Below, piece after piece: positions 1 through 64,000 of a DNA stretch of 64,000 nt. Within the stretch, counting starts at the first letter, position 1; each line of letters begins with the position of its first letter. The stretch spans positions 1,922,001 to 1,986,000 of the forward strand of contig NZ_CP033116.1 in assembly GCF_009497895.1 (NCBI RefSeq). Reading direction: 5' to 3'. Both the position numbers and the translations under genes were made by a program. The notes under the pieces were generated by a model. It was not told the origin of the DNA and did not search any database. It saw only the letters and a program-made list of their open reading frames with translations. The DNA is from Halopseudomonas pelagia (GTDB lineage Bacteria; Pseudomonadota; Gammaproteobacteria; Pseudomonadales; Pseudomonadaceae).

Positions 1-15
1 TGACGTAAGCGTCAT
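1..15 (-). CDS. 5' end of a gene running off the left edge
   Basis: On the minus strand an ATG at 15-13 opens a frame reading M-T-L-T-S before the window ends. An AGGAG ribosome site (complement of 21-25) sits about 5 bases upstream, just after the stop of the ferredoxin gene, so this is very likely the next gene of the same operon. Only five codons are visible and no function can be read. By context a partner of the ferredoxin, such as a ferredoxin reductase or a P450, would be plausible; that is inference. Confidence 0.45.
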
Positions 16-31
16 ATCTGCTCCTGTGCAA

Positions 32-352
32 TCAGTACTGGGACTCGGGCAAACGCAGCACCATACCGTCCATATTGTCCTGAATAGTCAGTTGGCAAGT
101 CAGGCGGCTGTTTTCCTTGCGTTCGTTGGCGAATTCCAGCATATCCAGCTCGGAGCCCTCGGCTGCGGGCACGGCACCCATCCAGTTATCTTCTAGAAAC
201 GCATGACAGGTGGCGCAACTGCAGGCGCCGCCGCAATCAGCCTGGATACCAGGCACCATAGCGTTCAAGGCAGCTTGCATTATGGATTGCCCGACCTCTG
301 CGGTCACCGCGTGTGGGGTACCGTTGTGTTCTATGAACGTAATTGTTGGCAT
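32..352 (-). CDS. 2Fe-2S ferredoxin, putidaredoxin/adrenodoxin type
   Basis: This is a small cytoplasmic electron carrier of 106 residues, the length typical of putidaredoxin. The cluster ligands are visible as C40-x5-C46-x2-C49 and C86, the spacing of P450-serving 2Fe-2S ferredoxins. The start has a GGAG site 7 bases upstream (minus strand). The family passes electrons from an NAD(P)H ferredoxin reductase to a cytochrome P450. A P450 gene lies 31 kb away in this window and the next gene downstream is cut off by the edge. I infer that it serves a P450 of the terpenoid pathway; it is unlikely to serve the Rieske dioxygenase, which has its own ferredoxin gene in the cluster. Confidence 0.9.
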   Translation of the reverse strand: MPTITFIEHNGTPHAVTAEVGQSIMQAALNAMVPGIQADCGGACSCATCHAFLEDNWMGAVPAAEGSELDMLEFANERKENSRLTCQLTIQDNMDGMVLRLPESQY

Positions 353-375
353 CGATATTCTCCAGTGAATCAGTG

Positions 376-1653
376 TCAGGCTGCTACAGGATTGGCTACG
401 TGCGATTTTTCAAACTGCGGTGCCCGGCCTAATGTCAAAAGCATCAGAGGCCCTATAACCGAACAGGCCAGACAGTAAATGAGCATCAAGTTATAAGATC
501 CGGTCTGGCTAAGAAACGCTGCAAACAGCAAGGGCGCTGCAGCCGACGTGGCGGTCAAAAGGCCAATGTGAAAGCCAAACAGACGGCCATATTCCTTCAG
601 TCCAAAATATCTGGCGATAAGAAAGGCGGCGATATCAAGTTCAGCACCGGCCCCAAAGCCAATTGAAATAGCAGCCAGCAATAGCAGAGTAAAGTCCGTG
701 GTACCGCTTAGCAAAATGATGCAGCCGAATGCAGGCATGGCCAGGCTCAAGGCAGAAATGCCTGGGGGCCAGACCCTGTCCAGCAGATACCCTACCAATA
801 CTCTGCCGAATACCAGCGACAGACCAAAGCCACTGAATATAAGGCCAGCTTCCTCAGCGGAGAGGCCCAAGTCACGCAGGATTGGCACAGTGTTGGTAAC
901 CATGCCGATAACCACTGAAATGACCAGTGCCAGCGCGATATTGCAGATCCAGAACTTTTTCGAGGTGAAACCTTCTTTGAAGGTCATGCCGGTAATGCTG
1001 CGTTGAGCCGCCAGCTTGTCTGCTTCACTCTCGTGAGCCTTTGGCTGGGGCACTGAAAACCAACAGAGTGTCAGCGGCAACAGCAGCAGCAGATTGATCA
1101 GAGCGAGAATAATAAACGCAGCGCGCCAATCCCAGGTACTGATGCCCCAGGAGAGCAGGGGGGGAATCGTCGCTGCCGCCAACCCGGTGCCGGATAATCC
1201 GATAGCGAGCGCCAAGCCCCGGTTTTTTTCAAACCACATATTAAGCAACTGCGTCCAACTAACTGCTAGGCAGCCGATACTCAGAATAGGGATAAGCACA
1301 AACACCAGATAAAGGGTCCAGATAGACCCACCAATCTGAGTAGCGGCAAGATAGCCCAGCACCGTCAGCGACATTGAGACGCTGGTGACCTTCTTCAGGC
1401 CATAACGCAGGTTAAGCCAACCGACGACCTGCAACGCAATTACGGCGCCGACGAACAGGAAGGTAATCGCTATCTGCAATGCACTCCGGCTCCAGCCGAA
1501 AGTTTCCTCAAGCGGGACCACGAGCGTCCCAAAACCATAGAGCAGGGATGAGTTGATGCTGATGCCGATGCCAAGCATCGCCAGAATCAATATCCGCCAA
1601 CTGGTGCGAAATTCACTTGTATCAATGGCAGCGCTGTTGCCGGAAGTGTTCAT
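376..1653 (-). CDS. MFS transporter, OxlT/monocarboxylate-like
   Basis: A 425-residue inner-membrane transporter with about 12 hydrophobic segments in two six-helix halves, separated by a hydrophilic loop near residues 205-225. The first helix begins near residue 20 and the segment 'GTLVVPLEETFGWSRS' is typical of the OxlT/MCT-like MFS branch, which moves small carboxylates in symport or antiport. The start is supported by AAGGAC 9 bases upstream. It precedes the ferredoxin gene on the same strand with a short gap. A palindrome at 1741-1754 lies in its promoter region and nearly matches one in front of the IclR gene. Uptake of a resin-acid-like carboxylate is inferred from context. Confidence 0.85.
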   Translation of the reverse strand: MNTSGNSAAIDTSEFRTSWRILILAMLGIGISINSSLLYGFGTLVVPLEETFGWSRSALQIAITFLFVGAVIALQVVGWLNLRYGLKKVTSVSMSLTVLGYLAATQIGGSIWTLYLVFVLIPILSIGCLAVSWTQLLNMWFEKNRGLALAIGLSGTGLAAATIPPLLSWGISTWDWRAAFIILALINLLLLLPLTLCWFSVPQPKAHESEADKLAAQRSITGMTFKEGFTSKKFWICNIALALVISVVIGMVTNTVPILRDLGLSAEEAGLIFSGFGLSLVFGRVLVGYLLDRVWPPGISALSLAMPAFGCIILLSGTTDFTLLLLAAISIGFGAGAELDIAAFLIARYFGLKEYGRLFGFHIGLLTATSAAAPLLFAAFLSQTGSYNLMLIYCLACSVIGPLMLLTLGRAPQFEKSHVANPVAA

Positions 1654-1740
1654 GTTTGCCGTCCTTCATTGTTTTTATGTCTCCAGTTGGAGTGTTGTAG
1701 CCGCGCCTATGCGAGGAGCGTTTATCACGCAGCTTCCAAT

Positions 1741-1754
1741 TTCTGGATATAGAA
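1741..1754. promoter_or_regulatory. palindromic operator candidate TTCT-N6-AGAA (copy 1)
   Basis: The sequence TTCTGGATATAGAA lies between the divergent MFS and chemoreceptor genes. It differs by one base in 14 from TTCTTGATATAGAA at 14693-14706, upstream of the IclR regulator. The matching sequence and regulatory position suggest a shared operator, possibly for the IclR protein. No binding data exist here. Confidence 0.45.
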
Positions 1755-1850
1755 CTATATACTGACATCAGAATATTGCATGAGCGTGATGATGTCCATA
1801 CCGATTATCCGCTTCATGCCTACAACAAAAATAGTGATAAGGAATGCTCA

Positions 1851-3500
1851 ATGCTATTGCTCAGCCGCCTGTCCATGGGCGTAAAACTGATTCTTGCCCC
1901 AGCTCTGATTGTGTTACTACTTGTTGCGATTTCTGCGGTTGCGTACGACGGGCTTAACCGTCAACAACGAGTTTTACAGCAAATTGAACAAGTGCGTTTC
2001 AGTCAGTATCAACTTGCTCTGGATATTTCTGCGGCGTCTCAGGCGGCGATGGTCGGTTCGTACGCGGCAGTGGTGCAGTTGATTCAGGCACAGGGCAACG
2101 TCTCGCAGGAAGAAATGCAGTTCTATGTCGAAGATATGCAGGCCAGCGTATCTGATATGCGCACGAGCATTCGTCTTGGTCTCGAGGGTACGGCAGCGTT
2201 AAGCGAAGAGGAGCATGCTTCATTCACCACCCTCAGCGAACAGTCGGAGGCGTTTGCCGTAGGCGTCGGTGAGCTGGCGGAGGCAGTCCTGGAAAACCCC
2301 TATCAAGCTCCTTCGCAGCTGGGTTACGTGCGTGCAGACTACAACCGCATGTTGGGTTTGTTGAATATTTTCATGGAGGACCAAAAGGCGCTCTCCAGCC
2401 TGTCCTTCAATGATGCGAACGAAACGGCTAACGCGGTGACACGAGCTTTGGTTATTGCAGTAGTGACTGCGATGGCAATAGCGCTGTTGGTCGGTTTGCT
2501 AATGCGTCATCAAGTGCTGAAATCCATTCGCGGCATTGAGCGCGCCGCAGTCAAATTGCGTGATGGTGATTTAACCCATCGTGTTGCGGTGATAGGCAAG
2601 GATGAGATTGCACAGACGGCCATTGCTTTCAATGCGCTAATAGACAGCTTGCAGTCCGCCGTCCGGCAGGTGACACGTGTTGCTGGCTCGGTGGGTACGT
2701 CTGCTGATGAGTTGGTTGCAACATCTAATCAGGTGGCGCAAGGGGCTAACGAGCAAGCCAGTGCCGCCACGCAAACGTCATCTACCGTTGAGCAGATGAG
2801 CATTGGGCTGGCGTCAATTTCATCACATGCGGCCAGCCTGCATACCTCGGCACAGAATAGTCTGCGTGGTGCTGAAGCAGGTCGTGCAGCCCTGAGCCGT
2901 TTGCTGGACGAAATCGAGCGGGTGCGTCGAGCCTTTGCTGCAATTACCTTGTCAGTCGGTGATTTTGTTTCCAGTACCACCGCGATCACCGATAGCATCA
3001 ATCGGGTCAAGGAGCTGTCTGCGCAAACCAACCTGTTGGCACTGAACGCAGCGATAGAGGCGGCGCGCGCGGGTGAGAGCGGCAGAGGCTTCAGCGTTGT
3101 AGCTGACGAGGTACGAAACCTGGCTCAACGCTCGGCAGTGGCAGCCAATGCGATTAATGAACTGACTGACGCGTTGGAAAGTCAGTCAGGCAATGTTCAG
3201 AGGGTACTGGATGAGGGGGCTGCCGCGCTGGACAGTAGTCAGGCTCATTTGGATTCGTTGGAGAGCGTGCTGTTGGAGGCTTCCAGCTTGGTGGGTGCCT
3301 CAACTCTGGGCGTAAGCGAAATCGCCTCAGCGGTGCAGGTGCAGAATGAGGGTGGAAAGGAAATCAGTTTCGGTATTGAGCGAATTGCAAAAATGGCCGA
3401 AGCAGGAGACCTGATCTCCCACCAGGTTACCGCCGCGGTGGCTTCTTTGAAGGAACTGGCTGAAGAGCTGGAGTTGTCCGTCGGACACTTTCGCACTTGA
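1851..3500 (+). CDS. methyl-accepting chemotaxis protein
   Basis: A transmembrane chemoreceptor that would signal through CheW/CheA. From the chosen ATG it has 549 residues. An N-terminal helix (about 10-30) is followed by a periplasmic helical ligand domain, a second membrane helix near 200-217, a HAMP segment, and a long coiled-coil signalling domain. The hairpin tip contains '[18 protein letters not shown]' (near 390-410), diagnostic of the family. The frame is open upstream to a TTG at 1776, but AAGGA at 1839-1843 is well spaced from the ATG at 1851, which also places the membrane helix at the true N-terminus. The ligand is unknown; its place beside a diterpenoid cluster suggests taxis to the substrate. 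A secreted helical protein follows 30 bases downstream. Confidence 0.93.
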
Positions 3501-3530
3501 ATGATCTGCACAACCATAAGGACAATTCTC

Positions 3531-4295
3531 ATGTCGCTGCGCCAGTTGCTCTTTGTTTCAGTTTTCTGTCTGGTAGTTACTTCCCCTGTTCAGGCTGATC
3601 AGGGCATCAATGATAGGTTGCTGATCCACGAGATGCGCTCACTGGCTTCCTCGATATGTTCCAACGTGCTGGTATTTTATAACCAGAATGGCAGTCCCTT
3701 TGTCGAGCAGAATCGGCAAAGCTATCAGCAGAGTCTGGTAAAGCTGGAGGGGCTCTCCTCCCAGCTCAACCGTCCGATAATTACCGAGCATGTGCGCACG
3801 TTGGTTGCCAGCGTTGACGATACCTCAGAGCTCCCCCAGTCGGGGGCAGCGTTAAGGGCCACTGCGCCCGGATTTACTCTTTGGTTGTTGCCCGTTGTCG
3901 AATCGCACTATCAGTTGCAGTCTGATCTGGATGCGCTATATAAAGCCACCGAACCTAATGCGGACGGAAAAGCTGACGTAGGGTTACATACCCTCAGTCA
4001 GCGCCTGAGCGAGCTTATGGTCGGCTATCAGGTGGCTGCGTTCAGTCGACTGGGTGCAGAACAGTGGGTGATGGCGGAGGAGGCAGTGATTGAACACGAT
4101 CAAGAGGTTTTGGCGTTGTTTGAGCGTCTCACCGTAGACCATCCAGATATATCGCCAGCCGTTGAACGCTCCCATAGATACTACACCTTCACCAGGCCGC
4201 TGTTATTGAACCAGACAGGCAACTGGGCTCCGAATGCAGTGGAGCGTTTTCTTGCTCTTGCGTTGGGTGAGCTGAATCACTTGTCTGTCGAGTAG
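3531..4295 (+). CDS. secreted all-helical protein of unknown function
   Basis: A 254-residue protein that I do not recognise. It begins with a clear signal peptide (hydrophobic residues about 5-18, then S-P-V-Q-A before D) and is otherwise predicted mostly alpha-helical and soluble, so it should be periplasmic. The ATG at 3531 is preferred over the in-frame ATG at 3501 because of AAGGAC 7 bases upstream and the signal peptide position. It follows the chemoreceptor after 30 bases and is probably co-transcribed. A periplasmic ligand-binding helper for the receptor is possible, but no motif proves this. Confidence 0.7.
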   Translation: MSLRQLLFVSVFCLVVTSPVQADQGINDRLLIHEMRSLASSICSNVLVFYNQNGSPFVEQNRQSYQQSLVKLEGLSSQLNRPIITEHVRTLVASVDDTSELPQSGAALRATAPGFTLWLLPVVESHYQLQSDLDALYKATEPNADGKADVGLHTLSQRLSELMVGYQVAAFSRLGAEQWVMAEEAVIEHDQEVLALFERLTVDHPDISPAVERSHRYYTFTRPLLLNQTGNWAPNAVERFLALALGELNHLSVE

Positions 4296-4304
4296 GAGGC
4301 CAGT

Positions 4305-4934
4305 CTATTGCCGCGCAGGTTGATTGGCCGGCCATACGCCATTGTTTAACAGCGCATCAAAAGCCGTGCTCATCTCTGCGGCGTTGTGCGGGTAGTCATG
4401 TCGAACCCACCAGAGCCAGAGCCCCAGCAGAGCTCCGACAAAGCAGCGTACGGTGGCTTCGCGGCTTAACTCTTCTGCAATGCCAATCTGATAGCGGCAA
4501 TAGTGTTCGCGCACCTGAACAATCAATATATTTTCCAGGTGAGCCAGGATGATTGCCTGGGAAGGACTGTTGAAAAAAGCAGTAGTCAGTGACGCATGTT
4601 GCTCCGTGGCTGTAAATAACCAGTTAGCGACATCCAGGACAGCAACGGGTGCTCCCGACACCATGACTGTGCGAGTTGTTGGAAGGCCGATGCTTTCGTA
4701 GCCAGCCACTAGCAGATCTTCCTTGTCACGAAAGTGCGCGTAGAACGTGGACCGAGCTATCCCAGCGGTATCCAGCAGTTCCTGAACCGTAATATCGCGA
4801 AAGTCCTTTTCCAGTGCGAGTTTGTACATAGTGCCGAGCAGCCGGTCGCGAGTGTGCTGGATTCTGAGTTTGTGGCGATCCTCCGGCGCATTCGGCGGGT
4901 CACCATTGGGGCGGTCTGGATGGCGCTTGCTCAT
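4305..4934 (-). CDS. TetR/AcrR-family transcriptional regulator
   Basis: A cytoplasmic DNA-binding regulator of 209 residues. The N-terminal helix-turn-helix is the classic TetR form: 'ITVQELLDTAGIARSTFYAH' followed by F-R-D-K-E-D-L. The C-terminal ligand domain resembles TetR_C proteins of Pseudomonas, but the inducer cannot be read. The frame is open to a GTG at 4946; the ATG at 4934 is chosen because GGA lies about 8 bases upstream. It is divergent from the small ORF/GMC/aldehyde dehydrogenase operon, and two palindromes at 5027-5061 lie between them. It probably represses that operon and itself. Confidence 0.85.
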   Translation of the reverse strand: MSKRHPDRPNGDPPNAPEDRHKLRIQHTRDRLLGTMYKLALEKDFRDITVQELLDTAGIARSTFYAHFRDKEDLLVAGYESIGLPTTRTVMVSGAPVAVLDVANWLFTATEQHASLTTAFFNSPSQAIILAHLENILIVQVREHYCRYQIGIAEELSREATVRCFVGALLGLWLWWVRHDYPHNAAEMSTAFDALLNNGVWPANQPARQ

Positions 4935-5026
4935 ACCTTTTTCCACGGGAACGATGAATTGTTATGCCCGTGAGACTGCCACAGCCGGTTTGGCCTGGGC
5001 AAGATAAAGCCTGATTGGCATTCTCT

Positions 5027-5061
5027 GGTGTACACCGAACGGATATCAAATTCTGTCCGTT
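5027..5061. promoter_or_regulatory. two inverted repeats between the TetR gene and the GMC operon
   Basis: GGTGTACACC at 5027-5036 is a perfect 10-base palindrome. Just after it, AACGGA (5038-5043) and TCCGTT (5056-5061) form an inverted repeat with a 12-base gap. Both lie in the intergenic space between a TetR gene and the divergent oxidoreductase operon, where a TetR operator is expected. Confidence 0.4.
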
Positions 5062-5123
5062 GTAGCTCGGTTGCGTGCAGACCTACACTCCCAGCTTCAG
5101 CAAAAGAACAACGGATAAAAACA

Positions 5124-5240
5124 ATGAATACCGACCATATTGCCGCTAACCATGGAACGGGCTGCAGGGTGCCTGCGTTTGTTCCCGCCGCCCAGATATC
5201 ACAGCCCGATTTTTGGACTGATAAAGCACGGGAACAGTGA
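5124..5240 (+). CDS. 38-residue ORF leading into the GMC gene
   Basis: A short frame of 38 residues starting MNTDHIAANH and ending KAREQ. Its stop TGA at 5238-5240 lies 2 bases before the ATG of the GMC oxidoreductase at 5243, the spacing expected for translational coupling. The ribosome site is weak (ACGGA, about 9 bases upstream). No domain is recognised. It could be a real small protein, a leader peptide, or chance. An in-frame extension to 5028 is open but has no convincing start. Confidence 0.35.
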   Translation: MNTDHIAANHGTGCRVPAFVPAAQISQPDFWTDKAREQ

Positions 5241-5242
5241 TC

Positions 5243-6865
5243 ATGAATGAAAGCTACGACTACATCATTGTTGGAGCGGGTTCGGCCGGCTGCGTGATGG
5301 CGAACCGACTCTCGGCCAACCCTAGTATTTCGGTACTGCTGATCGAAAGCGGTCCGGAGCACACCAGCCCTTTAATCGCGATGCCGCGAGGCATAGGCAA
5401 GTTGTTGATGCCGGGCAACCCGCACGTTTGGGATTATCAGGCGTCGCGGGGAGAAGGCATGGCCACGGAGCTGTGGCTCAAGGGTAAGGCTATTGGCGGT
5501 TCCAGCTCGGTGAATGGGATGGTTTACGTGCGTGGCGCACCTGCCGATTATGACGCCTGGGAGGCGCAGGGATGTGCCGGTTGGGGTTGGCGGGATATGG
5601 GCCGACAGTTTGTCGCGATGGAAGATCACCAGCTTGGCAGCTCCGAGTGGCGGGGTGTGGGCGGACCACTGAAGGTAACTGTGCACCCCTCGGGCGATGA
5701 GTTGTGCGATGCGATTATCGACGCTGCCGCCCACATCGGTACGGCGACCGTTGCGGATACCAATCATGTGGACTCGGTGACGCAAGGCGGGTTCGGCTAT
5801 CAGCCGCAAACTACCTGGAAGGGGCAACGCTTCAGCGCGGCGAAGGCGTTTCTTGATCCAGTGCGTGCAAGGCCCAATCTGACGGTGCTGACGGGCACCC
5901 ATGTACACCGCATACATTTTGAGGGACGCCGTGCCGTCGCGGTGCAGGTGCAAGAGAAAGACGGCGAGCGCCGCATCCGCTGCCAGCGTGAAGTGCTGCT
6001 ATGCGCTGGCGCTATCGAGTCTCCAAAGCTATTGCAGCTATCTGGCATAGGGCCTGCTCAGCTACTGCATTCTCTGGGCATTCCGCTCATTGAAGATGCG
6101 CCGGATGTCGGACGTAATCTGCGTGAGCATGTTTATATCGCCGCGCAGTTCCGAGTCACCCGGGGCAGCTTCAACCATTGCTTCGCCGGACTGGGGCTGG
6201 CTCGCTCGGTGCTAAGTTATTTTCTGCGCAAGAAAGGCCCCATGACCCACGCTGCCCATGAAGCAGGCGGCTTCGTAAAAACCCGGCCTGGGCTGGAGCG
6301 CCCCGATGCGCAGATCGGGGTAAGCCTGTTTTCAATGGATGGCGACGGCAAGACCGTGGCTATTGATAAACAGCCGGGGATCACCCTCGGCGGGTACTTC
6401 ATGCACCCGCAAAGCCAGGGTGAGTTACGCATTGAGTCGGCCGACCCGGCGGTGCCGCCAAGAATCGTCGCCAATTACCTCAGTGCCGAAGCGGACCAGA
6501 CGGCGGCAATATCGCTGCTGAAGTGGATCCGCAAGCTCGCGGCGCAACCGTCGCTCAAGCCTTTCCTGGTTGAAGAACTGACTCCCGGCCCGCAGGTGCA
6601 AAGTGACGAAGAAATGCTTGCTGCCTTTCGCCGCTTTGGTCAGACCGCCTATCACGTAGCCGGAACCTGCCGCATGGGCAGTGACGAGCACGCCGTGCTG
6701 GATCCTGAGCTCAAAGTGCGCGGGGTTGAAGGTTTGCGCGTGATTGATACATCGGTCATGCCCACGCTGGTATCAGGCAACACCAACGCGCCGGCCATGG
6801 CCATCGCCATGCGCGCGGCAGAAATCATCGCTGGTGCGAATCAGCCAGGAGCGAGCGCAGCATGA
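5243..6865 (+). CDS. GMC-family FAD-dependent alcohol dehydrogenase
   Basis: A 540-residue flavoprotein of the glucose-methanol-choline family. The N-terminus carries the ADP-binding motif 'YIIVGAGSAGCVMANRLS'; 'GKAIGGSSSVNGMVYVRG' is the GMC signature 1; the C-terminus has the catalytic 'YHVAGTCRMG' histidine and the 'NTNAPAMAIA' segment. Family members (for example AlkJ, choline dehydrogenase) oxidise primary alcohols to aldehydes and pass electrons to the respiratory chain. The aldehyde dehydrogenase gene overlaps its end by 4 bases, so the pair would turn an alcohol into an acid. I infer a terpenoid or side-chain alcohol as substrate; choline is less likely because no bet genes are present. 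The ATG at 5243 is preferred to an in-frame GTG at 5237. Confidence 0.9.
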   Translation: MNESYDYIIVGAGSAGCVMANRLSANPSISVLLIESGPEHTSPLIAMPRGIGKLLMPGNPHVWDYQASRGEGMATELWLKGKAIGGSSSVNGMVYVRGAPADYDAWEAQGCAGWGWRDMGRQFVAMEDHQLGSSEWRGVGGPLKVTVHPSGDELCDAIIDAAAHIGTATVADTNHVDSVTQGGFGYQPQTTWKGQRFSAAKAFLDPVRARPNLTVLTGTHVHRIHFEGRRAVAVQVQEKDGERRIRCQREVLLCAGAIESPKLLQLSGIGPAQLLHSLGIPLIEDAPDVGRNLREHVYIAAQFRVTRGSFNHCFAGLGLARSVLSYFLRKKGPMTHAAHEAGGFVKTRPGLERPDAQIGVSLFSMDGDGKTVAIDKQPGITLGGYFMHPQSQGELRIESADPAVPPRIVANYLSAEADQTAAISLLKWIRKLAAQPSLKPFLVEELTPGPQVQSDEEMLAAFRRFGQTAYHVAGTCRMGSDEHAVLDPELKVRGVEGLRVIDTSVMPTLVSGNTNAPAMAIAMRAAEIIAGANQPGASAA

Positions 6866-8352
6866 TTATTCCTTTTACCCACCTGAACAAACTCTACATA
6901 AACGGCCGCTGGGAAGCGGGTAGTGAAGGCGCTGAAGCGATCATTAACCCAGCCACCGAAGAGGTGATTGGCCATGCGCCGGTGGGTGGCGTGGCCGCTG
7001 CCGATGCGGCAATTGCTGCCGCCCGCGAGGCGTTTGATCAGGGCCCGTGGCCCTGGCTGAGCATGGCCGAGCGGGCGGATTATATGCGGCGTATGCACGC
7101 TGCACTGGTAAGTCGGCGGGAACAGATTGCTGCGCTTATCGTGGCAGAGGTCGGCTGTTCGCAAATGGTCACTCAGGCCATGCAAGTGGATATGCCGCTG
7201 GGGCATGTTCTGAAGGCCATCGACCGATCCCTGGTGACCGAAGCACGGCAGATTCCGGTCGAAGCAGTACCCAATCCGATGAACCCCGGCGGGCCGATGA
7301 TCCTCGGAAGCGGCAGCATCGAACGCGAACCCGTGGGCGTGGTGTCGGGTATCACTGGCTACAACTTTCCCTTCCTGCTGAACCTGGCCAAGGTCTTTCC
7401 GGCGCTGCTGGCAGGCAACACCCTGGTGCTCAAGCCGTCACCCTTTACGCCGTACTCGGCCTTGCTGTTCGGCGAGATTGCCGAGGAAATCGGTTTGCCC
7501 AAAGGCGTATTGAATATCGTCACCGGTGGTGTCGAGGTCGGCAGCCTGCTGAGCAGCGATCCGCGGGTGGACCTGGTCTCGTTTACCGGCTCGGAGGCGG
7601 TCGGCATCAGCATCATGACCCAGGCAGCTGCCACCTTGAAGCGGGTACACCTGGAGCTGGGCGGCAAGTCTGCGCTGATCGTGCGCGCCGATGCCGACAT
7701 TCAGGCGGCCGCCATGGGCGCCGTTGCCGGACTGATGATCAATGCTGGGCAAGGTTGTGCGCTACTGACGCGTTTCGTAGTGCACAACTCGGTCCGCGAG
7801 CAGTTTGTGCAGTACGCAAAAGCCACTGCCGGTCAATTCAAGGTGGGGGATCCGTCGGATCCGAGCGTGATGATGGGGCCGCTCATTCGCGAATCGCAGC
7901 GGGCCAAAGTCGAAGGCTTGATCGCCAGCGGACTTGAGCAAGGCGCCAAGCTGGTATGCGGTGGCGGTCGTCCGGCCGGCCAGGAGAAGGGTTTTTTTGT
8001 CGACATCACTCTGTTTGATGACGTCACCAATGACATGACCATCGCCCAGGAAGAGGTCTTTGGTCCGGTTGGGGTTGTGATCGGTTTCGACACCGACGAA
8101 GAGGCTATCGCCATTGCCAATGATTCACGCTTTGGGCTCAACGGCGGCGTAATGACCGCCGATGCTGCCGTTGCGTACAAGATGGCCAAACGTATCCGTG
8201 CCGGCAGTGTTTACCTCAACGGGGGTGGCGGAACCATGCCCTACGCGCCTATTGGCGGCTTCAAGCGCTCGGGTATAGGTCGTGAGTTCGGACCTGATTG
8301 GCTCAATGAATTCACCGAAGAAAAGTCCATTATCTATCCCATCGGGCGCTGA
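6862..8352 (+). CDS. NAD(P)-dependent aldehyde dehydrogenase
   Basis: A 496-residue soluble enzyme of the ALDH superfamily, oxidising an aldehyde to its carboxylate. Visible features are the N-terminal 'INGRWEAG' motif, the Rossmann-fold 'GNTLVLKPSPFTPYSA', the general base glutamate in 'LELGGKSALIV', the nucleophile cysteine in 'NAGQGCALLTR', and 'EEVFGPV' near the C-terminus. The length is normal for the family. It overlaps the GMC gene by ATGA, showing one operon in which the alcohol dehydrogenase product is its likely substrate. A lipoprotein hydrolase gene follows after 99 bases. Confidence 0.93.
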   Translation: MIIPFTHLNKLYINGRWEAGSEGAEAIINPATEEVIGHAPVGGVAAADAAIAAAREAFDQGPWPWLSMAERADYMRRMHAALVSRREQIAALIVAEVGCSQMVTQAMQVDMPLGHVLKAIDRSLVTEARQIPVEAVPNPMNPGGPMILGSGSIEREPVGVVSGITGYNFPFLLNLAKVFPALLAGNTLVLKPSPFTPYSALLFGEIAEEIGLPKGVLNIVTGGVEVGSLLSSDPRVDLVSFTGSEAVGISIMTQAAATLKRVHLELGGKSALIVRADADIQAAAMGAVAGLMINAGQGCALLTRFVVHNSVREQFVQYAKATAGQFKVGDPSDPSVMMGPLIRESQRAKVEGLIASGLEQGAKLVCGGGRPAGQEKGFFVDITLFDDVTNDMTIAQEEVFGPVGVVIGFDTDEEAIAIANDSRFGLNGGVMTADAAVAYKMAKRIRAGSVYLNGGGGTMPYAPIGGFKRSGIGREFGPDWLNEFTEEKSIIYPIGR

Positions 8353-8451
8353 ACACTTGACGAGCCCTGGCGCGGCGAGAGTCGACCGATTGAGTCAGGG
8401 CAGGCTGTGTACATACAAACAATAAATACAACAAAGTTCGTAGGAGACACC

Positions 8452-9913
8452 ATGCATAAAGCATTCGGCGCAGGTCTGCTCGCTGCCACCCTGGCTTTGG
8501 TTGGCTGCAACAATGACGACAACAGTGACAGCAAGGAGGACGATCTTCGCGCGGAAGTGCCGCGTATCGAAGCCGCTGCCGGCGGTGCGGGGGAGGCGGC
8601 CCTGGCCGCAGACCTGCAGTTTGCGATGGACAGTGTCGGCTACAGTGAAAAGGAATTCATCCTTTCTGGGACTGCTGTTTCTTACCTGCCAAAGGGCGGG
8701 CAGTCGCTCGGTACGGATGGGCAGTGGGACGTCGAAGAGAATGACAGCGCCGCTTACGTCACGCGGGCGGTTGTCTACCAGCCACTGGATGCCGAAGCGT
8801 TCAATGGCACTGTTATCATCGAATGGATGAACGTCACCAGCGGGAGCGATTCCAGCCCGGTCTGGACCTATACGCACAACGAATTGATTCGCGAAGGTTA
8901 TGCACTGATCAGCCTGTCCGCGCAGGCAGCCGGGGGTGGCCAGTACCAAAGCCATGGATTCCGAGCGATATGCCAGTCTGCTGCACCCCGGGGATAACTA
9001 TTCCTACGACATCTTCTCGCAAGCTGGGCAGGCTGTGCGGGATCACGCTGATGTTCTGCTAAATGGGCTGCGACCCAAGCGGGTGCTGGCGGCAGGGGAG
9101 TCGCAATCAGCCTACCGGCTGGTCTCCTATGCCAACGCTGTCCACCCGTTGGTGACTGTCTATGATGGCTACCTGCTGCAAAGCCGCCTGGCCAATGCCG
9201 CGCCGCTGGCCACAGCCGATGACGTCTCCGGTTCGACGGAAATTCGCTTAGACCTGGGCGTACCGGTCCTGATGTTCCAGACTGAAACTGATGTCAACGA
9301 GGCGACGCGCCAGGCCGATACCTCAACCTACCGGCTCTGGGAAGTCGCCGGAACGGCGCACTTTGACGTGTACGGTGGCGGCATTGGATTGATCGACATG
9401 GGCGATGGAGAGGGCGCTTTACTTGCGCTAGAGGCACTATTGGATCCGCCGAGCACGGTGTTCGGCTTCATCAACTGCGACAAACCAATCAATGCCGGTC
9501 CGATGAGTTTCGTGCTCAGCGCTGCGGTGCATGCACTCAATGAATGGATCACAACCGGTACGCCACCGGCCTCGGCAGAGACCTTACAAACTATCGACTT
9601 CACGCCCTACAGCCCTGGCTATGCGCGCGATGCACAGGGCAATGCCCTCGGTGGCATCCGCACGCCTTTTGTTGATGTGCCGCTAGCGATGTTGAGCGGC
9701 ACAGACAACAGCGGCGGCGAGGGCTTTTGCCGGCTATTCGGAACTACCGAGCCGCTCAGCGCGGATGAGCTGGACACCTTGTATCCGACGCAGCAGGCCT
9801 TCGTCACGGCGTGGACGGCGGCTACCGAGGCGGCGGTGGAAAGGGGCTATATTCGTCCCGTGGATGGGCAAGCGCTTATGGATGCCGCGGGCCGAGTGCA
9901 GGTGTTACCTTGA
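8452..9913 (+). pseudogene. alpha/beta-hydrolase-domain lipoprotein, frameshifted
   Basis: The gene starts with a lipoprotein signal peptide (ATG at 8452, AGGAG 5 bases upstream; lipobox L-V-G-C) followed by an acidic linker. The first frame runs to 8997, but homology of the 'alpha/beta hydrolase domain' family continues in another frame from about 8936 ('DSERYASLLHPGDNYSYDIF') to 9913. The two frames join at a run of five G at 8932-8936: removing one G restores a continuous product of about 486 residues. So either the gene carries a single-base insertion or the read has a homopolymer error. The intact family is a secreted esterase/hydrolase-like protein of uncertain activity. It probably belongs to the upstream GMC/ALDH operon. 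Confidence 0.8.
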
Positions 9914-9922
9914 GTTAAATTG

Positions 9923-9943
9923 AACATAAATCGCATTTATGTT
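9923..9943 (+). terminator. AT-rich hairpin followed by T run
   Basis: AACATAAAT (9923-9931), CGC loop, ATTTATGTT (9935-9943) form a perfect 9-bp stem, then T's follow. It sits 10 bases after the hydrolase gene and could end that transcript. Its centre AAATCGCATTT resembles the palindrome at 24712-24724, so an operator role is an alternative. The remaining 206 bases up to the ferredoxin gene are AT-rich and hold no other gene that I can support. Confidence 0.45.
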
Positions 9944-10149
9944 TTTATAAAAAATTCTCTTATAAATCAGTACGAAACATGATTTAGCTTTTGATTTTAA
10001 ACGAATTATTTAGTTATTCTGCTCAAGCGAAACGTTGGCATCACAACGTAAATTGGAAAATTGCGACGTTTAGCCAACTAAAAATTTACAAAAATGAATT
10101 TATTGTTCATTATCGTCTTGTGGCTGAGCCTGACAAAGAGGATAAGAGT

Positions 10150-10371
10150 ATGAGTTCAGATAACATCATTTATCGTGCCGTAGCCGACCGCAGCCGCTGC
10201 TGTGGTTATGGCTTATGCGCTTCAATCTGTCCAGAGGTTTACAAGCTCGACGCTGAAGGCCTGGTTTACTTTGACGATGACAAGGTAACTCCAGAGCTGG
10301 AAGAGACCGCGCGCGAAGGGGCTGAAGCTTGCCCTGCCGAGGCCATCTGGCTGGAAAAAATCGAAGCTTGA
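10150..10371 (+). CDS. ditA3: 3Fe-4S/4Fe-4S ferredoxin of the ring-hydroxylating dioxygenase
   Basis: A 73-residue ferredoxin with a single cluster: C17-x2-Y20-x2-C23-x3-C27-P and a distal C61-P. A tyrosine occupies the position of the usual second cysteine, as in 3Fe-4S or non-standard 4Fe-4S ferredoxins. Most Rieske oxygenases use 2Fe-2S ferredoxins; the diterpenoid dioxygenase DitA is known for a ferredoxin of this unusual kind, encoded away from its alpha and beta subunits. Here the gene also lies about 9 kb from the Rieske genes and opens the run ending in the IclR gene. The ATG at 10150 has AGAGG upstream; the frame is open further upstream to 9991, but that part is low-complexity and lacks a ribosome site. 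No reductase gene is visible. Confidence 0.85.
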   Translation: MSSDNIIYRAVADRSRCCGYGLCASICPEVYKLDAEGLVYFDDDKVTPELEETAREGAEACPAEAIWLEKIEA

Positions 10372-10421
10372 GCGTCGTATTTGCCAGCAGATAATCAAAC
10401 AGATGGTCGAGGTAGATTGTT

Positions 10422-11180
10422 ATGGGACGTTTGGAAGGCAAAGTTGCGCTCATCACCGGTACCGGTGGCGGGCAGGGTAGGGTTGCAGCGCTGCGTTTTG
10501 CTCGTGAGGGCGCGACTGTAGTCGGTTGCGATACCAATGAAGACGAAAACAAGATTACCGCGGATCTGATGGCGCAGGAGGGGTATATCCTTCATGGCTA
10601 TGCCCCGGTCGATCTGGGTGACCATGAACAGGCGAAAGCCTGGGTCGAGTCTGCCGTAGCCGAGCATGGTCGGATTGATGTTCTTTATAACAATGCATCT
10701 GCCGCACGCTTTGCGCCGGTACAGGATATGACCATCGAAGACTGGCACTTCACTATTCGCAACGAAGTGGACCTGATCTTCTACACCACCAAATACGCTT
10801 GGAATCATCTGGCTGAACGCAAGGGGGTGATTCTGAATGTGTCGTCCACCGCTGCCTGGGGTGGCTCCAAAGTAGCCGGTATCTCGGCGCATTCGGCTGC
10901 CAAGGGGGCCGTGGTTTCCTTTACCCGCCAACTCGCCGTCGAAGGTGCGTCTGCGGGCATTCGTGCGATCAGCATCAGTCCTGGTTTTGTCGCCACGCCG
11001 GGTACCGCCGCGTTCATGGAAAACCCGGTAGCGCGCGCCGCGCTGCTAGACGGCGTGCTGATGGACAGGCCCGGACAGCCCGAAGAGGTTGTCTCGCTGG
11101 CCGTTTACCTGGCATCCGATGAGGCGTCCTTCATCACCGGATCGGATATCGTCATTGATGGTGGATTGCTGGCTATATAA
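10422..11180 (+). CDS. SDR-family oxidoreductase with His in place of catalytic Tyr
   Basis: A 252-residue classical short-chain dehydrogenase/reductase. The cofactor motif 'TGTGGGQG' (13-20) and 'NNAS' (90-93) are present, as is the catalytic serine near 141-142 and K161. The expected tyrosine of Y-x3-K is H157 (H-S-A-A-K, codon CAT at 10890-10892). By position in the cluster it could be a dihydrodiol or hydroxy-steroid-like dehydrogenase acting between the dioxygenase and the ring-cleavage enzyme; loss of tyrosine makes that activity uncertain. It lies 50 bases after the ferredoxin and 37 before the extradiol dioxygenase in one operon. Confidence 0.85.
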   Translation: MGRLEGKVALITGTGGGQGRVAALRFAREGATVVGCDTNEDENKITADLMAQEGYILHGYAPVDLGDHEQAKAWVESAVAEHGRIDVLYNNASAARFAPVQDMTIEDWHFTIRNEVDLIFYTTKYAWNHLAERKGVILNVSSTAAWGGSKVAGISAHSAAKGAVVSFTRQLAVEGASAGIRAISISPGFVATPGTAAFMENPVARAALLDGVLMDRPGQPEEVVSLAVYLASDEASFITGSDIVIDGGLLAI

Positions 11181-11217
11181 GCCATCCGCCGGCGTCTGAT
11201 AGAACGAGGAGAAGCAG

Positions 11218-12159
11218 ATGGATATTATTGGACTGGGTTACATGGGCTTTGAAGCCACTGACCTCGAAGCCTGGCGCGATTATGGCCCGTCGGTAATGGG
11301 TTTTGCGATAGGCAAGAATCCGGAAAGCGATCCGGATTCGCTGTACTTCCGTATCGATGATCGCCGCCACCGTTTTGCTTTCCACCCTGGCAAGGTTGAT
11401 CGGCTGGCCTACCTCGGTTGGGAAGCCAAAGGACGGATGCAATTCAAGGCAGCCTGCCAGACGTTTACCGATGCTGGCGTGGAGTTTACCGTTGGAGACG
11501 CAGATCTGTGCGAGAAGCGCGGCGTCAAGGAACTGATCCGCTTCTTTGACCCGGTCGGTTTTCGGCATGAGCTGTTCTATGGGCAAAAATGGCTTCCCGA
11601 CTCCTTTGTGCCTGGGCGCCGCCATGGCGGCTACCTGGCTGACAAAAGAGGTCTTGGCCATGTCGTGCTGATGACGCCCGAGTTTCCGCCGGAACTGGAG
11701 CATTTCCTTATCAATATCATGGGCTTTCACTGGTACGGTTCGGGCGCGGGCAAGGGCAAGACCGGCTTTTTCCGCTCCAAGCTGAATACCTCCACCAGTC
11801 ATGATATTGCCTACGGACACGCTCCGGGCCGTATGGGGATTCAACACGTCGGCATGTTCGTCGGCAGCCTGCGCGATGTGGGCGAGACCTACGATATCGT
11901 CAAGAAGCGCGAACTGCAGATGATGATGACACTGGGGCAGCATTCCCAGGACCCGCATGTTTCGTTCTACCACTTCAATCCGTCAGGCTTCGCCTTTGAG
12001 TGCATCGCTGAAAGTGAACCATGGCATGACGATGGGTTCGAGCTGAATCCGGAGAAGATGAGCGTGTGGGGCCACGAATTGGTTGGCCCAATTTTGGGGC
12101 CTAGCGTCAAAACCCCGGAAGAGGTTGGCGATCCGGAATTTACCGCCAAGAAAGCCTAG
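11218..12159 (+). CDS. ditC: extradiol (meta-cleavage) dioxygenase, type I
   Basis: A 313-residue vicinal-oxygen-chelate dioxygenase of the BphC/HsaC length class, which opens a catecholic ring next to the two hydroxyls. Two repeat domains are visible; the C-terminal one has the Fe(II) ligands H148, H210 and E261. H195, H242 and Y251 match the second-shell catalytic residues of biphenyldiol dioxygenases. GAGGAG lies before the ATG. In the diterpenoid pathway DitC cleaves the diol made from 7-oxodehydroabietate. The ferredoxin and SDR precede it and a FAH-family hydrolase starts 2 bases after its stop, as expected for ring cleavage followed by C-C bond processing. The bulky substrate is inferred from context. 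Confidence 0.88.
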   Translation: MDIIGLGYMGFEATDLEAWRDYGPSVMGFAIGKNPESDPDSLYFRIDDRRHRFAFHPGKVDRLAYLGWEAKGRMQFKAACQTFTDAGVEFTVGDADLCEKRGVKELIRFFDPVGFRHELFYGQKWLPDSFVPGRRHGGYLADKRGLGHVVLMTPEFPPELEHFLINIMGFHWYGSGAGKGKTGFFRSKLNTSTSHDIAYGHAPGRMGIQHVGMFVGSLRDVGETYDIVKKRELQMMMTLGQHSQDPHVSFYHFNPSGFAFECIAESEPWHDDGFELNPEKMSVWGHELVGPILGPSVKTPEEVGDPEFTAKKA

Positions 12160-12161
12160 AA

Positions 12162-13046
12162 ATGCGTCTGGCACGAGTAGAAGATGCGGCGGGAGCGCGT
12201 TTCTGGCTTCTTCTGCATCCGGATTCCAGCAGCGGCCAGCGCATCAATGCCCCGTTTTCGCAGTGGGCCGGCGAGATCAACACTGGAAATATGTCGGCGC
12301 TCGACCTTTCGACCACAACCCTCGAGTCGGATACGTTTCGCCTTTTAGCGCCCGTTGAGCCCGGCGCTCGTATATTTGGAGTCGGGCTCAATTATTTATC
12401 GCACCTGACTCGCCTGGGCAGTACCGCGCCTCCTCATCCACTCGCCTATATCAAACCCGATTCTGCCATCGTTGATCCCTACGGCCTGATTTTTTACCCT
12501 GCGATGACGGGCGAGCTGGATTATGAAATCGAGCTGGTAGCGGTGATCGGCAAGCCACTCGGCGACGCCGTTGCGGCTTCGTCCTGCGTGATGGGTTACA
12601 CCGTCGGCAACGATATCAGTGCGCGGGATGCGGGCCGCGCGTTGGGGCGGCTAGATCTGTTTACCCAGAAAGGCATGGATTGCACGACACCGGTCGGTCC
12701 GTGGATCACCACATTGGATCAATTGGGCGGTGGCGGACAACCGCAGTTGGATATGCGCATGACCATCAACGGCGAAGTTCGTCAGCAGGACAACACTCGG
12801 GAAATGATTTTCGCAGTTGATGAGCTGCTGAACTATCTGGATGCGCGTATCACGTTGCGCCCAGGGGATCTGGTTTTTACCGGATCAACCCACGGGGTTG
12901 GACTCGAGGACGGACGTTTTCTCCAGTCAGGAGACATTCTGGAAGCACATATTGAGGGCATCGGCATGCTGCGCAATGAAGTTGGTCCGCAGCGCATTCT
13001 TGCTCAGGTCAGGCAAGCGGGACGGCTAGGTTATCCCACTGTCTGA
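12162..13046 (+). CDS. fumarylacetoacetate hydrolase (FAH) family protein, copy 1
   Basis: A 294-residue protein with a short N-terminal domain and the FAH catalytic fold. The metal site is visible as 'ELDYEIELVAVIG' (E-x-E) and the following 'GNDISARD'. The family includes C-C hydrolases, hydratases and decarboxylases acting on ring-cleavage products. It starts 2 bases after the extradiol dioxygenase, so acting on the meta-cleavage product is a reasonable inference. It is a close paralogue of the gene at 27019: both begin M-R-L-A-R, share 'GYTVGND', and carry a related 'DLF...VGPWI' stretch. Confidence 0.88.
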   Translation: MRLARVEDAAGARFWLLLHPDSSSGQRINAPFSQWAGEINTGNMSALDLSTTTLESDTFRLLAPVEPGARIFGVGLNYLSHLTRLGSTAPPHPLAYIKPDSAIVDPYGLIFYPAMTGELDYEIELVAVIGKPLGDAVAASSCVMGYTVGNDISARDAGRALGRLDLFTQKGMDCTTPVGPWITTLDQLGGGGQPQLDMRMTINGEVRQQDNTREMIFAVDELLNYLDARITLRPGDLVFTGSTHGVGLEDGRFLQSGDILEAHIEGIGMLRNEVGPQRILAQVRQAGRLGYPTV

Positions 13047-13079
13047 CTCATCAACTCAGTCCCCCGGCGAGAGGCAACC

Positions 13080-14669
13080 ATGAATCAAGGGGCCACCTGG
13101 TATCCGTTGAAGCACCGTCAGTTTCGCCTATTTTGGAGCGCGGGTGCAGTCATCAATATTGCCATCTGGATGCAGACAGTAGGCGCTGCCTGGATCATGG
13201 CTGGGCTTACCGATTCAGCTTGGATGGTGTCGCTGGTGCAAACCGCCATGACTCTGCCTGTGTTTTTATTCGGTTTGCCTGGAGGAGTAATTGCGGACTT
13301 GGTGAATCGCAAATACTGGCTGCTGTTCACTCAGTCGGTGATGCTGACGGCTGCAAGTATACTTTTTGTATTGGCCGCTACCGGGAGCCTGAGCACCTGG
13401 ATGCTGTTGTCGCTGACTTTTTTATTGGGCACCGGAAGTGCGCTGAGTATGTCAGCGTGGATGGCCGTTACTCTGACACTGATCCCGCGAGAAATTGTGC
13501 CCGCCGCAGTGGCACTCAATGCTATTTCAACCAATGTTGCGCGTGCACTGGGTCCCGCCATCGGCGGCCTGCTTATTGCTGTGGCGGGCCAGGCTTCGAT
13601 GTTTCTTTTGATCGCCTGTTGTTTTATGGGGGTGATTCTATTTCTGTTCGGTTGGCGGCCTGTCCGAGTCAGTAATGTGCTGCCCCCGGAGACTTTCCTC
13701 GGAGGAATGCGCAGTGGTTTGCGCTACATTCGGCACTCGGTATCTTTGGTCAGCTCGCTGAAACAAGTTTTTATTTTTACCAGCTGCGCCAGTGCCCTGT
13801 GGGCGCTATTGCCACTTATAGCCAAGGATCAGCTGCAGATGGAAGCGGATGGATATGGCCTGTTGATGGCCGCGCTGGGTGCAGGCGCGGTCATTGCGGC
13901 GCTCAATCTCACGCGTTTATATCGTCTTGTCGCGCTGCGCCAGCTGGTGGTTGTAGGGGCAGTTGCTTTTGCTATCGTTACCGCGGCGGTTTCGCTGACC
14001 GATGTGGTCTGGGTCGTCTGGCTGCTTCTGGTCATAGCCGGGATTGCCTGGATGGCAGTCAATGCCACGGTTGCTACCATTGTGCAGACCTGCGCGGCGG
14101 ACTGGGTCAGGGCCCGGGTCGCTTCGGTATATTTGCTCATGTATATGGGCGCGATGGCGGTCGGGGGCGCGGTGTGGGGGCTGATTGCAGACTACCTGGG
14201 AACGACCAACAGCCTGCTGTTGGCTGCGGTGAGTATAGTCCTGGGGCTTTGGTTGACCCGCGATGGAGTATTTGTGCTTGGTAGCGAAGCTGATTACCGC
14301 ACGGTATCGCAGACGGACGAACTGGTGGTAGCTGCCGAGATCAATCACTCTGACGGTCCAGTGTCCGTCGAGATCAGTTATTGGGCACTTGATGAGTTTC
14401 AGCAGGACTTCATAAAATGTGCTTATGCGGTGGGACAATCCCGGCGTCGTAATGGGGCGCGCAACTGGCGACTCTATCGTGACCTGGCTGACCCAAACCG
14501 TTTTGTAGAGCGCTTTATAGTAGAGTCATGGTTGGGCTATTTGCGGCAAAGAGACAGAGTTACCCAAGCCGATCAGAATACGGAAAGTCAGTTGCAGCGC
14601 TACGTCATCAGTACAGATGTGGCCACCAAGCGCTATATCCATCAGCCGAATGCCATGGACGGATGGTGA
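13080..14669 (+). CDS. MFS transporter (MFS_3/EntS-like) with fused C-terminal domain
   Basis: A 529-residue inner-membrane protein. The first about 405 residues form the MFS fold of the MFS_3 branch (start 'YPLKHRQFRLFWSAGAV', ten or more membrane segments). The last about 120 residues are soluble and resemble the small alpha+beta barrel fused to this subfamily ('RDLADPNRFVERFIVESW'). The branch is best known for efflux. The diterpenoid cluster carries a permease gene (ditE) near ditR and this gene occupies that position, so it may export or import the substrate or a toxic intermediate. GAGAGG precedes the ATG. It lies between the FAH gene and the IclR gene. Confidence 0.88.
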   Translation: MNQGATWYPLKHRQFRLFWSAGAVINIAIWMQTVGAAWIMAGLTDSAWMVSLVQTAMTLPVFLFGLPGGVIADLVNRKYWLLFTQSVMLTAASILFVLAATGSLSTWMLLSLTFLLGTGSALSMSAWMAVTLTLIPREIVPAAVALNAISTNVARALGPAIGGLLIAVAGQASMFLLIACCFMGVILFLFGWRPVRVSNVLPPETFLGGMRSGLRYIRHSVSLVSSLKQVFIFTSCASALWALLPLIAKDQLQMEADGYGLLMAALGAGAVIAALNLTRLYRLVALRQLVVVGAVAFAIVTAAVSLTDVVWVVWLLLVIAGIAWMAVNATVATIVQTCAADWVRARVASVYLLMYMGAMAVGGAVWGLIADYLGTTNSLLLAAVSIVLGLWLTRDGVFVLGSEADYRTVSQTDELVVAAEINHSDGPVSVEISYWALDEFQQDFIKCAYAVGQSRRRNGARNWRLYRDLADPNRFVERFIVESWLGYLRQRDRVTQADQNTESQLQRYVISTDVATKRYIHQPNAMDGW

Positions 14670-14691
14670 TAAAAATTGATTTAAAAATACA

Positions 14692-14707
14692 ATTCTTGAT
14701 ATAGAAT
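14692..14707. promoter_or_regulatory. palindromic operator candidate TTCT-N6-AGAA (copy 2), ditR promoter
   Basis: ATTCT (14692-14696), TGATAT, AGAAT (14703-14707) is a perfect inverted repeat 72 bases before the IclR start. It nearly repeats the site at 1741-1754. Autoregulation by the IclR protein is the simplest reading. Confidence 0.5.
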
Positions 14708-14779
14708 CATTGGCAGGCCATTATTAGCGCCTCATATTTGGGATCAGTTGATCCCTGCGTCTAAGGGGGAGATGTAAAA

Positions 14780-15574
14780 ATGGATGCTGAAGTCAATATC
14801 AGTGATAGAAGCGCTGCCAAGTCATCGTCCTTGGTCACAGTAAAGCCGGTCGTGAATGCCGTGCGTATTCTTCGTTTTCTCAGTCAGGCTGCAGCGCCAG
14901 AGCGTTCAGTAGATATCGCCAGAAAGCTGGATATAAACCCTAGCACTTGTTTCAATATTCTTAGAACGCTGGTGGCCGAAGATATGGTCGATTTCAGCCC
15001 CATGTCAAAGCGTTATTCCGCCGGTTTGGGGCTCGCCCGCTTAGTTGAGCAATTCGTCACCCAAGGGCAAAAGGTGCAGTTGGCCAAGCCCTTGCTGGAG
15101 AAATTTGCTGCTCGCTCAAAGGTGACCGTCACCTTGTGGCGGCGCATAGGTAACGACCGGATTGTTATCGTCAGCTCTGCTGCGTGTCCTACCGATGTGC
15201 GGATCGACATGAGCGAAGGTCAGCGGTTGCCAATTCTAATGGGCGCCAGTGGGCGTTTATTTGCCTCGCAACTCGATCTGGACCAGCCGCAGCCCAAGGC
15301 TATCTTCGACAATATTCGCTGGAGTGGGGCGCTGTCCTACGAAGAATATTGTGAGCAGGTACGGGATGCGGCCAAGCTCGGCTGGTCCATCGACGATGGC
15401 CACTTTTCAATCGGCATCCTGGCAGTGGCGGCACCGGTTTATTCTCCCTCCGAGACCATCGACTTCACCGTGTCGGCCGTGATGTTTCGTGGTCAGCGCG
15501 ATGAAGCCGGAATTGCAGAGTTGGGGCAGTCACTGCGTAATCTGGGCAAGGAGTTGGGAAGCGTGCTGTTCTGA
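14780..15574 (+). CDS. ditR: IclR-family transcriptional regulator
   Basis: A 264-residue regulator with an N-terminal winged helix-turn-helix ('VVNAVRILRFLSQ', then 'RSVDIARKLDINPSTCFNIL') and a C-terminal effector domain. IclR proteins sense small carboxylates and often activate catabolic operons. GGGGGAG lies before the ATG. The gene ends 3 bases before the stop of the convergent thiolase-like gene. In the diterpenoid cluster the IclR protein DitR is the regulator found with ditA3/ditC, as here. The palindrome at 14692-14707 in its own promoter suggests autoregulation. Confidence 0.85.
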   Translation: MDAEVNISDRSAAKSSSLVTVKPVVNAVRILRFLSQAAAPERSVDIARKLDINPSTCFNILRTLVAEDMVDFSPMSKRYSAGLGLARLVEQFVTQGQKVQLAKPLLEKFAARSKVTVTLWRRIGNDRIVIVSSAACPTDVRIDMSEGQRLPILMGASGRLFASQLDLDQPQPKAIFDNIRWSGALSYEEYCEQVRDAAKLGWSIDDGHFSIGILAVAAPVYSPSETIDFTVSAVMFRGQRDEAGIAELGQSLRNLGKELGSVLF

Positions 15575-15577
15575 TTA

Positions 15578-16774
15578 TCAGTCGCGCACCAACAACAGGC
15601 TGCCGCCCAGCGGTCCGCCCCCGGCGGCCGTGACCGCTACCTGGTGATCAGCAATCTGGCGCTTGTCGGCGCGACCCCATAGTTGCAAACAGGCTTCGTG
15701 CACATAGCCCAGGCCGTGGGTGCGCCCTCCGGAGAGCTGGCCGCCATTGGTATTCAACGGCAGCTCACCGTCTAGCGCGATACGCTGCCCGCCCTCAACA
15801 AAACGCCCGCTCTCCCCTACCGGACACAGTCCCAGAGCCTCTAGCCAGATCATGGTCAGTATTGAGAAGCCATCGTAGAGCTGCGCGGAGCCGACATCTT
15901 TGGGTTTCAAATCGGTACGTGCCCACATCATGCGCCCGACATCGAACGCCGCGCCCTGGGTCAGCGAAATCTGATCCCAGGACCATGGCTGGTTAAGCGC
16001 TGCACCCATGGCTTCGATCCGGATCGGCGGGTTGCGCCCGTCTTTGGCGGCATCACGGCGCGACAGGATGATGGCGGTCGATGCATCACAATGCACATCG
16101 CAATCGAACATACGCAATGGCGTGGATATCATCCTCGACTGCATGTAATCGTCCATGCTCATCGGTGTACGATAAACCGCCTTGGGGTTGAGCTCGGCGT
16201 TGCGCCGGCAGGTCAGAGCGATTTGTGCGAGCTGTTCCGAGGTGGTGCCATAGTCATGAAAATGCCGCTGCGCATACATGGCCATCAGATTTGCCGCCGA
16301 GAGCACATTGAACGGGGTGTACCACTGCCAGGCAAAACTGCTATCCCGTCCCTGAGTTTTATTCGTCAGGGCTGAAGCTTGCTTGTTGTGTTGCCGGGTA
16401 GAGGACTCGGTAATGGTGCGAAATACCAGCACATTTCGGCACATGCCGCTGGCAATGGCCATGACCCCATTGATGATGCCGGCTAGGGGGCCGGGCCCCT
16501 CATAGCCGCCGCCAAACCAGTTTACGTTCAAGCCAAGTGCATTTTTAAGCGCGTTCGGCCCGACCGGAGAAAAGCTGTCACCGTTATTGTTGTCACCCGG
16601 CCAGCACGCTACCCCATCGATCTCGTCCCGGGTCAGTCCCGCATCGGCAATGGCCTCAAGACAGGCGTCTGCGGTCAGCCGCATGGCTGACAACTGCGAA
16701 GGGCGGCCAACCTCGGATTGACCAATACCGGTAATAGCGACATCTTTTTCGTACAGACGGTCAAACATGCTCAA
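15578..16774 (-). CDS. ditF: thiolase-like protein, Ltp2-type (sterol carrier-like) aldolase
   Basis: A 398-residue thiolase-fold protein of the SCP-x/lipid-transfer branch. The usual nucleophilic cysteine region reads 'GGYEGPGP' (88-95) with no cysteine, and the C-terminal 'NTNGGQLSGGRTHGLGYVHE' is the conserved form of this branch. Non-thiolytic members (Ltp2) work as retro-aldolases on beta-hydroxyacyl-CoA side chains and need a DUF35 partner. Exactly such a partner is encoded directly upstream with a 4-base overlap. In the dit cluster DitF is described as a sterol carrier-like thiolase. I therefore infer a C-C cleaving aldolase in ring or side-chain breakdown. It is transcribed against ditR. 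Confidence 0.82.
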   Translation of the reverse strand: MSMFDRLYEKDVAITGIGQSEVGRPSQLSAMRLTADACLEAIADAGLTRDEIDGVACWPGDNNNGDSFSPVGPNALKNALGLNVNWFGGGYEGPGPLAGIINGVMAIASGMCRNVLVFRTITESSTRQHNKQASALTNKTQGRDSSFAWQWYTPFNVLSAANLMAMYAQRHFHDYGTTSEQLAQIALTCRRNAELNPKAVYRTPMSMDDYMQSRMISTPLRMFDCDVHCDASTAIILSRRDAAKDGRNPPIRIEAMGAALNQPWSWDQISLTQGAAFDVGRMMWARTDLKPKDVGSAQLYDGFSILTMIWLEALGLCPVGESGRFVEGGQRIALDGELPLNTNGGQLSGGRTHGLGYVHEACLQLWGRADKRQIADHQVAVTAAGGGPLGGSLLLVRD

Positions 16775-17166
16775 TCCTTAACAAATAGGGGAAGCCATAC
16801 ATCGTCTTCCTGCTGAAAGTGCACTCTGACGGGCATCCCGATAAAGACGTCTGTCACCGGTATCCCTTCGATATTACTGACGAAGCGCAGACCTGCCTGC
16901 TCCACCAGCTCGACGATGGCAATCACGAAGGGCTCCTGCAGTTCAGGTGTCCAGGGCTGGTGGTTGATGGTAAAGCTGGCGACCTGGCCTTTTCCCGATA
17001 CGGCCTGCGGACCCACTTCAAAGCTGTTGCACGCGGGGCAAACAGGACTGGGCGGGTGAAAGTAACGAGTACAGGCGCTGCAGCGGTGGATCAGCAGCGC
17101 GTTGTTTTCACCACCTTGCCAAAAGGCGCGGTTGTCACCGGTGAGGGCGGGCAGCTTTCTCGGCAT
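16771..17166 (-). CDS. DUF35/OB-fold zinc-ribbon partner of the thiolase-like protein
   Basis: A 131-residue protein with an N-terminal rubredoxin-like zinc ribbon (C29-x2-C32 and C43-x2-C46) and a C-terminal OB fold. Proteins of this kind (DUF35, ChsH2 C-terminal domain) bind thiolase-like partners and present acyl-CoA to them. It overlaps the thiolase-like gene by 4 bases, which argues for a stable complex. It is divergent from the SDR gene at 17300, and the 23-bp operator candidate lies between them. Confidence 0.87.
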   Translation of the reverse strand: MPRKLPALTGDNRAFWQGGENNALLIHRCSACTRYFHPPSPVCPACNSFEVGPQAVSGKGQVASFTINHQPWTPELQEPFVIAIVELVEQAGLRFVSNIEGIPVTDVFIGMPVRVHFQQEDDVWLPLFVKD

Positions 17167-17213
17167 CGGATAAATCCTGTCTTAACAACTTGGATAACCC
17201 AAGGTTAGCATTT

Positions 17214-17236
17214 GTACACATATTAAAAAAGTGTTC
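17214..17236. promoter_or_regulatory. 23-bp operator candidate, copy 1 (GTACAC-N11-GTGTTC)
   Basis: GTACAC (17214-17219) and GTGTTC (17231-17236) are near-inverted half sites separated by 11 AT-rich bases. The same layout, 6-11-6, occurs upstream of the SDR at 22149, the amidohydrolase at 32653 and the SDR at 41306. Here it lies between divergent units and could control both. Confidence 0.5.
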
Positions 17237-17299
17237 TAATCTAAATCTACTGGGCCTTGCATTGGCCTATCTAATAAGACTCACTTGTGGAGGTCGCTC

Positions 17300-18001
17300 A
17301 TGACCCTTTCTCTGCAAGGCCGCGCAGTAATAGTCACAGGCGGCTTTGGTGTACTCGGTAGCGCGCTGACCAAATTGTTGCTTGAGCGGGGGGCTAGAGT
17401 AGCGGCCCTGGATCTGAGTGACGTGCCTGCCGCGTTGACAGCTTCCGCTGACTTTCTTCCCCTGGGCATGGTCAATCTGACCGAAACGGCGTCCGCCGAG
17501 CAAGCGATGAACCAAGTGATTGAGACCTTTGGGCGTATCAACGCGGTCGTCAATGTTGCTGGTGGCTTCGCCTGGGAAACGTTTGAATCAGGCTCGTTGG
17601 ACACCTGGGACCGCCTCTATCAGATGAACGTGCGTACCGCGATCGTCAGCACCAAGGCGGCGTTGCCGCATATTCTGAGTGCGGGCAATGGTCGCGTGAT
17701 CAACGTCAGTGCGTTGGCTGCCAACAAGGCTGGATTGGGCGTTGCTGCCTATGCAGCGTCCAAGGCCGGCGTAGCGCGCTTTACCGAATCGCTCGCCGAA
17801 GAATTGAAAACCCGCGACGTCACGGTCAATGCGGTCATGCCCAGTATTATCGATACACCCAACAACCGGGCTGATATGCCGGATCAGGATTTCAGCGCCT
17901 GGGTGACACCCGAAGCGCTGTCTGCCGTTATAGCCTTTTTGCTGTCGGCCGAGGGTCAGGTAATCACTGGGGCCTGTCTGCCGGTAAGTGGCCGAGTATG
18001 A
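17300..18001 (+). CDS. SDR-family oxidoreductase
   Basis: A 233-residue NAD(P)-binding enzyme. The cofactor loop 'TGGFGVLG', the 'NVAGG' segment, a catalytic serine in 'VINVSALAA' and the 'YAASK' motif are all present. The ATG at 17300 is chosen because TGGAGG precedes it by 6 bases; a TTG at 17285 is in frame but lacks a site. It is first of an apparent operon with a FAH hydrolase and then the Rieske genes. Its substrate cannot be read; a hydroxy-diterpenoid or a dihydrodiol is plausible. Confidence 0.88.
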   Translation: MTLSLQGRAVIVTGGFGVLGSALTKLLLERGARVAALDLSDVPAALTASADFLPLGMVNLTETASAEQAMNQVIETFGRINAVVNVAGGFAWETFESGSLDTWDRLYQMNVRTAIVSTKAALPHILSAGNGRVINVSALAANKAGLGVAAYAASKAGVARFTESLAEELKTRDVTVNAVMPSIIDTPNNRADMPDQDFSAWVTPEALSAVIAFLLSAEGQVITGACLPVSGRV

Positions 18002-18029
18002 ATAGCTTAGTGAATGGGAGATTGTTGCC

Positions 18030-19028
18030 ATGAGATTGGTCACTTTTGTAAATAGCGAAGGCCTGGAACTGGCCGGTGCCTTGATTGAGCAGGATCAGTC
18101 AGTGCTTGATCTGCAACAGGCTTACACCGAGTTGCACGGAGGGCGAGCTGCAGCGCTGTCCAGCGTTCTTTCGCTTGCAGAGGCAGGCGATGAAGGTATG
18201 GAGCTGGCCCGCAATCTTGTCGCCAAGGCACCCTCGGCGGCAGTCCAGGCGCGGGCATCCGTGCGATTGAGAGCGCCTATCCAACCACCACCGCAGATGC
18301 GCGATTTTTCCTGTTTTGAGCTGCACCTGCGTCAGAGTTTTGCTGCTGCTCGCCGTCTTCGTGCGATGCGCACCCCTGACCCGGAAGCGACGCTCAAGGC
18401 CATGAATACCAGCGCCGATGACCGTGTAATGGATACCTTCAACCGCCAGCCGATCTACTACAAGTGCAATCGGTTTGCCGTGGTAGGGGTGGACGATCAG
18501 TTCGAGTGGCCTGCCTACAGCAAAGCGCTGGATTTCGAGCTTGAATTTGGCTGCTACATTGGCAAGCGCGGCAAGGACATTACCCGTGAAAACGCTCGGC
18601 AGCACATTTTCGGCTACACGATTTTCAATGACATCAGCGCCCGAGATGCTCAGGCAAAAGAGATGAGCGGCATGCTCGGCCCGGCGAAGGGCAAGGATTT
18701 TGATACCGCCAATATTATGGGTCCCTGCCTGGTTACGGCGGATGAACTCGAAGATCCGTATGATCTGAATATGATCGCCCGAGTGAATGGCGAGGAGTGG
18801 GGCCGGGGCAATACGCGCGATATGCGCTGGCAGTTTGAAGATGTCATCGCCCATGTATCGCAGTCCGAGACCCTGCACAGTGGAGAGTTTTTGGGCTCGG
18901 GCACTGTAGGTAACGGTTGCGGCCTTGAGCAGCTACGTAATCTCAAGCCTGGTGACGTGATCGAACTGGAAGTAGACGGAATCGGCATGTTGCGTACTCA
19001 AGTAGGGGAGAAAGGCAATCCGTTTTGA
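18030..19028 (+). CDS. FAH-family hydrolase/isomerase, long form, copy 2
   Basis: A 332-residue member of the fumarylacetoacetate hydrolase family with a larger N-terminal domain than the other two copies. Metal-ligand motifs 'FELEFGCYIG' and 'NDISARD' are visible and the C-terminus 'DVIELEVDGIGMLRTQVG' is typical. Such enzymes hydrolyse or isomerise acylpyruvate-like ring-cleavage products. It lies between an SDR and the dioxygenase alpha subunit, in the same direction. The dit cluster has a comparable isomerase/hydrolase gene; the exact step is not known to me. Confidence 0.87.
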   Translation: MRLVTFVNSEGLELAGALIEQDQSVLDLQQAYTELHGGRAAALSSVLSLAEAGDEGMELARNLVAKAPSAAVQARASVRLRAPIQPPPQMRDFSCFELHLRQSFAAARRLRAMRTPDPEATLKAMNTSADDRVMDTFNRQPIYYKCNRFAVVGVDDQFEWPAYSKALDFELEFGCYIGKRGKDITRENARQHIFGYTIFNDISARDAQAKEMSGMLGPAKGKDFDTANIMGPCLVTADELEDPYDLNMIARVNGEEWGRGNTRDMRWQFEDVIAHVSQSETLHSGEFLGSGTVGNGCGLEQLRNLKPGDVIELEVDGIGMLRTQVGEKGNPF

Positions 19029-19061
19029 AAAAGTCTGATGAAACATTTCGGTCAAATTGAT

Positions 19062-19152
19062 ACAGATCGCCAAAATCTGTTCACAAATGTCTTTCAATGT
19101 GATTTGCTTGGCGCTGAGCTAAGAGTTACCAAGCATTAATCAATAGATGCTT
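19062..19152 (+). promoter_or_regulatory. upstream region of the Rieske genes with three inverted repeats
   Basis: The 165-base gap before the dioxygenase holds ACAGAT-N7-ATCTGT (19062-19080), TCACA-N12-TGTGA (19081-19102) and AAGCAT-N10-ATGCTT (19131-19152). Their density before the key catabolic genes suggests regulator binding, and a separate promoter for the dioxygenase. Neither of the two motifs shared elsewhere in the cluster is evident here. Confidence 0.4.
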
Positions 19153-19193
19153 AGCGCGGCCTGATAAGACCCCTAATAAAACTGGAGGCGAAC

Positions 19194-20597
19194 ATGCTTA
19201 CTAAAACCAGCCAGGTGCTTTCCGATGGCACCAAGATTTCTGATTTGATCTACCCAGAGACGCGTGAAGTGCAAATGCGCGTGCTCTCGGACCCTGAAAT
19301 TTATCAGATGGAAATGGAAAAGATCTTCGGCAAGACCTGGGTGCTGCTCGGTCATGAGTCCGAAATCCCCAACGCGAATGATTTTATGGTCCGCGACATC
19401 GGCGGCGACTCCGTTATTGTGACCCGCGACAAGCAAAATGAGATCCACGTGACTTTGAACGTCTGCCCGCACCGTGGCATGCGTGTGGCGCTGACCGATT
19501 GCGGTAACACACAGATTCATAAATGTATTTATCACGGTTGGGCTTTCCGACCGAATGGTGACTTTATCGGCTCCCCGGTCAAGCGCGAATGCATGCACGG
19601 CACAATGCTGCCTGAATCCGAGCTGGGCCTGAAAAAAGCGCGTTCAGTACTGTATGGCGGATTGATCTTTGCTACCTGGAACATTGAAGGTCCGTCATTC
19701 GACGACTTCCTGGGCGACGCAAAGTGGTATTACGACATTCTGTTCCAGCGTACCGATAAGGGGATGGAGGTTCTTGGGCCACCCCAGCGATTTATGGTCA
19801 ACGCCAACTGGAAAACCGCTGGTGAGCAGTCGGCAGCTGACGGATTCCATACGCTGACCCTGCACCGTTGGCTGGGTGAGGTAGGTAACTACGCTAAAAA
19901 AGGCGGGGCTGAGACGGATGATGATGAGCCGGACCTGACGCCAGAAATGTATGGCGTTGAGGTGAGTTCGCCGCATGGCCATGCGCTGCGGTGCATCGAC
20001 CTGGCGCGCAAAATCCGCCGGTTGACGGGTCTTGAGCCAGACGATCTGTCAGTACAGGAGAAGCTGAATGCGCTTCCACCCGCTGGGATGACCAAAGAAA
20101 TGGTCGACCAGTTGGCGGGGAATCTGAGCGAGGATCAGCTCAAGGTATTGACGTCCATGCCGCCTCAGGTAGGTGGCATGTTCCCTAATATTCTGTTCGG
20201 CTTCGTCTATATTCCGCAGCCTGATGGTTCAGTCGTCGGTTCGATGACACTGCATACCTATATCCCCCGTGGTCCAAACCAGCTGGAGTTCTGCAACTGG
20301 ATCTTTGCCGAGAAGGATGCACCTGAAGAGCTTCGCGAGAAGATGCTCAAACAGACCATTCAGCTGTTCGGGACCTCTGGCATGGTTGAACAGGATGATT
20401 CCGACACCTGGCCACATATGACCCTGTCGGCGAAGGGGGCAATGGGCCGCCATATGACCTTGAAGTATCAGGCCGTTTACGAGACGGGCAAACCAGAAGG
20501 TTGGCCTGGGCCTGGCATCGTCAACGAGGGCTTTACCAAGGACGACACCCAATGGCATTGGTGGCTCTACTGGAACGAGCTGATGAACGCCGAATAA
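19194..20597 (+). CDS. ditA1: Rieske ring-hydroxylating dioxygenase, alpha subunit
   Basis: A 467-residue catalytic subunit. The Rieske 2Fe-2S centre is complete: C91-x-H93 and C111-x2-H114, with the usual 17-residue gap. The mononuclear iron site is seen as H219 and H224 in 'DGFHTLTLHRW'. The enzyme adds two oxygen atoms to an aromatic ring, giving a cis-dihydrodiol, and needs a ferredoxin and a reductase. GGAGG precedes the ATG. The beta subunit follows after 34 bases. Context (unusual ferredoxin about 9 kb away, extradiol enzyme, IclR regulator, P450) points to the diterpenoid dioxygenase acting on the aromatic C ring of abietanes. Confidence 0.88.
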   Translation: MLTKTSQVLSDGTKISDLIYPETREVQMRVLSDPEIYQMEMEKIFGKTWVLLGHESEIPNANDFMVRDIGGDSVIVTRDKQNEIHVTLNVCPHRGMRVALTDCGNTQIHKCIYHGWAFRPNGDFIGSPVKRECMHGTMLPESELGLKKARSVLYGGLIFATWNIEGPSFDDFLGDAKWYYDILFQRTDKGMEVLGPPQRFMVNANWKTAGEQSAADGFHTLTLHRWLGEVGNYAKKGGAETDDDEPDLTPEMYGVEVSSPHGHALRCIDLARKIRRLTGLEPDDLSVQEKLNALPPAGMTKEMVDQLAGNLSEDQLKVLTSMPPQVGGMFPNILFGFVYIPQPDGSVVGSMTLHTYIPRGPNQLEFCNWIFAEKDAPEELREKMLKQTIQLFGTSGMVEQDDSDTWPHMTLSAKGAMGRHMTLKYQAVYETGKPEGWPGPGIVNEGFTKDDTQWHWWLYWNELMNAE

Positions 20598-20631
20598 ACA
20601 CACCCCGGACAAATAAAAACAGGAGCTTCTC

Positions 20632-21192
20632 ATGCAGCAAGTTCAAGAAAATATCCCGGCAGCCGCTCCGGGAAAAGCAATAGCGGTGGGGTCGGCTGAA
20701 TACAACGCAGTGCTGACTTTCATGTACGAAGAGGCCGCGTTATTGGATCAGCTACGTCTCGGCGAATGGGGTCAGCTACTGGCCACCGACCTGATCTATA
20801 CGGCGCCATTGCGCCATACGCGCCTTGGCGCGGACCATGCCAAAAGTTTTATTCGCACGGTTCAGCATTTCCATGATGATTACCGCTCGGTTATGGGTCG
20901 TATCCTGCGACTGTCTGGCAAGAGCGCCTGGGCCGAGGATCCGCCATCGCGGACTCGCCGCCTGGTGACCAACGTGATGGTGCGTGAAACAGACAAGCCT
21001 GACGAGCTGGCGGTAGTCAGCTATCTGCTGCTGACGCGTAGCCGTTTCAGTGAGCATCATGTTGATGTGATCAGCTGTGAACGCCATGACATCCTGCGCC
21101 GTGAGGCGGACGGCAATTTCAAGCTGGCACGTCGAGAGGCGCTCCTCGATCAATCTGTGCTGGGAACGGCCAATCTGGCCATCTTCCTTTAA
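20632..21192 (+). CDS. ditA2: Rieske dioxygenase, beta subunit
   Basis: A 186-residue small subunit of the NTF2-like fold, structural partner of the alpha subunit in an alpha3beta3 oxygenase. Features typical of the family are the early 'YNAVLTFMYEEAALLD' segment and 'RTRRLVTNVMVRETD' in the middle. CAGGAG lies 7-8 bases before the ATG. It follows the alpha subunit directly and a strong hairpin ends the transcript downstream. Confidence 0.88.
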   Translation: MQQVQENIPAAAPGKAIAVGSAEYNAVLTFMYEEAALLDQLRLGEWGQLLATDLIYTAPLRHTRLGADHAKSFIRTVQHFHDDYRSVMGRILRLSGKSAWAEDPPSRTRRLVTNVMVRETDKPDELAVVSYLLLTRSRFSEHHVDVISCERHDILRREADGNFKLARREALLDQSVLGTANLAIFL

Positions 21193-21198
21193 GGGTTT

Positions 21199-21266
21199 GG
21201 TCGGCTGTGGTCACAGCCGACCATGCGGGGGACAAAGCCTGTCTTGCAAAAGACAGGCTTTGTTTT
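21199..21266 (+). terminator. double hairpin terminator after the dioxygenase genes
   Basis: Two perfect stems lie in tandem: an 11-bp stem at 21199-21222 with a 2-base loop, and a 14-bp stem at 21232-21263 with loop GCAA, followed by TTT. The second looks like a rho-independent terminator and is symmetric enough to serve the convergent DUF2889 gene too. Confidence 0.85.
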
Positions 21267-21290
21267 ATCCAGAAAAGGGAAACGATCACC

Positions 21291-22043
21291 TCAACGCTGG
21301 GTTTGAATGATTTCCGGCTCGTTACCGGCGAACCAATCCTGATCGCTTGCGCAAAGTTGGCTTGCACGATCGGTAAAATCCTCTGTAGAGCCTTTCATGC
21401 GCATGGCCTGCTGTGCTCTAACGGGTTGCTGGGCGTAGCAGAGGCCAGTCACCCTGGCGTGAGGCATTTCGTCCAGATCGTACTCGCGCCCGCGGGAGAT
21501 GGTCGTACAGCGGCGTAATATCAAAGCCGCTTCCGCCTCTTCAGTAGGCAGGTTGGCAATAGCCCAGCCGGCCATGCCGTGGTTCAAATCGATTCCTCGG
21601 TACGGCTCTGGATCCTGAACAAACGTACCGGTAGTTGTCCATTGCAAGAAAATATTGCCGTCGCGCAGGAGGGTGGAGGTAGTAACCCCGGCCACGCGCA
21701 TAGGAACGGTTATGTCATATACGCGCTGGGTCAGCTTGTTGGCGGCCGCAGCAATGGCAAGGCCTGCCAGGTCGAGCATGTGAGTGCATTGATGCCTGGC
21801 GTCGGTTGCCCGTGTCACGCTGTGAGCTACTTCTGACAACGGCATGCCAATCAGCGACTGAAGAGGCGCTGCGGCGCCTGGACAGGCTGTATAGGGAAAA
21901 CGTACAGCGTAGCCGCGCACATCGGTGACCAGGCCCTGAGCATGCCGGATACTGACCCGGAAGTGATGAAAGTCGTCCTCCAGAGCGGCTCGCATTTCGC
22001 CGTCGGGGTGCTGGTGAATTTCAATACGTCGACGAAAAATCAT
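21291..22043 (-). CDS. DUF2889-like protein of unknown function
   Basis: A 250-residue protein I assign, with caution, to DUF2889. It starts 'FRRRIEIHQHPDGEMRAALE' followed by a D-D-F-H-H-F segment and has no signal peptide or membrane span. Such genes occur beside aromatic and terpenoid degradation genes in Pseudomonas and actinobacteria, but no reaction is established that I know of. It is convergent with the dioxygenase genes and divergent from the SDR at 22149. Confidence 0.65.
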   Translation of the reverse strand: MIFRRRIEIHQHPDGEMRAALEDDFHHFRVSIRHAQGLVTDVRGYAVRFPYTACPGAAAPLQSLIGMPLSEVAHSVTRATDARHQCTHMLDLAGLAIAAAANKLTQRVYDITVPMRVAGVTTSTLLRDGNIFLQWTTTGTFVQDPEPYRGIDLNHGMAGWAIANLPTEEAEAALILRRCTTISRGREYDLDEMPHARVTGLCYAQQPVRAQQAMRMKGSTEDFTDRASQLCASDQDWFAGNEPEIIQTQR

Positions 22044-22107
22044 GCTGTTGACCTTTATGATAATGATGGATTAGTGCTGTATGTCCATCCTGAATATGAT
22101 TTAATAT

Positions 22108-22130
22108 GAACATTAACAAAAAAAGTGTTT
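22108..22130. promoter_or_regulatory. 23-bp operator candidate, copy 2 (GAACAT-N11-GTGTTT)
   Basis: GAACAT (22108-22113), an 11-base A-rich spacer and GTGTTT (22125-22130) repeat the 6-11-6 layout seen at 17214. It ends 18 bases before the SDR start and lies in the divergent gap with the DUF2889 gene, so it could control either. Confidence 0.5.
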
Positions 22131-22148
22131 ATTAAAAAGGTTGCCGAT

Positions 22149-22949
22149 ATGAGACTACTTGAAGATAAAGTCGCCCTGATCACCGGCGCTGGTGGTGGAA
22201 TAGGTGAAGGCGTCGCCCGCTACTTCGTCAAACAAGGTGCCAGTGTTGTGGTGGCGGAGCTTAACGAAAGCTTGGGTAACGCAGTTACCGCCGATCTCCG
22301 GGCTCTGGGCGGGAAAGCGCTCTTTTTCAAGACGGACGTCTCAAGCAAAGACAGCATCAATGCAGCCATTCAGGCCGCTGTCGACGAGTTCGGTGGGCTT
22401 GATACCTTGGTAAACAATGCCTTTGCGCCAACACCCAATGTGTTGATGGAAGACAAGACTGACGAAATGCTCAAGCAGACCCTGGACACCACTGTCTGGG
22501 CTGCATGGTGGTCGATGCGTGCTGCGTTACCCCACATGCGTGCCCGCGGGGGTGGATCTATCATCAACTTCTACTCGATCGATACTGAAATTGGCGCTTG
22601 GCTGCACTCGGACTATAACACTGCCAAATCTGCCATCGTCGGACTGACGCGGAGCGCGGCGGCTGAATGGGGTCGCTTTAATGTCCGCGTGAACGCCATT
22701 GCCCCGACTGCCATGGGGGCCACTTTCCACAAGCTGGCGGCTGAAAATCCCGGATTTGCTGAACGGTCTGCGGCCATGCGACCTTTGGGTCGCAGCGGTG
22801 ATCCAGAGGATGATATCGGGCCAGTAGTTGCTTTTCTGGCTTCTGAAATGTCGCGCTACATGACTGGGGAATCCCTGCATGTGGACGGGGGTATTCATTT
22901 GCCTCGCTACAATTCGCGCCCTGCAGATGTGCCGGTGCGGGAGTACTAA
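22149..22949 (+). CDS. SDR-family oxidoreductase
   Basis: A 266-residue short-chain dehydrogenase. 'TGAGGGIGEG' binds the cofactor, 'NNAF' follows beta-4, and the catalytic Y-x3-K reads Y-N-T-A-K with a serine in 'NFYSID'. The C-terminal 'YMTGESLHVDGG' is typical. The ATG at 22149 is chosen because AAGG precedes it by 8 bases; a GTG at 22125 is in frame but lies within the operator candidate. It is a single-gene unit ended by a hairpin. A hydroxyl-to-ketone step in diterpenoid breakdown is inferred. Confidence 0.88.
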   Translation: MRLLEDKVALITGAGGGIGEGVARYFVKQGASVVVAELNESLGNAVTADLRALGGKALFFKTDVSSKDSINAAIQAAVDEFGGLDTLVNNAFAPTPNVLMEDKTDEMLKQTLDTTVWAAWWSMRAALPHMRARGGGSIINFYSIDTEIGAWLHSDYNTAKSAIVGLTRSAAAEWGRFNVRVNAIAPTAMGATFHKLAAENPGFAERSAAMRPLGRSGDPEDDIGPVVAFLASEMSRYMTGESLHVDGGIHLPRYNSRPADVPVREY

Positions 22950-22981
22950 GGTCCTTTAGGTCTAGGAGGTTGTACATATCA

Positions 22982-23003
22982 AAGCCCGCGTTGAAGCGGG
23001 CTT
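22982..23003. terminator. bidirectional hairpin terminator
   Basis: AAGCCCGC (22982-22989), GTTGAA, GCGGGCTT (22996-23003) form an 8-bp GC-rich stem between the convergent SDR and acyl-CoA ligase genes, with T-rich sequence following on the plus strand. Confidence 0.8.
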
Positions 23004-23020
23004 GATTGTTGTGGTTGTTA

Positions 23021-24652
23021 TCAGCGCTTTTTCACACTGATATCTGTCGCTTCCAAATCCCAGGTTGTAGGCGTTTTTCCCTCATCACGCAGCAGATACT
23101 TGAGTACTCGCCCCTGAGGATTTTTTGGCAATGAGCTACGAAACTCGATGTAGCGGGGCAGGGCATAGTAAGGCACGCAGTCCGTAGCCCAGTGAAACAG
23201 CTCTTCCTCACTAAGTTTGGCATCGTCATTTAGAATGGCTGTGACCTTGACGTCGTCCTCACCCTTGTCCGAGAGCACCGCGTGTACCGCCACTTCTGAG
23301 ATGGCCGGGTGCACGGCAAAAGCTGATTCCATCTCAAAACTGGAAATATTTTCGCCGCGACGGCGCAGATAGTCTTTTTTGCGATCAACAAAAAAGAAGA
23401 ATCCGTCTTCATCAAACTTGCCAATGTCACCGGTGTGGAACCACATGTTCCTCATGAGCTTGAGGGTTTCTTCAGGCCGCCGCCAATAGCCTTGAAACAT
23501 GATATCCGGCCGTAGGGGCCGAACGACTATTTCGCCAGCGGTGTTTGCCGGCAACTCCTGGTCATTCTCGTCGACAATGCGGACATCAAAATCAGCAATG
23601 CGTTTGCCGGATGAGCCGGGTTTAGCGTACTCGCCGGCAGCCAAGGTAGTGATGACGCAAGCTTCAGTTAGGCCGTAACCATTGCCGCCAACGAGCGGCG
23701 TACCAAAGCGTTCACGCCAGATTGATTTGGTCTCCTCGGTATAGGGGTTACCGCGGGCAGTGTGGATCTGACCAAAGCAGCGACGCATGGCGTCATTATC
23801 AGGCGCCTGCGCCAGCAGTCCGCCCATGCCGCCAAGTATGGATGCAATGGTGGCGCCGCTTCGCTCAACCTCTGGCCAGAAATTGGAGACCGAGAAACGC
23901 GGCAGAATGGCTGCTCTTGCGCCCACCAGAACACTGGCGATGATGGTGACGCAGAGCGCATTCATATGAAATAGCGGCAAGGGCGTAATGGTTACGTCGT
24001 TTGCCGTAGCTGGTCCTGCACGCAACTGCAGTCGTGCCAGGTTGCACATGAAGTTATAGCTCACCATACAGCCCTTAGACGGTCCAGTGGTGCCAGAAGT
24101 GTAGATCAGGCACGACAGGTCAGAGGGTTTCGGTTTGCTCGGTATCGGCGTGGTTTTGTTATCGCGGTATTGATCCAACGGCTCGACCGTAATAGGACCG
24201 TCAACGGAGGCCTGCAGGGCTTCGCGGTGCAAGATGCGCTTGAGTGCTGGCAGCTGCTCACACACGGCCGTAATCCTGTCCATGTACGCGGCCTCGCAAA
24301 TCACCAGCTGAGTATCCGCATCGGCAATTTGATGCCGGAGAAACTCGCCACGCAGAGCGGTATTAATCGGCACGCTGACAGCACTGAGTTTGTTGATCGC
24401 TAGCCAACTCACTACCGCATCAATATTGTTGTCCAGCATGGTGACAACCGTCTGGCCTGCACATACACCCAGCGATGAGAGGGAGTGAGCCATCATGGTT
24501 GAAATTGAGTCAATTTCACTATATGTGTATAGTTTTCCACTGAAGTCTAGGAATACACGGTCTGGATGGCTTGCTACTGCTCGGTCCAGGGCTGCAATGA
24601 TGGTGTCCTGTTCTCCGAGTGACCAGGTGTCGGGGTTACCAGTACCGCTCAT
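23021..24652 (-). CDS. ditJ: acyl-CoA synthetase (AMP-forming ligase)
   Basis: A 543-residue ANL-superfamily enzyme that activates a carboxylic acid to its CoA thioester with ATP. Visible motifs are the P-loop 'YTSGTTGPSKGC', 'GYGLTEACVIT', 'WFHTGDIGKFDEDGFFFFVD', and the C-terminal lysine region near 'PKNPQGRVLKY'. The ATG at 24652 is preferred because GGAGGA lies 8 bases upstream and the extra N-terminal residues of the longer frame are basic and unlike the family. It is divergent from the TetR gene; the dit cluster has the same CoA ligase/TetR neighbours (ditJ/ditK). The likely substrate is a resin acid or a ring-cleavage acid. Confidence 0.86.
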   Translation of the reverse strand: MSGTGNPDTWSLGEQDTIIAALDRAVASHPDRVFLDFSGKLYTYSEIDSISTMMAHSLSSLGVCAGQTVVTMLDNNIDAVVSWLAINKLSAVSVPINTALRGEFLRHQIADADTQLVICEAAYMDRITAVCEQLPALKRILHREALQASVDGPITVEPLDQYRDNKTTPIPSKPKPSDLSCLIYTSGTTGPSKGCMVSYNFMCNLARLQLRAGPATANDVTITPLPLFHMNALCVTIIASVLVGARAAILPRFSVSNFWPEVERSGATIASILGGMGGLLAQAPDNDAMRRCFGQIHTARGNPYTEETKSIWRERFGTPLVGGNGYGLTEACVITTLAAGEYAKPGSSGKRIADFDVRIVDENDQELPANTAGEIVVRPLRPDIMFQGYWRRPEETLKLMRNMWFHTGDIGKFDEDGFFFFVDRKKDYLRRRGENISSFEMESAFAVHPAISEVAVHAVLSDKGEDDVKVTAILNDDAKLSEEELFHWATDCVPYYALPRYIEFRSSLPKNPQGRVLKYLLRDEGKTPTTWDLEATDISVKKR

Positions 24653-24702
24653 GATAAATTTCCTCCGGGTGCGGCTCGCAGCATGGAGCCTAACTTTTAT
24701 AT

Positions 24703-24724
24703 TTCTGATAGAGAATCGCATTCT
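24703..24724. promoter_or_regulatory. palindromes in the ligase/TetR divergent promoter
   Basis: TTCT-GATAG-AGAA (24703-24715) is a shorter-spaced version of the TTCT-N6-AGAA sites at 1741 and 14693. It overlaps AGAAT-CGC-ATTCT (24712-24724), a perfect inverted repeat whose core AATCGCATT also occurs at 9929-9937. A further AGAATCGCA lies near 24796. The region separates the ligase and TetR genes and is a good place for the TetR operator. Confidence 0.45.
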
Positions 24725-24832
24725 ATATTGTATTTTTTGCGATGTCTCTATCAAGAGTTGAACAGAAATTGGCTATAGTGACTAGTTAATCTGCTAGAAT
24801 CGCAAAAACTAGGCTTAAAAAGGGGGGTGCAT

Positions 24833-25558
24833 ATGCTGGATAATGAGGCCGAAGGTGCTATACCGCCTGTTGGAAAGGGCGTGAAAGCAGAGTCAACAGG
24901 CAAAGGTAATAAAGGTGTTCCACTTCCCAGCAAATCGACGTCCCCGGCGGGAGGTAAAGTCCGGGCAGTTAAGCCTAATCGTCGTTCGGAAGAGACCATT
25001 AACAGTATCCTGCAGTCCACTGAGGAAGTTGTTCTGCGCTCAGGCGCTGATCGGATATCGATCTTGGACGTGTGCAAGCTGGCCGGTGTTTCCCGCGGCA
25101 CCTTCTACCGGTATTTTTCATCTCAGGAAGATTTGCTTGATACCTTTTCCAGGCATAAGCGCGATAATTTTCACCAGATTATGGTCAATACCATAGGTGT
25201 GGTTGAGGATCCGGAAGCGCGGTTGAATGCGCTTATCAATTTTATCGATGACTACCTTGAGGAAAGTCGGGCTCAGCGACTTCTTATGGTGGCCCCAGAA
25301 TATGCTCTCGGATTTTTCCGGCGCATTTTCCACGACTCGATCCTGCGTTTCCAGGATACATTGGATATAGTTTTTGATGACTGGGACGCCAGGCTGGGGG
25401 TCAAGCTTGACCGTGAGTTGATTTGTGAAATGATCATCCGTTATGTGTTGAGCGAGATATTGGTTCCAGAAAATACCGGCAGACGCCTGCTTCCCGCGCG
25501 GGTCAAGCGCCTTGTGGCTTCGCTCATCACCGGCTCTACTTCTCGCACACGCCGCTGA
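24833..25558 (+). CDS. ditK: TetR-family transcriptional regulator
   Basis: A 241-residue regulator with a long basic, disordered N-terminal tail (about 50 residues), then the TetR helix-turn-helix 'ISILDVCKLAGVSRGTFYRY' and a C-terminal sensing domain. The ATG at 24833 has an AGGGGGG site just upstream. It is divergent from the CoA ligase. TetR repressors in such positions usually respond to acyl-CoA intermediates; it may recognise one of the repeated palindromes in this cluster. Symbol assigned by position relative to the ligase, so with moderate certainty. Confidence 0.8.
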   Translation: MLDNEAEGAIPPVGKGVKAESTGKGNKGVPLPSKSTSPAGGKVRAVKPNRRSEETINSILQSTEEVVLRSGADRISILDVCKLAGVSRGTFYRYFSSQEDLLDTFSRHKRDNFHQIMVNTIGVVEDPEARLNALINFIDDYLEESRAQRLLMVAPEYALGFFRRIFHDSILRFQDTLDIVFDDWDARLGVKLDRELICEMIIRYVLSEILVPENTGRRLLPARVKRLVASLITGSTSRTRR

Positions 25559-25564
25559 TTGAAT

Positions 25565-25587
25565 GGGAGGTATGGCAAATACCTCCC
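25565..25587 (+). terminator. hairpin terminator after the TetR gene
   Basis: GGGAGGTAT (25565-25573), GGCAA loop, ATACCTCCC (25579-25587) form a perfect 9-bp stem 7 bases after the TetR stop. The downstream T-run is weak. Confidence 0.7.
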
Positions 25588-25942
25588 CGGTTTGCTGTTG
25601 GTTATTCTAAGTCGCTTTAGACATAAGATATCAATATGTCGCTTTAACCTCCCCGTTTTTCCTTCCCACGTTTTCCACCTATAGCGGATTCTGCGTTTTT
25701 CTCTCCTCGTTATATTTTATTAATCGTATATTTATCAAATGCCTATATGACTTTCGTGTGGTCACTGCGCGTCCCTGGCCTGGGTTGAAATTTGGGTTGT
25801 TGTTGTGCTGGCCTCATAAATAACTTGAACAGTTTTGCCATTTATGATCAATTTACATAATGCTAGCGCATATGAGCTCAGCCGCGCCTGTTCTGCGGCC
25901 GCTGGACTCTCATCCAATAGAACAACACTGAGGCTAACTATC
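25588..25942 (+). promoter_or_regulatory. 355-base gene-free leader of the amidohydrolase operon
   Basis: No gene is seen here. It holds the inverted repeat GACATA-N9-TATGTC (25620-25640) flanked by a direct repeat GTCGCTTTA (25611-25619 and 25638-25646), then AT-rich sequence near 25700-25740. The frame that extends the amidohydrolase upstream to 25835 is not credible, because the ribosome site GAGG (25930-25933) serves the ATG at 25943. The region probably carries the operon promoter and an operator. Confidence 0.45.
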
Positions 25943-27019
25943 ATGCTAATCGATCTGCACGCCCACGCCCCCCACCCCGAGTACTATGACCAGCACCCCC
26001 ATTGGGGCCCTGCGTTTGAATCCCAGCCAGATGGCGACATCAAACTGCGGGTTGGTGAATGGATACTCTCGCTGGGCGCGCCGGAGCGCAAAGTGGCGCT
26101 GCGCGAAGCGCATGCCCGCGGTGAAACCCTGCAGGTAGCTGAATATATGGCGAAATGGGCCGATCCCAAGCACCGGCTCGCCAGCATGGATGCAGCAGGA
26201 CAGAATGCGCAGGTGCTTTCGGTACCAAGCCATTGCTACATGTATTGGGCTGAGGCTGAGTTCGGTATCCCCTTCGCCAGAACGGTCAACGATTCCCTCG
26301 CCAAATATTGTTCAGGCGCGCCAGATAGACTGATGTTCTGGGCTCACGCACCCTTGAATGTGCCGGTTGAGGCGGCAAAAGAGATCCGCCGTGCTTGCAC
26401 AGAACTGGGCGCCAAAGGTTTGGTAGCGGGCGGCTCCAACTTTGGTGGACTTGAATTTGATTCGCCTGAGATGGACCCGGTATGGGAAGCGTTGTGCGAT
26501 CTCGATCTACCGATGTTTGTGCACGGTTATAACCAGTCGGTGACTTGGGGCAAAGATGCCAACACTGACCGTTATGAAACGACTGCCATCGTGGGTATGA
26601 ATTACGATGAAGCAAAGTGCTTCTGGTACATGATCAATGGTGGTGTGTTTGATCGATTCCCCAACCTGAAGGTATACATCACCCACGGCGGTGGCTTTGT
26701 CCCTTATCAGTTAGGGCGCATGGCGCAGACCAATCCGAATCTGGATGTGTCATACAACAAGAAGCCGTTCCTTGAGTACCTGCGCAACTTCTACTTTGAC
26801 GTAGAGCTGCACGAAGTTCCGATGCGCCAGGCGATGGTGGAAGTCATTGGCGCTGATCGTGTGCTCTATGGGTCTAACTTCGGCGGTAGCGATGCGGTAC
26901 GTCACGACCTGACCGATGACCTGAAGCTGTCTTCTGAAGATATGGATCGTATTCGCTGGAAGAACGCTTGCGAGTTGTTGCATCTTGATCCAGCCAAGAT
27001 TGGCAAGGTAGGTGCGTAA
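25943..27019 (+). CDS. amidohydrolase-2 family protein (ACMSD-like)
   Basis: A 358-residue TIM-barrel metal-dependent enzyme. The N-terminal metal motif 'DLHAHAPHP' (H-x-H), a later 'YITHGGGFVPYQLGR' histidine and an aspartate in 'YGSNFGGSD' fit the aminocarboxymuconate-semialdehyde decarboxylase branch. Members decarboxylate or hydrolyse aromatic and keto acids. It overlaps the FAH gene by one base (TAATG), so the two very likely act in series on a ring-opened intermediate. It is first in a six-gene run up to the glutathione peroxidase. Confidence 0.87.
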   Translation: MLIDLHAHAPHPEYYDQHPHWGPAFESQPDGDIKLRVGEWILSLGAPERKVALREAHARGETLQVAEYMAKWADPKHRLASMDAAGQNAQVLSVPSHCYMYWAEAEFGIPFARTVNDSLAKYCSGAPDRLMFWAHAPLNVPVEAAKEIRRACTELGAKGLVAGGSNFGGLEFDSPEMDPVWEALCDLDLPMFVHGYNQSVTWGKDANTDRYETTAIVGMNYDEAKCFWYMINGGVFDRFPNLKVYITHGGGFVPYQLGRMAQTNPNLDVSYNKKPFLEYLRNFYFDVELHEVPMRQAMVEVIGADRVLYGSNFGGSDAVRHDLTDDLKLSSEDMDRIRWKNACELLHLDPAKIGKVGA

Positions 27020-27870
27020 TGCGCCTGGCGAGATGCTCTTACAAGAGTGGAGCGCCTTTCTGGGCTGTGGTTGATCTGGAGCATGAGGCGGTTAATCCAA
27101 TTCACGGTAGCTTCAAGGATTGGGCGCCGTTGGTGACTGCGGGCCAGGGCATCAGTGCGCTGTCTTTCTCGGCCGATCCGATTGCGATGCAGGATATTCA
27201 ACTGCTGGCTCCGGTTGATCCGATCAACCGGGTGGTGGTCGCCGGGGCCAACTATCTTGCCCACCTGATCAAGGACTTCGGTCTTGATGCACCCAAGCAG
27301 CCAGTAGCATTCCTAAAGGCATATGGCGCTTTGATAGGCGCTCATGACCCGATTCGATATCCGCCATTGACCGAAGAGCTTGATCACGAAGTAGAGCTAG
27401 TGGCGGTCATAGGCAAGGATGAAATCGATCCTGCTGATCCCCTGGCGTCGGTACTCGGTTACACGGTGGGCAACGACGTCAGCTCGCGCGATCTGCAGCG
27501 CAGCGGGGCAAAAGGGATTGGGATGGACCTTTTCGCCGCCAAAAGCCAGGACCTTACTACAGGTGTGGGACCGTGGATCGTGACCCGAGATGAGTTTCCA
27601 CAGGGCTCCCCGCAATTGCGCTTGACCCTGGCAGTCAATGGCGAGGTGCGTCAGGACGGCAATACCGCCGAGATGACCTGGGACGTGGGCGAGTTGATTG
27701 CCTTCGTTCAGGCCCGCTCCAGTTTCCGTTGTGGAGACATTCTGTTTACCGGATCGCCTGCGGGCGTAGGCATGGGTACCGGCCGCTTTCTCAATCCGGG
27801 TGATGTGGTGGAGGCCTCGGTTGAGGGCATCGGTACTCTGCGCAATGTGGTGAGTGAAAAGAACGCTTAA
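27019..27870 (+). CDS. FAH-family hydrolase, copy 3
   Basis: A 283-residue fumarylacetoacetate-hydrolase-family protein and a near paralogue of the gene at 12162. The metal-site motif is 'ELDHEVELVAVIG' and 'GYTVGNDVSSRD' follows. It begins on the last base of the amidohydrolase stop codon. A C-C hydrolase or decarboxylase role on a later ring-cleavage product is inferred. Confidence 0.88.
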   Translation: MRLARCSYKSGAPFWAVVDLEHEAVNPIHGSFKDWAPLVTAGQGISALSFSADPIAMQDIQLLAPVDPINRVVVAGANYLAHLIKDFGLDAPKQPVAFLKAYGALIGAHDPIRYPPLTEELDHEVELVAVIGKDEIDPADPLASVLGYTVGNDVSSRDLQRSGAKGIGMDLFAAKSQDLTTGVGPWIVTRDEFPQGSPQLRLTLAVNGEVRQDGNTAEMTWDVGELIAFVQARSSFRCGDILFTGSPAGVGMGTGRFLNPGDVVEASVEGIGTLRNVVSEKNA

Positions 27871-27883
27871 TGAGGTTTTTACA

Positions 27884-28789
27884 ATGACTGCGAATAAAAC
27901 GAACAAGGTTGTGGTAGTCGGGGCAGGTCTGATGGGCACGGGGATCGCCCATGCCTTCGCCAGTTCCGGGTTCCCGACGGTGATTGTGGACACCAATCCT
28001 GAGTCACTAAAGCAAGCTTACAAAAGTATCGAAAAAATCCTCGGCGATGGCGTACGTCTGGGCAAGGTATCTGAAGATAGCGCTCGGTCGTCCCTGGAGC
28101 GTTTGACTGTGAGCGAAGACTTGAGCGTGGCTGCCAGCGGCGCCAATCTTGTGCTTGAAACGGTTTCAGAGCAGCTTGCTGTCAAGAAGGCGGTGGTCAC
28201 TCAAGCGGCTGCTGTCATGGCTGAAAACGGCATCATAGCCAGTAACACCTCCGCGCTCAGCGTGACCGAAATCGCAGCCTCTGTGCCGTCGCCTGAGCGT
28301 TTTATCGGCATGCATTTTTTCAATCCCGTGCACAAGATGAAACTGGTCGAGATCGTGTTGGGCTTGGCGACCAATGATGAAACGGTAGCTATTACCCGCG
28401 ATTACTGTGAGGCGCTGGGCAAGACGTCCATTGTTGTCAACGAGTCGCCTGGCCTTACCACTAGCCGGATGTCTGCTCTGCTGGGTAACGAGGCCATGTA
28501 TATGTTGCAGGAAGGTACTGCGACTGCCGAGGACATCGATACAGCATTGCGCATGGGCTTCAACCATCCGATGGGGCCCCTGGAGCTCGGTGATCTGACG
28601 GGGTGGGATACCCGCCTGTCCGTACTGCGATACTTGCACAGTACTCTGGGTGAGAAGTTTCGCCCTTGCCCATTGATCATCAAGATGGTTGCAGCCGGCC
28701 GGCTAGGGCGGAAAACCAGCCACGGCGTTTATCGTTATGAAGACGGAAAAGCTGTCCCAGGTTCCGGTCTCAAAGGCAGTTACCTATGA
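27884..28789 (+). CDS. 3-hydroxyacyl-CoA dehydrogenase
   Basis: A 301-residue NAD-dependent enzyme oxidising 3-hydroxyacyl-CoA to 3-oxoacyl-CoA. The Rossmann motif 'VVGAGLMGTGIAHAF' starts the protein, the catalytic histidine lies in 'HFFNPVHKMKLVEI', and the C-terminal helical domain has the 'NHPMGPLELGDLTG' signature. The ATG at 27884 has GAGG 8 bases upstream. The thiolase gene overlaps its end by 4 bases, so the two perform the last steps of one beta-oxidation round. Confidence 0.93.
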   Translation: MTANKTNKVVVVGAGLMGTGIAHAFASSGFPTVIVDTNPESLKQAYKSIEKILGDGVRLGKVSEDSARSSLERLTVSEDLSVAASGANLVLETVSEQLAVKKAVVTQAAAVMAENGIIASNTSALSVTEIAASVPSPERFIGMHFFNPVHKMKLVEIVLGLATNDETVAITRDYCEALGKTSIVVNESPGLTTSRMSALLGNEAMYMLQEGTATAEDIDTALRMGFNHPMGPLELGDLTGWDTRLSVLRYLHSTLGEKFRPCPLIIKMVAAGRLGRKTSHGVYRYEDGKAVPGSGLKGSYL

Positions 28790-29961
28790 ACGATATCGTC
28801 ATTGTGGATGCGGTACGCACTCCGGTAGGGCGCTTTCGCGGCAGTTTGGCTGGCGTTCGAGCAGACCACATGGGCGCTTTGATACTGAACGAACTGTTGA
28901 AGCGCACGGGCTTAACGGCGCAACAAATCGATGATGTGATTTTTGGCTGTGTCACCCAGATCGGCGAACAATCGGCCAACATAGCGCGCACAGCATTGCT
29001 GAGTGCGGGCTGGCCAGCGACTGTTCCAGGTCTTACGCTGGATCGGAAATGCGGATCCGGTGAGGCTGCGGTGCATGCCGCGGTCGGAGCTATTGCTTGT
29101 GGGGCGGCTGATATCGTTATCGCTGGCGGCGCTGAGGCGATGAGCAGAGTGCCGATGGGTAGCAACCGTGATATTCACGGTGAAGCATTCGGTTGGCAGG
29201 CCATGGAGCGGTACGAGCTGACCTCGCAAGGCGAGGCCGCTGAGCGTATGGCGGAAAAATGGCAGATCAGCCGGGATGAACTGGACGCCTATGCGCTGGA
29301 AAGCCACCGGCGAGCCGGGGCGGCTGCAGATGCGGGGTATTTCGCCAGTGAAATCGCGCCTTTGCCCATTGCCGACCTCTGCGAGAAAGATCACGACGGT
29401 TTCACCGGCTTGTTTTTCGCAGATGAAACCATCAGGCGCGACACGTCGCTGGAAAAGTTGGCGACCTTGAAAACCAGCTTCCGTCCGGAAAACGGCCGCA
29501 TTACCGCAGGTAATTCCTCGCAGATATCCGATGGTGCGGCGGCGTTGCTGGTGATGTCGGCAGACACCGCAAAGCGTTTGGGTCTGAGGGCTCGTGCTCG
29601 CATCAAGACCATTACCACGGTGGGTGCGGATCCTACGTTGATGCTGACCGGGCCTATTGCAGCTACGCAAAAAATTCTGCAAAAGGCTGGGCTCCGCACG
29701 GACGACATCGACTTGTTCGAGATCAATGAGGCGTTTGCTTCAGTGCCGATAGCCTGGATGCGTGAGATGGGTGTGTCTGCTGAGCGATTGAACGTCAACG
29801 GGGGGGCTATTGCACTAGGTCACCCGCTAGGTGCCAGCGGCGCGCGTATCATGACCTCCATGTTGAACGAGCTTGAGCGCCGCAAGGGACGCTATGCCCT
29901 CCAGGCTATCTGTTGTGCTGGCGGACTGGGCACAGCTACCTTGATTGAGCGGCTTTCCTGA
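28786..29961 (+). CDS. acetyl-CoA acyltransferase (thiolase)
   Basis: A 391-residue thiolase with all catalytic residues: nucleophile C89 in 'DRKCGSGEAA', the histidine in 'NGGAIALGHPLGASG' and the second cysteine in 'CCAGGLGTA'. It cleaves 3-oxoacyl-CoA with CoA to acetyl-CoA and a shortened acyl-CoA. It overlaps the hydroxyacyl-CoA dehydrogenase by ATGA. In contrast to the thiolase-like gene at 15578 this one has a normal active site. Confidence 0.94.
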   Translation: MNDIVIVDAVRTPVGRFRGSLAGVRADHMGALILNELLKRTGLTAQQIDDVIFGCVTQIGEQSANIARTALLSAGWPATVPGLTLDRKCGSGEAAVHAAVGAIACGAADIVIAGGAEAMSRVPMGSNRDIHGEAFGWQAMERYELTSQGEAAERMAEKWQISRDELDAYALESHRRAGAAADAGYFASEIAPLPIADLCEKDHDGFTGLFFADETIRRDTSLEKLATLKTSFRPENGRITAGNSSQISDGAAALLVMSADTAKRLGLRARARIKTITTVGADPTLMLTGPIAATQKILQKAGLRTDDIDLFEINEAFASVPIAWMREMGVSAERLNVNGGAIALGHPLGASGARIMTSMLNELERRKGRYALQAICCAGGLGTATLIERLS

Positions 29962-29966
29962 CTACC

Positions 29967-30476
29967 ATGTCCAGAATTACGCCATTACCCCTATCGTCGC
30001 TTCCAGAGTCGCTGGCTATTGCGCTGCAACGTGGCCTGGACTCCGGCATGCTGAGTTCCAGCGTGCCTGTGCAGGTTTGGGCGCATCGTCCTGCGTTGGC
30101 CGAGGCCTGGTTAGCCGTGCTTGAGCTGTTTTACAGTCAGAGTCTGTTGAGCGAGCGGCTACGTGAGTTGGTACGCCTGAAAATCGCCAGCGTAACGACC
30201 TGCAAAGCCTGTCAGTTAGCCAGAAAATCAGATGATGTAAACGATCTGGATATCGCTTGCCTGGCGTCAGACAGTGATCACTTTACTCAACAAGAACAGG
30301 CCGCTTTGCAGTTCGCTGAATTGTTTGCCGGCGATTACATGACGGTAGGTGATGTCCATTTTGAAGCACTGGCAAGGTTTTTCAGCCCAGCGCAGATAAC
30401 AGAACTCAACATGTATTGTGCCCTGATGCTTGCTGGCGGGCGAATGACCTACGTCCAGCAGGCTTACGAGGAATAA
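29967..30476 (+). CDS. carboxymuconolactone decarboxylase/AhpD-like protein
   Basis: A 169-residue helical protein of the AhpD/CMD superfamily. 'LRELVRLKIASVTTCKACQ' carries the C-x2-C of the family's redox pair, followed by the usual helix. Members are either alkylhydroperoxidases or decarboxylases. With a glutathione peroxidase gene starting one base after its stop, an antioxidant role protecting against P450 or dioxygenase by-products is a fair inference; a catabolic decarboxylase is the alternative. Confidence 0.82.
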   Translation: MSRITPLPLSSLPESLAIALQRGLDSGMLSSSVPVQVWAHRPALAEAWLAVLELFYSQSLLSERLRELVRLKIASVTTCKACQLARKSDDVNDLDIACLASDSDHFTQQEQAALQFAELFAGDYMTVGDVHFEALARFFSPAQITELNMYCALMLAGGRMTYVQQAYEE

Positions 30477-30477
30477 A

Positions 30478-31029
30478 ATGAATACCCCATTGCATAGCTG
30501 CGCTTTAAAAAAAATGGATGGTACTGACACTAGTCTGATCGCCTACACCGGCAAGGTGTTGTTGATAGTCAATGTGGCTTCGCGCTGCGGCCTGACGCCG
30601 CAGTATCAAGCACTCGAACAGCTGTATAGAGAGCGACAAAACAATGGATTCGCAATCCTGGCCTTTCCGGCCAATGATTTTCGCGAACAGGAGCCTGGCA
30701 GCGACGAAGATATTGCGGCGTTCTGCCAAAGCAAATACAGCGTCAGCTTCCCTCTTTTCTCCAAGATCAGTGTCACCGGCGCAGATCGCCATCCGCTGTA
30801 CTCGGCGCTCACCGCAGCAGCTCCAACGGCAGTGGGTGAGGGGCCCATGCGCACCAAGCTGGAAAGCTTCGGCATTAAAACCAGCCCTGCACCTGAGGTG
30901 GTATGGAATTTTGAGAAGTTTTTGCTTAACCGTCAGGGCGAAGTGGTAGCGCGCTTTGCCCCAGATGTGGAGGTCACTGAGCCACGCTTCCTGACGGTTT
31001 TGAATGGTTTGTTGAATACTGAAACATAG
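30478..31029 (+). CDS. glutathione peroxidase-family protein (BtuE-like)
   Basis: A 183-residue thioredoxin-fold peroxidase. The peroxidatic cysteine is in 'VNVASRCGLTPQY' and the tryptophan motif in 'WNFEKFLL'. The usual 'FPCNQF' motif reads 'FPANDF', so the glutamine position is an aspartate and the resolving-type cysteine is absent there. It would reduce hydroperoxides using glutathione or thioredoxin. It ends the operon that starts with the amidohydrolase at 25943. Confidence 0.9.
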   Translation: MNTPLHSCALKKMDGTDTSLIAYTGKVLLIVNVASRCGLTPQYQALEQLYRERQNNGFAILAFPANDFREQEPGSDEDIAAFCQSKYSVSFPLFSKISVTGADRHPLYSALTAAAPTAVGEGPMRTKLESFGIKTSPAPEVVWNFEKFLLNRQGEVVARFAPDVEVTEPRFLTVLNGLLNTET

Positions 31030-31034
31030 TAATT

Positions 31035-31057
31035 AGGCATTTTTGTAAAAAGAGTTC
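31035..31057. promoter_or_regulatory. weak match to the 23-bp operator before the P450 gene
   Basis: AGGCAT (31035-31040), 11 bases and GAGTTC (31052-31057) keep the 6-11-6 spacing of the operator candidates at 17214, 22108, 32563 and 41356, but match them poorly on the left. It lies about 93 bases before the P450 start. Confidence 0.2.
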
Positions 31058-31149
31058 AATTCTTTCCTTTTCAGGAATAGTCTGAATTGTCCGTGTGGTC
31101 TTCTTGGCAGAAGCCCACCTGAGAGTCAAAACAACAAAAGGAGAACGTC

Positions 31150-32424
31150 ATGACTGACAGTTCCAAGAGCAACCTGGAAACCGTGTTTGCCGATGTAGCC
31201 AGTAACTACAAGGGCAGCGATATTGATTTGCATGCTACGTACGCTGAAATGCGCAAGACCTCGCCGGTTATGGAAGGTAACTTCATGGAGCGCTTGGGCG
31301 TTCCGTCCATTGCCGGTGTAGATCCTGACCGCCCTTGTTTCACGCTTTTCAAGTATGACGATGTTATGCACGTGATGCGTGACGCTAAGCAGTTCACCAG
31401 CGGCTTTATTGCTGAAGGCCTGGGTGCTTTTTTTGACGGTTTGATCCTGACGGCGATGGACGGCGATCAACACAAGAACATGCGTAACCTGCTACAGCCA
31501 GTGTTTATGCCGGATACGGTTAACCGCTGGAAGGAAGAACGTATCGACAAGGTTATACGTGAAGAATTTCTTCAGCCGATGGCTGGGCAAAAAAGTGCAG
31601 ACCTGATGGACTTTGCTCTGTACTTTCCGATCCGGGTGATCTACTCGCTTATCGGTTTTCCGAATGACCAGCCTGAAAAGATCAAGCAGTATGCTGCGTG
31701 GGCGCTGGCCATTCTTGCCGGTCCGCAAGTTGATCCGGCCAAAGCAGCAGCGGCCAAGAAAGCCGCCATGGAAGCGGTTGTGGCGCTTTATGATGCTATC
31801 AAGATTGTGGTGGCAGAGCGCCGCGCAGAAGGCGGCGAAGGGGATGATCTTATCAGCCGCTTGATTCGTGCAGAGTACGAGGGGCGCTCGCTGGATGATC
31901 ATGAGATCACCACTTTTGTGCGTTCTCTGTTGCCTGCAGCAGGCGAAACCACCACGCGTACTTTCGGTACGCTGATGACACTGCTTCTGGAAAATCCTTC
32001 TTTGTTGGAGCGGGTACGAAATGACCGCAGCCTGGTCAACAAGGCTATTGACGAGTCTATCCGTTTTGAGCCGGTCGCCACCTTCAAGGTGCGCCAAACG
32101 GCAGAGGCAACCGAGATTCGAGGGGTGGCGATTCCCAAAGGCGCGATGGTGTCATGCATTGTCAGCTCGGCCAACAGAGACGAAGAGTTCTTTGAAAACG
32201 CCAATACCTTTGACATTGATCGGCGCCAGCGGCCTTCATTCGGTTTTGGCTTTGGCCCGCATATGTGCATAGGGCAATTTGTTGCCAAAACCGAGATCAA
32301 CTGTGCCCTGAACGCGGTGTTGGACATGTTGCCCAATATCCGTCTCGATCCTTCCAAGCCGGGACCGCAAATTACCGGTGCACAGCTTCGCGGTCCCCAT
32401 CAGCTGCATGTAATCTGGGACTGA
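31150..32424 (+). CDS. cytochrome P450 monooxygenase
   Basis: A 424-residue soluble bacterial P450. The I-helix oxygen-binding motif is 'AAGETTT' (263-269), the K-helix ExxR is E302-x2-R305, and the heme loop 'FGFGPHMCIG' carries C373. It inserts one oxygen into a C-H bond using electrons from a ferredoxin. AGGAG lies before the ATG. The dit pathway has P450s (DitQ and, in Burkholderia, DitU) that hydroxylate the terpenoid skeleton, and this gene is the natural counterpart; I do not assign the exact orthologue. The 2Fe-2S ferredoxin at 32-352 is a candidate electron donor. Confidence 0.93.
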   Translation: MTDSSKSNLETVFADVASNYKGSDIDLHATYAEMRKTSPVMEGNFMERLGVPSIAGVDPDRPCFTLFKYDDVMHVMRDAKQFTSGFIAEGLGAFFDGLILTAMDGDQHKNMRNLLQPVFMPDTVNRWKEERIDKVIREEFLQPMAGQKSADLMDFALYFPIRVIYSLIGFPNDQPEKIKQYAAWALAILAGPQVDPAKAAAAKKAAMEAVVALYDAIKIVVAERRAEGGEGDDLISRLIRAEYEGRSLDDHEITTFVRSLLPAAGETTTRTFGTLMTLLLENPSLLERVRNDRSLVNKAIDESIRFEPVATFKVRQTAEATEIRGVAIPKGAMVSCIVSSANRDEEFFENANTFDIDRRQRPSFGFGFGPHMCIGQFVAKTEINCALNAVLDMLPNIRLDPSKPGPQITGAQLRGPHQLHVIWD

Positions 32425-32446
32425 TAAACGTCTTCTCCCGAAGTCC

Positions 32447-32483
32447 TCGCAATCTGCCTGAGCAAGGCTTAGGCAGATTGCGA
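32447..32483 (+). terminator. 13-bp stem hairpin after the P450 gene
   Basis: TCGCAATCTGCCT (32447-32459) and its exact reverse complement (32471-32483) flank an 11-base loop, 23 bases after the P450 stop. There is no T-run, so it may stabilise the mRNA end or be a factor-dependent terminator. Confidence 0.6.
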
Positions 32484-32562
32484 CTCCCTACTCTGATAGC
32501 CAGTTTTTAGGACTTGCTCCAAAACGGAAGCAGGGGTCTCTTTGCTGGTAACAAAAAGATAT

Positions 32563-32585
32563 AAACACAAATAAGAAATGTGTTT
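32563..32585. promoter_or_regulatory. 23-bp operator candidate, copy 3 (AAACAC-N11-GTGTTT)
   Basis: This is the most symmetric copy: AAACAC (32563-32568) and GTGTTT (32580-32585) are exact inverse complements around 11 AT-rich bases. It lies 67 bases before the amidohydrolase start, just where a repressor or activator would act. Confidence 0.55.
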
Positions 32586-32652
32586 AAATTAGGGCTTGGC
32601 TCAACTACTATCTAGCTACAAACAAAATCCGCTATAAGCGAAGGGGAATACC

Positions 32653-33960
32653 ATGAATCTTGAAGATCTCATCCTCGTCAGTGTGGACGATCACGCTATC
32701 GAGCCGCCAGATGCCTTCAAACACCACATGCCTGAAAAATTCAAAGGTCGTGAGCCGCACGTAGAAAAGCGTGGTGACCGCGATGTTTGGATTTTTGAAG
32801 ACGAGGCTACGGGGTACATGGGTCTTAATTCCGTCGTCGGTCGACCCAAGGAAGAGTACGGTATGGAGCCGCTTGGCTATGATCAGATGCGCCGAGGCAC
32901 CTGGAACGTCAAGGACCGAGTTGATGATATGAATGCCAACGGCGTTTTGGGCTCGCTGTGCTTTCCGACCTTTCCCGGCTTCGCCGGTCAACGCTTTCAA
33001 GCGCATGGCAATCGTGAGATCGCCTTAGCGGCCATCCGTGCCTACAACGACTGGCATCTGTATGACTGGTGTAATGCGGCACCCGGGCGGTTCATCCCGC
33101 TGATGTTGGTACCCTATTGGGATATGCCGGCCGCCGTGGCTGAGGTCAAGCGTCTTTCGGCCCAGGGTGTTCACGCGCTGTCGTTTTCTGACAACCCTGC
33201 GCGCCTGGGCTTCCCATCAATTCATGATGACTATTGGGATCCTTTGTGGAAGGCGTGTGCAGATAACAACGTAGTGGTCTGCTGTCACATCGGCTCCGGT
33301 GGTAAAGCCGAGCACGCGTCCGATCTGTCACCGATCGATGCATGGATTACCACCATGCCCATCTCGATTGCCAACGCGGCGGCGGACTGGATATGGGCGC
33401 CGATGTGGAAGAAGTTTCCTACGCTACGCATGGCTTTGTCTGAGGGCAGTATCGGCTGGGTTCCTTATCTGCTGGAGCGCGCCGACTTCACTCATCGCCA
33501 CCATAATGCATGGACCAACGCCGATTTCGGCGGAAAAATGCCGAGCGATATTTTCTTCAAGCACTTCATTACTTGCTTTATTGAAGACAATTTTGGTCTG
33601 CAAAATCTCAAGTTCATGAACGAAGACATGGTTACCTGGGAAAGCGATTACCCACATTCCGATTGCACCTGGCCGCATTCACCAGAAACCACCTGGGCGC
33701 ATTTGAAGAATCTGACTGATACGCAGATCAACAAGGTTACCCACCTGAATGCGATGCGCGAGTTCTCCTATGATCCGTTCCCGCTGATCGGTCGCGAAAA
33801 TTGCACAGTGGGCGCGCTACGTGCCCAGGCAACGCACGTGATTACCGAGCCAGCATTGGGTCTGGGCGGTGCCGAGGTGACCCGCAAGGACGGCAAGCCT
33901 GTTACCTCCGGCGACATCAACGCGATGTTCGCTCAAGCTGACGCAAAAACTGCGATCTGA
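32653..33960 (+). CDS. amidohydrolase-2 family protein, long form
   Basis: A 435-residue TIM-barrel enzyme. The N-terminal metal motif reads 'VSVDDHAIEPPDAF', a D-x-H form common in one branch of this family in steroid and terpenoid degraders, rather than H-x-H. Further histidines occur in 'VCCHIGSGG' and in 'ESDYPHSDC' with the metal-ligand aspartate. It probably hydrolyses or decarboxylates a cyclic intermediate; the reaction is unknown. AAGGGG precedes the ATG. The gene is alone between a palindromic operator and a hairpin, ahead of the acyl-CoA dehydrogenase operon. Confidence 0.86.
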   Translation: MNLEDLILVSVDDHAIEPPDAFKHHMPEKFKGREPHVEKRGDRDVWIFEDEATGYMGLNSVVGRPKEEYGMEPLGYDQMRRGTWNVKDRVDDMNANGVLGSLCFPTFPGFAGQRFQAHGNREIALAAIRAYNDWHLYDWCNAAPGRFIPLMLVPYWDMPAAVAEVKRLSAQGVHALSFSDNPARLGFPSIHDDYWDPLWKACADNNVVVCCHIGSGGKAEHASDLSPIDAWITTMPISIANAAADWIWAPMWKKFPTLRMALSEGSIGWVPYLLERADFTHRHHNAWTNADFGGKMPSDIFFKHFITCFIEDNFGLQNLKFMNEDMVTWESDYPHSDCTWPHSPETTWAHLKNLTDTQINKVTHLNAMREFSYDPFPLIGRENCTVGALRAQATHVITEPALGLGGAEVTRKDGKPVTSGDINAMFAQADAKTAI

Positions 33961-33977
33961 TTAGATCCTGCGCTAAA

Positions 33978-34005
33978 CCCACTGCTGTCGTAATCCGGCA
34001 GTGGG
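33978..34005 (+). terminator. hairpin after the long amidohydrolase gene
   Basis: CCCACTGC (33978-33985) and GCAGTGGG (33998-34005) form an 8-bp stem with a 12-base loop, 17 bases after the stop. No clear T-run follows. Confidence 0.5.
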
Positions 34006-34068
34006 TGTGCAGGTTGGTCATTTAACTTGCTTTCTGGGTTGTTTCAATCAGCCGAAGGTGTCTTGTTG

Positions 34069-35220
34069 ATGAGTATTTCCCAGTTTAAATACAGCGTTAT
34101 TCCCGAAGAAGCCGAAGCTCTGCGTGCCGATGTACGTTGCTTTCTTAAGGAATCGCTGGAAAATTACCCGGCTGTCAAAAAAGCCCATTCATGGATGGGC
34201 TTTGATGCGCAGTTCAGCCGTCAGCTTGGCCAGAAGGGTTGGCTTGGCATGGCGCTGCCGAAACAGTACGGCGGGGCTGATGCCAGCCCTTTTGCCCGTT
34301 ACGTGATTATCGAGGAACTCTTGGCAGCGGGTGCACCGGTATCGGCGCACTGGATTGCTGATCGTCAGAGTGCACCATTGATACTTCGTTTTGGTACACC
34401 AGCACAGAAAGAGAAATACTTGCCGCCTATCTGCCGTGGCGAGAGTTACTTCTGCATTGGCATGTCGGAACCCAATTCGGGGTCTGATCTGGCGTCGATC
34501 AAAACCAACGCTCAGCGTGTCGACGCTGGCTGGTTACTGAATGGACAGAAGGTCTGGACTACCAATGCCCAGCATTCGCATTACATGATTGCGCTGGTTC
34601 GCACCGGCAGTCAGGCCGAGAGCGGGCGGCATGGTGGTATGTCGCAATTCATCATCGACCTTACGCTGCCCGGCATCACCGTGCGTCCGATAGCTGATCT
34701 CGCCGGCGGCGAGCACTTCAATGAGGTCTTTTTCGATAACGTTCGGTTAGATGCCGATGCGCTTATCGGAGAAGAGGGTAAGGGGTGGGATCAGGTCACG
34801 GCAGAGCTGGCCTTCGAGCGCAGTGGGCCAGAACGCTTCCTCAGTAGTATTGCGCTTATGCATACGGCACTGGCATTGATTGGGCCGCGACCAGATGCGT
34901 TGCAGGCGCGTGATATTGGCCGTATCACCGCCCGCTTGTTGACCTTGCGCAACATGTCGCTGGCGGTCACTCAGCAATTGGTTGATGGAAACAACCCGGC
35001 CTGGGCTGCCTCATGTGTCAAGGATCTGGGCAATGTATTCGAACAGGAGCTGCCAGAAACGCTGCAGCTCTTATTGGAAGAGCAGGCACAGGTGAACGGC
35101 GGCTCTGATCATGCGCAGGTGCTTGCCTATCTGACCCAGATGGCGCCTTCATTCTCGTTACGCGGGGGTACTCGTGAAATTTTGCGCGGCATTATTGCGC
35201 GTGGACTGGGGTTGAGATAA
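34069..35220 (+). CDS. acyl-CoA dehydrogenase, subunit-type A
   Basis: A 383-residue flavoenzyme of the acyl-CoA dehydrogenase family: 'FCIGMSEPNSGSDLASIKT' is the FAD/substrate signature and 'RGGTREILRGIIARGLG' ends the C-terminal domain. A glutamate in 'AFERSGPERF' is a candidate catalytic base. The ATG at 34069 is preferred to the ATG at 34027. The next acyl-CoA dehydrogenase gene shares its stop/start base (TAATG), which suggests an alpha2beta2 heteromer as known for steroid side-chain dehydrogenases. It would form a double bond in a polycyclic acyl-CoA. Confidence 0.9.
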   Translation: MSISQFKYSVIPEEAEALRADVRCFLKESLENYPAVKKAHSWMGFDAQFSRQLGQKGWLGMALPKQYGGADASPFARYVIIEELLAAGAPVSAHWIADRQSAPLILRFGTPAQKEKYLPPICRGESYFCIGMSEPNSGSDLASIKTNAQRVDAGWLLNGQKVWTTNAQHSHYMIALVRTGSQAESGRHGGMSQFIIDLTLPGITVRPIADLAGGEHFNEVFFDNVRLDADALIGEEGKGWDQVTAELAFERSGPERFLSSIALMHTALALIGPRPDALQARDIGRITARLLTLRNMSLAVTQQLVDGNNPAWAASCVKDLGNVFEQELPETLQLLLEEQAQVNGGSDHAQVLAYLTQMAPSFSLRGGTREILRGIIARGLGLR

Positions 35221-36278
35221 TGCGAGAACTTTTTGAGTCAACCATTGAGCGGCTGTTGAGCGATATATCGACTGCGGACTATATCCGCTCTGCCGAAGGC
35301 GGCATGTGGAGCGCTGATCTCTGGCGCGCATTGGAAGAAAATGGTTTTCAGTTGGCCGGCGCACCTGAAGCGATTGGTGGTGCAGAGGCAGGCTGGGAAG
35401 ATCTGTTTGTAATCGTCCGTGCGGCAGGGCGCTACGCCGCTCCAGTTCCATTGGTGGAAATGTTGCTGGGTAACTGGCTTCTTGAAGCAAGCGGGATAGG
35501 TGCGCGCAGCGGCGTATTGACTATCGCCGCTCAGGGTACCCTGCGTTGGGAAGGGGAACGACTATCCGGGGACCTGTATCACGTGCCGTGGGGACGGCAC
35601 GCCGAATGGGTAGTAACGGTGGTTGGAGATCAGGTGGTGTTGTTGGATATGGCTTGCGCTGACGGTGTTGTTCCCGGTAGCAACATTGCCGGAGAGCCAC
35701 GCGACAATCTGCTTTTCAAGGCCGCCCACTGCGCCGCGTCAGCCAAGTTGCCTAGCGCAATGCCGGCCTCTGTATTGCAGATTGGTGGCGCTATGCTGCG
35801 CTCTGCCCAGATGGCTGGTGCGCTGACTGCATTGCTGGAACTTACTTCGGGCTATGCGGCAGAGCGCAAGCAATTCGGAAAACCGATTGCCTCGTTTCAG
35901 GCCATCCAGCAGCAGCTTGCGGTTCTCGCTGAGCAAACGGCAGCGGCCAATGTTGCTGCGGAAACCGCTTTTTCTGAGTCCGGTGACCAGCTTGCGTCAT
36001 TCAGTATCGCTGTGGCCAAGATCAGTACGGCCGATGCGGCCAGCATAGGCGCGGGTATTGGGCATTCGGTACACGGTGCGATCGGTTTTACTCAGGAATA
36101 TTCTCTACACCTGTTGACCCGCAGGCTTTGGGCATGGCGCAGCGAATTCGGTTCGTCTACCTTCTGGAGTACGCAGTTGGGCAAGTATGTCTGTGCAGCG
36201 GGTGAACAGGCTTTCTGGCCAATGATCACGCATTCAAAACAACATCAGCTCCCGGTAGCTGAAATAGGATCTGTGTAA
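35220..36278 (+). CDS. acyl-CoA dehydrogenase-like protein, subunit-type B
   Basis: A 352-residue member of the same family, shorter and more divergent. The N-terminal helical part lacks the strong FAD motif, whereas the C-terminal 'RKQFGKPIASFQAIQQQLA' segment is kept. Its start overlaps the stop of the previous gene. Short partner subunits of this type form heteromers with the full-length protein in steroid degradation; I infer the same here. The enoyl-CoA hydratase gene overlaps its stop by one base. Confidence 0.87.
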   Translation: MRELFESTIERLLSDISTADYIRSAEGGMWSADLWRALEENGFQLAGAPEAIGGAEAGWEDLFVIVRAAGRYAAPVPLVEMLLGNWLLEASGIGARSGVLTIAAQGTLRWEGERLSGDLYHVPWGRHAEWVVTVVGDQVVLLDMACADGVVPGSNIAGEPRDNLLFKAAHCAASAKLPSAMPASVLQIGGAMLRSAQMAGALTALLELTSGYAAERKQFGKPIASFQAIQQQLAVLAEQTAAANVAAETAFSESGDQLASFSIAVAKISTADAASIGAGIGHSVHGAIGFTQEYSLHLLTRRLWAWRSEFGSSTFWSTQLGKYVCAAGEQAFWPMITHSKQHQLPVAEIGSV

Positions 36279-37078
36279 TGAACCCCTTTCTCCAGGTTGA
36301 ACGGCACGGTGCTGTAGTAATGGTCCGCATGAATAGCCCTGAAACCCGCAACGCATTGTCAGAGCCGGGACAAATTCAGGAGTTCGTCGATCTATGTGCT
36401 GGCTTGCGTCGAGATCAGAGTGTCAGGGCCGTTGTGCTGACAGGCAACGGCAAAGCCTTCTGTGCAGGTGGCAACATCAAGGACATGCAAAACCGTGAGG
36501 GTATTTTTGCTGGTTCGCCTTATGAGCTGCGCGATACCTACCGCAACGGCATTCAGCAGATTCCCCTGGCGCTTTACGAGCTGGACATCCCGATCATTGC
36601 CGCAGTGAACGGTGCCGCCATCGGTGCTGGGTTGGATCTGGCGTGTATGTGCGATATCCGTATTGCCAGCGAAAAAGCCGTGTTTGCGGAAAGCTTTGTC
36701 AAGCTAGGGATTGTGCCTGGCGACGGTGGTGCTTGGCTTTTGCCGCGTATTATTGGCATCCCGAAGGCTAGTCTAATGGCCTTCACTGGCGACACCATTG
36801 GTGCTGATAAAGCCCTCGAATGGGGGCTTGTTGAGCAATTGTGTTCGGCAGAAGAGCTGGAGACCGAAGCGCTTGAGCTGGCTCAGCGTATCGCCCAAAA
36901 CCCGGGCCACGCCTTGAGACTGTGTAAGCGTCTCCTGCGTGAGGGGCAGCATATGCGGCTTGACTCCCTGCTTGAACTATCGGCGGCCTATCAATCGCTG
37001 GCGCATCACACCCAGGACCATAGTGAAGCGGTAAACGCGTTTGTCGAGAAGCGCAAACCGAACTTCAAAGACCAATAA
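36278..37078 (+). CDS. enoyl-CoA hydratase/isomerase family protein
   Basis: A 266-residue crotonase-fold enzyme that hydrates or isomerises enoyl-CoA. The two oxyanion-hole segments are visible as 'AFCAGGNIKDM' and 'NGAAIGAGLDLA'. The catalytic acid region reads 'FAESFVKLGIVPGDGGA'. It begins on the last base of the preceding stop, so it acts right after the heteromeric dehydrogenase. Confidence 0.92.
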   Translation: MNPFLQVERHGAVVMVRMNSPETRNALSEPGQIQEFVDLCAGLRRDQSVRAVVLTGNGKAFCAGGNIKDMQNREGIFAGSPYELRDTYRNGIQQIPLALYELDIPIIAAVNGAAIGAGLDLACMCDIRIASEKAVFAESFVKLGIVPGDGGAWLLPRIIGIPKASLMAFTGDTIGADKALEWGLVEQLCSAEELETEALELAQRIAQNPGHALRLCKRLLREGQHMRLDSLLELSAAYQSLAHHTQDHSEAVNAFVEKRKPNFKDQ

Positions 37079-37103
37079 CAAAATTATTCGAGGAGAGGTC
37101 ACG

Positions 37104-38228
37104 ATGCGTAGGGTTTTTCGTGAAGATCACAATATGTTCAGGGAGCAGGCCCGGCGTTTCGTCGAACGGGAAATAACACCGCACCTGCATGAGTGGGAAA
37201 AGCAGGGCATCGTTCCGAAAGAAGTTTGGCGCAAAGCTGGCGAAATGGGTTTGCTGTGTTCAACCGTTCCCGAAGAGTACGGTGGTGCTGGAGGCGATTA
37301 CGGCCATTCGGCGGTAATGATTGAAGAACTGGCGCGTGCCAATGCTACCGCGGTTGGCTTCACTACCCACTCTGAAATTGTTGCCCCGTATCTGATTGCC
37401 TACGGCTCCGAAGAGCAAAAGCTGAAGTGGCTACCTGAGATGGTCAGCGGCAACATGATCGGTGTGATAGCGATGAGCGAGCCGGGAATAGGCAGTGACT
37501 TACGCTCGATGCGCACGCAGGTCCGCCGCGAGGGCGATGAGTATGTGGTCAGTGGGCAGAAAACCTTTATCACCAACGGCGGCAACGCAGATCTGGTGGT
37601 GACTGCGACTAAACTTGATCCGGCCAGCAAAGATTTAACGCTCATCTGTATCGAAACGGATCGCCCGGGATTTTCCAAGGGAAAACTGCTGGACAAGATC
37701 GGCCTCAAAGGTCAGGACACTGCCGAGCTGTTCTTCGACGAGGTGCGGGTGCCGGTCAGCAATCGGCTGGGAGAGGAGAATAAAGGATTTAAATACCTCA
37801 CTCATCAGTTGGCCTGGGAACGTCTGATTATCGGCCTGCGAGCCGCACAATCGATCGAAACACTGTTTGAAGAGACCTTGGAATATACCCGTGAGCGCAA
37901 GGTATTCGGTCATAGCGTGTTTGATTTTCAGAACACGCGATTCAAGCTGGCCGAGGTCAAGGCCCAGGCCACTATGCTGCGCGTTTTTGTAGATGACTGC
38001 CTGGAGCGCGTTATGCGTGATGAGCTGCCCGCAGACGTGGCAGCTATGGCCAAGCTGTTGGGATCGGAGCTGCAGGGTAAAATGCTGGATGAGTTGTTGC
38101 AGTTACACGGCGGCTACGGCTTTATGAGTGAATACAAGATCGGTCGTGCCTGGGTGGATGCGCGTGTTGCACGGATCTATGGCGGCACTTCAGAAATCAT
38201 GAAGGAAATCATCAGCCGCAACTTTTGA
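37104..38228 (+). CDS. acyl-CoA dehydrogenase
   Basis: A 374-residue acyl-CoA dehydrogenase of normal length: 'MSEPGIGSDLRSMRT' and 'ITNGGNADLVVT' bind FAD and substrate, and 'RKVFGHSVFDFQNTRFKLA' lies in the C-terminal bundle. The C-terminal position often held by glutamate is 'YGGTSEIMKE'; the catalytic base is therefore more likely the glutamate in helix G ('LAWERLIIGLRAAQ'), as in isovaleryl-type enzymes. AGGAGAGG precedes the ATG at 37104. It is the last gene of the beta-oxidation operon. Confidence 0.92.
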   Translation: MRRVFREDHNMFREQARRFVEREITPHLHEWEKQGIVPKEVWRKAGEMGLLCSTVPEEYGGAGGDYGHSAVMIEELARANATAVGFTTHSEIVAPYLIAYGSEEQKLKWLPEMVSGNMIGVIAMSEPGIGSDLRSMRTQVRREGDEYVVSGQKTFITNGGNADLVVTATKLDPASKDLTLICIETDRPGFSKGKLLDKIGLKGQDTAELFFDEVRVPVSNRLGEENKGFKYLTHQLAWERLIIGLRAAQSIETLFEETLEYTRERKVFGHSVFDFQNTRFKLAEVKAQATMLRVFVDDCLERVMRDELPADVAAMAKLLGSELQGKMLDELLQLHGGYGFMSEYKIGRAWVDARVARIYGGTSEIMKEIISRNF

Positions 38229-38288
38229 ACCGGCCCGGTGCGTCGATACCTTGGCGTCCAGAACAATAACAATAGGGGAGTAATGACT

Positions 38289-39152
38289 ATGTTGCTGATT
38301 TGTCGAAATATCCTGATTGTAGCCACCCTGTTTGTGGTGGCTAACGTTTTTGGCCAAGGCATACCTGAGGATCGTTACGCTGAAGAAGCTGATAGGGCAA
38401 AAAGCCTGCTGCGCAAAGCGATAGCACACTATCGGGCCGAAGGGGAGAGCTCACTTGCTGCCTTCAGTCGGCAGGGTGAGTTCGTCGACGAAGAACTTTA
38501 CGTCTACGTTATTGGGACTGACGGCGTCATGCTTGCGAGCGGTGGCCCGTCGTCCAATTTAATTGGACGGGATGTTGGCTCCGCGCTGAATGACGACTTG
38601 AATAAAGGTTTCAAGGCAGCGCTGGCATTGCCAGAAAGCGAGCAGATTCATCATGCAGATTATCGCTGGATGAACTGGCAGATAGGGCGGGTAGAACGTA
38701 AAAGGGTTTTCTACCAAAGAGTGGACGACAAGATTTTTTCAGTCGGTTATTACATTGAGCGCTCAAGCGAGACAGAGGCGCAAGTACTTCTGGACTACGT
38801 CATCAAAGCTGTTGCTGAACAGCCCGAGCAGACCTTTGAACGCATAAACGAATTGGATGCCAAGTTTCTCAAAGATGATCTTTACGCCTTTGTGGTTGAC
38901 CGTGAATCACAGAGGTTTATCGCCCATGGATACAATCTGAGGCTGGTAGGAAGTGATTTTCGTCGAGTCCAGTCGGCGGATCGCCAACCGATTGGGCAGG
39001 AGATCTTAGATGCTGCAGCTAAAGCGGGTAGCGGCCGTATCGGCTATCTATGGCCCAATCCGGTCACAGACAAGAACGAACCCAAGACGACACTGTTCCA
39101 GGTAGTTGGTAACTACATTGTCGCCGTCGGTTTCTACTCGAAAGCTGAATAA
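38289..39152 (+). CDS. stand-alone Cache-domain periplasmic protein
   Basis: A 287-residue protein with an N-terminal signal peptide (hydrophobic about residues 2-20, then V-F-G-Q-G) and two successive Cache-like sensor domains, each with the 'lY.fV' and 'GrDvG/GsDFR' type motifs ('ELYVYVIGTDGVMLASGG', then 'DLYAFVVDRESQRFIAHG'). There is no further membrane segment or signalling domain, so it is exported and free. Such proteins bind small ligands and may work with a chemoreceptor or kinase. The ATG at 38289 is 8 bases after GGGGAG; one at 38283 is too close to it. It follows the dehydrogenase operon by 60 bases. Confidence 0.8.
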   Translation: MLLICRNILIVATLFVVANVFGQGIPEDRYAEEADRAKSLLRKAIAHYRAEGESSLAAFSRQGEFVDEELYVYVIGTDGVMLASGGPSSNLIGRDVGSALNDDLNKGFKAALALPESEQIHHADYRWMNWQIGRVERKRVFYQRVDDKIFSVGYYIERSSETEAQVLLDYVIKAVAEQPEQTFERINELDAKFLKDDLYAFVVDRESQRFIAHGYNLRLVGSDFRRVQSADRQPIGQEILDAAAKAGSGRIGYLWPNPVTDKNEPKTTLFQVVGNYIVAVGFYSKAE

Positions 39153-39172
39153 CCCTCCAGGTTATGCAAAAG

Positions 39173-39880
39173 ATGAACTCAACACCTGCCATCTTGATTA
39201 CGGGTGGCGCCCAGAGGGTGGGCTGGCACTCTGCTCAGCGTCTGGCCAGTGACGGCTTCCGAGTTATTATTACTTGCCGTCACTGGCGCGCAGAGTGGCC
39301 AGAGCAAGGGCCGGCGGGTATTGAAGTTATCCTGGCCGACTTTTCAACCAATGAAGGTATTGAGTTGTTTATCGAGGAGCTGAAAGCCCAGGTTTCGTCA
39401 TTGCGGGCGATTGTTCATAACGCCTCAACCTGGTGTGCTGATACTGATCTGAACGCGGATGATTTTCAGGCCATGTACGCGGTTCACATGCTAGCGCCAT
39501 ATATGATCAACAAGGCCTGCTCTAGTCTGCTAAACCAGCCGCAAGCAGACATTGTTCATATTACCGATCATGATGCCTTGAGCAGCGACCCCGACTACGT
39601 GGCTTACCTAGCGACCAAAGCGGGACTTGAAAGTATGACTCGCTCGTTTGCGAGACGCTTCGCTCCTGCGATCAAAGTAAACAGCATAGCTCCGGCGTTG
39701 ATCATGTTTAACATCTCCGATACTGCTGAGCATAAACAACATATTCTCGAGCAGTCTTTGTTGGGGTTTGAACCTGGGCCAGAGGTATTCTATCGCACCC
39801 TGAGATACCTGCTTGAAAACCCGTACATCACAGGAACCTGTCTCGACTTAAATGGCGGCGGCAGGCTTAAATATGCTTGA
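39173..39880 (+). CDS. folM: dihydromonapterin reductase (FolM-like SDR)
   Basis: A 235-residue SDR with the FolM/pteridine-reductase pattern: 'ILITGGAQRVGWHSAQRL' at the start, 'ITCRH' after beta-2, 'HNASTW', and Y-L-A-T-K as the catalytic Y-x3-K. FolM reduces dihydromonapterin to tetrahydromonapterin, the cofactor of phenylalanine hydroxylase in pseudomonads. The next gene is GTP cyclohydrolase I, the usual partner in Pseudomonas; folX is not seen between them. The start is uncertain: an ATG at 39164 is in frame. Confidence 0.82.
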   Translation: MNSTPAILITGGAQRVGWHSAQRLASDGFRVIITCRHWRAEWPEQGPAGIEVILADFSTNEGIELFIEELKAQVSSLRAIVHNASTWCADTDLNADDFQAMYAVHMLAPYMINKACSSLLNQPQADIVHITDHDALSSDPDYVAYLATKAGLESMTRSFARRFAPAIKVNSIAPALIMFNISDTAEHKQHILEQSLLGFEPGPEVFYRTLRYLLENPYITGTCLDLNGGGRLKYA

Positions 39881-39892
39881 GAGATGGTACCT

Positions 39893-40453
39893 ATGAGCTT
39901 GGAAAAACTGACCGATTGTTACCGGGGGATTCTAACAGAGCTGGACGAAGAGCCTGGCCGTGATGGATTGGTGGGCACCCCTTTGCGGGCAGCAAAAGCG
40001 ATGCAGTTTATGTGTCGAGGTTATGGGCAGTCGCTGGACGAAATTGTGAATAATGCGTTGTTCGATTCTGATAATGACGAGATGGTTATCGTCAAGGATA
40101 TTGAGCTGTATTCCCTTTGTGAGCATCACATGTTGCCGTTTATAGGAAAGGCCCATGTCGCCTATATTCCCACTGGCAAAGTCATCGGTCTGTCCAAGGT
40201 AGCCCGCATTGTCGACATGTTTGCCCGACGTTTGCAGATACAGGAAAACCTCACGCGACAAATTGCAGAGGCATTGCAACAGGTGACTCAAGCTGGAGGT
40301 GTGGCCGTAGTGATTGAGGCGAAACACATGTGCATGATGATGCGCGGCGTTGAGAAGCAAAATTCCACCATGTTCAGCTCGGTGATGCTGGGTGCTTTTC
40401 GTGAGTCAGGGAATACCCGACAGGAGTTTCTGCAGTTGATCAGCCGGGGCTAA
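39893..40453 (+). CDS. folE: GTP cyclohydrolase I
   Basis: A 186-residue enzyme that converts GTP to dihydroneopterin triphosphate, the first step of folate and pterin synthesis. Zinc and catalytic residues are visible in '[19 protein letters not shown]' and in the '[10 protein letters not shown]' cysteine. The ATG at 39893 is chosen over one at 39884 because 'MSLEKL...' matches the usual N-terminus of the family. It follows folM after 12 bases. Its stop codon lies in the loop of a strong hairpin. Confidence 0.93.
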
Positions 40454-40464
40454 TTGCCCCGGCT
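40442..40464. terminator. bidirectional hairpin between folE and the SDR gene
   Basis: AGCCGGGGC (40442-40450), TAATT, GCCCCGGCT (40456-40464) form a perfect 9-bp GC-rich stem. The loop holds the folE stop codon and the convergent SDR gene ends 12 bases further on. It lacks a T-run. Confidence 0.7.
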
Positions 40465-40475
40465 ATGCCAGGAAC

Positions 40476-41306
40476 TCAGGCGTCAGTTGAGACCGCTAAA
40501 TGCCGCCAGCGCTGCAATTCATCTTTTCTTGAGGCTGACCGGGTTTCAGCCAGCGAGATGGCATCGGAGCCCACGATAAAATGAAGCGGGGCCTCCGGAT
40601 TCAGTGCTAGTTCGACAAGCGCTTGGCCGAGCTTTTCTGGTACGCCAGGCTGCTTGTGGTTGTTGTTGGCGGAGGATGACCGAACCTTGCTAGAGAACTC
40701 CTTATATTCGGCAAGGGGCGCGCTGCCGAAGCGAGCGGAGCTGTCGTCCAGAAAATCAGTGCGAAAGGCGCCGGGTGCAACCAAAGTTACTTGGACGCCA
40801 AAACCCTTCACTTCCTGCGCCAATGACTCAGAAAACCCAACAACCGCAAACTTCGAGGCGCAATACACACTGGCACCGGGCATCCCGGCAAGGCCGGCAA
40901 TTGATGCGATATTAAAAATGTGGCCTTGCCGTTGATTGCGCATTACCGGCAGCACCGCTCGGCACATAGCGAACAAGCCAAAGACGTTAGTCGCAAACTG
41001 ACTTTCAATATCGCTTGCGCTGTTATCTTCAAATGGGCCTAGCTGACCATACCCAGCATTGTTGACCAAAATATCAATTTTCCCGAATTTGGCGATGGTC
41101 GCGTCTACTGCCTTTTGGATCTGATCTGTTGCAGTCACATCGAGAGAGACGGTTAGAACCCGACTTGTATCGTGGCTCCTGTAAGCGTCGCTGATAATCG
41201 CCTGCGTCCGTCCCGTAACGACCACGTTATCGCCTGCCGCAATGGCGGCTTGAGCTATATGCCAGCCGAGGCCTCTATTTGCGCCGGTGATGAGCCAAGT
41301 ACGCAT
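40476..41306 (-). CDS. SDR-family oxidoreductase
   Basis: A 276-residue short-chain dehydrogenase. 'ITGANRGLGWHIAQA' binds the nucleotide, 'NNAGYG' follows, the catalytic serine is in 'NIASIAGLAG' and the dyad in 'YCASKFAVVGF'. The C-terminal extension is longer than in core SDRs, like the family of broad reductases related to retinol dehydrogenases. Its substrate is unknown. It is a single minus-strand unit with the fourth 23-bp operator candidate about 50 bases upstream, which ties it to the terpenoid regulon. Confidence 0.88.
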   Translation of the reverse strand: MRTWLITGANRGLGWHIAQAAIAAGDNVVVTGRTQAIISDAYRSHDTSRVLTVSLDVTATDQIQKAVDATIAKFGKIDILVNNAGYGQLGPFEDNSASDIESQFATNVFGLFAMCRAVLPVMRNQRQGHIFNIASIAGLAGMPGASVYCASKFAVVGFSESLAQEVKGFGVQVTLVAPGAFRTDFLDDSSARFGSAPLAEYKEFSSKVRSSSANNNHKQPGVPEKLGQALVELALNPEAPLHFIVGSDAISLAETRSASRKDELQRWRHLAVSTDA

Positions 41307-41355
41307 TTACACATCCTCGAATTTAGTAGGGTGTTTTTAGCTTGGCTAAGAAACT

Positions 41356-41378
41356 ATACATAATGTTAAAAAGTGTCA
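41356..41378. promoter_or_regulatory. 23-bp operator candidate, copy 4 (ATACAT-N11-GTGTCA)
   Basis: ATACAT (41356-41361), 11 AT-rich bases and GTGTCA (41373-41378) keep the 6-11-6 layout of the other three copies, with weaker symmetry. It lies 50 bases upstream of the minus-strand SDR start. Confidence 0.4.
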
Positions 41379-41407
41379 ATATTTTCCGGCTTAAGCGTAA
41401 TCTGTCG

Positions 41408-41442
41408 CTGCCCAGCTGCCCAGCTGCCCAGCTGCCCAGCTG
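41408..41442. repeat. 8-bp tandem repeat, CTGCCCAG x 4.4
   Basis: Four perfect copies of CTGCCCAG stand head to tail at 41408-41439, followed by CTG. It lies outside genes near the island boundary. Such short repeats vary in number by replication slippage. Confidence 0.9.
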
Positions 41443-41529
41443 ACTCGGCAGGAAGGCATGTCTAGGCAGACGCTATCTAATTGTCGCAAACAAGCCAAGG
41501 CTTGAGGAGCTTCTCTGCCAGGAGATCAA

Positions 41530-41802
41530 AAGCCGACTAACTCTTTTCCGGAAACTGAAGTACTGCGCTCAGTGGAAGCAGAACGGCTTTGCCTGTCTGG
41601 ATGAGGCCAGGGTCAGGGACTTTATGTGCTTGTACGCCACGATGACCGGCATCAGGGCCTAGATGTTACCGTTCTTGCAAAGTGACACGAAGTGTATGAG
41701 CGGGCCTATGCTGAACGCCCGGTGCGATGGTCACTACACAAGAGAAACTAGCAGTCTGTCAGGGGTGTAGCACTGAACCGTGAGAGGTTTGAAGTAGCGT
41801 AG
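41530..41802 (+). pseudogene. decayed IS3-family transposase (integrase C-terminal part)
   Basis: In one frame 41541-41640 reads 'TLFRKLKYCAQW', then 'NGFACLDEARVRDFM', the conserved end of the IS3 integrase core. The reading then moves to the +1 frame ('DDRHQGLDVTVLAK', stop at 41683-41685, 'HEVYERAYAERPVRWS', stop at 41749-41751, 'GVALNRERFEVA'), matching the usual C-terminal tail. At least one frameshift and two stops show that it is dead. Neither the upstream half of the transposase nor terminal repeats are recognised. Confidence 0.75.
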
Positions 41803-42126
41803 AAAAAAGCTGACCCATTTTTGGTTAGCTTCCTTCCAGACATATGAGTTGTTGCTGTGCAACGAAGGCCACGAACGGTTGGTTGTGGATAGCCTTCTGC
41901 ATGCTCAGCAAACCTTTGCCAACTCAGTATTGGTAACGTACGAACTCAAGGAGGAGAGGTTAAAGTGCGGCGGGGAAGCCAGTAACTAACACTGCTCCCA
42001 GAAGTTTGACTGTAGACACGGGCGGCGGCGTCCGCAAACCAGAGAATAGTTTATAAGCCCATCTTCTGGTGGTTCCGGAGCAACCGCCTTTGGCTAAGTT
42101 CGAGGAACTCGTGTCTGGTAACGGTG
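41803..42126. other. gene-free stretch between IS relic and AlpA gene
   Basis: These 324 bases carry no frame with recognisable protein features. The sequence is mixed in composition and looks like decayed mobile DNA. Confidence 0.5.
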
Positions 42127-42312
42127 CTATGAACGACCAGCCGCCGCATTCAAGATCCAAGCTTCAACCTCATGCTTCAGCCAACGACTGGCTTTACCGA
42201 TTTTAACCTGCCTCGGAAATTCTCCATTCTTAATTCGTGCGTAGATGGATTTTCTACTTAGACTGACTTTATCTGACACCTCGTGGAAGTTCAGCAGAAC
42301 CAGATCAGTCAT
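42127..42312 (-). CDS. AlpA-family phage/island transcriptional regulator (excisionase-like)
   Basis: A 61-residue DNA-binding protein. 'FHEVSDKVSLSRKSIYARI' is the helix-turn-helix, followed by 'GEFPRQVKIG' and 'SRWLKHEVEAWI', the AlpA signature. AlpA proteins activate integrases and excision of P4-like elements and islands. The ATG at 42312 is preferred because the in-frame ATG at 42327 overlaps the ribosome site GGGGAGG. It lies about 0.4 kb left of a tRNA-end repeat, so it is probably the marker gene of an integrated element. No integrase is in the window. Confidence 0.9.
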   Translation of the reverse strand: MTDLVLLNFHEVSDKVSLSRKSIYARIKNGEFPRQVKIGKASRWLKHEVEAWILNAAAGRS

Positions 42313-42702
42313 GGTGCGCCTCCCCATTAACTCCGAGAAGAGGTAATACAGTTTTATTATTGATTTTTTTTCGGTTAAACATTTTATTTGCCCTTAGCCA
42401 GGGCATCCGTGCGTTATTTCTACCCGTTCAATTCGACTGCGTGCCCAAGGGATAGATGGCATCGCAGTAGCACGCGGGAGGTTCTGGCAAGACCTCATAG
42501 GCAAATACTATTGTAATAAGCCTAATCGGTCAATAAATAATCCTTGACATTTGTATAGCCACCTATTTTCGTGCTGTCAACTCTTAGGAGCGCTGGGTTG
42601 TAGGTGTGCTTTCCAAGGAGAGTTAATGTGTATGCTGGTTTGTATGCTGTATTTTATAAAATTCATAATGTGTTGATATGCATACAAAAATACCTGTAAA
42701 TA
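42313..42702. other. gene-free stretch between AlpA gene and attachment site
   Basis: About 390 bases with no supported gene. It is AT-rich next to the AlpA gene and again near 42640-42700, as is common at island ends. Confidence 0.5.
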
Positions 42703-42722
42703 GAATCCAGTCTCCCCGACCA
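42703..42722 (+). repeat. tRNA 3'-end fragment, probable attachment site
   Basis: GAATCCAGTCTCCCCGACCA matches the end of a tRNA: the tail of the T-loop, the T-stem, a seven-base acceptor strand CTCCCCG, discriminator A and the encoded CCA. The upstream half of a tRNA is missing. The acceptor implied (CGGGGAG) and the A-CCA end fit tRNA-Pro. A lone 3' end is the mark left by an element that inserted in a tRNA gene, so this is probably the right-hand att site with the element on its left. An AlpA gene nearby agrees. Confidence 0.6.
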
Positions 42723-42933
42723 AAACCTTTTTCAGGTGTTCCCACTCTGTCTCATTCCGCCCTGGACCCGCTGGGGCGAGCCTTGCGGCTCTCAGCCTTT
42801 TCTCGTTATGCCTCTTTGTAGCTATCCATTGGAGAAACCGAGAGCATTGGTATCCCTTAACGGGAAGATCAAAGCTTAGTTTATATACTGGAAATGTAGG
42901 GCCCGCCATTGCCTGAAGAGATTTGTCTGGGGC

Positions 42934-42958
42934 AAAAAAAAGCCCGCTAAGCGGGCTT
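42934..42958 (-). terminator. rho-independent terminator of the DUF1329 operon
   Basis: AAGCCCGC (42940-42947), TAA, GCGGGCTT (42951-42958), with a run of A's at 42934-42941 that becomes a U-run on the minus-strand transcript. It lies 30 bases past the DUF1329 stop. Confidence 0.9.
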
Positions 42959-42987
42959 AAAGGGGAGCAGCTTACTTCACAAAAAAA

Positions 42988-44316
42988 TCAGTTGCCGGTA
43001 GCACGCATATGCTGAACGCTGAACATTTCCGGTGTGCTAAGGCTAGGATCAACCTGACCCTTGAACTGACCGGTGGTGCAATGCATCGCCTGAACGTCGA
43101 TCATGCTGAAGCTGTCATCAATTGACACGCCTGTGCCCTTGTTGGCAGGCAGGTGGTGGTCCGGATGCGCCTGGCCGATGGTAAAGGTCTTCCACAGCTT
43201 TCCGCTGCGATCATAAGAGACGGTGCGTGGAATGGTGAAGGTTTGCGCATCGATGAAATGCACGCGCTTGGACAGAGGATGGCTGTCATCAACCGGAGAA
43301 GCCTCCACTTCATAGACCTTGCGTAACTGCCAGGTTATGTTCGGGAAACAGCCGCCTTGGCCTCCAAAAGCCACCACCTGATAGCCATCGCTGTCGCTAT
43401 GGGTTTCTGCGTCCAGTGTTAGGTCATTGTGGTTGTAGAAGGGCATCAGCATGTGCCGCGTTCCCTTATAGTTCCAGTTCATGTCGGAGATACGGCCATT
43501 GTATCCCTCAAAATCTTCGATCATCAGGTCGGAACCCAAGAAAGCGTCAGTGACCTGTCCAGTGGCCAGGCGACGCACACGCCGCTGAAATCCCAGATAC
43601 AGCCAGGAATTGTCTCGCTTGAGGTCATCCTGCGCACGGTGAATCAACAGCTGAGTATTGCGCACGTCGTATGGCTCGAGTACCTGCACGTAGATACCAC
43701 GAAACAGTTCTGAGGGGTTTGGGGTTATTGTCGGAACAGGCTCATGGTTGACGCGACCAGTAAAGTTCAGGAAATGAAAGTTGAACTTGATAGTACGTTC
43801 CAGCTTGCCGGAGTTCATGTCTCGATATTTCCAATAAAATGGTGCAATCGCGGCGCTGTCTCCCCAGTTGTAGCCGTATTTGTAGTTCCATGCGAGCTTT
43901 TCACCTGCTCTGGGATCATTAGTATCGGGCTCTTCAAGAAATGGCCGTCCAGCGACCCAACCGTTTATTTCACCGACGCTATCCCCCAGTGAGACCTGTC
44001 CGAGACCATTGCGGCTAGCCTCGATATAGCCTGGGTGCAGATCGAAGGAAGTGGTCTCGCCTACAGTAACCTCCAACCAGCCCTGCTCGATAAAATTGGC
44101 GAAGGCAGGATCAATGATGTCCTTGAACTGCGCAAGGTTGTCCTGGTTGATGACCATTCCCGCCTGCAATCCATCATGGGATGGGACGTCGTCCTGGTAG
44201 GGATGAAAGCTACTATTGATCAGGGCATCGTTCGCCAGCACGCTAGTGCTGAACAGGCTGGCGAGCATGCTGCCAGCGAGGGCGGAACGGGTGAAATGCT
44301 TGAGTGTTATGTTCAT
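42988..44316 (-). CDS. DUF1329-family periplasmic protein
   Basis: A 442-residue exported protein with a signal peptide (residues about 1-28, ending S-V-L-A-N). The rest fits DUF1329, a periplasmic protein that commonly travels with DUF1302 and an RND transporter in Pseudomonas; the fold is thought to resemble lipid-carrying LolA-type proteins. I infer a carrier for a hydrophobic compound between the RND pump and the outer membrane. GAGGA precedes the ATG. Last gene of a four-gene minus-strand operon. Confidence 0.88.
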   Translation of the reverse strand: MNITLKHFTRSALAGSMLASLFSTSVLANDALINSSFHPYQDDVPSHDGLQAGMVINQDNLAQFKDIIDPAFANFIEQGWLEVTVGETTSFDLHPGYIEASRNGLGQVSLGDSVGEINGWVAGRPFLEEPDTNDPRAGEKLAWNYKYGYNWGDSAAIAPFYWKYRDMNSGKLERTIKFNFHFLNFTGRVNHEPVPTITPNPSELFRGIYVQVLEPYDVRNTQLLIHRAQDDLKRDNSWLYLGFQRRVRRLATGQVTDAFLGSDLMIEDFEGYNGRISDMNWNYKGTRHMLMPFYNHNDLTLDAETHSDSDGYQVVAFGGQGGCFPNITWQLRKVYEVEASPVDDSHPLSKRVHFIDAQTFTIPRTVSYDRSGKLWKTFTIGQAHPDHHLPANKGTGVSIDDSFSMIDVQAMHCTTGQFKGQVDPSLSTPEMFSVQHMRATGN

Positions 44317-44331
44317 AGTTATTCCTCGTAA

Positions 44332-46212
44332 TCAGAAGCTGTAACGTACGGTCAACTGGAGTTCGTCTTCTTTTTGGGCCATGCCGATAGGGCCTGCGCG
44401 GAAACGTCCCAAAGGCTCATAGCCACCCAGTCCAAGAGTTTGTCCTTCGGCATGGCCAGGTGCGCCGGCGGTAAAGGGGTCCCAAGGGTTACAGCTACGG
44501 CAATCATCGAACTCGCGGGCGCCACGGCCAACTTTGATATTTGCGCCACCGACAATTTTCAGGTTGTCGCTGACCAACCATTCAATGCTGGGAGCGATGG
44601 CGCTGGCTTCTGCCTTGAAGTCGTGCGCTGCCAGAATTTGTGGGCTCAAACGATCGTTCATCCACCAGCCCTTGATCAGCAGCGTGCCGATGAAGTTCTC
44701 TTCCCAGTCAGGCATGCCGGCCTTGCCCAGCGGACGATCTTCGAGCTGGTGCTCGTGGATCTTCTGCCCGAACAATTGGCCGGAGAACAGGAACGCTCGT
44801 TTGCTGTTGAGGAAGGGCAGGAAGATGTTCTTGTCGGCACCGACGACGAAGCGGGTTACGTCCGACTCCGAATACAGGCGGGACTGCAAGGTGTTGGCGA
44901 ACTCTTCCCCGTCGGTGTGGGCCACTTCCATGCGGAATACGGTGTCGATGCCCTGGGCGTAGTAATCCAGTGATCCACCGATCAGGTTGACTCGAGGAAA
45001 GTGGATATCGAAAGCGATCAGGCTCGGCCATACCGCGGTTTCACCAGTGAAGCCATTCTGACCTGGAATGCCACCACGCAATGAAGGCAATTGCGAGCGG
45101 TAGGTGAGGGCGTTCAGGGAGAAGCCAATATCGCCATACACACCCTCCAGCTTCAGGCCGAACTGGCCATTGGACAGACTCCAGGCCGGCATATGCGCCT
45201 TGCGGATGCCGATCTGACCGGGACCGAAGTCAGTCGCGAACACTCCGCCTGCGAAGTTGGCGACGGTACCGCCGTTCTCCCACAGGTTGTTCATGCCGCG
45301 GAAGAAGCAAGCTGCATCAAGGATGTTGTTCGGCGAACCGCACTGGCCGATGTCATGGGGGCGGAAGCGGTCGAAGTTCCAGACGAAGGACAGGTTCAAG
45401 TCGTCGAAAATCTCGCCAGGTCCCATCCGATAGTCGGTCTTCAGAATCCACATGGGGATGCGAATGTCCTGCAGCTCGTCATAGATGTTGTTGCGTGAGA
45501 AATCTACCGGGTTGATCACGTCAAGCACGCGGAATAGATCGGTGCGGCCCCAGACCACTTGCTGTTTACCCAAGCGGGTGCTGAGGATATGGCCGTTGTC
45601 CAGCCCGTAATCGAAGTCCACGTACAGCTCGCGGATGAAGTCCAGCCGGTCGTTGAACTCGCCGTAGCGCAGATCGTTAGTGTCCTTGTCGAGGTAACCG
45701 TTGATACAGCCACGGCTGTCCACGTCACAAGGGCGAACTGGTACGCCGAAAGCAACGCCGCCATCGGTATCATGCAGTTGTTCGCCCAGCACTATCATGC
45801 CTTCGTTGGGGTTGTTGGCCTCGTCAAAGGAGTTGGGCAAGGCCAGGCCGCTGCCATGGGGGACGCTATTACCCCCGCCGATATTTTCGATCATTACCGG
45901 CCCGCCGGCATTGCGTCCGTATTCATTCTTGTTCAGGTCGTATACGCCGTCATAAGAGCCGCGCAGGACGGCGTTCCAGGAGACGTTGCTGAACAGTCCA
46001 AACTCGCCGATTTTGCGCTCCGCATTCAATTGCATGGTGTTGCGGAATTTGGACAACCCCACGCTATCGCGAACGAAGGTGGCATTTTCGTAGTAGCCGG
46101 AATATCTGATCTCCTCATCAGCAACCGCGCTGGCGAGGGGAGTCAGAGCCAGACCGGCGCTTCCAAGCAGAGTCAGGCTCCAGTGCTTCAGGCCTTTTAT
46201 TGTTGTTTGCAT
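44332..46212 (-). CDS. DUF1302-family outer-membrane protein
   Basis: A 626-residue exported protein. The signal peptide ends at about residue 31 (L-A-S-A-V-A-D), and the rest is rich in alternating aromatic/hydrophilic beta strands, ending in R-Y-S-F, the terminal phenylalanine expected of outer-membrane barrels. DUF1302 proteins are predicted barrels found next to DUF1329 genes. A channel for hydrophobic molecules is a reasonable guess. AGAGGA lies before the ATG; the DUF1329 gene follows after 15 bases. Confidence 0.88.
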   Translation of the reverse strand: MQTTIKGLKHWSLTLLGSAGLALTPLASAVADEEIRYSGYYENATFVRDSVGLSKFRNTMQLNAERKIGEFGLFSNVSWNAVLRGSYDGVYDLNKNEYGRNAGGPVMIENIGGGNSVPHGSGLALPNSFDEANNPNEGMIVLGEQLHDTDGGVAFGVPVRPCDVDSRGCINGYLDKDTNDLRYGEFNDRLDFIRELYVDFDYGLDNGHILSTRLGKQQVVWGRTDLFRVLDVINPVDFSRNNIYDELQDIRIPMWILKTDYRMGPGEIFDDLNLSFVWNFDRFRPHDIGQCGSPNNILDAACFFRGMNNLWENGGTVANFAGGVFATDFGPGQIGIRKAHMPAWSLSNGQFGLKLEGVYGDIGFSLNALTYRSQLPSLRGGIPGQNGFTGETAVWPSLIAFDIHFPRVNLIGGSLDYYAQGIDTVFRMEVAHTDGEEFANTLQSRLYSESDVTRFVVGADKNIFLPFLNSKRAFLFSGQLFGQKIHEHQLEDRPLGKAGMPDWEENFIGTLLIKGWWMNDRLSPQILAAHDFKAEASAIAPSIEWLVSDNLKIVGGANIKVGRGAREFDDCRSCNPWDPFTAGAPGHAEGQTLGLGGYEPLGRFRAGPIGMAQKEDELQLTVRYSF

Positions 46213-46259
46213 GGCAGTTCCTCTTGCAGGGTGGAAGGGGCGAGCTGACGGCGGTGCCG

Positions 46260-48713
46260 TCAGGAGGCACCCTGTATCAGCCCGTCTTCCACCCCATGCT
46301 GGGTAGATGACGGGAATGCTTGGTCGGATGAAAGATCGGCATGCAGCACGCCGTCGTCATCCACGTAAACATCGGTAATGAAGCGCGGACGCATGACCAG
46401 CACCCAAGCCGGTACCAGCAGCATGGCGGCAATGCCGTTGATGACGATCATCACGCACAGCAGCATCGCGGCATCGGCCTGAAAGCGCAGATCGGAGAGA
46501 ATGACCCACATGATGATTCCGGCCATCAGCGTGATCGCGGTGAAGCTGATCGCCATACCCGTGGTAGCGATGGAGCGCCGCACCGCATCGCGCAGATCGC
46601 CGGTTTTGGCCATTTCTTCGCGGATGCGATCCATCATGTAGATTGAGTAGTCGATGCCTACCCCGATACCCACTGCGATCACCGGCACCGTATTGATATC
46701 AATGCCCAGTCCGCTGATGCCCATATAGGCGTAGGTCAGAGCTGTGGCGAAAAGCATCGCCAGCAGCATCATCAGGCCGGCGTGCCAGGAGGTGTAGAAC
46801 AGCATCACGAAACCAAAGATCAGCAGGAACACCAAGGGCAGCACGATCAGGTTGGTCTCGAACGCGGACTCGTTCATGGCCGCCGCGACACCCATGGTGC
46901 CACCAGCCAGGCGAATGCTCAGCCCCTCGACCTTGCCTTCATTAGCGTCAATCCATTGTTGGGCCATATGGATTGCTCGGCGGATGGTCTCGCCCTGGCG
47001 GTCCTTGTAATAGAAAACCAGGTTGGCGATGCGGTCGTCGGTGTCATTGAACTCGTTCAGAGCACCGGGGATGGGGCTGGAGGCCATGTAGGTAAACATC
47101 AATCCACCGACATAGTCCGCATCGTGTGGGATCTGGAACCAGCGCGGATCATCGTTATGCATCAGCCGGTTGACCTGCTTGACCAGGTCGGGCAACCCCT
47201 TGCTGCCGCCTACGCTCGGGTCGCCAAGCATATGCGCCTGCAAATCACCTAGCGCACGCAGAACCTCTGGCTGCTTCAAGCCGCCGACCTGCTCGTGCTC
47301 AGCGATGATGTACAGCTCCTCCGAACCGGGGAAGCGATCATTCACTTCCTTCGAGGAGACATTGTAATCATGTTCTGGGTAGAGGATTGGGGAGCCTGGC
47401 TCCGAATCACCTATGCGCACGTTGGCGGCGGAGAACAGCCCAGCCACGATCGCCAGCGCGGCGATACCGAGCATCACCGGGGCTGCGCCTGGGCGTGCGA
47501 CCATGCGCGAACAGGCGCCGCCGATGTAACGTAAAGCGGTTTCACGAAGCTCTGGATTTTTCGGTGTTGGCAGGATCGAGAGCAGCAAAGGCACCCCGAT
47601 CAGTACCGTCAGGATCACAGTCGAGGCCCAGAGCGAGGCATAGATTCCCAGTTTGGTGTTCAGCGCGATGGAGCCGATGGCAATAAGCGATAGCCCGACC
47701 GCATCCGATACCACGCCCAGCGAGCCCGGCCGGAACAGACTTTCAAAGGTGGCACGAGCGGCCTGCTGACCGTTGCCCGACACGCGAACTTCAGCGTAAT
47801 ACCGTTCAACTAACTGCACCCCGTGACTCATGGCGCGAGCGGCAATCAGAAAGGGAATAACCAGGCCCAGCGGGTCGAGATTAAATCCCAACAGACTGAT
47901 AATTCCGAGCCCCCAGATGGTCGACACCATCACCCCGCCGAGCGGGATCAATACGCCATAGGCCTTGCGGAAATGGAAGATCAGCAGGGCGAGCATGATC
48001 AGCACGGTGAAGATGAAGATCTGCAGGATCTGGTCCATATAGGTATAGGCCCAGCCGACCAGCACCGGTTGACCGGTGGCGTAGATGGTCATCCCGTCGC
48101 GGGCTTCGTTATCGCGCAGCAATTGCAGTTGGGCAAAGGTGTTTTCGTAGTCCAGCTGGCCCTCGATCAACTGCGCCTTGACCAATGCCATCTTGAAATC
48201 TGGCGAGACTAGCGGCCCGTAGATCCGGGGATTGGCGGCTACATCAGCGCGCATGGCGGCCAGTTGCTCTTCGCTATAGTCGTTCTGCTGCGCATCAAAG
48301 TAGGGTTCGGAGTTGATCGATCCCACTTCGGTCAGCCAGATTTTGCGAGAGTTGCGATGGGTTACGCTGGTGACCAGGTTGTGGTTTACGCCGGGCAAGT
48401 TATCGACCGCGTGGGTGATACGGTCGATGGTCGCCAGATTCTCATTGCTGAAGATGTCCCCGTCTTCGAAGGCAACGCCAACCACGAGCACATTGGCGCC
48501 GCCGAAGCTGTCCTTGATGCTGTTATGCAACTCTATGTAGGGATGCTGCTGGGGCAGCAGATCGGCAAAATCGGTGTATATCTTCAGCCCAGGTATGCGC
48601 AGAGCGAACAACAGGGTGAGTAGTGCGATGGCGGCCAGTACCTTGCGTGGGTTGTTGAATATCCACACTTCGAGGCTGTGCATGGCATGGGTAAATCGAT
48701 GCATTCCAGGCAT
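46260..48713 (-). CDS. RND-superfamily (MMPL/HAE3-like) transporter
   Basis: An 817-residue inner-membrane transporter with about 12 membrane segments and two large periplasmic loops. The key 'GIGVGIDYSIYMMDRIREE' segment lies in the second half and an equivalent 'AARAMSHGVQLVERY' in the first. The size and the lack of membrane-fusion and TolC partners fit the MMPL/HAE3 branch, which moves lipids and hopanoids. With DUF1302 and DUF1329 it probably forms an envelope-spanning route for a hydrophobic substrate. GAGGAAA precedes the ATG. Confidence 0.9.
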   Translation of the reverse strand: MPGMHRFTHAMHSLEVWIFNNPRKVLAAIALLTLLFALRIPGLKIYTDFADLLPQQHPYIELHNSIKDSFGGANVLVVGVAFEDGDIFSNENLATIDRITHAVDNLPGVNHNLVTSVTHRNSRKIWLTEVGSINSEPYFDAQQNDYSEEQLAAMRADVAANPRIYGPLVSPDFKMALVKAQLIEGQLDYENTFAQLQLLRDNEARDGMTIYATGQPVLVGWAYTYMDQILQIFIFTVLIMLALLIFHFRKAYGVLIPLGGVMVSTIWGLGIISLLGFNLDPLGLVIPFLIAARAMSHGVQLVERYYAEVRVSGNGQQAARATFESLFRPGSLGVVSDAVGLSLIAIGSIALNTKLGIYASLWASTVILTVLIGVPLLLSILPTPKNPELRETALRYIGGACSRMVARPGAAPVMLGIAALAIVAGLFSAANVRIGDSEPGSPILYPEHDYNVSSKEVNDRFPGSEELYIIAEHEQVGGLKQPEVLRALGDLQAHMLGDPSVGGSKGLPDLVKQVNRLMHNDDPRWFQIPHDADYVGGLMFTYMASSPIPGALNEFNDTDDRIANLVFYYKDRQGETIRRAIHMAQQWIDANEGKVEGLSIRLAGGTMGVAAAMNESAFETNLIVLPLVFLLIFGFVMLFYTSWHAGLMMLLAMLFATALTYAYMGISGLGIDINTVPVIAVGIGVGIDYSIYMMDRIREEMAKTGDLRDAVRRSIATTGMAISFTAITLMAGIIMWVILSDLRFQADAAMLLCVMIVINGIAAMLLVPAWVLVMRPRFITDVYVDDDGVLHADLSSDQAFPSSTQHGVEDGLIQGAS

Positions 48714-48723
48714 GTCGGTTTCC

Positions 48724-49725
48724 TCAGTTAGTACTGGCCGCTAAGGCCTTTGGGAGTGGAATATTCAGCAGGAGCCCTCGGCCACCAGCCGCCAGAAGGT
48801 GCTGATTGGGAAGCAAACGCCCTGCGCGCAGATAGAGGGGTTGATCAGGCGTAGTCAGGGGCGTCCAGCGTTGGCCGCGCAGTTGCAGCACGGTGGCGTT
48901 TTCACCTACCGCGTAGAGTCCTTGCGGGCCATCAATAAAGCCAAAGATGGGTGCTTCGGTGCCGGTACGCTGACGTTGCCAGGTCACTCCGGCATCGCTG
49001 GTGTGCCAGATAAACCCATTCAGTCCGCCTACCCACCCTTGCTCTAGAGAGGTGTAGTGACTGGCGTGCGGATAGAACTCATCCGGCAGGCTGCCGGATG
49101 GCTCCCAATTGCGGCCACCGTCTACAGTGACGAACCGCAAGCCGTACTCCCCGGTGACGATAGCTTGCTCGTCATTGACGAACTGCAGGGTGGTAAATAT
49201 GGCATCCTCGTCGAGGCTCATCTCACCCCACGTCTGACCTTGATCAGCACTGCTTTGCAAGGTGCTGAATGCGCCTGCCGCCCACCAGCTGCCATCAGGC
49301 GCGCAAGTCGCCGCCATCATCTGTTCACTGCTGGGCAGTGCGTGAGCAGTCCAGTTCTGTGCCTGGGGATCGGCATGCCAGAGTTGGTTATCGAAGCTCA
49401 GGGCAATAAAACTGCCATCGGGGCAGACATCCAGATCGATCAGACTCATATCGGTAGGTAGCTGTTGGCGCTGCCATTGCTGCCCGTTATCCAGGCTGCT
49501 TACGGCCACACCTTGATTACCAACCAACAGGGTGACCTGTGCATTGCTGGCCATTGCCTGATAGAAATCGGTACGCTGATTTGGCTGTTTTGCCTGTTGG
49601 GTAACGGCATCCAGGTCAAGAGCGGCTTCGCAACCGCCCAATACCATCCCAAGGCTGACAAGGGCGATAGAAGGGAAAAGACGTATTAACGGAGGGCGCT
49701 CAAAGCGCCGTAGGGCAATTAACAT
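48724..49725 (-). CDS. YCF48/BNR-repeat lipoprotein
   Basis: A 333-residue protein with a lipoprotein signal (lipobox L-G-G-C about 30 residues in) and a beta-propeller of repeated 'S.D.G.tW' blades ('SSADQGQTWGEMS', 'TVDGGRNWEPSG', 'TSDAGVTWQRQ'), the YCF48/Hcf136 type. Such genes precede RND/DUF1302/DUF1329 genes in Pseudomonas. Role: assembly or sensing at the envelope, unknown. The start at 49725 is used because the longer frame begins at 49788, inside the predicted sigma-54 promoter and upstream of the transcription start. First gene of the operon. Confidence 0.85.
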   Translation of the reverse strand: MLIALRRFERPPLIRLFPSIALVSLGMVLGGCEAALDLDAVTQQAKQPNQRTDFYQAMASNAQVTLLVGNQGVAVSSLDNGQQWQRQQLPTDMSLIDLDVCPDGSFIALSFDNQLWHADPQAQNWTAHALPSSEQMMAATCAPDGSWWAAGAFSTLQSSADQGQTWGEMSLDEDAIFTTLQFVNDEQAIVTGEYGLRFVTVDGGRNWEPSGSLPDEFYPHASHYTSLEQGWVGGLNGFIWHTSDAGVTWQRQRTGTEAPIFGFIDGPQGLYAVGENATVLQLRGQRWTPLTTPDQPLYLRAGRLLPNQHLLAAGGRGLLLNIPLPKALAASTN

Positions 49726-49777
49726 GTACGTCACCACTGTTTGTTTTTGTATAAGTAAAGCGACTACGCAGCATGTA

Positions 49778-49792
49778 GCAACGCCCATGCCA
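49778..49792 (-). promoter_or_regulatory. sigma-54 (-24/-12) promoter of the YCF48-RND operon
   Basis: On the minus strand the sequence reads TGGCAT-GGGCG-TTGC, one mismatch from TGGCAC-N5-TTGC, with GG and GC exactly 12 bases apart. Transcription would start near 49767, about 42 bases before the YCF48 ATG. Activator-type palindromes lie upstream at 49902-49950. Confidence 0.7.
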
Positions 49793-49901
49793 GCATGCTG
49801 GGCGCGCCCTATCTCTCATTTCAAGTTATTGTAAAATATGAGTTTTATTGTTTGTTTCGTGCTGAGGAATGGGCTCGGGAGAGCCTAAGCTTCCAAGGAA
49901 C

Positions 49902-49950
49902 TTGATCAATTGATCAACTCTGCTGAAGCTGTTTCTCTTTTGATCAAAAG
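49902..49950 (-). promoter_or_regulatory. tandem activator sites (TTGATCAA palindromes) of the YCF48-RND operon
   Basis: TTGATCAATTGATCAA (49902-49917) and CTTTTGATCAAAAG (49937-49950) are perfect palindromes with centres 34 bases apart. They lie about 140-175 bases upstream of the predicted start site, the normal range and pairing for XylR/DmpR upstream activating sequences. The same palindrome precedes the phenol operon at 51901. Confidence 0.7.
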
Positions 49951-50012
49951 CGCAAAATGCAACCGGTCGTCGAGACGGAGGGCAGGTCTAGGGGGGAGAG
50001 GAGCGGGCAGCG

Positions 50013-51722
50013 TCAGAAGGTATGTGAAACGTCGCTTTTTTTCAGTCGGTAAGCTAGTGCGGGGCGGCTCAGGCCAAGCAGCCGGGCAGCTTTTGATACG
50101 TTCTGTTCGGCCATCTGCATGGCTTTGAGCATCAGTTGCTGCTCTAGTACTTCAAGGCTGATGCCTTCCGCGATGATACGGCTGGCCCAATCGCCGTCCG
50201 CCACCGCCGTTGACTGCACGTCGACAAGCTGCCCCGTGGCGTTAAGACGTTCCTCGTGTTTGCTGTCCGGATCGTCGGGGAATACCGCAAATAACGAGTC
50301 CTGGCTGATTGTTTCGTTGCTGTCGGTCAGGATCACTCCGCGCTCGATCACATTCTCGAGTTCACGAATATTGCCCGGCCAACGATAACGGAGGCATAGC
50401 TCCAGTGCTTTGTCTGAAAGGCCCAACGTGCGTTTGTTGTATTCGTTATGGAATTTTTTCAGAAAGTGTTCTGCCAATAGCGGGAGGTCTTCCAAGCGCT
50501 CGCGCAAGGGAGGAATCTTGACCGGGAACACATTCAATCGGTAGTACAGGTCTGCACGGAAGCGGCCGTTCTGCACTGCTTCGGCAAGTGATTCGTTGGT
50601 GGCGGCAATGACGCGAACGTCAATGCTGCGGGTGCGGTTATCGCCGACCCGTTCGAGCTCGCCTTCCTGCAGAACCCGCAACAAGGTCGCTTGCGCGCGG
50701 GGGGACAGCTCAACCACCTCATCGAGGAAAATGGTACCGCCGTGCGCTCGTTCAAAACGGCCCTGGCGAGACTGGTTGGCGCCGGTGTAGGCGCCTTTTT
50801 CCACGCCAAACAGTTCTGCCTCAATCAGGTCCGGCGGGATAGCGGCGCAGTTCACTGCTACGAAGGGTTGCTCAGCGCGCTCACTGCTTAGGTGCACGCT
50901 GCGTGCGATAACTTCCTTGCCAACCCCGGTTTCTCCAAGCAACAGCACCGAAACCTTGCCTTTGGCGGCCTTGTCGATCATCTGACACACGGTCTTGTAG
51001 GCGTGGGACTGGCCTATACCATAGTACTGCCCCTGCTGCTTTTCCAGGCTGGTACGCAGTGAACTCACCTGGCTCTGCAGGTCATATAACTCCTCGATAA
51101 TCGGGTCGCTGCGAAAGTACTGCTTGAACTCCTCTGCGTCCTCCCACTCTTCTGCAGGTTTGCCGGTAATCAGGCATTTTTCATCTCCGCAGCCACGGCA
51201 ACTGGTCTCACGGAAGATGATTTCTCGACCCATAAAAGAAGAGGTATAGGCGCATGCATATCCCAGCAGCGCCCAACACGCGGGATCTTCCATCATGCCC
51301 AGTTCAGTTTGGCAGATCTCGACTTCGAAAGAGTCGATCCACTCCAGCTCACCGTAAAAGTGGCCAGACTGCTGATCCAGGTCGATCTGAATCGGCCGCA
51401 CCTTGACCATGCCCTTGAGTGAATGCAGTTGCGGGCCAGCAAGAAAGATGTCCAGCTCGCTGGAGTGAGGTCGCAGATGGCGCGCAAGTTCGGCGTCCTT
51501 TACACCGGACTGGTAGCCCATGCGCATGAAGAAGCCCTTGGCCCGTTCAATCCCCAGGCTATTGACCAACTCGCGGCGGAAATTCGCCATGGAGGATACC
51601 TGCATCAGAAGCATCCGCTGTTCGCCAAACCAGATTTTTCCTTCAGCACTTTGAAAGCGAATTTGTTCGCTCAGATCAAGGTAATCCGAGTATTGGACCT
51701 GGGGCTTGTAGCTGATCGCCAT
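50013..51722 (-). CDS. dmpR: XylR/DmpR-type sigma-54 activator of phenol degradation
   Basis: A 569-residue activator in four parts. The N-terminal XylR_N sensor and V4R domain (to about 205, with the C-x2-C and C motif 'SCRGCGDEKC') bind the aromatic effector. A linker leads to the AAA+ domain with Walker A 'GETGVGKE', the sigma-54 contact loop 'GAYTGA' and Walker B 'GGTIFLDEV'. The C-terminal Fis-type helix-turn-helix is 'NVSKAARLLGLSRPALAYRL'. It is divergent from dmpK, as in the classical dmp locus, and activates the operon on binding phenols. Palindromes on both sides suggest that it also controls the YCF48-RND operon behind it. Confidence 0.95.
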   Translation of the reverse strand: MAISYKPQVQYSDYLDLSEQIRFQSAEGKIWFGEQRMLLMQVSSMANFRRELVNSLGIERAKGFFMRMGYQSGVKDAELARHLRPHSSELDIFLAGPQLHSLKGMVKVRPIQIDLDQQSGHFYGELEWIDSFEVEICQTELGMMEDPACWALLGYACAYTSSFMGREIIFRETSCRGCGDEKCLITGKPAEEWEDAEEFKQYFRSDPIIEELYDLQSQVSSLRTSLEKQQGQYYGIGQSHAYKTVCQMIDKAAKGKVSVLLLGETGVGKEVIARSVHLSSERAEQPFVAVNCAAIPPDLIEAELFGVEKGAYTGANQSRQGRFERAHGGTIFLDEVVELSPRAQATLLRVLQEGELERVGDNRTRSIDVRVIAATNESLAEAVQNGRFRADLYYRLNVFPVKIPPLRERLEDLPLLAEHFLKKFHNEYNKRTLGLSDKALELCLRYRWPGNIRELENVIERGVILTDSNETISQDSLFAVFPDDPDSKHEERLNATGQLVDVQSTAVADGDWASRIIAEGISLEVLEQQLMLKAMQMAEQNVSKAARLLGLSRPALAYRLKKSDVSHTF

Positions 51723-51900
51723 GGCGTCTGCCTATTTTTTATTAGCGGGCTGCGTCCGGCTGGGCGTGTCTCATAGTGATCCAGGAGCCGGCGGATTTAT
51801 CTCTTTATCTTCTACTCGTATCCACCAAAAAATCAACCAGATGATGAAAAGTGGGCCGCTGCAGCCAGGGCTGAGCATTTGAGTGAACAGGGGTGGCAAC

Positions 51901-51916
51901 TTGATCAAATGATCAA
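51901..51916 (+). promoter_or_regulatory. activator site of the phenol operon
   Basis: TTGATCAAATGATCAA has the TTGATC/GATCAA half sites of the XylR/DmpR upstream activating sequence. Its centre is about 153 bases before the predicted phenol-operon start. A second copy is not clear; TTGAGTGAACA about 30 bases upstream is at best a partial match. Confidence 0.7.
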
Positions 51917-52035
51917 AAAAAGCCAACCCCCTGTTGCTTTTACTTCTAGCCAAGACGGCTCATGTATTTTGGTGAAAATGCAAATATGTAAATAAATCAA
52001 TTGGATATATCAAATTTACGCATGCTTTTTGGTTC

Positions 52036-52052
52036 TTGGCACAAGCGTTGCT
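52036..52052 (+). promoter_or_regulatory. sigma-54 (-24/-12) promoter of the phenol operon
   Basis: TTGGCACAAGCGTTGCT is a near-perfect -24/-12 element (TGGCAC-N5-TTGC) with GG and GC 12 bases apart. The start would be near 52062, 30 bases before dmpK. It lies in the 368-base gap between dmpR and dmpK, which holds no further gene. Confidence 0.9.
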
Positions 52053-52090
52053 CTGTTGCTTACACAACACCAAGCACAGGTCACGACCTT

Positions 52091-52342
52091 ATGAGCCAGC
52101 CCGCACAAACTTTTGATCAGATGCCACGTTATGTCCGTGTGCGCAGTGAGCCTGGGGCTCGCCTGGTCGAGTTCGACTTCGCCATCGGCCATCCCGATCT
52201 GTTTGTAGAACTGGTTCTTCCCAGTGCTGCCTTCGAGCATTTTTGTCAGCACAACCGTGTTCAGCATATGAGCGAAGAGATGGCTCGGGCGGTGGATGAA
52301 GAAATGATCAAGTGGCGATTTGGTGAACATGGAAGTCGCTGA
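52091..52342 (+). CDS. dmpK: phenol hydroxylase assembly protein DmpK
   Basis: An 83-residue protein at the head of the phenol hydroxylase genes. DmpK-type proteins are not part of the active enzyme but help to activate the oxygenase, probably during iron insertion. The sequence fits the family in length and in 'RYVRVRSEPGARLVEFDFAI'. The ATG at 52091 is used; the upstream frame to 52001 would run through the sigma-54 promoter and is rejected. Confidence 0.92.
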   Translation: MSQPAQTFDQMPRYVRVRSEPGARLVEFDFAIGHPDLFVELVLPSAAFEHFCQHNRVQHMSEEMARAVDEEMIKWRFGEHGSR

Positions 52343-52389
52343 TTCAGCTGATTCGAACCCCCTTACAACAACAATACGGTAGCGTTGAT

Positions 52390-53391
52390 ATGAGCATCGA
52401 AATCAAGACTACATCGGTCGAACCGATTCGAAACACCTATAGCAATATCAAACGGCGTTTTGGTGATAAACCGGCGACCCGGTATCAGGAAGCCAGCTTC
52501 GATATCGAAGCGGTGACCAACTTCCACTACAAGCCGTTGTGGGATCCGGAGCACATGCTCAATGACCCAACCCGCACCTGCATTCGCATGGCTGATTGGC
52601 ACAGCGTGACCGATCCCCGGCAATTCTATTACGGCGCCTACGTGCAGAACCGCGCCAAGATGCAGGAAGCCACCGAACACAGTTACAGCTTTTGCGACAA
52701 GCGTGGATTGATTACGCGCTTGCCTGAAGACCTGCAAGAGACGCTGTTGCGCTTTCTCGTGCCGCTGCGGCATGTGGAGCTGGGTGCGAACATGAATAAC
52801 AGTGGTGTCGCCGGTGATTGCATCGCTGGCACCGTCACCCAAATGCATATCTACCAGGCCATGGACCGTCTGGGTGCTGGTCAGTATCTCTCGCGTATCG
52901 CGCTGATTATCGATGGCGGTACCGGCGACGCGCTCGACCGCTCCAAAACCTACTGGATGGATGATGCGCTGTGGCAACCCATGCGTCGCCTGGTTGAAGA
53001 CACGCTGGTGATCAAGGACTGGTTCGAATTAAGCCTGACGCAGAACCTGATCATCGACGGCCTGATGTACCCGCTGATGTATGAGGCGTTCGATCAGTGG
53101 CTGGATGAGCAGGGCGCAGCCGATGTGTCCATGCTCACTGAGTTCATGCGCGACTGGTCCAAGGAGACCGTTCGCTGGGTCGATGCGATGGTCAAGACCG
53201 TGATGGCCGAAAACGAAGCCAACGCCGTTCAGCTGCAGGCATGGGTCGAGCATTGGGAACCGCGCGCCTATGAGGCGCTGGCACCCCTGGCCGACGAAAG
53301 CATGGGCCGTGACGCGCTGGATACGGTTCGTGCCCAGTTTGCCACTCGTTTGAAAAAGCTTGGCCTCACTAGCCAGGGAGTACAGGCATGA
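52390..53391 (+). CDS. dmpL: phenol hydroxylase, beta subunit DmpL
   Basis: A 333-residue oxygenase subunit of the soluble diiron monooxygenase family. It pairs with DmpN and DmpO in the (alpha-beta-gamma)2 hydroxylase that turns phenol into catechol; it keeps the ferritin-like fold but has no iron site. The start is 'MSIEIKTTSVEPIRNTYSNI'. dmpM overlaps its end by 4 bases. Confidence 0.94.
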   Translation: MSIEIKTTSVEPIRNTYSNIKRRFGDKPATRYQEASFDIEAVTNFHYKPLWDPEHMLNDPTRTCIRMADWHSVTDPRQFYYGAYVQNRAKMQEATEHSYSFCDKRGLITRLPEDLQETLLRFLVPLRHVELGANMNNSGVAGDCIAGTVTQMHIYQAMDRLGAGQYLSRIALIIDGGTGDALDRSKTYWMDDALWQPMRRLVEDTLVIKDWFELSLTQNLIIDGLMYPLMYEAFDQWLDEQGAADVSMLTEFMRDWSKETVRWVDAMVKTVMAENEANAVQLQAWVEHWEPRAYEALAPLADESMGRDALDTVRAQFATRLKKLGLTSQGVQA

Positions 53392-53660
53392 GCCAGCTCG
53401 CTTTTATCGTCTTCCAGGACAACGACAACGCTCGTTACATCGTGGAAGCCATTGCGCAGGACAACCCCCACGCCGAAGTGCAGCACCAACCCGCACTGAT
53501 CCGAATCCAGGCCGAAAAGCGCCTGGTGATCAACCGAGCAACGGTTGAAGAGAAGATCGGTCGGGAATGGGACGTTCAGGAAATGCTCCTGGATGTGATC
53601 AGTATCGGCGGCAACGTGGATGAGGATGAAGATCATTTCATTCTCGAGTGGAAAAATTAG
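53388..53660 (+). CDS. dmpM: phenol hydroxylase regulatory/coupling protein DmpM
   Basis: A 90-residue cofactorless effector protein that binds the hydroxylase and tunes electron transfer and oxygen activation, as MmoB does. Typical features are 'AFIVFQDNDNARYIVEAIAQ' and 'GREWDVQEMLLDVISIGG'. The length matches the family and the start overlaps dmpL by ATGA. Confidence 0.95.
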   Translation: MSQLAFIVFQDNDNARYIVEAIAQDNPHAEVQHQPALIRIQAEKRLVINRATVEEKIGREWDVQEMLLDVISIGGNVDEDEDHFILEWKN

Positions 53661-53671
53661 GAGATCGAATC

Positions 53672-55219
53672 ATGGCGACCAATAAGAAGAAACTCAGTCT
53701 CAAAGACAAGTACCAGTACCTGACCCGCGACATGGCCTGGGAGCCCAGCTACCAGTCGAAAAAAGACATCTTCCCGCAGGAAGATTTCGAAGGCATCAAG
53801 ATTACCGACTGGGACAAGTGGGAAGATCCCTTCCGCTTGACCATGGATGCTTACTGGAAATACCAGGCCGAAAAGGAAAAGAAGCTGTATGCGATCTTCG
53901 ACGCCTTTGCACAGAACAACGGTCATCAGAATATCTCCGATGCCCGTTATGTAAATGCGCTCAAGCTGTTTTTGACCGGCGTGTCCCCGCTTGAGTATGG
54001 CGCCTTCCAGGGCTACTCACGAGTCGGCCGGCAGTTCAGCGGCGCTGGCGCGCGTACTGCCTGTCAGATGCAAGCGATTGATGAGTTGCGCCACGTGCAG
54101 ACGCAGATTCACGCGATGAGCCATTACAACAAGCACTTCAACGGTCTGCATGACTTTGCCCATATGCACGATCGCGTCTGGTTCCTTTCGGTGCCCAAAT
54201 CGTTCTTCGATGATGCGCGCAGTGCAGGTCCGTTCGAATTCCTCACGGCGATCTCGTTTTCTTTCGAATACGTCCTGACCAATCTGTTGTTCGTGCCCTT
54301 TATGTCCGGCGCTGCTTACAACGGCGATATGGCCACAGTCACTTTCGGCTTCTCAGCTCAGTCCGATGAAGCCCGGCATATGACCCTGGGCCTGGAAGTG
54401 ATCAAGTTCATGCTTGAGCAGCATGAAGATAACGTGCCGATTATCCAGCACTGGATCGACAAATGGTTCTGGCGCGGTTACCGCCTGCTCAGCCTGGTCA
54501 GCATGATGATGGACTATATGCTGCCCAACAAGGTGATGTCCTGGAAGGACGCTTGGGAGGTGTATTACGAGCAGAACGGCGGGGCCTTGTTCAAGGACCT
54601 TGAGCGTTACGGTATTCGTCCTCCCAAATATCAGGACGAGGCAAACAAGGGTAAAGAGCACATCAGCCACCAGCTGTGGGCGACCTTCTACCAGTACAGC
54701 CAGGCTACCAACTTCCATACCTGGATTCCCAGTGAAGAAGAAATGAACTGGCTCTCGGAGCAGTACCCGGACACCTTCGATCAGTACTACCGTCCGCGCT
54801 TCGAGCATTGGCAGGCGCTGCAGGAGAAAGGTGAGCGTTTCTACAACAACACTTTGCCGCAACTGTGCCAGGTGTGCCAGGTGCCGGCGCTGTTTACCGA
54901 ACCTGATGATCCGACCAAGCTGAGTCATCGCAGTCTGGAGCATGAGGGTGAGCGTTATCACTTCTGCTCGGATGGCTGCTGCGACATCTTCAAATATGAG
55001 CCTGAAAAATACATCCAGGCCTGGTTGCCGGTACACCAGATTTACCAGGGCAACTGTGAAGGTGCGGATGTGGAGACCGTAGTCACCAAGTACTACCACA
55101 TTGGCGCTGGCCAGGACAATTTCGAGTATCTGGGTTCTCCGGATCACAAGCGCTGGCAGGCGATCAAGGGGCAGAAACCTGACGAATCGCAGGCAGCCAA
55201 GCCCAAGAACGCAGCCTGA
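53672..55219 (+). CDS. dmpN: phenol hydroxylase catalytic alpha subunit DmpN
   Basis: A 515-residue subunit carrying the carboxylate-bridged diiron centre that hydroxylates phenol to catechol. The ligands E108, E138, H141 (E-L-R-H), E199, E233 and H236 (E-A-R-H) are all present. The C-terminal segment with 'CQVCQVPALF' and 'FCSDGCCDIF' is the YHS-like zinc domain typical of phenol hydroxylases. The ATG at 53672 is preceded by GGAG; a longer frame from 53648 overlaps dmpM and is rejected. Confidence 0.97.
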   Translation: MATNKKKLSLKDKYQYLTRDMAWEPSYQSKKDIFPQEDFEGIKITDWDKWEDPFRLTMDAYWKYQAEKEKKLYAIFDAFAQNNGHQNISDARYVNALKLFLTGVSPLEYGAFQGYSRVGRQFSGAGARTACQMQAIDELRHVQTQIHAMSHYNKHFNGLHDFAHMHDRVWFLSVPKSFFDDARSAGPFEFLTAISFSFEYVLTNLLFVPFMSGAAYNGDMATVTFGFSAQSDEARHMTLGLEVIKFMLEQHEDNVPIIQHWIDKWFWRGYRLLSLVSMMMDYMLPNKVMSWKDAWEVYYEQNGGALFKDLERYGIRPPKYQDEANKGKEHISHQLWATFYQYSQATNFHTWIPSEEEMNWLSEQYPDTFDQYYRPRFEHWQALQEKGERFYNNTLPQLCQVCQVPALFTEPDDPTKLSHRSLEHEGERYHFCSDGCCDIFKYEPEKYIQAWLPVHQIYQGNCEGADVETVVTKYYHIGAGQDNFEYLGSPDHKRWQAIKGQKPDESQAAKPKNAA

Positions 55220-55294
55220 TATCCACTAACTGTGTCATCAGGCCGGGGAAGCTGACCGGCCCGATGAACAAGAACAAGAAAAGAGGTAAGTGTC

Positions 55295-55654
55295 ATGAGC
55301 GTCAAAGCCATATCCGACTACATTACTCAGCCCAAGGACACTGTGGCCAATTTCAACGGCATGCAGGTGGTTTACGTGCACTGGGCAAAGCATCTGATGT
55401 ACTGCTCGCCGTTTGCGTTTCTGGTCTCGCCTGACATGACGTTGGCCGGCTTTTTTGCCGAGGTACTGCGTCCGGCGATCAAGGACCATCCTGACAGCAC
55501 GCGGGTTGATTTCATGGAAGCTCAGTGGCTGCTCAACGGCCAGGGGTTTAGCCCGACTCCAGAGGCGGCGCTGCTGGCTCAGGGCATTGATCACAAGAGC
55601 ATGCTCACGCTGAACACCCCCGGCCTGAACGGCATCAACGGCTGCGCCAGCTGA
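55295..55654 (+). CDS. dmpO: phenol hydroxylase, gamma subunit DmpO
   Basis: A 119-residue third oxygenase subunit. It fits the phenol/toluene monooxygenase gamma family, with 'VYVHWAKHLMYCSPFAFLVS' as the characteristic middle part. AAGAGG precedes the ATG. It stabilises the hydroxylase and lies between dmpN and dmpP as usual. Confidence 0.94.
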   Translation: MSVKAISDYITQPKDTVANFNGMQVVYVHWAKHLMYCSPFAFLVSPDMTLAGFFAEVLRPAIKDHPDSTRVDFMEAQWLLNGQGFSPTPEAALLAQGIDHKSMLTLNTPGLNGINGCAS

Positions 55655-55664
55655 GGTCGAGCAT

Positions 55665-56726
55665 ATGAGCTACTCACTGACAATCGAGCCTATCGGCGAG
55701 CAGATTAACGTCGAAGAAGGCCAGACCATCCTGCAGGCCGCATTGCGCCAGGGTGTGTGGCTGCCCTTTGCCTGCGGGCATGGCACTTGTGCCACCTGCA
55801 AGATTCAGGTGGTCGAAGGCGATGTAGACATTGGCGACGCCTCACCCTTTGCGCTGATGGATGGCGAGCGTGACGAAGGCAAGGTACTGGCTTGCTGCGC
55901 GACGCTACAGAGTGATGCGGTCATTGAAGCCGATATTGATGTCGACGACGACTTCGAGGGTTACCCGGTCGAGGATTACGTAGCCACTGTGACGCGCATC
56001 GTCACGCTGTCTCCGACTATCAAGGGTGTGCATCTGAAGCTTGACCGGCCCATGACTTTCCAGGCCGGCCAGTACATCAACCTGGTCTTGCCTGGTATCG
56101 AAGGTAGCCGCGCGTTCTCACTGGCCAATCCACCCAGTCGTGCTGATGAGGTCGAACTGCATATCCGATTGGTTGAAGGTGGTGCTGCGACGACACATGT
56201 CCATCAGCAACTCAAAGCCGGAGATCAACTCAGTCTGTCCGGCCCTTATGGCCAGTATTTCGTGCGCCGCTCGCAACCCGGTGATCTGATTTTTATCGCG
56301 GGCGGATCGGGTTTGTCGAGCCCGCAATCGATGATCCTTGACTTGCTGGAGCAAGGCGACACACGGCAGATGACCCTGTTCCAGGGCGCACGCAACCGCG
56401 CGGAGCTTTACAACCATGACCTGTTTCAGGGGTTGGCCGCCAAGCACAGCAATTTCACCTATGTCCCCGCGCTCAGTCAGGCGGAAAAGGATGATCAATG
56501 GACAGGCTTTTGCGGTTACGTGCACGAGGCGGCCAAGGAACATTTTGGCGGTCGCTTTGCTGGCAACAAGGCCTACCTCTGCGGGCCGCCGCCGATGATT
56601 GACTCGTCCATCAGCGCATTGATGCAAGGCCGACTATTTGAACGCGATATTTTCATGGAACGCTTCTTCACGGCCGCCGACGGCGCCGAAGAAACGACCA
56701 GGTCGGCACTCTTCAAGAAAATCTGA
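55665..56726 (+). CDS. dmpP: phenol hydroxylase reductase DmpP
   Basis: A 353-residue NADH oxidoreductase. The N-terminal plant-type 2Fe-2S domain has 'CGHGTCATC' and a later C-C pair; the FAD domain has 'RAFSLANPP'; the NAD domain has 'FIAGGSGLSSPQ' and 'CGPPPMI'. It passes electrons from NADH to the diiron centre of DmpN. Starts 10 bases after dmpO. Confidence 0.96.
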   Translation: MSYSLTIEPIGEQINVEEGQTILQAALRQGVWLPFACGHGTCATCKIQVVEGDVDIGDASPFALMDGERDEGKVLACCATLQSDAVIEADIDVDDDFEGYPVEDYVATVTRIVTLSPTIKGVHLKLDRPMTFQAGQYINLVLPGIEGSRAFSLANPPSRADEVELHIRLVEGGAATTHVHQQLKAGDQLSLSGPYGQYFVRRSQPGDLIFIAGGSGLSSPQSMILDLLEQGDTRQMTLFQGARNRAELYNHDLFQGLAAKHSNFTYVPALSQAEKDDQWTGFCGYVHEAAKEHFGGRFAGNKAYLCGPPPMIDSSISALMQGRLFERDIFMERFFTAADGAEETTRSALFKKI

Positions 56727-56741
56727 AGAGGCCTGAGGAAA

Positions 56742-56785
56742 TACCTGCGGCGTCAGGTAACTGTTTGCGCTGCCGTGAACACGGC
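56742..56785 (+). other. two hairpins between dmpP and dmpQ
   Basis: TACCTG-N6-CAGGTA (56742-56759) and GCCGTG-AA-CACGGC (56772-56785) are perfect stems in the 116-base gap. They could mark an mRNA processing site that sets the ratio of hydroxylase to lower-pathway transcripts. Confidence 0.4.
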
Positions 56786-56842
56786 GGCCTGACCTGAACG
56801 TCAGAGTAGGTAGAGCGAAACATCAACAGTCGAGAACAGAAA

Positions 56843-57163
56843 ATGACTGTGAACTATGAAATTACCGAGCGAGGCAGCGGCAGCCGTTTTAGCTGCGAAC
56901 CTGAGCAGAGCGTGCTCAAAGCGATGGAGCAGCGGGCCAAACGCTGCGTCCCCGTTGGTTGTCGGGGTGGTGGTTGCGGCTTGTGCAAGGTTCAGGTGAT
57001 CAGCGGCGAATATCACTGTGGGCCGATGAGTCGTAAACATGTGTCCGACGCTGCTCTTGCCTGCGGCGAAGCGCTGGCTTGCCGTCTTTACCCGCTGAGC
57101 GACTTGACGATTGAGTGCCGCACGCCCAAGGCCGCGGCCGAAATACAACAACAAATCCAATGA
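56843..57163 (+). CDS. dmpQ: chloroplast-type ferredoxin DmpQ (XylT-like)
   Basis: A 106-residue 2Fe-2S ferredoxin with '[13 protein letters not shown]' as cluster motif and a further cysteine near residue 76. Proteins of this kind re-reduce inactivated iron in catechol 2,3-dioxygenase rather than serve the hydroxylase. The dmpB gene begins 10 bases after its stop, which fits that role. Confidence 0.93.
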
Positions 57164-57173
57164 GGTGATAGTC

Positions 57174-58094
57174 ATGAGAAAAGGTGTAATGCGCCCCGGT
57201 CACGTACAGCTTCGCGTCCTGGACATCGATGCTGCAGTTAAACACTACACGGAGTTGATGGGCCTGATCGAAATGGATCGCGACCCACAGGGCCGTGTGT
57301 ACCTGAAAGCCTGGACCGAGGTCGATAAATATTCCTTGGTGTTACGCGCTGCCGAAGAGCCTGGCATGGACTTCATGGGATTCAAGTGCATTAGTGAGGA
57401 AGTACTGGATAACCTGCGCGCCGGCCTCGTTGCCTTCGGTTGCGAGGTGGAGGACATACCGGCGGGGGATCTGCAGGACTGTGGTCGCAGGGTGCGTTTC
57501 GTAGCGCCGACCGGGCATAACTTCGAGCTGTTTGCGAGTAAGAAACAGACCGGCAAATGGGGCGTCAATAACCGCAATCCGGAAGCCTGGCCCCGCGAGT
57601 TGGGTGGTATGCGAGCCACCCGCTTCGACCACTGCCTGCTGTACGGTCCGAATCTGGCGGAGACTTACGAGCTGTTCCGCGACGTGTTGGGGTTCGATCT
57701 GGCTGAACAGGTACTGACACCAGAGGGGAAGCGGGTAGCACAGTTTCTCACGGTGAGTACCAAGGCCCACGACGTGGCGTTTATCGAGCACCCCGAGCCG
57801 AAATTTCACCATGCGTCCTTCTATCTGGACAACTGGACTGACGTGCTCCGCGCGGCTGACCTGATTTCAATGACCGATACCTCGATCGATATAGGCCCGA
57901 CTCGGCATGGTCTGACTCATGGGCAGACCATCTATTTCTTCGATCCTTCGGGTAACCGCAACGAAGTGTTTGCCGGTGGCGACTACCACTATCCGGATCA
58001 CGAGCCTGTGACCTGGGATGCCGAGTCATTGGGCAAAGCTATTTTCTATCACGACCGGGTTCTGAACGAGCGGTTCCTGACCGTACTGACCTGA
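57174..58094 (+). CDS. dmpB: catechol 2,3-dioxygenase
   Basis: A 306-residue extradiol dioxygenase that cleaves catechol to 2-hydroxymuconic semialdehyde. Fe(II) ligands H153, H213 and E264 correspond to H153, H214 and E265 of XylE. H199, H245 and Y254 lie at the expected second-shell places. GAGGTG is 6 bases before the ATG. The small size relative to ditC (313) and its close similarity to XylE mark it as a monocyclic catechol enzyme. Confidence 0.97.
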
Positions 58095-58125
58095 CTATTT
58101 CGTTTGTCACCAGGATTGCGCAGCT

Positions 58126-59586
58126 ATGAAAGACATCAAACATTTTATTAACGGCGAGTACGTCGGGTCGGCCAGCGGCAAGACCTTCGATAACGTCAAT
58201 CCGGCCAATGGCCGGGTGCTGAGCCGTGTACATGAAGCAGGGCGCGAGGAAGTCAATGCGGCAGTGAATGCCGCGCGAGCTGCTTTCAATGGACCTTGGG
58301 GGCGGATGACCGTCGACCAGCGCACTGAAATACTGCACAAAGTGGCAGACGGCATCAATGCTCGGTTTGAAGAGTTTCTCGATGCTGAATGTCAGGACAC
58401 CGGCAAACCCAGATCATTGGCCAGCCATATCGACATTCCCCGTGGCGCCGCCAACTTCAAGGTGTTCGCCGATCTGATCAAGAATGTTCCTGCCGAGTCA
58501 TTCGAGATGCCCACCCCCGATGGCACTGGCGCCTTGAATTATGGAATCCGTCGACCCAAAGGTGTGATTGGCGTCATCAGCCCATGGAATTTGCCGCTGT
58601 TGCTGATGACATGGAAGGTTGGTCCCGCATTGGCCTGTGGCAACACCGTGGTGGTCAAGCCTTCGGAAGAGACACCCACTACGACGGCGCTGCTCGGTGA
58701 AGTAATGAAAGCGGCTGGCGTTCCTGATGGGGTCTATAACGTGGTGCATGGTTTCGGTGGCAATTCCGCTGGCGCTTTCCTCACCGAACATCCGGATGTG
58801 GATGCATTCACTTTTACCGGTGAAACCGGCACTGGCGAAACCATCATGAGGGCTGCAGCTAAGGGCGTGCGTCAGGTCTCTCTGGAGTTGGGCGGCAAGA
58901 ACGCCGGCATCGTGTTTGCCGATTGTGATATGGACAAAGCCATCGAAGGCACGCTGCGCTCGGTGTTCGCCAACTGCGGTCAGGTCTGTCTGGGCACCGA
59001 GCGTGTGTATGTCGAACGCTCTATTTTCGATGAGTTCGTCGCACGTCTGAAGGCCGGAGCGGAAAGTCTGGTGATCGGCCCGCCGGATGATGAAACCAGC
59101 AATTTCGGTCCGCTCATCAGTCTTAAGCACCGCGAGAAGGTCCTGTCTTACTACCAGAAAGCCATTGACGAGGGCGCCACTGTGATTACCGGTGGAGGCG
59201 TTCCCGACATGCCGGCCGAGCTGGCGCACGGTGCTTGGGTACAGCCGACCATCTGGACCGGGCTGAAGGATGATTCGCCGGTGGTGACTGAAGAGATTTT
59301 TGGCCCCTGCTGCCATATCCGCCCGTTTGACAGCGAGGCCGAAGCAGTCCAACTGGCCAACAGTCTGCCCTACGGCCTGGCTTCGGCAATCTGGACCGAG
59401 AACGTCACCCGCGCGCACCGCGTTGCGGCGCAAGTCGAAGCAGGCATTGTCTGGGTCAACAGCTGGTTTCTGCGTGATCTGCGCACCTCCTTTGGTGGTA
59501 GCAAGCAGTCCGGCATCGGCCGTGAAGGGGGTGTGCACTCGCTGGAGTTTTACACCGAACTTAAAAACATCTGCATAAAACTATGA
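58126..59586 (+). CDS. dmpC: 2-hydroxymuconic semialdehyde dehydrogenase
   Basis: A 486-residue NAD-dependent aldehyde dehydrogenase. 'GVISPWNLPLLL' and 'GNTVVVKPSEETP' bind the cofactor; the base glutamate is in 'LELGGKNAGIV' and the nucleophile cysteine in 'NCGQVCLGTERVYVE'. It oxidises the ring-cleavage aldehyde to 2-hydroxymuconate (the oxalocrotonate branch). Position after dmpB is the usual one. Confidence 0.96.
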   Translation: MKDIKHFINGEYVGSASGKTFDNVNPANGRVLSRVHEAGREEVNAAVNAARAAFNGPWGRMTVDQRTEILHKVADGINARFEEFLDAECQDTGKPRSLASHIDIPRGAANFKVFADLIKNVPAESFEMPTPDGTGALNYGIRRPKGVIGVISPWNLPLLLMTWKVGPALACGNTVVVKPSEETPTTTALLGEVMKAAGVPDGVYNVVHGFGGNSAGAFLTEHPDVDAFTFTGETGTGETIMRAAAKGVRQVSLELGGKNAGIVFADCDMDKAIEGTLRSVFANCGQVCLGTERVYVERSIFDEFVARLKAGAESLVIGPPDDETSNFGPLISLKHREKVLSYYQKAIDEGATVITGGGVPDMPAELAHGAWVQPTIWTGLKDDSPVVTEEIFGPCCHIRPFDSEAEAVQLANSLPYGLASAIWTENVTRAHRVAAQVEAGIVWVNSWFLRDLRTSFGGSKQSGIGREGGVHSLEFYTELKNICIKL

Positions 59587-59593
59587 GGCGGCC

Positions 59594-60460
59594 ATGAACG
59601 CTCCCCTGAATACCAACCCAACCAGCCCCGAATTGGGCCGTGAAATTCTCGCTGGCGGGTACCGCACTAACGTACACGACAACGGCCAGGGCTTCCCGGT
59701 GATGCTGATTCACGGCTCTGGCCCCGGCGTCACGGCCTGGGCTAATTGGCGGCTGATTATGCCGGAGCTAGCGCAACAGCGCCGTGTGATAGCACCTGAC
59801 ATGCTCGGTTTCGGTTACAGCGAACACCCGGAATCGCCCAATTACTGTCGCGATACCTGGGTCGAACATGCCATCGGTGTGCTTGATGCGCTCGGCATTG
59901 AGCAGGCCGATGTGGTTGGCAACTCTTTCGGCGGCGGTATAGCGCTGGCGTTGGCAATCAAGTATCCCCAACGGGTACGACGGTTAGTGCTGATGGGTAG
60001 CGTCGGGGTCAGTTTTCCTATCACAAAAGGGCTTGACGAGGTGTGGGGCTACGAACCGTCTTTCGCTTTGATGCGCCGACTGATGAGTGTGTTCGCCTTT
60101 GACCGCAATCTGGTGACTGACGAGCTGGCCGAATTGCGTTACCAGGCCAGTATTCGACCCGGCTTTCAGGAGTCGTTTGCGCAAATGTTCCCTGCACCTC
60201 GCCAGCGCTGGGTAGATGGTTTGGCCAGTGACCCTACGGCAATACGGGCTTTGCGCCATGAAACCTTGGTGATTCATGGCCGTGAAGACCTAGTCATTCC
60301 CCTTCAGGCTTCGCTGGATCTGGCCAACCTGATTGAGCGAGCACAGCTGCATGTCTTTGGCCAGTGCGGACACTGGACGCAGATTGAGCACGCCGGGCGC
60401 TTTGCGCGGCTGGTTAACGATTTTCTCACCGAAGCGGATAGCGCTTCAGGAGCGCACTGA
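59594..60460 (+). CDS. dmpD: 2-hydroxymuconic semialdehyde hydrolase
   Basis: A 288-residue alpha/beta-hydrolase. The oxyanion motif is 'HGSGPGVTAW', the nucleophile serine sits in 'GNSFGGG', and the acid and base are in 'HGREDLVIP' and 'CGHWTQ'. It releases formate and 2-hydroxypentadienoate by the hydrolytic branch, mainly for ketone-type cleavage products. It follows dmpC by 7 bases. Confidence 0.96.
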   Translation: MNAPLNTNPTSPELGREILAGGYRTNVHDNGQGFPVMLIHGSGPGVTAWANWRLIMPELAQQRRVIAPDMLGFGYSEHPESPNYCRDTWVEHAIGVLDALGIEQADVVGNSFGGGIALALAIKYPQRVRRLVLMGSVGVSFPITKGLDEVWGYEPSFALMRRLMSVFAFDRNLVTDELAELRYQASIRPGFQESFAQMFPAPRQRWVDGLASDPTAIRALRHETLVIHGREDLVIPLQASLDLANLIERAQLHVFGQCGHWTQIEHAGRFARLVNDFLTEADSASGAH

Positions 60461-60462
60461 CA

Positions 60463-61248
60463 ATGGAACAGCAACAGATCGAACAGCTCGGAGATGAGCT
60501 GTATCAGGCCATGAGCAAGCGCGAGATGGTCAGCCCCCTGACCAGCCGTGGTTTCGACATCAGCCTTGATGACGCCTACCACATTTCTTTGCGCATGCTG
60601 CAGCGCCGCCTTGACGCTGGTGAGCGGGTAATCGGCAAGAAAATCGGTGTTACCAGCAAAGCAGTGCAGAACATGCTGAACGTGCACCAGCCGGACTTCG
60701 GCTACCTGACCGATAGCATGGTTTACAACAGTGGTGAAGCAGTGCCCATCAGTGAGCGGCTCATTCAGCCTCGCGCCGAGGGCGAGATCGCTTTCATCCT
60801 GAAAAAAGATCTGACCGGTCCGGGTGTAACCAATGCTGACGTCCTGGCTGCCACCGAGTGCGTGATGCCTTGTTTCGAGATTGTCGATTCACGCATCCAG
60901 GATTGGAAGATCGCGATTGAAGACACCGTAGCGGATAACGCGTCTTGCGGCCTTTTTGTATTGGGCGACCAGGCGATTTCCCCGCGCAAGGTCGATCTGG
61001 TCACCTGCGGCATGGTGGTCGAGAAGAACGGCCAGGTGATCAGCACCGGCGCTGGCGCAGCGGCGCTGGGCTCGCCAGTCAATTGTGTGGCTTGGCTGGC
61101 GAACACCCTTGGCCGATTCGGCATTTCACTGAAAGCCGGAGAGGTCATCCTGTCGGGTTCGCTGGTTCCGCTTGAACCGGTCAAGGCCGGAGACTTCATG
61201 CGCGTGGATATCGGCGGCATGGGCAGCGCCAGCGTGAGATTCATTTGA
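60463..61248 (+). CDS. dmpE: 2-oxopent-4-enoate hydratase
   Basis: A 261-residue hydratase of the FAH-like fold that adds water to 2-hydroxypentadienoate, giving 4-hydroxy-2-oxovalerate. 'RVIGKKIGVTSKAVQNML' and 'PRAEGEIAFIL' are typical. It starts 2 bases after dmpD and is related in sequence to the decarboxylase DmpH, with which it forms a complex. Confidence 0.95.
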   Translation: MEQQQIEQLGDELYQAMSKREMVSPLTSRGFDISLDDAYHISLRMLQRRLDAGERVIGKKIGVTSKAVQNMLNVHQPDFGYLTDSMVYNSGEAVPISERLIQPRAEGEIAFILKKDLTGPGVTNADVLAATECVMPCFEIVDSRIQDWKIAIEDTVADNASCGLFVLGDQAISPRKVDLVTCGMVVEKNGQVISTGAGAAALGSPVNCVAWLANTLGRFGISLKAGEVILSGSLVPLEPVKAGDFMRVDIGGMGSASVRFI

Positions 61249-61302
61249 CCTGAATTCCAGGTCATCGGAACAGACAGCATTTCCCCTAGAGGGTAATACA
61301 TC

Positions 61303-62241
61303 ATGAGCAAGAAACTGAAAGCCGCGATCATCGGCTCAGGCAATATCGGCACCGATCTGATGATCAAGATTTTGCGTAACAGCCAGCATATAGCCATGGG
61401 CGCCATGGTCGGCATCGACCCGGAGTCCGATGGCCTGGCGCGCGCCGTGCGCATGGGCGTGGCAACCACCCACGAAGGAGTGGATGGCCTGGTCAAGATG
61501 CCGGAATTCGCCGACATAGACTTCATTTTTGATGCCACCTCGGCCGGTGCCCACAAGCACAATGAGGTGCTTCTGCGCGGCCACAAGCCGGGTTTGCGGA
61601 TCATCGACCTGACGCCGGCTGCCATCGGCCCTTACTGTGTGCCGGTAGTTAATCTGGAGCAGAACCTGCATGAAACCAACGTCAATATGGTCACCTGCGG
61701 TGGCCAGGCAACCATACCCATGGTCGCGGCGGTCTCGCGCGTAGCCAAGGTGCACTATGGCGAGATCGTCGCCTCGATCAGCAGCAAATCTGCGGGACCT
61801 GGCACCCGCGCCAATATCGACGAATTCACCGAAACCACTTCCAAGGCGATTGAGGTGATTGGTGGTGCAACACGTGGCAAGGCGATCATCATCATGAACC
61901 CAGCCGAGCCGCCACTGATCATGCGCGACACCGTGTATGTACTCAGCGAGTTGGCAGATCAGGCCGCAGTCGAAGCTTCTGTTGAAGAAATGGTCCAGGC
62001 GGTGAACAGCTACGTGCCGGGCTATCGGCTTAAGCAGAAGGTGCAGTTCGACATCATCCCCGAAGATCAGCCGCTGAACATTCCCGGCCTCGGCCATCTG
62101 AGTGGATTGAAAACCTCAATCTTCCTCGAAGTCGAAGGTGCCGCCCATTACCTGCCGGCCTACGCCGGTAACCTCGACATCATGACCTCCGCAGCGCTGG
62201 CGACCGCCGAGCGCATGGCGCAGTCGATGAATCAGGCCTGA
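61303..62241 (+). CDS. dmpF: acetaldehyde dehydrogenase (acylating)
   Basis: A 312-residue enzyme converting acetaldehyde, NAD and CoA into acetyl-CoA. The N-terminal '[11 protein letters not shown]' binds NAD and C132 in 'MVTCGGQA' is the acyl carrier. It works as a complex with the aldolase DmpG, channelling acetaldehyde between the two sites. AGAGGG precedes the ATG. Confidence 0.97.
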
Positions 62242-62254
62242 GGAGGACAAGACC

Positions 62255-63292
62255 ATGACATTCAATCCCGGCAAGAAACTTTATATTTCCGACGTGACCC
62301 TGCGTGACGGCAGCCATGCCATTCGCCACCAGTATTCGATCAAGAATGTGCAGGACATTGCGCGCGCGCTGGACAAGGCCAAAGTCGACTCCATCGAAGT
62401 CGCCCACGGTGATGGTCTTCAGGGCTCCAGTTTCAACTATGGCTTTGGCGCTCATACCGATCTGGAGTGGATCGAAGCCGTCGCTGAAGTTATCAGCCAT
62501 GCCAAGATTGCCACGCTACTGCTGCCTGGGATCGGCACTATCCATGATCTGGATAACGCCTATCAGGCGGGCGCGCGCATAGTGCGTGTGGCCACCCACT
62601 GTACAGAGGCTGACGTATCCAAGCAGCATATCGAACACGCCCGGAAACTGGGTATGGACACCGTCGGTTTCCTGATGATGAGCCACATGCAAACTCCGCA
62701 GGGTCTCGCGCAACAGGCGAAGATGATGGAGGACTACGGCGCTACCTGCCTGTACGTGGTCGACTCCGGTGGGGCAATGAGCATGCAGGATATTCGTGAT
62801 CGCTTTCGTGCCTTGAAAGATGTGCTCAAGCCGGAAACCCACACCGGTATGCACGCTCACCACAACCTCAGCCTGGGTGTGGCCAACTCCATCGTCGCGG
62901 TGGAAGAGGGCTGTGACCGGATCGACGCCAGCCTCGCCGGCATGGGCGCTGGCGCCGGCAATGCGCCGCTGGAAGTTTTCATCGCCGCTGCTGAGCGCCT
63001 GGGTTGGGAGCATGGCACCGATCTGTACACGCTGATGGATGCGGCTGACGACATCGTTCGCCCCCTGCAGGACCGGCCGGTGCGGGTTGACCGCGAAACC
63101 CTGGCGCTGGGTTATGCCGGGGTTTACTCCAGCTTCCTGCGCCACTCTGAAGTAGCCGCACAAAAGTACGGTCTCAAGGCCGTGGATATTCTCGTCGAGC
63201 TGGGCAAGCGCCGCATGGTCGGTGGCCAGGAGGACATGATCGTCGACGTGGCGCTGGACCTGCTGGCCGCCCGCAAGGAGCAAACAGCATGA
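62255..63292 (+). CDS. dmpG: 4-hydroxy-2-oxovalerate aldolase
   Basis: A 345-residue TIM-barrel class II aldolase splitting 4-hydroxy-2-oxovalerate into pyruvate and acetaldehyde. Catalytic R17, D18 and H21 are seen in '[11 protein letters not shown]', and the metal histidines in 'GMHAHHNLS'. GAGGA precedes the ATG. The next gene overlaps its end by ATGA. Confidence 0.97.
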
Positions 63293-64000
63293 GTGAACAA
63301 CAACGTACCCTGACCCGTGATCAGGTGCTGGCACTGGCCGAGCATGTGGAAAACGCCGAGCTGAACCGCCAGGACATCACCAAGGTCACCAATGACTACC
63401 CGAACATGACCTTTGCCGATGCCTACGACGTGCAGTGGGAAATTCGCCGCCGCAAGGAGGCTCGAGGCAACCGCATAGTAGGCATGAAAATGGGCCTGAC
63501 ATCCTGGGCGAAAATGGCTCAGATGGGTGTTGAAACACCGATCTATGGTTTTCTGGCCGATTATTTCAGCGTACCGGACGGCGGGGTGGTGAATACCGCA
63601 GAGCTGATCCATCCGAAGATCGAAGCCGAGATCTCTTTTGTGACCAAAGCTCCGCTCAAAGGGCCTGGTTGTCATATCGGCGATGTGCTGGCGGCGACCG
63701 ATTATGTAGTGCCGACCGTCGAGGTGATCGATTCACGCTACGAGAACTTCAAGTTCGATCTTATCAGCGTGGTGGCCGACAACGCCTCTTCGACGCGATT
63801 CATCACTGGCGGCCAGATGGCCAGCGTCGAAGATGTTGATCTGAAGAACTTTGGTGTTGTGGTTGAAAAGAACGGTGAAGTGGTAGATGTCGGTGCGGGC
63901 GCTGCGGTACTCGGTCACCCGGCGTCAAGCGTGGCCATGTTGGCCAATCTGCTGGCCGAACGTGGCGAACATATCCCGGCCGGCACATTCATCATGACCG
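63289..64000 (+). CDS. dmpH: 4-oxalocrotonate decarboxylase (truncated by window end)
   Basis: An open frame of 237 codons that continues to the last base, so about 25-30 residues are missing against the usual length of about 264. It starts '[20 protein letters not shown]' and has '[20 protein letters not shown]' and '[10 protein letters not shown]', homologous to DmpE. It decarboxylates the keto tautomer of 2-hydroxymuconate. The tautomerase gene dmpI is expected next, beyond the window. Confidence 0.95.

Follow-up and report, generated by a model that had tools for sequence, protein, structure and literature searches.

DmpR is a textbook regulator on which phenol biosensors are based. In the dmp, mop and mph systems (with DmpR, MopR and MphR, respectively), the regulator gene is transcribed divergently from the phenol hydroxylase genes KLMNOP and a UAS is situated upstream of the -24/-12 element, as at the locus described here; however, the accessible text of these sources describes no second operon for an envelope system (PMC3063778, PMC7264223). 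Suvorova and Gelfand (2019) predicted, for Burkholderia sp. 383, that the DmpR-type regulator AphR controls the same four protein families that are encoded beside dmpR in our case, this activator of phenol hydroxylase governing adjacent operons with genes for COG4447 (YCF48-like), COG1033 (RND), PF07044 (DUF1329) and DUF1302 (PMC6449761). This prediction differs in that it concerns Betaproteobacteria, with a single genome for the AphR case; for other Betaproteobacteria, control of these families by AphS or AphT was predicted, and the AphR/AphS/AphT-controlled families were suggested to help the cells to deal with toxic aromatics, as far as the accessible part of the paper goes (PMC6449761). 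In Aromatoleum aromaticum EbN1, the gene of the sigma-54 regulator EtpR, which carries a V4R domain (PMC10715001), is likewise flanked by a catabolic cluster and an 'efflux' cluster, and RT-PCR together with proteomics found EtpR to be required for the expression of both (PMC4630880). There, however, the pathway is the anaerobic one for p-ethylphenol, and the likeness to the present system is one of regulator position, next to an efflux cluster of 6.5 kb (PMC4630880).

With regard to the protein families, AmeABCD of Castellaniella defragrans combines a DUF1302 outer-membrane protein, a LolA-like DUF1329 protein, a periplasmic COG4447 protein and an HAE3 RND transporter, is linked to a catabolic island, and was identified by experiment as a monoterpene-tolerance exporter (PMC6394551). 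The likeness is one of family composition, whereas the substrates are monoterpenes and the order, judged by accession numbers, is DUF1302-DUF1329-COG4447-RND instead of YCF48-RND-DUF1302-DUF1329. Similar parts (DUF1302, DUF1329, a periplasmic protein and RND) occur in P. putida as PP_0765/PP_0766 and PP_2018/PP_2019, which fitness data and predicted contacts tie together, but which form two separate loci by gene number and are needed on Tween 20; the section describing them mentions no connection with DmpR (PMC10866462). For Zoogloea oleivorans, a figure legend places DUF1302 and DUF1329 genes in the stretch that separates a sigma-54 regulator from phenol hydroxylase (PMC7012976). Among the open-licence papers listed (for one of the searches, 12 of 578), none was seen to describe expression of this operon that depends on DmpR or phenol in Gammaproteobacteria. 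A previous interpretation of the DNA (hereafter the sequence-only reading) had known of no established role of the envelope operon in phenol metabolism, a statement that has to be narrowed, as AphR control of the same families had already been predicted (PMC6449761). Known already, from the accessible portions of these papers, are the predicted four-family control by a DmpR relative in Burkholderia and the demonstrated sigma-54 control of catabolic and 'efflux' genes in Aromatoleum; new is a well-supported, predicted case of such regulation that is Gammaproteobacterial and broadly conserved.

The window analysed here, the whole stretch of 64,000 nt taken from NZ_CP033116.1, is part of the Halopseudomonas pelagia genome (4.55 Mb, one contig). 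Its dmpR gene (50013..51722, minus strand) encodes an activator with XylR_N, V4R, AAA+ and Fis-type HTH domains, which matches CapR, a protein of known structure, over residues 19-478 with 842.7 bits, and also MopR, a phenol-type regulator with known structure. The protein has a histidine at residue 100 and a tryptophan at residue 128. Since the phenol hydroxyl in such sensors is held by a histidine and a tryptophan (PMC10715001), His 100 and Trp 128 are read, by their position in the sequence, as the putative hydroxyl-holding residues. On the plus strand, the phenol operon consists of dmpK (Phenol_hyd_sub; 52091..52342, with an ATG at 52091, the listed open reading frame beginning with a TTG at 52001), dmpL, M, N, O and P for phenol hydroxylase (52390..56726), and genes for a ferredoxin, catechol 2,3-dioxygenase and the meta-cleavage pathway (56843..63292).

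The second operon is located to the left of dmpR, in tandem on the same (minus) strand, and unites RND, DUF1302, DUF1329 and COG4447/YCF48 within a single cassette of the window. Its first gene encodes a YCF48/BNR-type beta-propeller, a predicted lipoprotein (LGGC; 48724..49725), followed by an 817-aa RND transporter of the HAE3/MMPL type (46260..48713), a DUF1302 protein which a modest-confidence model predicts to be an outer-membrane beta-barrel like the OprD/Occ channels (44332..46212), and a DUF1329 protein with the LolA-like fold of a periplasmic carrier (42988..44316). The intergenic gaps, in this order, are 10, 47 and 15 bp. The operon probably ends at a terminator-like hairpin with a T run 3' of DUF1329 (42940..42958, minus strand), although the search for such hairpins was near chance in this stretch, with one found versus 0.8 expected. 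The same kind of search revealed no terminator-like site between dmpR and YCF48.

A UAS is found on either side of dmpR. That of the YCF48 operon is a perfect inverted repeat, TTGATCAATTGATCAA (49902..49917), and a putative DmpR-type enhancer, while the UAS of the phenol operon is TTGATCAAATGATCAA (51901..51916); the exact sequence TTGATCAANTGATCAA occurs at two places in the whole 4.55-Mb genome, namely these two sides of dmpR. Targets of the XylR/DmpR regulon are expected to have a pair of UAS some three helical turns from each other. A candidate for the second, weaker UAS, with three mismatches (49932..49950), contains CTTTTGATCAAAAG (from 49937), which includes the octamer TTGATCAA at 49940-49947, and is separated from the perfect repeat by 30 or 38 bp, depending on the register chosen. 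For the 16-mer TTGATCAANNGATCAA, eight matches with at most two mismatches were counted on both strands of the window versus 0.53 expected, and none of 100 shuffles reached this number. The octamer TTGATCAA alone was not significant, with four occurrences versus 1.34 expected and 5 of 100 shuffles reaching four. Genome-wide, 29 distinct UAS-like sites with at most two mismatches were found, among which only the two flanking dmpR have a -24/-12 element (at most one mismatch) at a distance of 100-200 bp; at two further sites, such an element lies 65 and 212 bp away.

The predicted sigma-54 element of the phenol operon is TGGCACAAGCGTTGC (TGGCAC-N5-TTGC; 52037..52051, plus strand), with T52036 as the base before it and a start expected at approximately 52063. 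On the YCF48 side, the element is TGGCATGGGCGTTGC (TGGCAT-N5-TTGC, running from 49792 to 49778; 49778..49792, minus strand), and the start is expected at approximately 49766. Measured against the consensus TGGCAC-N5-TTGC, which has 10 bases from GG to GC, the TGGCAT of the YCF48 side represents one mismatch. By itself this match is not significant (eight TGGCAT-N5-TTGC matches with at most one mismatch in the window versus 8.4 expected), but it becomes so through its conservation in relatives (47 of 48 loci). All motifs named in the sequence-only reading (at 49902, 49937, 51901, 52036 and, on the minus strand, 49778) were recovered at these positions. Its further claim that the start fits the YCF48 ATG is correct for ATG 49725, where the N-terminus is a lipoprotein-like signal with LGGC and which fits the predicted promoter with a leader of approximately 41 bases (49766 to 49725), but not for the longest open reading frame, which begins at 49788, inside the -24/-12 element. 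From the UAS centre to -24, the distance is 117 bp upstream of YCF48 and 128 bp upstream of the dmp genes. As a calibration, pWW0 returned a UAS with three mismatches and a -24/-12 element with two, approximately 120 bp apart, between xylR and xylS, a site which we take to be a XylR-controlled promoter; the xyl upper operon was not seen in the two pWW0 stretches analysed.

Within the genus, close YCF48 orthologues (at least 67% identity) are present in 13 of 37 genomes, own genome included, while any YCF48-type match, weaker ones counted, is found in 36 of 37. In 12 of the 13, dmpR is directly upstream of YCF48 and the gap contains a UAS with at most two mismatches; in the 13th (G013), the locus begins at a contig end. 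DmpN is encoded in 13 of the 37 genomes as well, 12 of which also have the close YCF48. The two exceptions are G024, a 75% complete genome whose dmp contig begins just before the promoter, and G027, where a 5.3-kb contig carries DmpR, YCF48 and RND.

Beyond the genus, the scan comprised the best 80 of 133 loci, from Halopseudomonas, Marinobacter, Pseudomonas, Stutzerimonas, Alteromonas, Paraglaciecola, Marinobacterium, Neptuniibacter and other genera. Two loci with an upstream region cut by a contig end (L073, L137) were left out of the upstream-region counts, and sequences with 85% identity over 250 bases were collapsed as near-duplicates, which reduced 79 upstream regions, window included, to 67, of which 48 come from loci with dmp genes and 19 from stretches without them. 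For the 48 dmp-bearing regions from the best 80 of 133 loci, a UAS was present in 36 with at most two mismatches (shuffles 0.10) and in 46 with at most three (shuffles 0.97), and a -24/-12 element with at most one mismatch in 47 (shuffles 1.23), the reversed pattern giving 0 in each case. The 19 regions without dmp genes in the stretch (again from the best 80 of 133 loci) had a UAS in 5 or 10 cases (at most two or three mismatches) and a -24/-12 element with at most one mismatch in 10; six of these 19 loci (L077, L085, L106, L127, L133, L140) either lie at the end of a contig or are accompanied by nearby genes for DmpR or the meta pathway.

When the best 80 of 133 loci were counted without dereplication, the regions before YCF48 (36.7 kb in total) contained 51 UAS sites with at most two mismatches, spread over 49 of the 80 loci, those before dmpL (37.4 kb) contained 39, and the remaining 1,557 kb of the loci contained 9. 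The dmp-side -24/-12 element, with at most one mismatch, was present in all 53 loci listed. A candidate second UAS 29-31 bp upstream gave 21 matches with at most four mismatches over 48 loci (not dereplicated). A test of the helical phase of the UAS spacing returned 0 of 20000, a value that is no proper probability, as the 18 distinct distances are non-independent. At individual loci, the -24/-12 element is kept in L081, L102, L103, L108, L111, L112 and L116, where the best UAS has three mismatches; L125 has dmp genes and no -24/-12 element with at most one mismatch; and L109 has a perfect one outside the narrower region used for the dereplicated count. Neither motif was found in L122, L123, L138, L143, L144, L148, L149 and L150, which suggests that the cassette also serves other regulons.

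Among 398 Pseudomonadaceae genomes, the RND orthologue was found in 23 and DmpN in 57; both occur together in 22, and DmpN occurs alone in 35, one of which (G024) is cut by a contig end. In 21 of the 23 genomes, RND and DmpN are on one contig within approximately 11 kb, and the remaining two are G013, with RND and DmpN on two contigs, and G027, with a contig end. The YCF48 operon is an optional yet faithful companion of phenol hydroxylase, and it is not required for growth on phenol as such, given that 35 of the 57 DmpN genomes are without the RND orthologue.

With regard to the envelope proteins, the best NCBIfam match of the RND transporter was HAE3 TIGR00921 at 124.7 bits, below the cut-off of 351.9, and its best sequence match among solved structures was MmpL3, over approximately 175 residues of the C-terminal half. 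The fold comparison assigned a LolA-like fold to DUF1329. The DUF1302 model has a mean pLDDT of 59.7 and matches OprD/Occ channels, with the export channel AlgE in the same list; its OprD-like fold is a lead from a model. An HAE1 tripartite pump of the MexAB-OprM type was considered and rejected: such a pump needs a membrane fusion protein and a TolC-type outer-membrane factor in the operon, and none of the four operon proteins has a membrane-fusion or TolC-type Pfam match at E 0.001.

Our best overall explanation, to which we assign a probability of roughly 0.55, is that DmpR activates both operons and that the YCF48 system clears the envelope in the manner of AmeABCD. The product of dmpR, located between the two operons, would bind phenol and then the palindromic UAS on either side, and would contact sigma-54 RNA polymerase at the -24/-12 elements approximately 117 bp (YCF48) and 128 bp (dmp) away. 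The dmp-side operon would supply phenol hydroxylase and the meta pathway, and the YCF48 operon a four-part envelope system of the lipoprotein YCF48, an inner-membrane HAE3-like RND pump, the periplasmic LolA-like DUF1329 and a predicted outer-membrane OprD-like DUF1302. Most likely AmeABCD-like, this system would use the proton motive force to move phenolic or membrane-disturbing compounds out of the cell envelope during feeding. Several observations count against this explanation: 35 of the 57 DmpN genomes are without the RND orthologue, the RND frame is broken on the one plasmid found to carry the module, and the HAE3 score of the RND protein is below the cut-off. Moreover, the AmeABCD substrates dissolve far less readily in water than phenol does, and the compound transported may therefore be another one. 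The sites, their spacing, conservation and linkage as well as the family and fold assignments were computed, whereas DmpR occupancy, phenol induction and an operon transcript are what we infer; the substrate and the outward direction are the least certain parts.

The co-regulation of both operons by DmpR is itself very probable, and the proposal of the sequence-only reading that one sigma-54 activator may drive both is supported by the conserved sites with their -24/-12 elements, the near-helical spacing and the close linkage. That the motif matches arose by chance has a negligible probability: the -24/-12 matches in one window do equal the chance expectation, but the enrichment of TTGATCAANNGATCAA in the window, the restriction of exact TTGATCAANTGATCAA to two places in the genome and the conservation in relatives speak against it, and tests with shuffles, with the reversed pattern, with other parts of the loci and across the complete own genome led to its rejection. 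An improbable alternative is that the YCF48 operon owes most of its expression to read-through from dmpR or to a different activator, with the adjoining UAS being weak or a decoy. The tandem orientation and the lack of a terminator-like site in the gap mean that read-through from dmpR could also feed the operon, and UAS-type sites are common to XylR/DmpR relatives in general. However, YCF48 keeps its UAS and -24/-12 element at loci with a wider gap after dmpR (L099, L100, L107) and also where dmpR is on the opposite side of the operon (L113), and a decoy would hardly be expected to have a conserved UAS spacing.

The direction of transport is less settled. Given co-regulation, we lean towards export as the best-supported direction because of the AmeABCD precedent (PMC6394551). 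An unlikely, though not marginal, alternative has DmpR controlling the operon while the system imports or shuttles a lipophilic cargo, either alkylphenols from outside or lipids for remodelling of the outer membrane under phenol stress. It would suit the HAE3/MMPL relatives that move lipids, with MmpL3 as the best structure match of the RND protein, the LolA-like fold of DUF1329 and the resemblance of the OprD/Occ-like barrel to uptake channels; that P. putida needs its relatives of these parts to grow on Tween 20 agrees with uptake no less than with export (PMC10866462). On the other hand, the sole four-part relative tested acts as an exporter according to the accessible text (PMC6394551), and the DUF1302 barrel model also matches the export channel AlgE.

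Should DmpR activation of both operons with envelope clearing hold, the locus might tentatively be regarded as a Gammaproteobacterial phenol-switched unit of catabolism and a trans-envelope conduit without a membrane fusion protein, in which DmpR would pair feeding with the clearing of the toxic substrate, or of catechol or lipid products, from the envelope; we consider this wider interpretation possible, with the balance somewhat against it. The DmpR regulon in these genomes very likely includes a second operon. The DUF1302/DUF1329/HAE3 systems, whose cargo is largely obscure, would be given an inducer that is defined, together with a genetic switch and a readout that is simple, and the operon could serve as a practical handle on the phenol tolerance of strains used for bioremediation.

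Copies of the cassette also occur on plasmids. A conjugative plasmid of Pseudomonas veronii T1 (NZ_CP142043.1; L160 260643-275089 and L162 1-12000) carries dmp genes, dmpR, YCF48 and RND, with DUF1302 and DUF1329 across and after the start of the record, and a UAS with two mismatches and a perfect -24/-12 element before YCF48. In the deposited sequence, RND is in two frames with approximately 68 residues missing and YCF48 is in two frames, so this copy looks broken or misread. On plasmid 2 of Aromatoleum aromaticum EbN1 (L161:7864-14370), the four-gene cassette adjoins genes of acyl-CoA metabolism, and the stretch before YCF48 contains no UAS with fewer than five mismatches and no -24/-12 element with fewer than three; other pathways seem to make use of the cassette as well. 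On a Marinobacter salarius plasmid (NZ_CP021334.1; L164:10704-10807), an 81% DmpR relative adjoins toluene monooxygenase genes, and a UAS with one mismatch, perhaps a remnant, lies 88 bp past the stop of the regulator, with no YCF48 operon annotated there. Two YCF48 stretches from tblastn (L133:9034-9981 and L142:8946-9962) showed an in-frame stop on translation, possibly due to decay of YCF48 or a mis-set stretch.

In the own genome, a second HAE3-like locus (G000:C1:3182156-3188252) has two RND genes flanking a YCF48-type gene, the RND genes being 30% identical to that of the window. Beyond the terminator-like site of the operon, a 110-aa open reading frame (window 42577-42909) is without a Pfam or NCBIfam match and is also present, as two tblastn pieces, in Halopseudomonas laoshanensis (L025). 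The stretch from 31150 to 40453 of the window adjoins the phenol region and encodes a P450, an amidohydrolase, several acyl-CoA dehydrogenases and an enoyl-CoA hydratase, as well as a Cache-domain protein, an SDR and GTP cyclohydrolase I.
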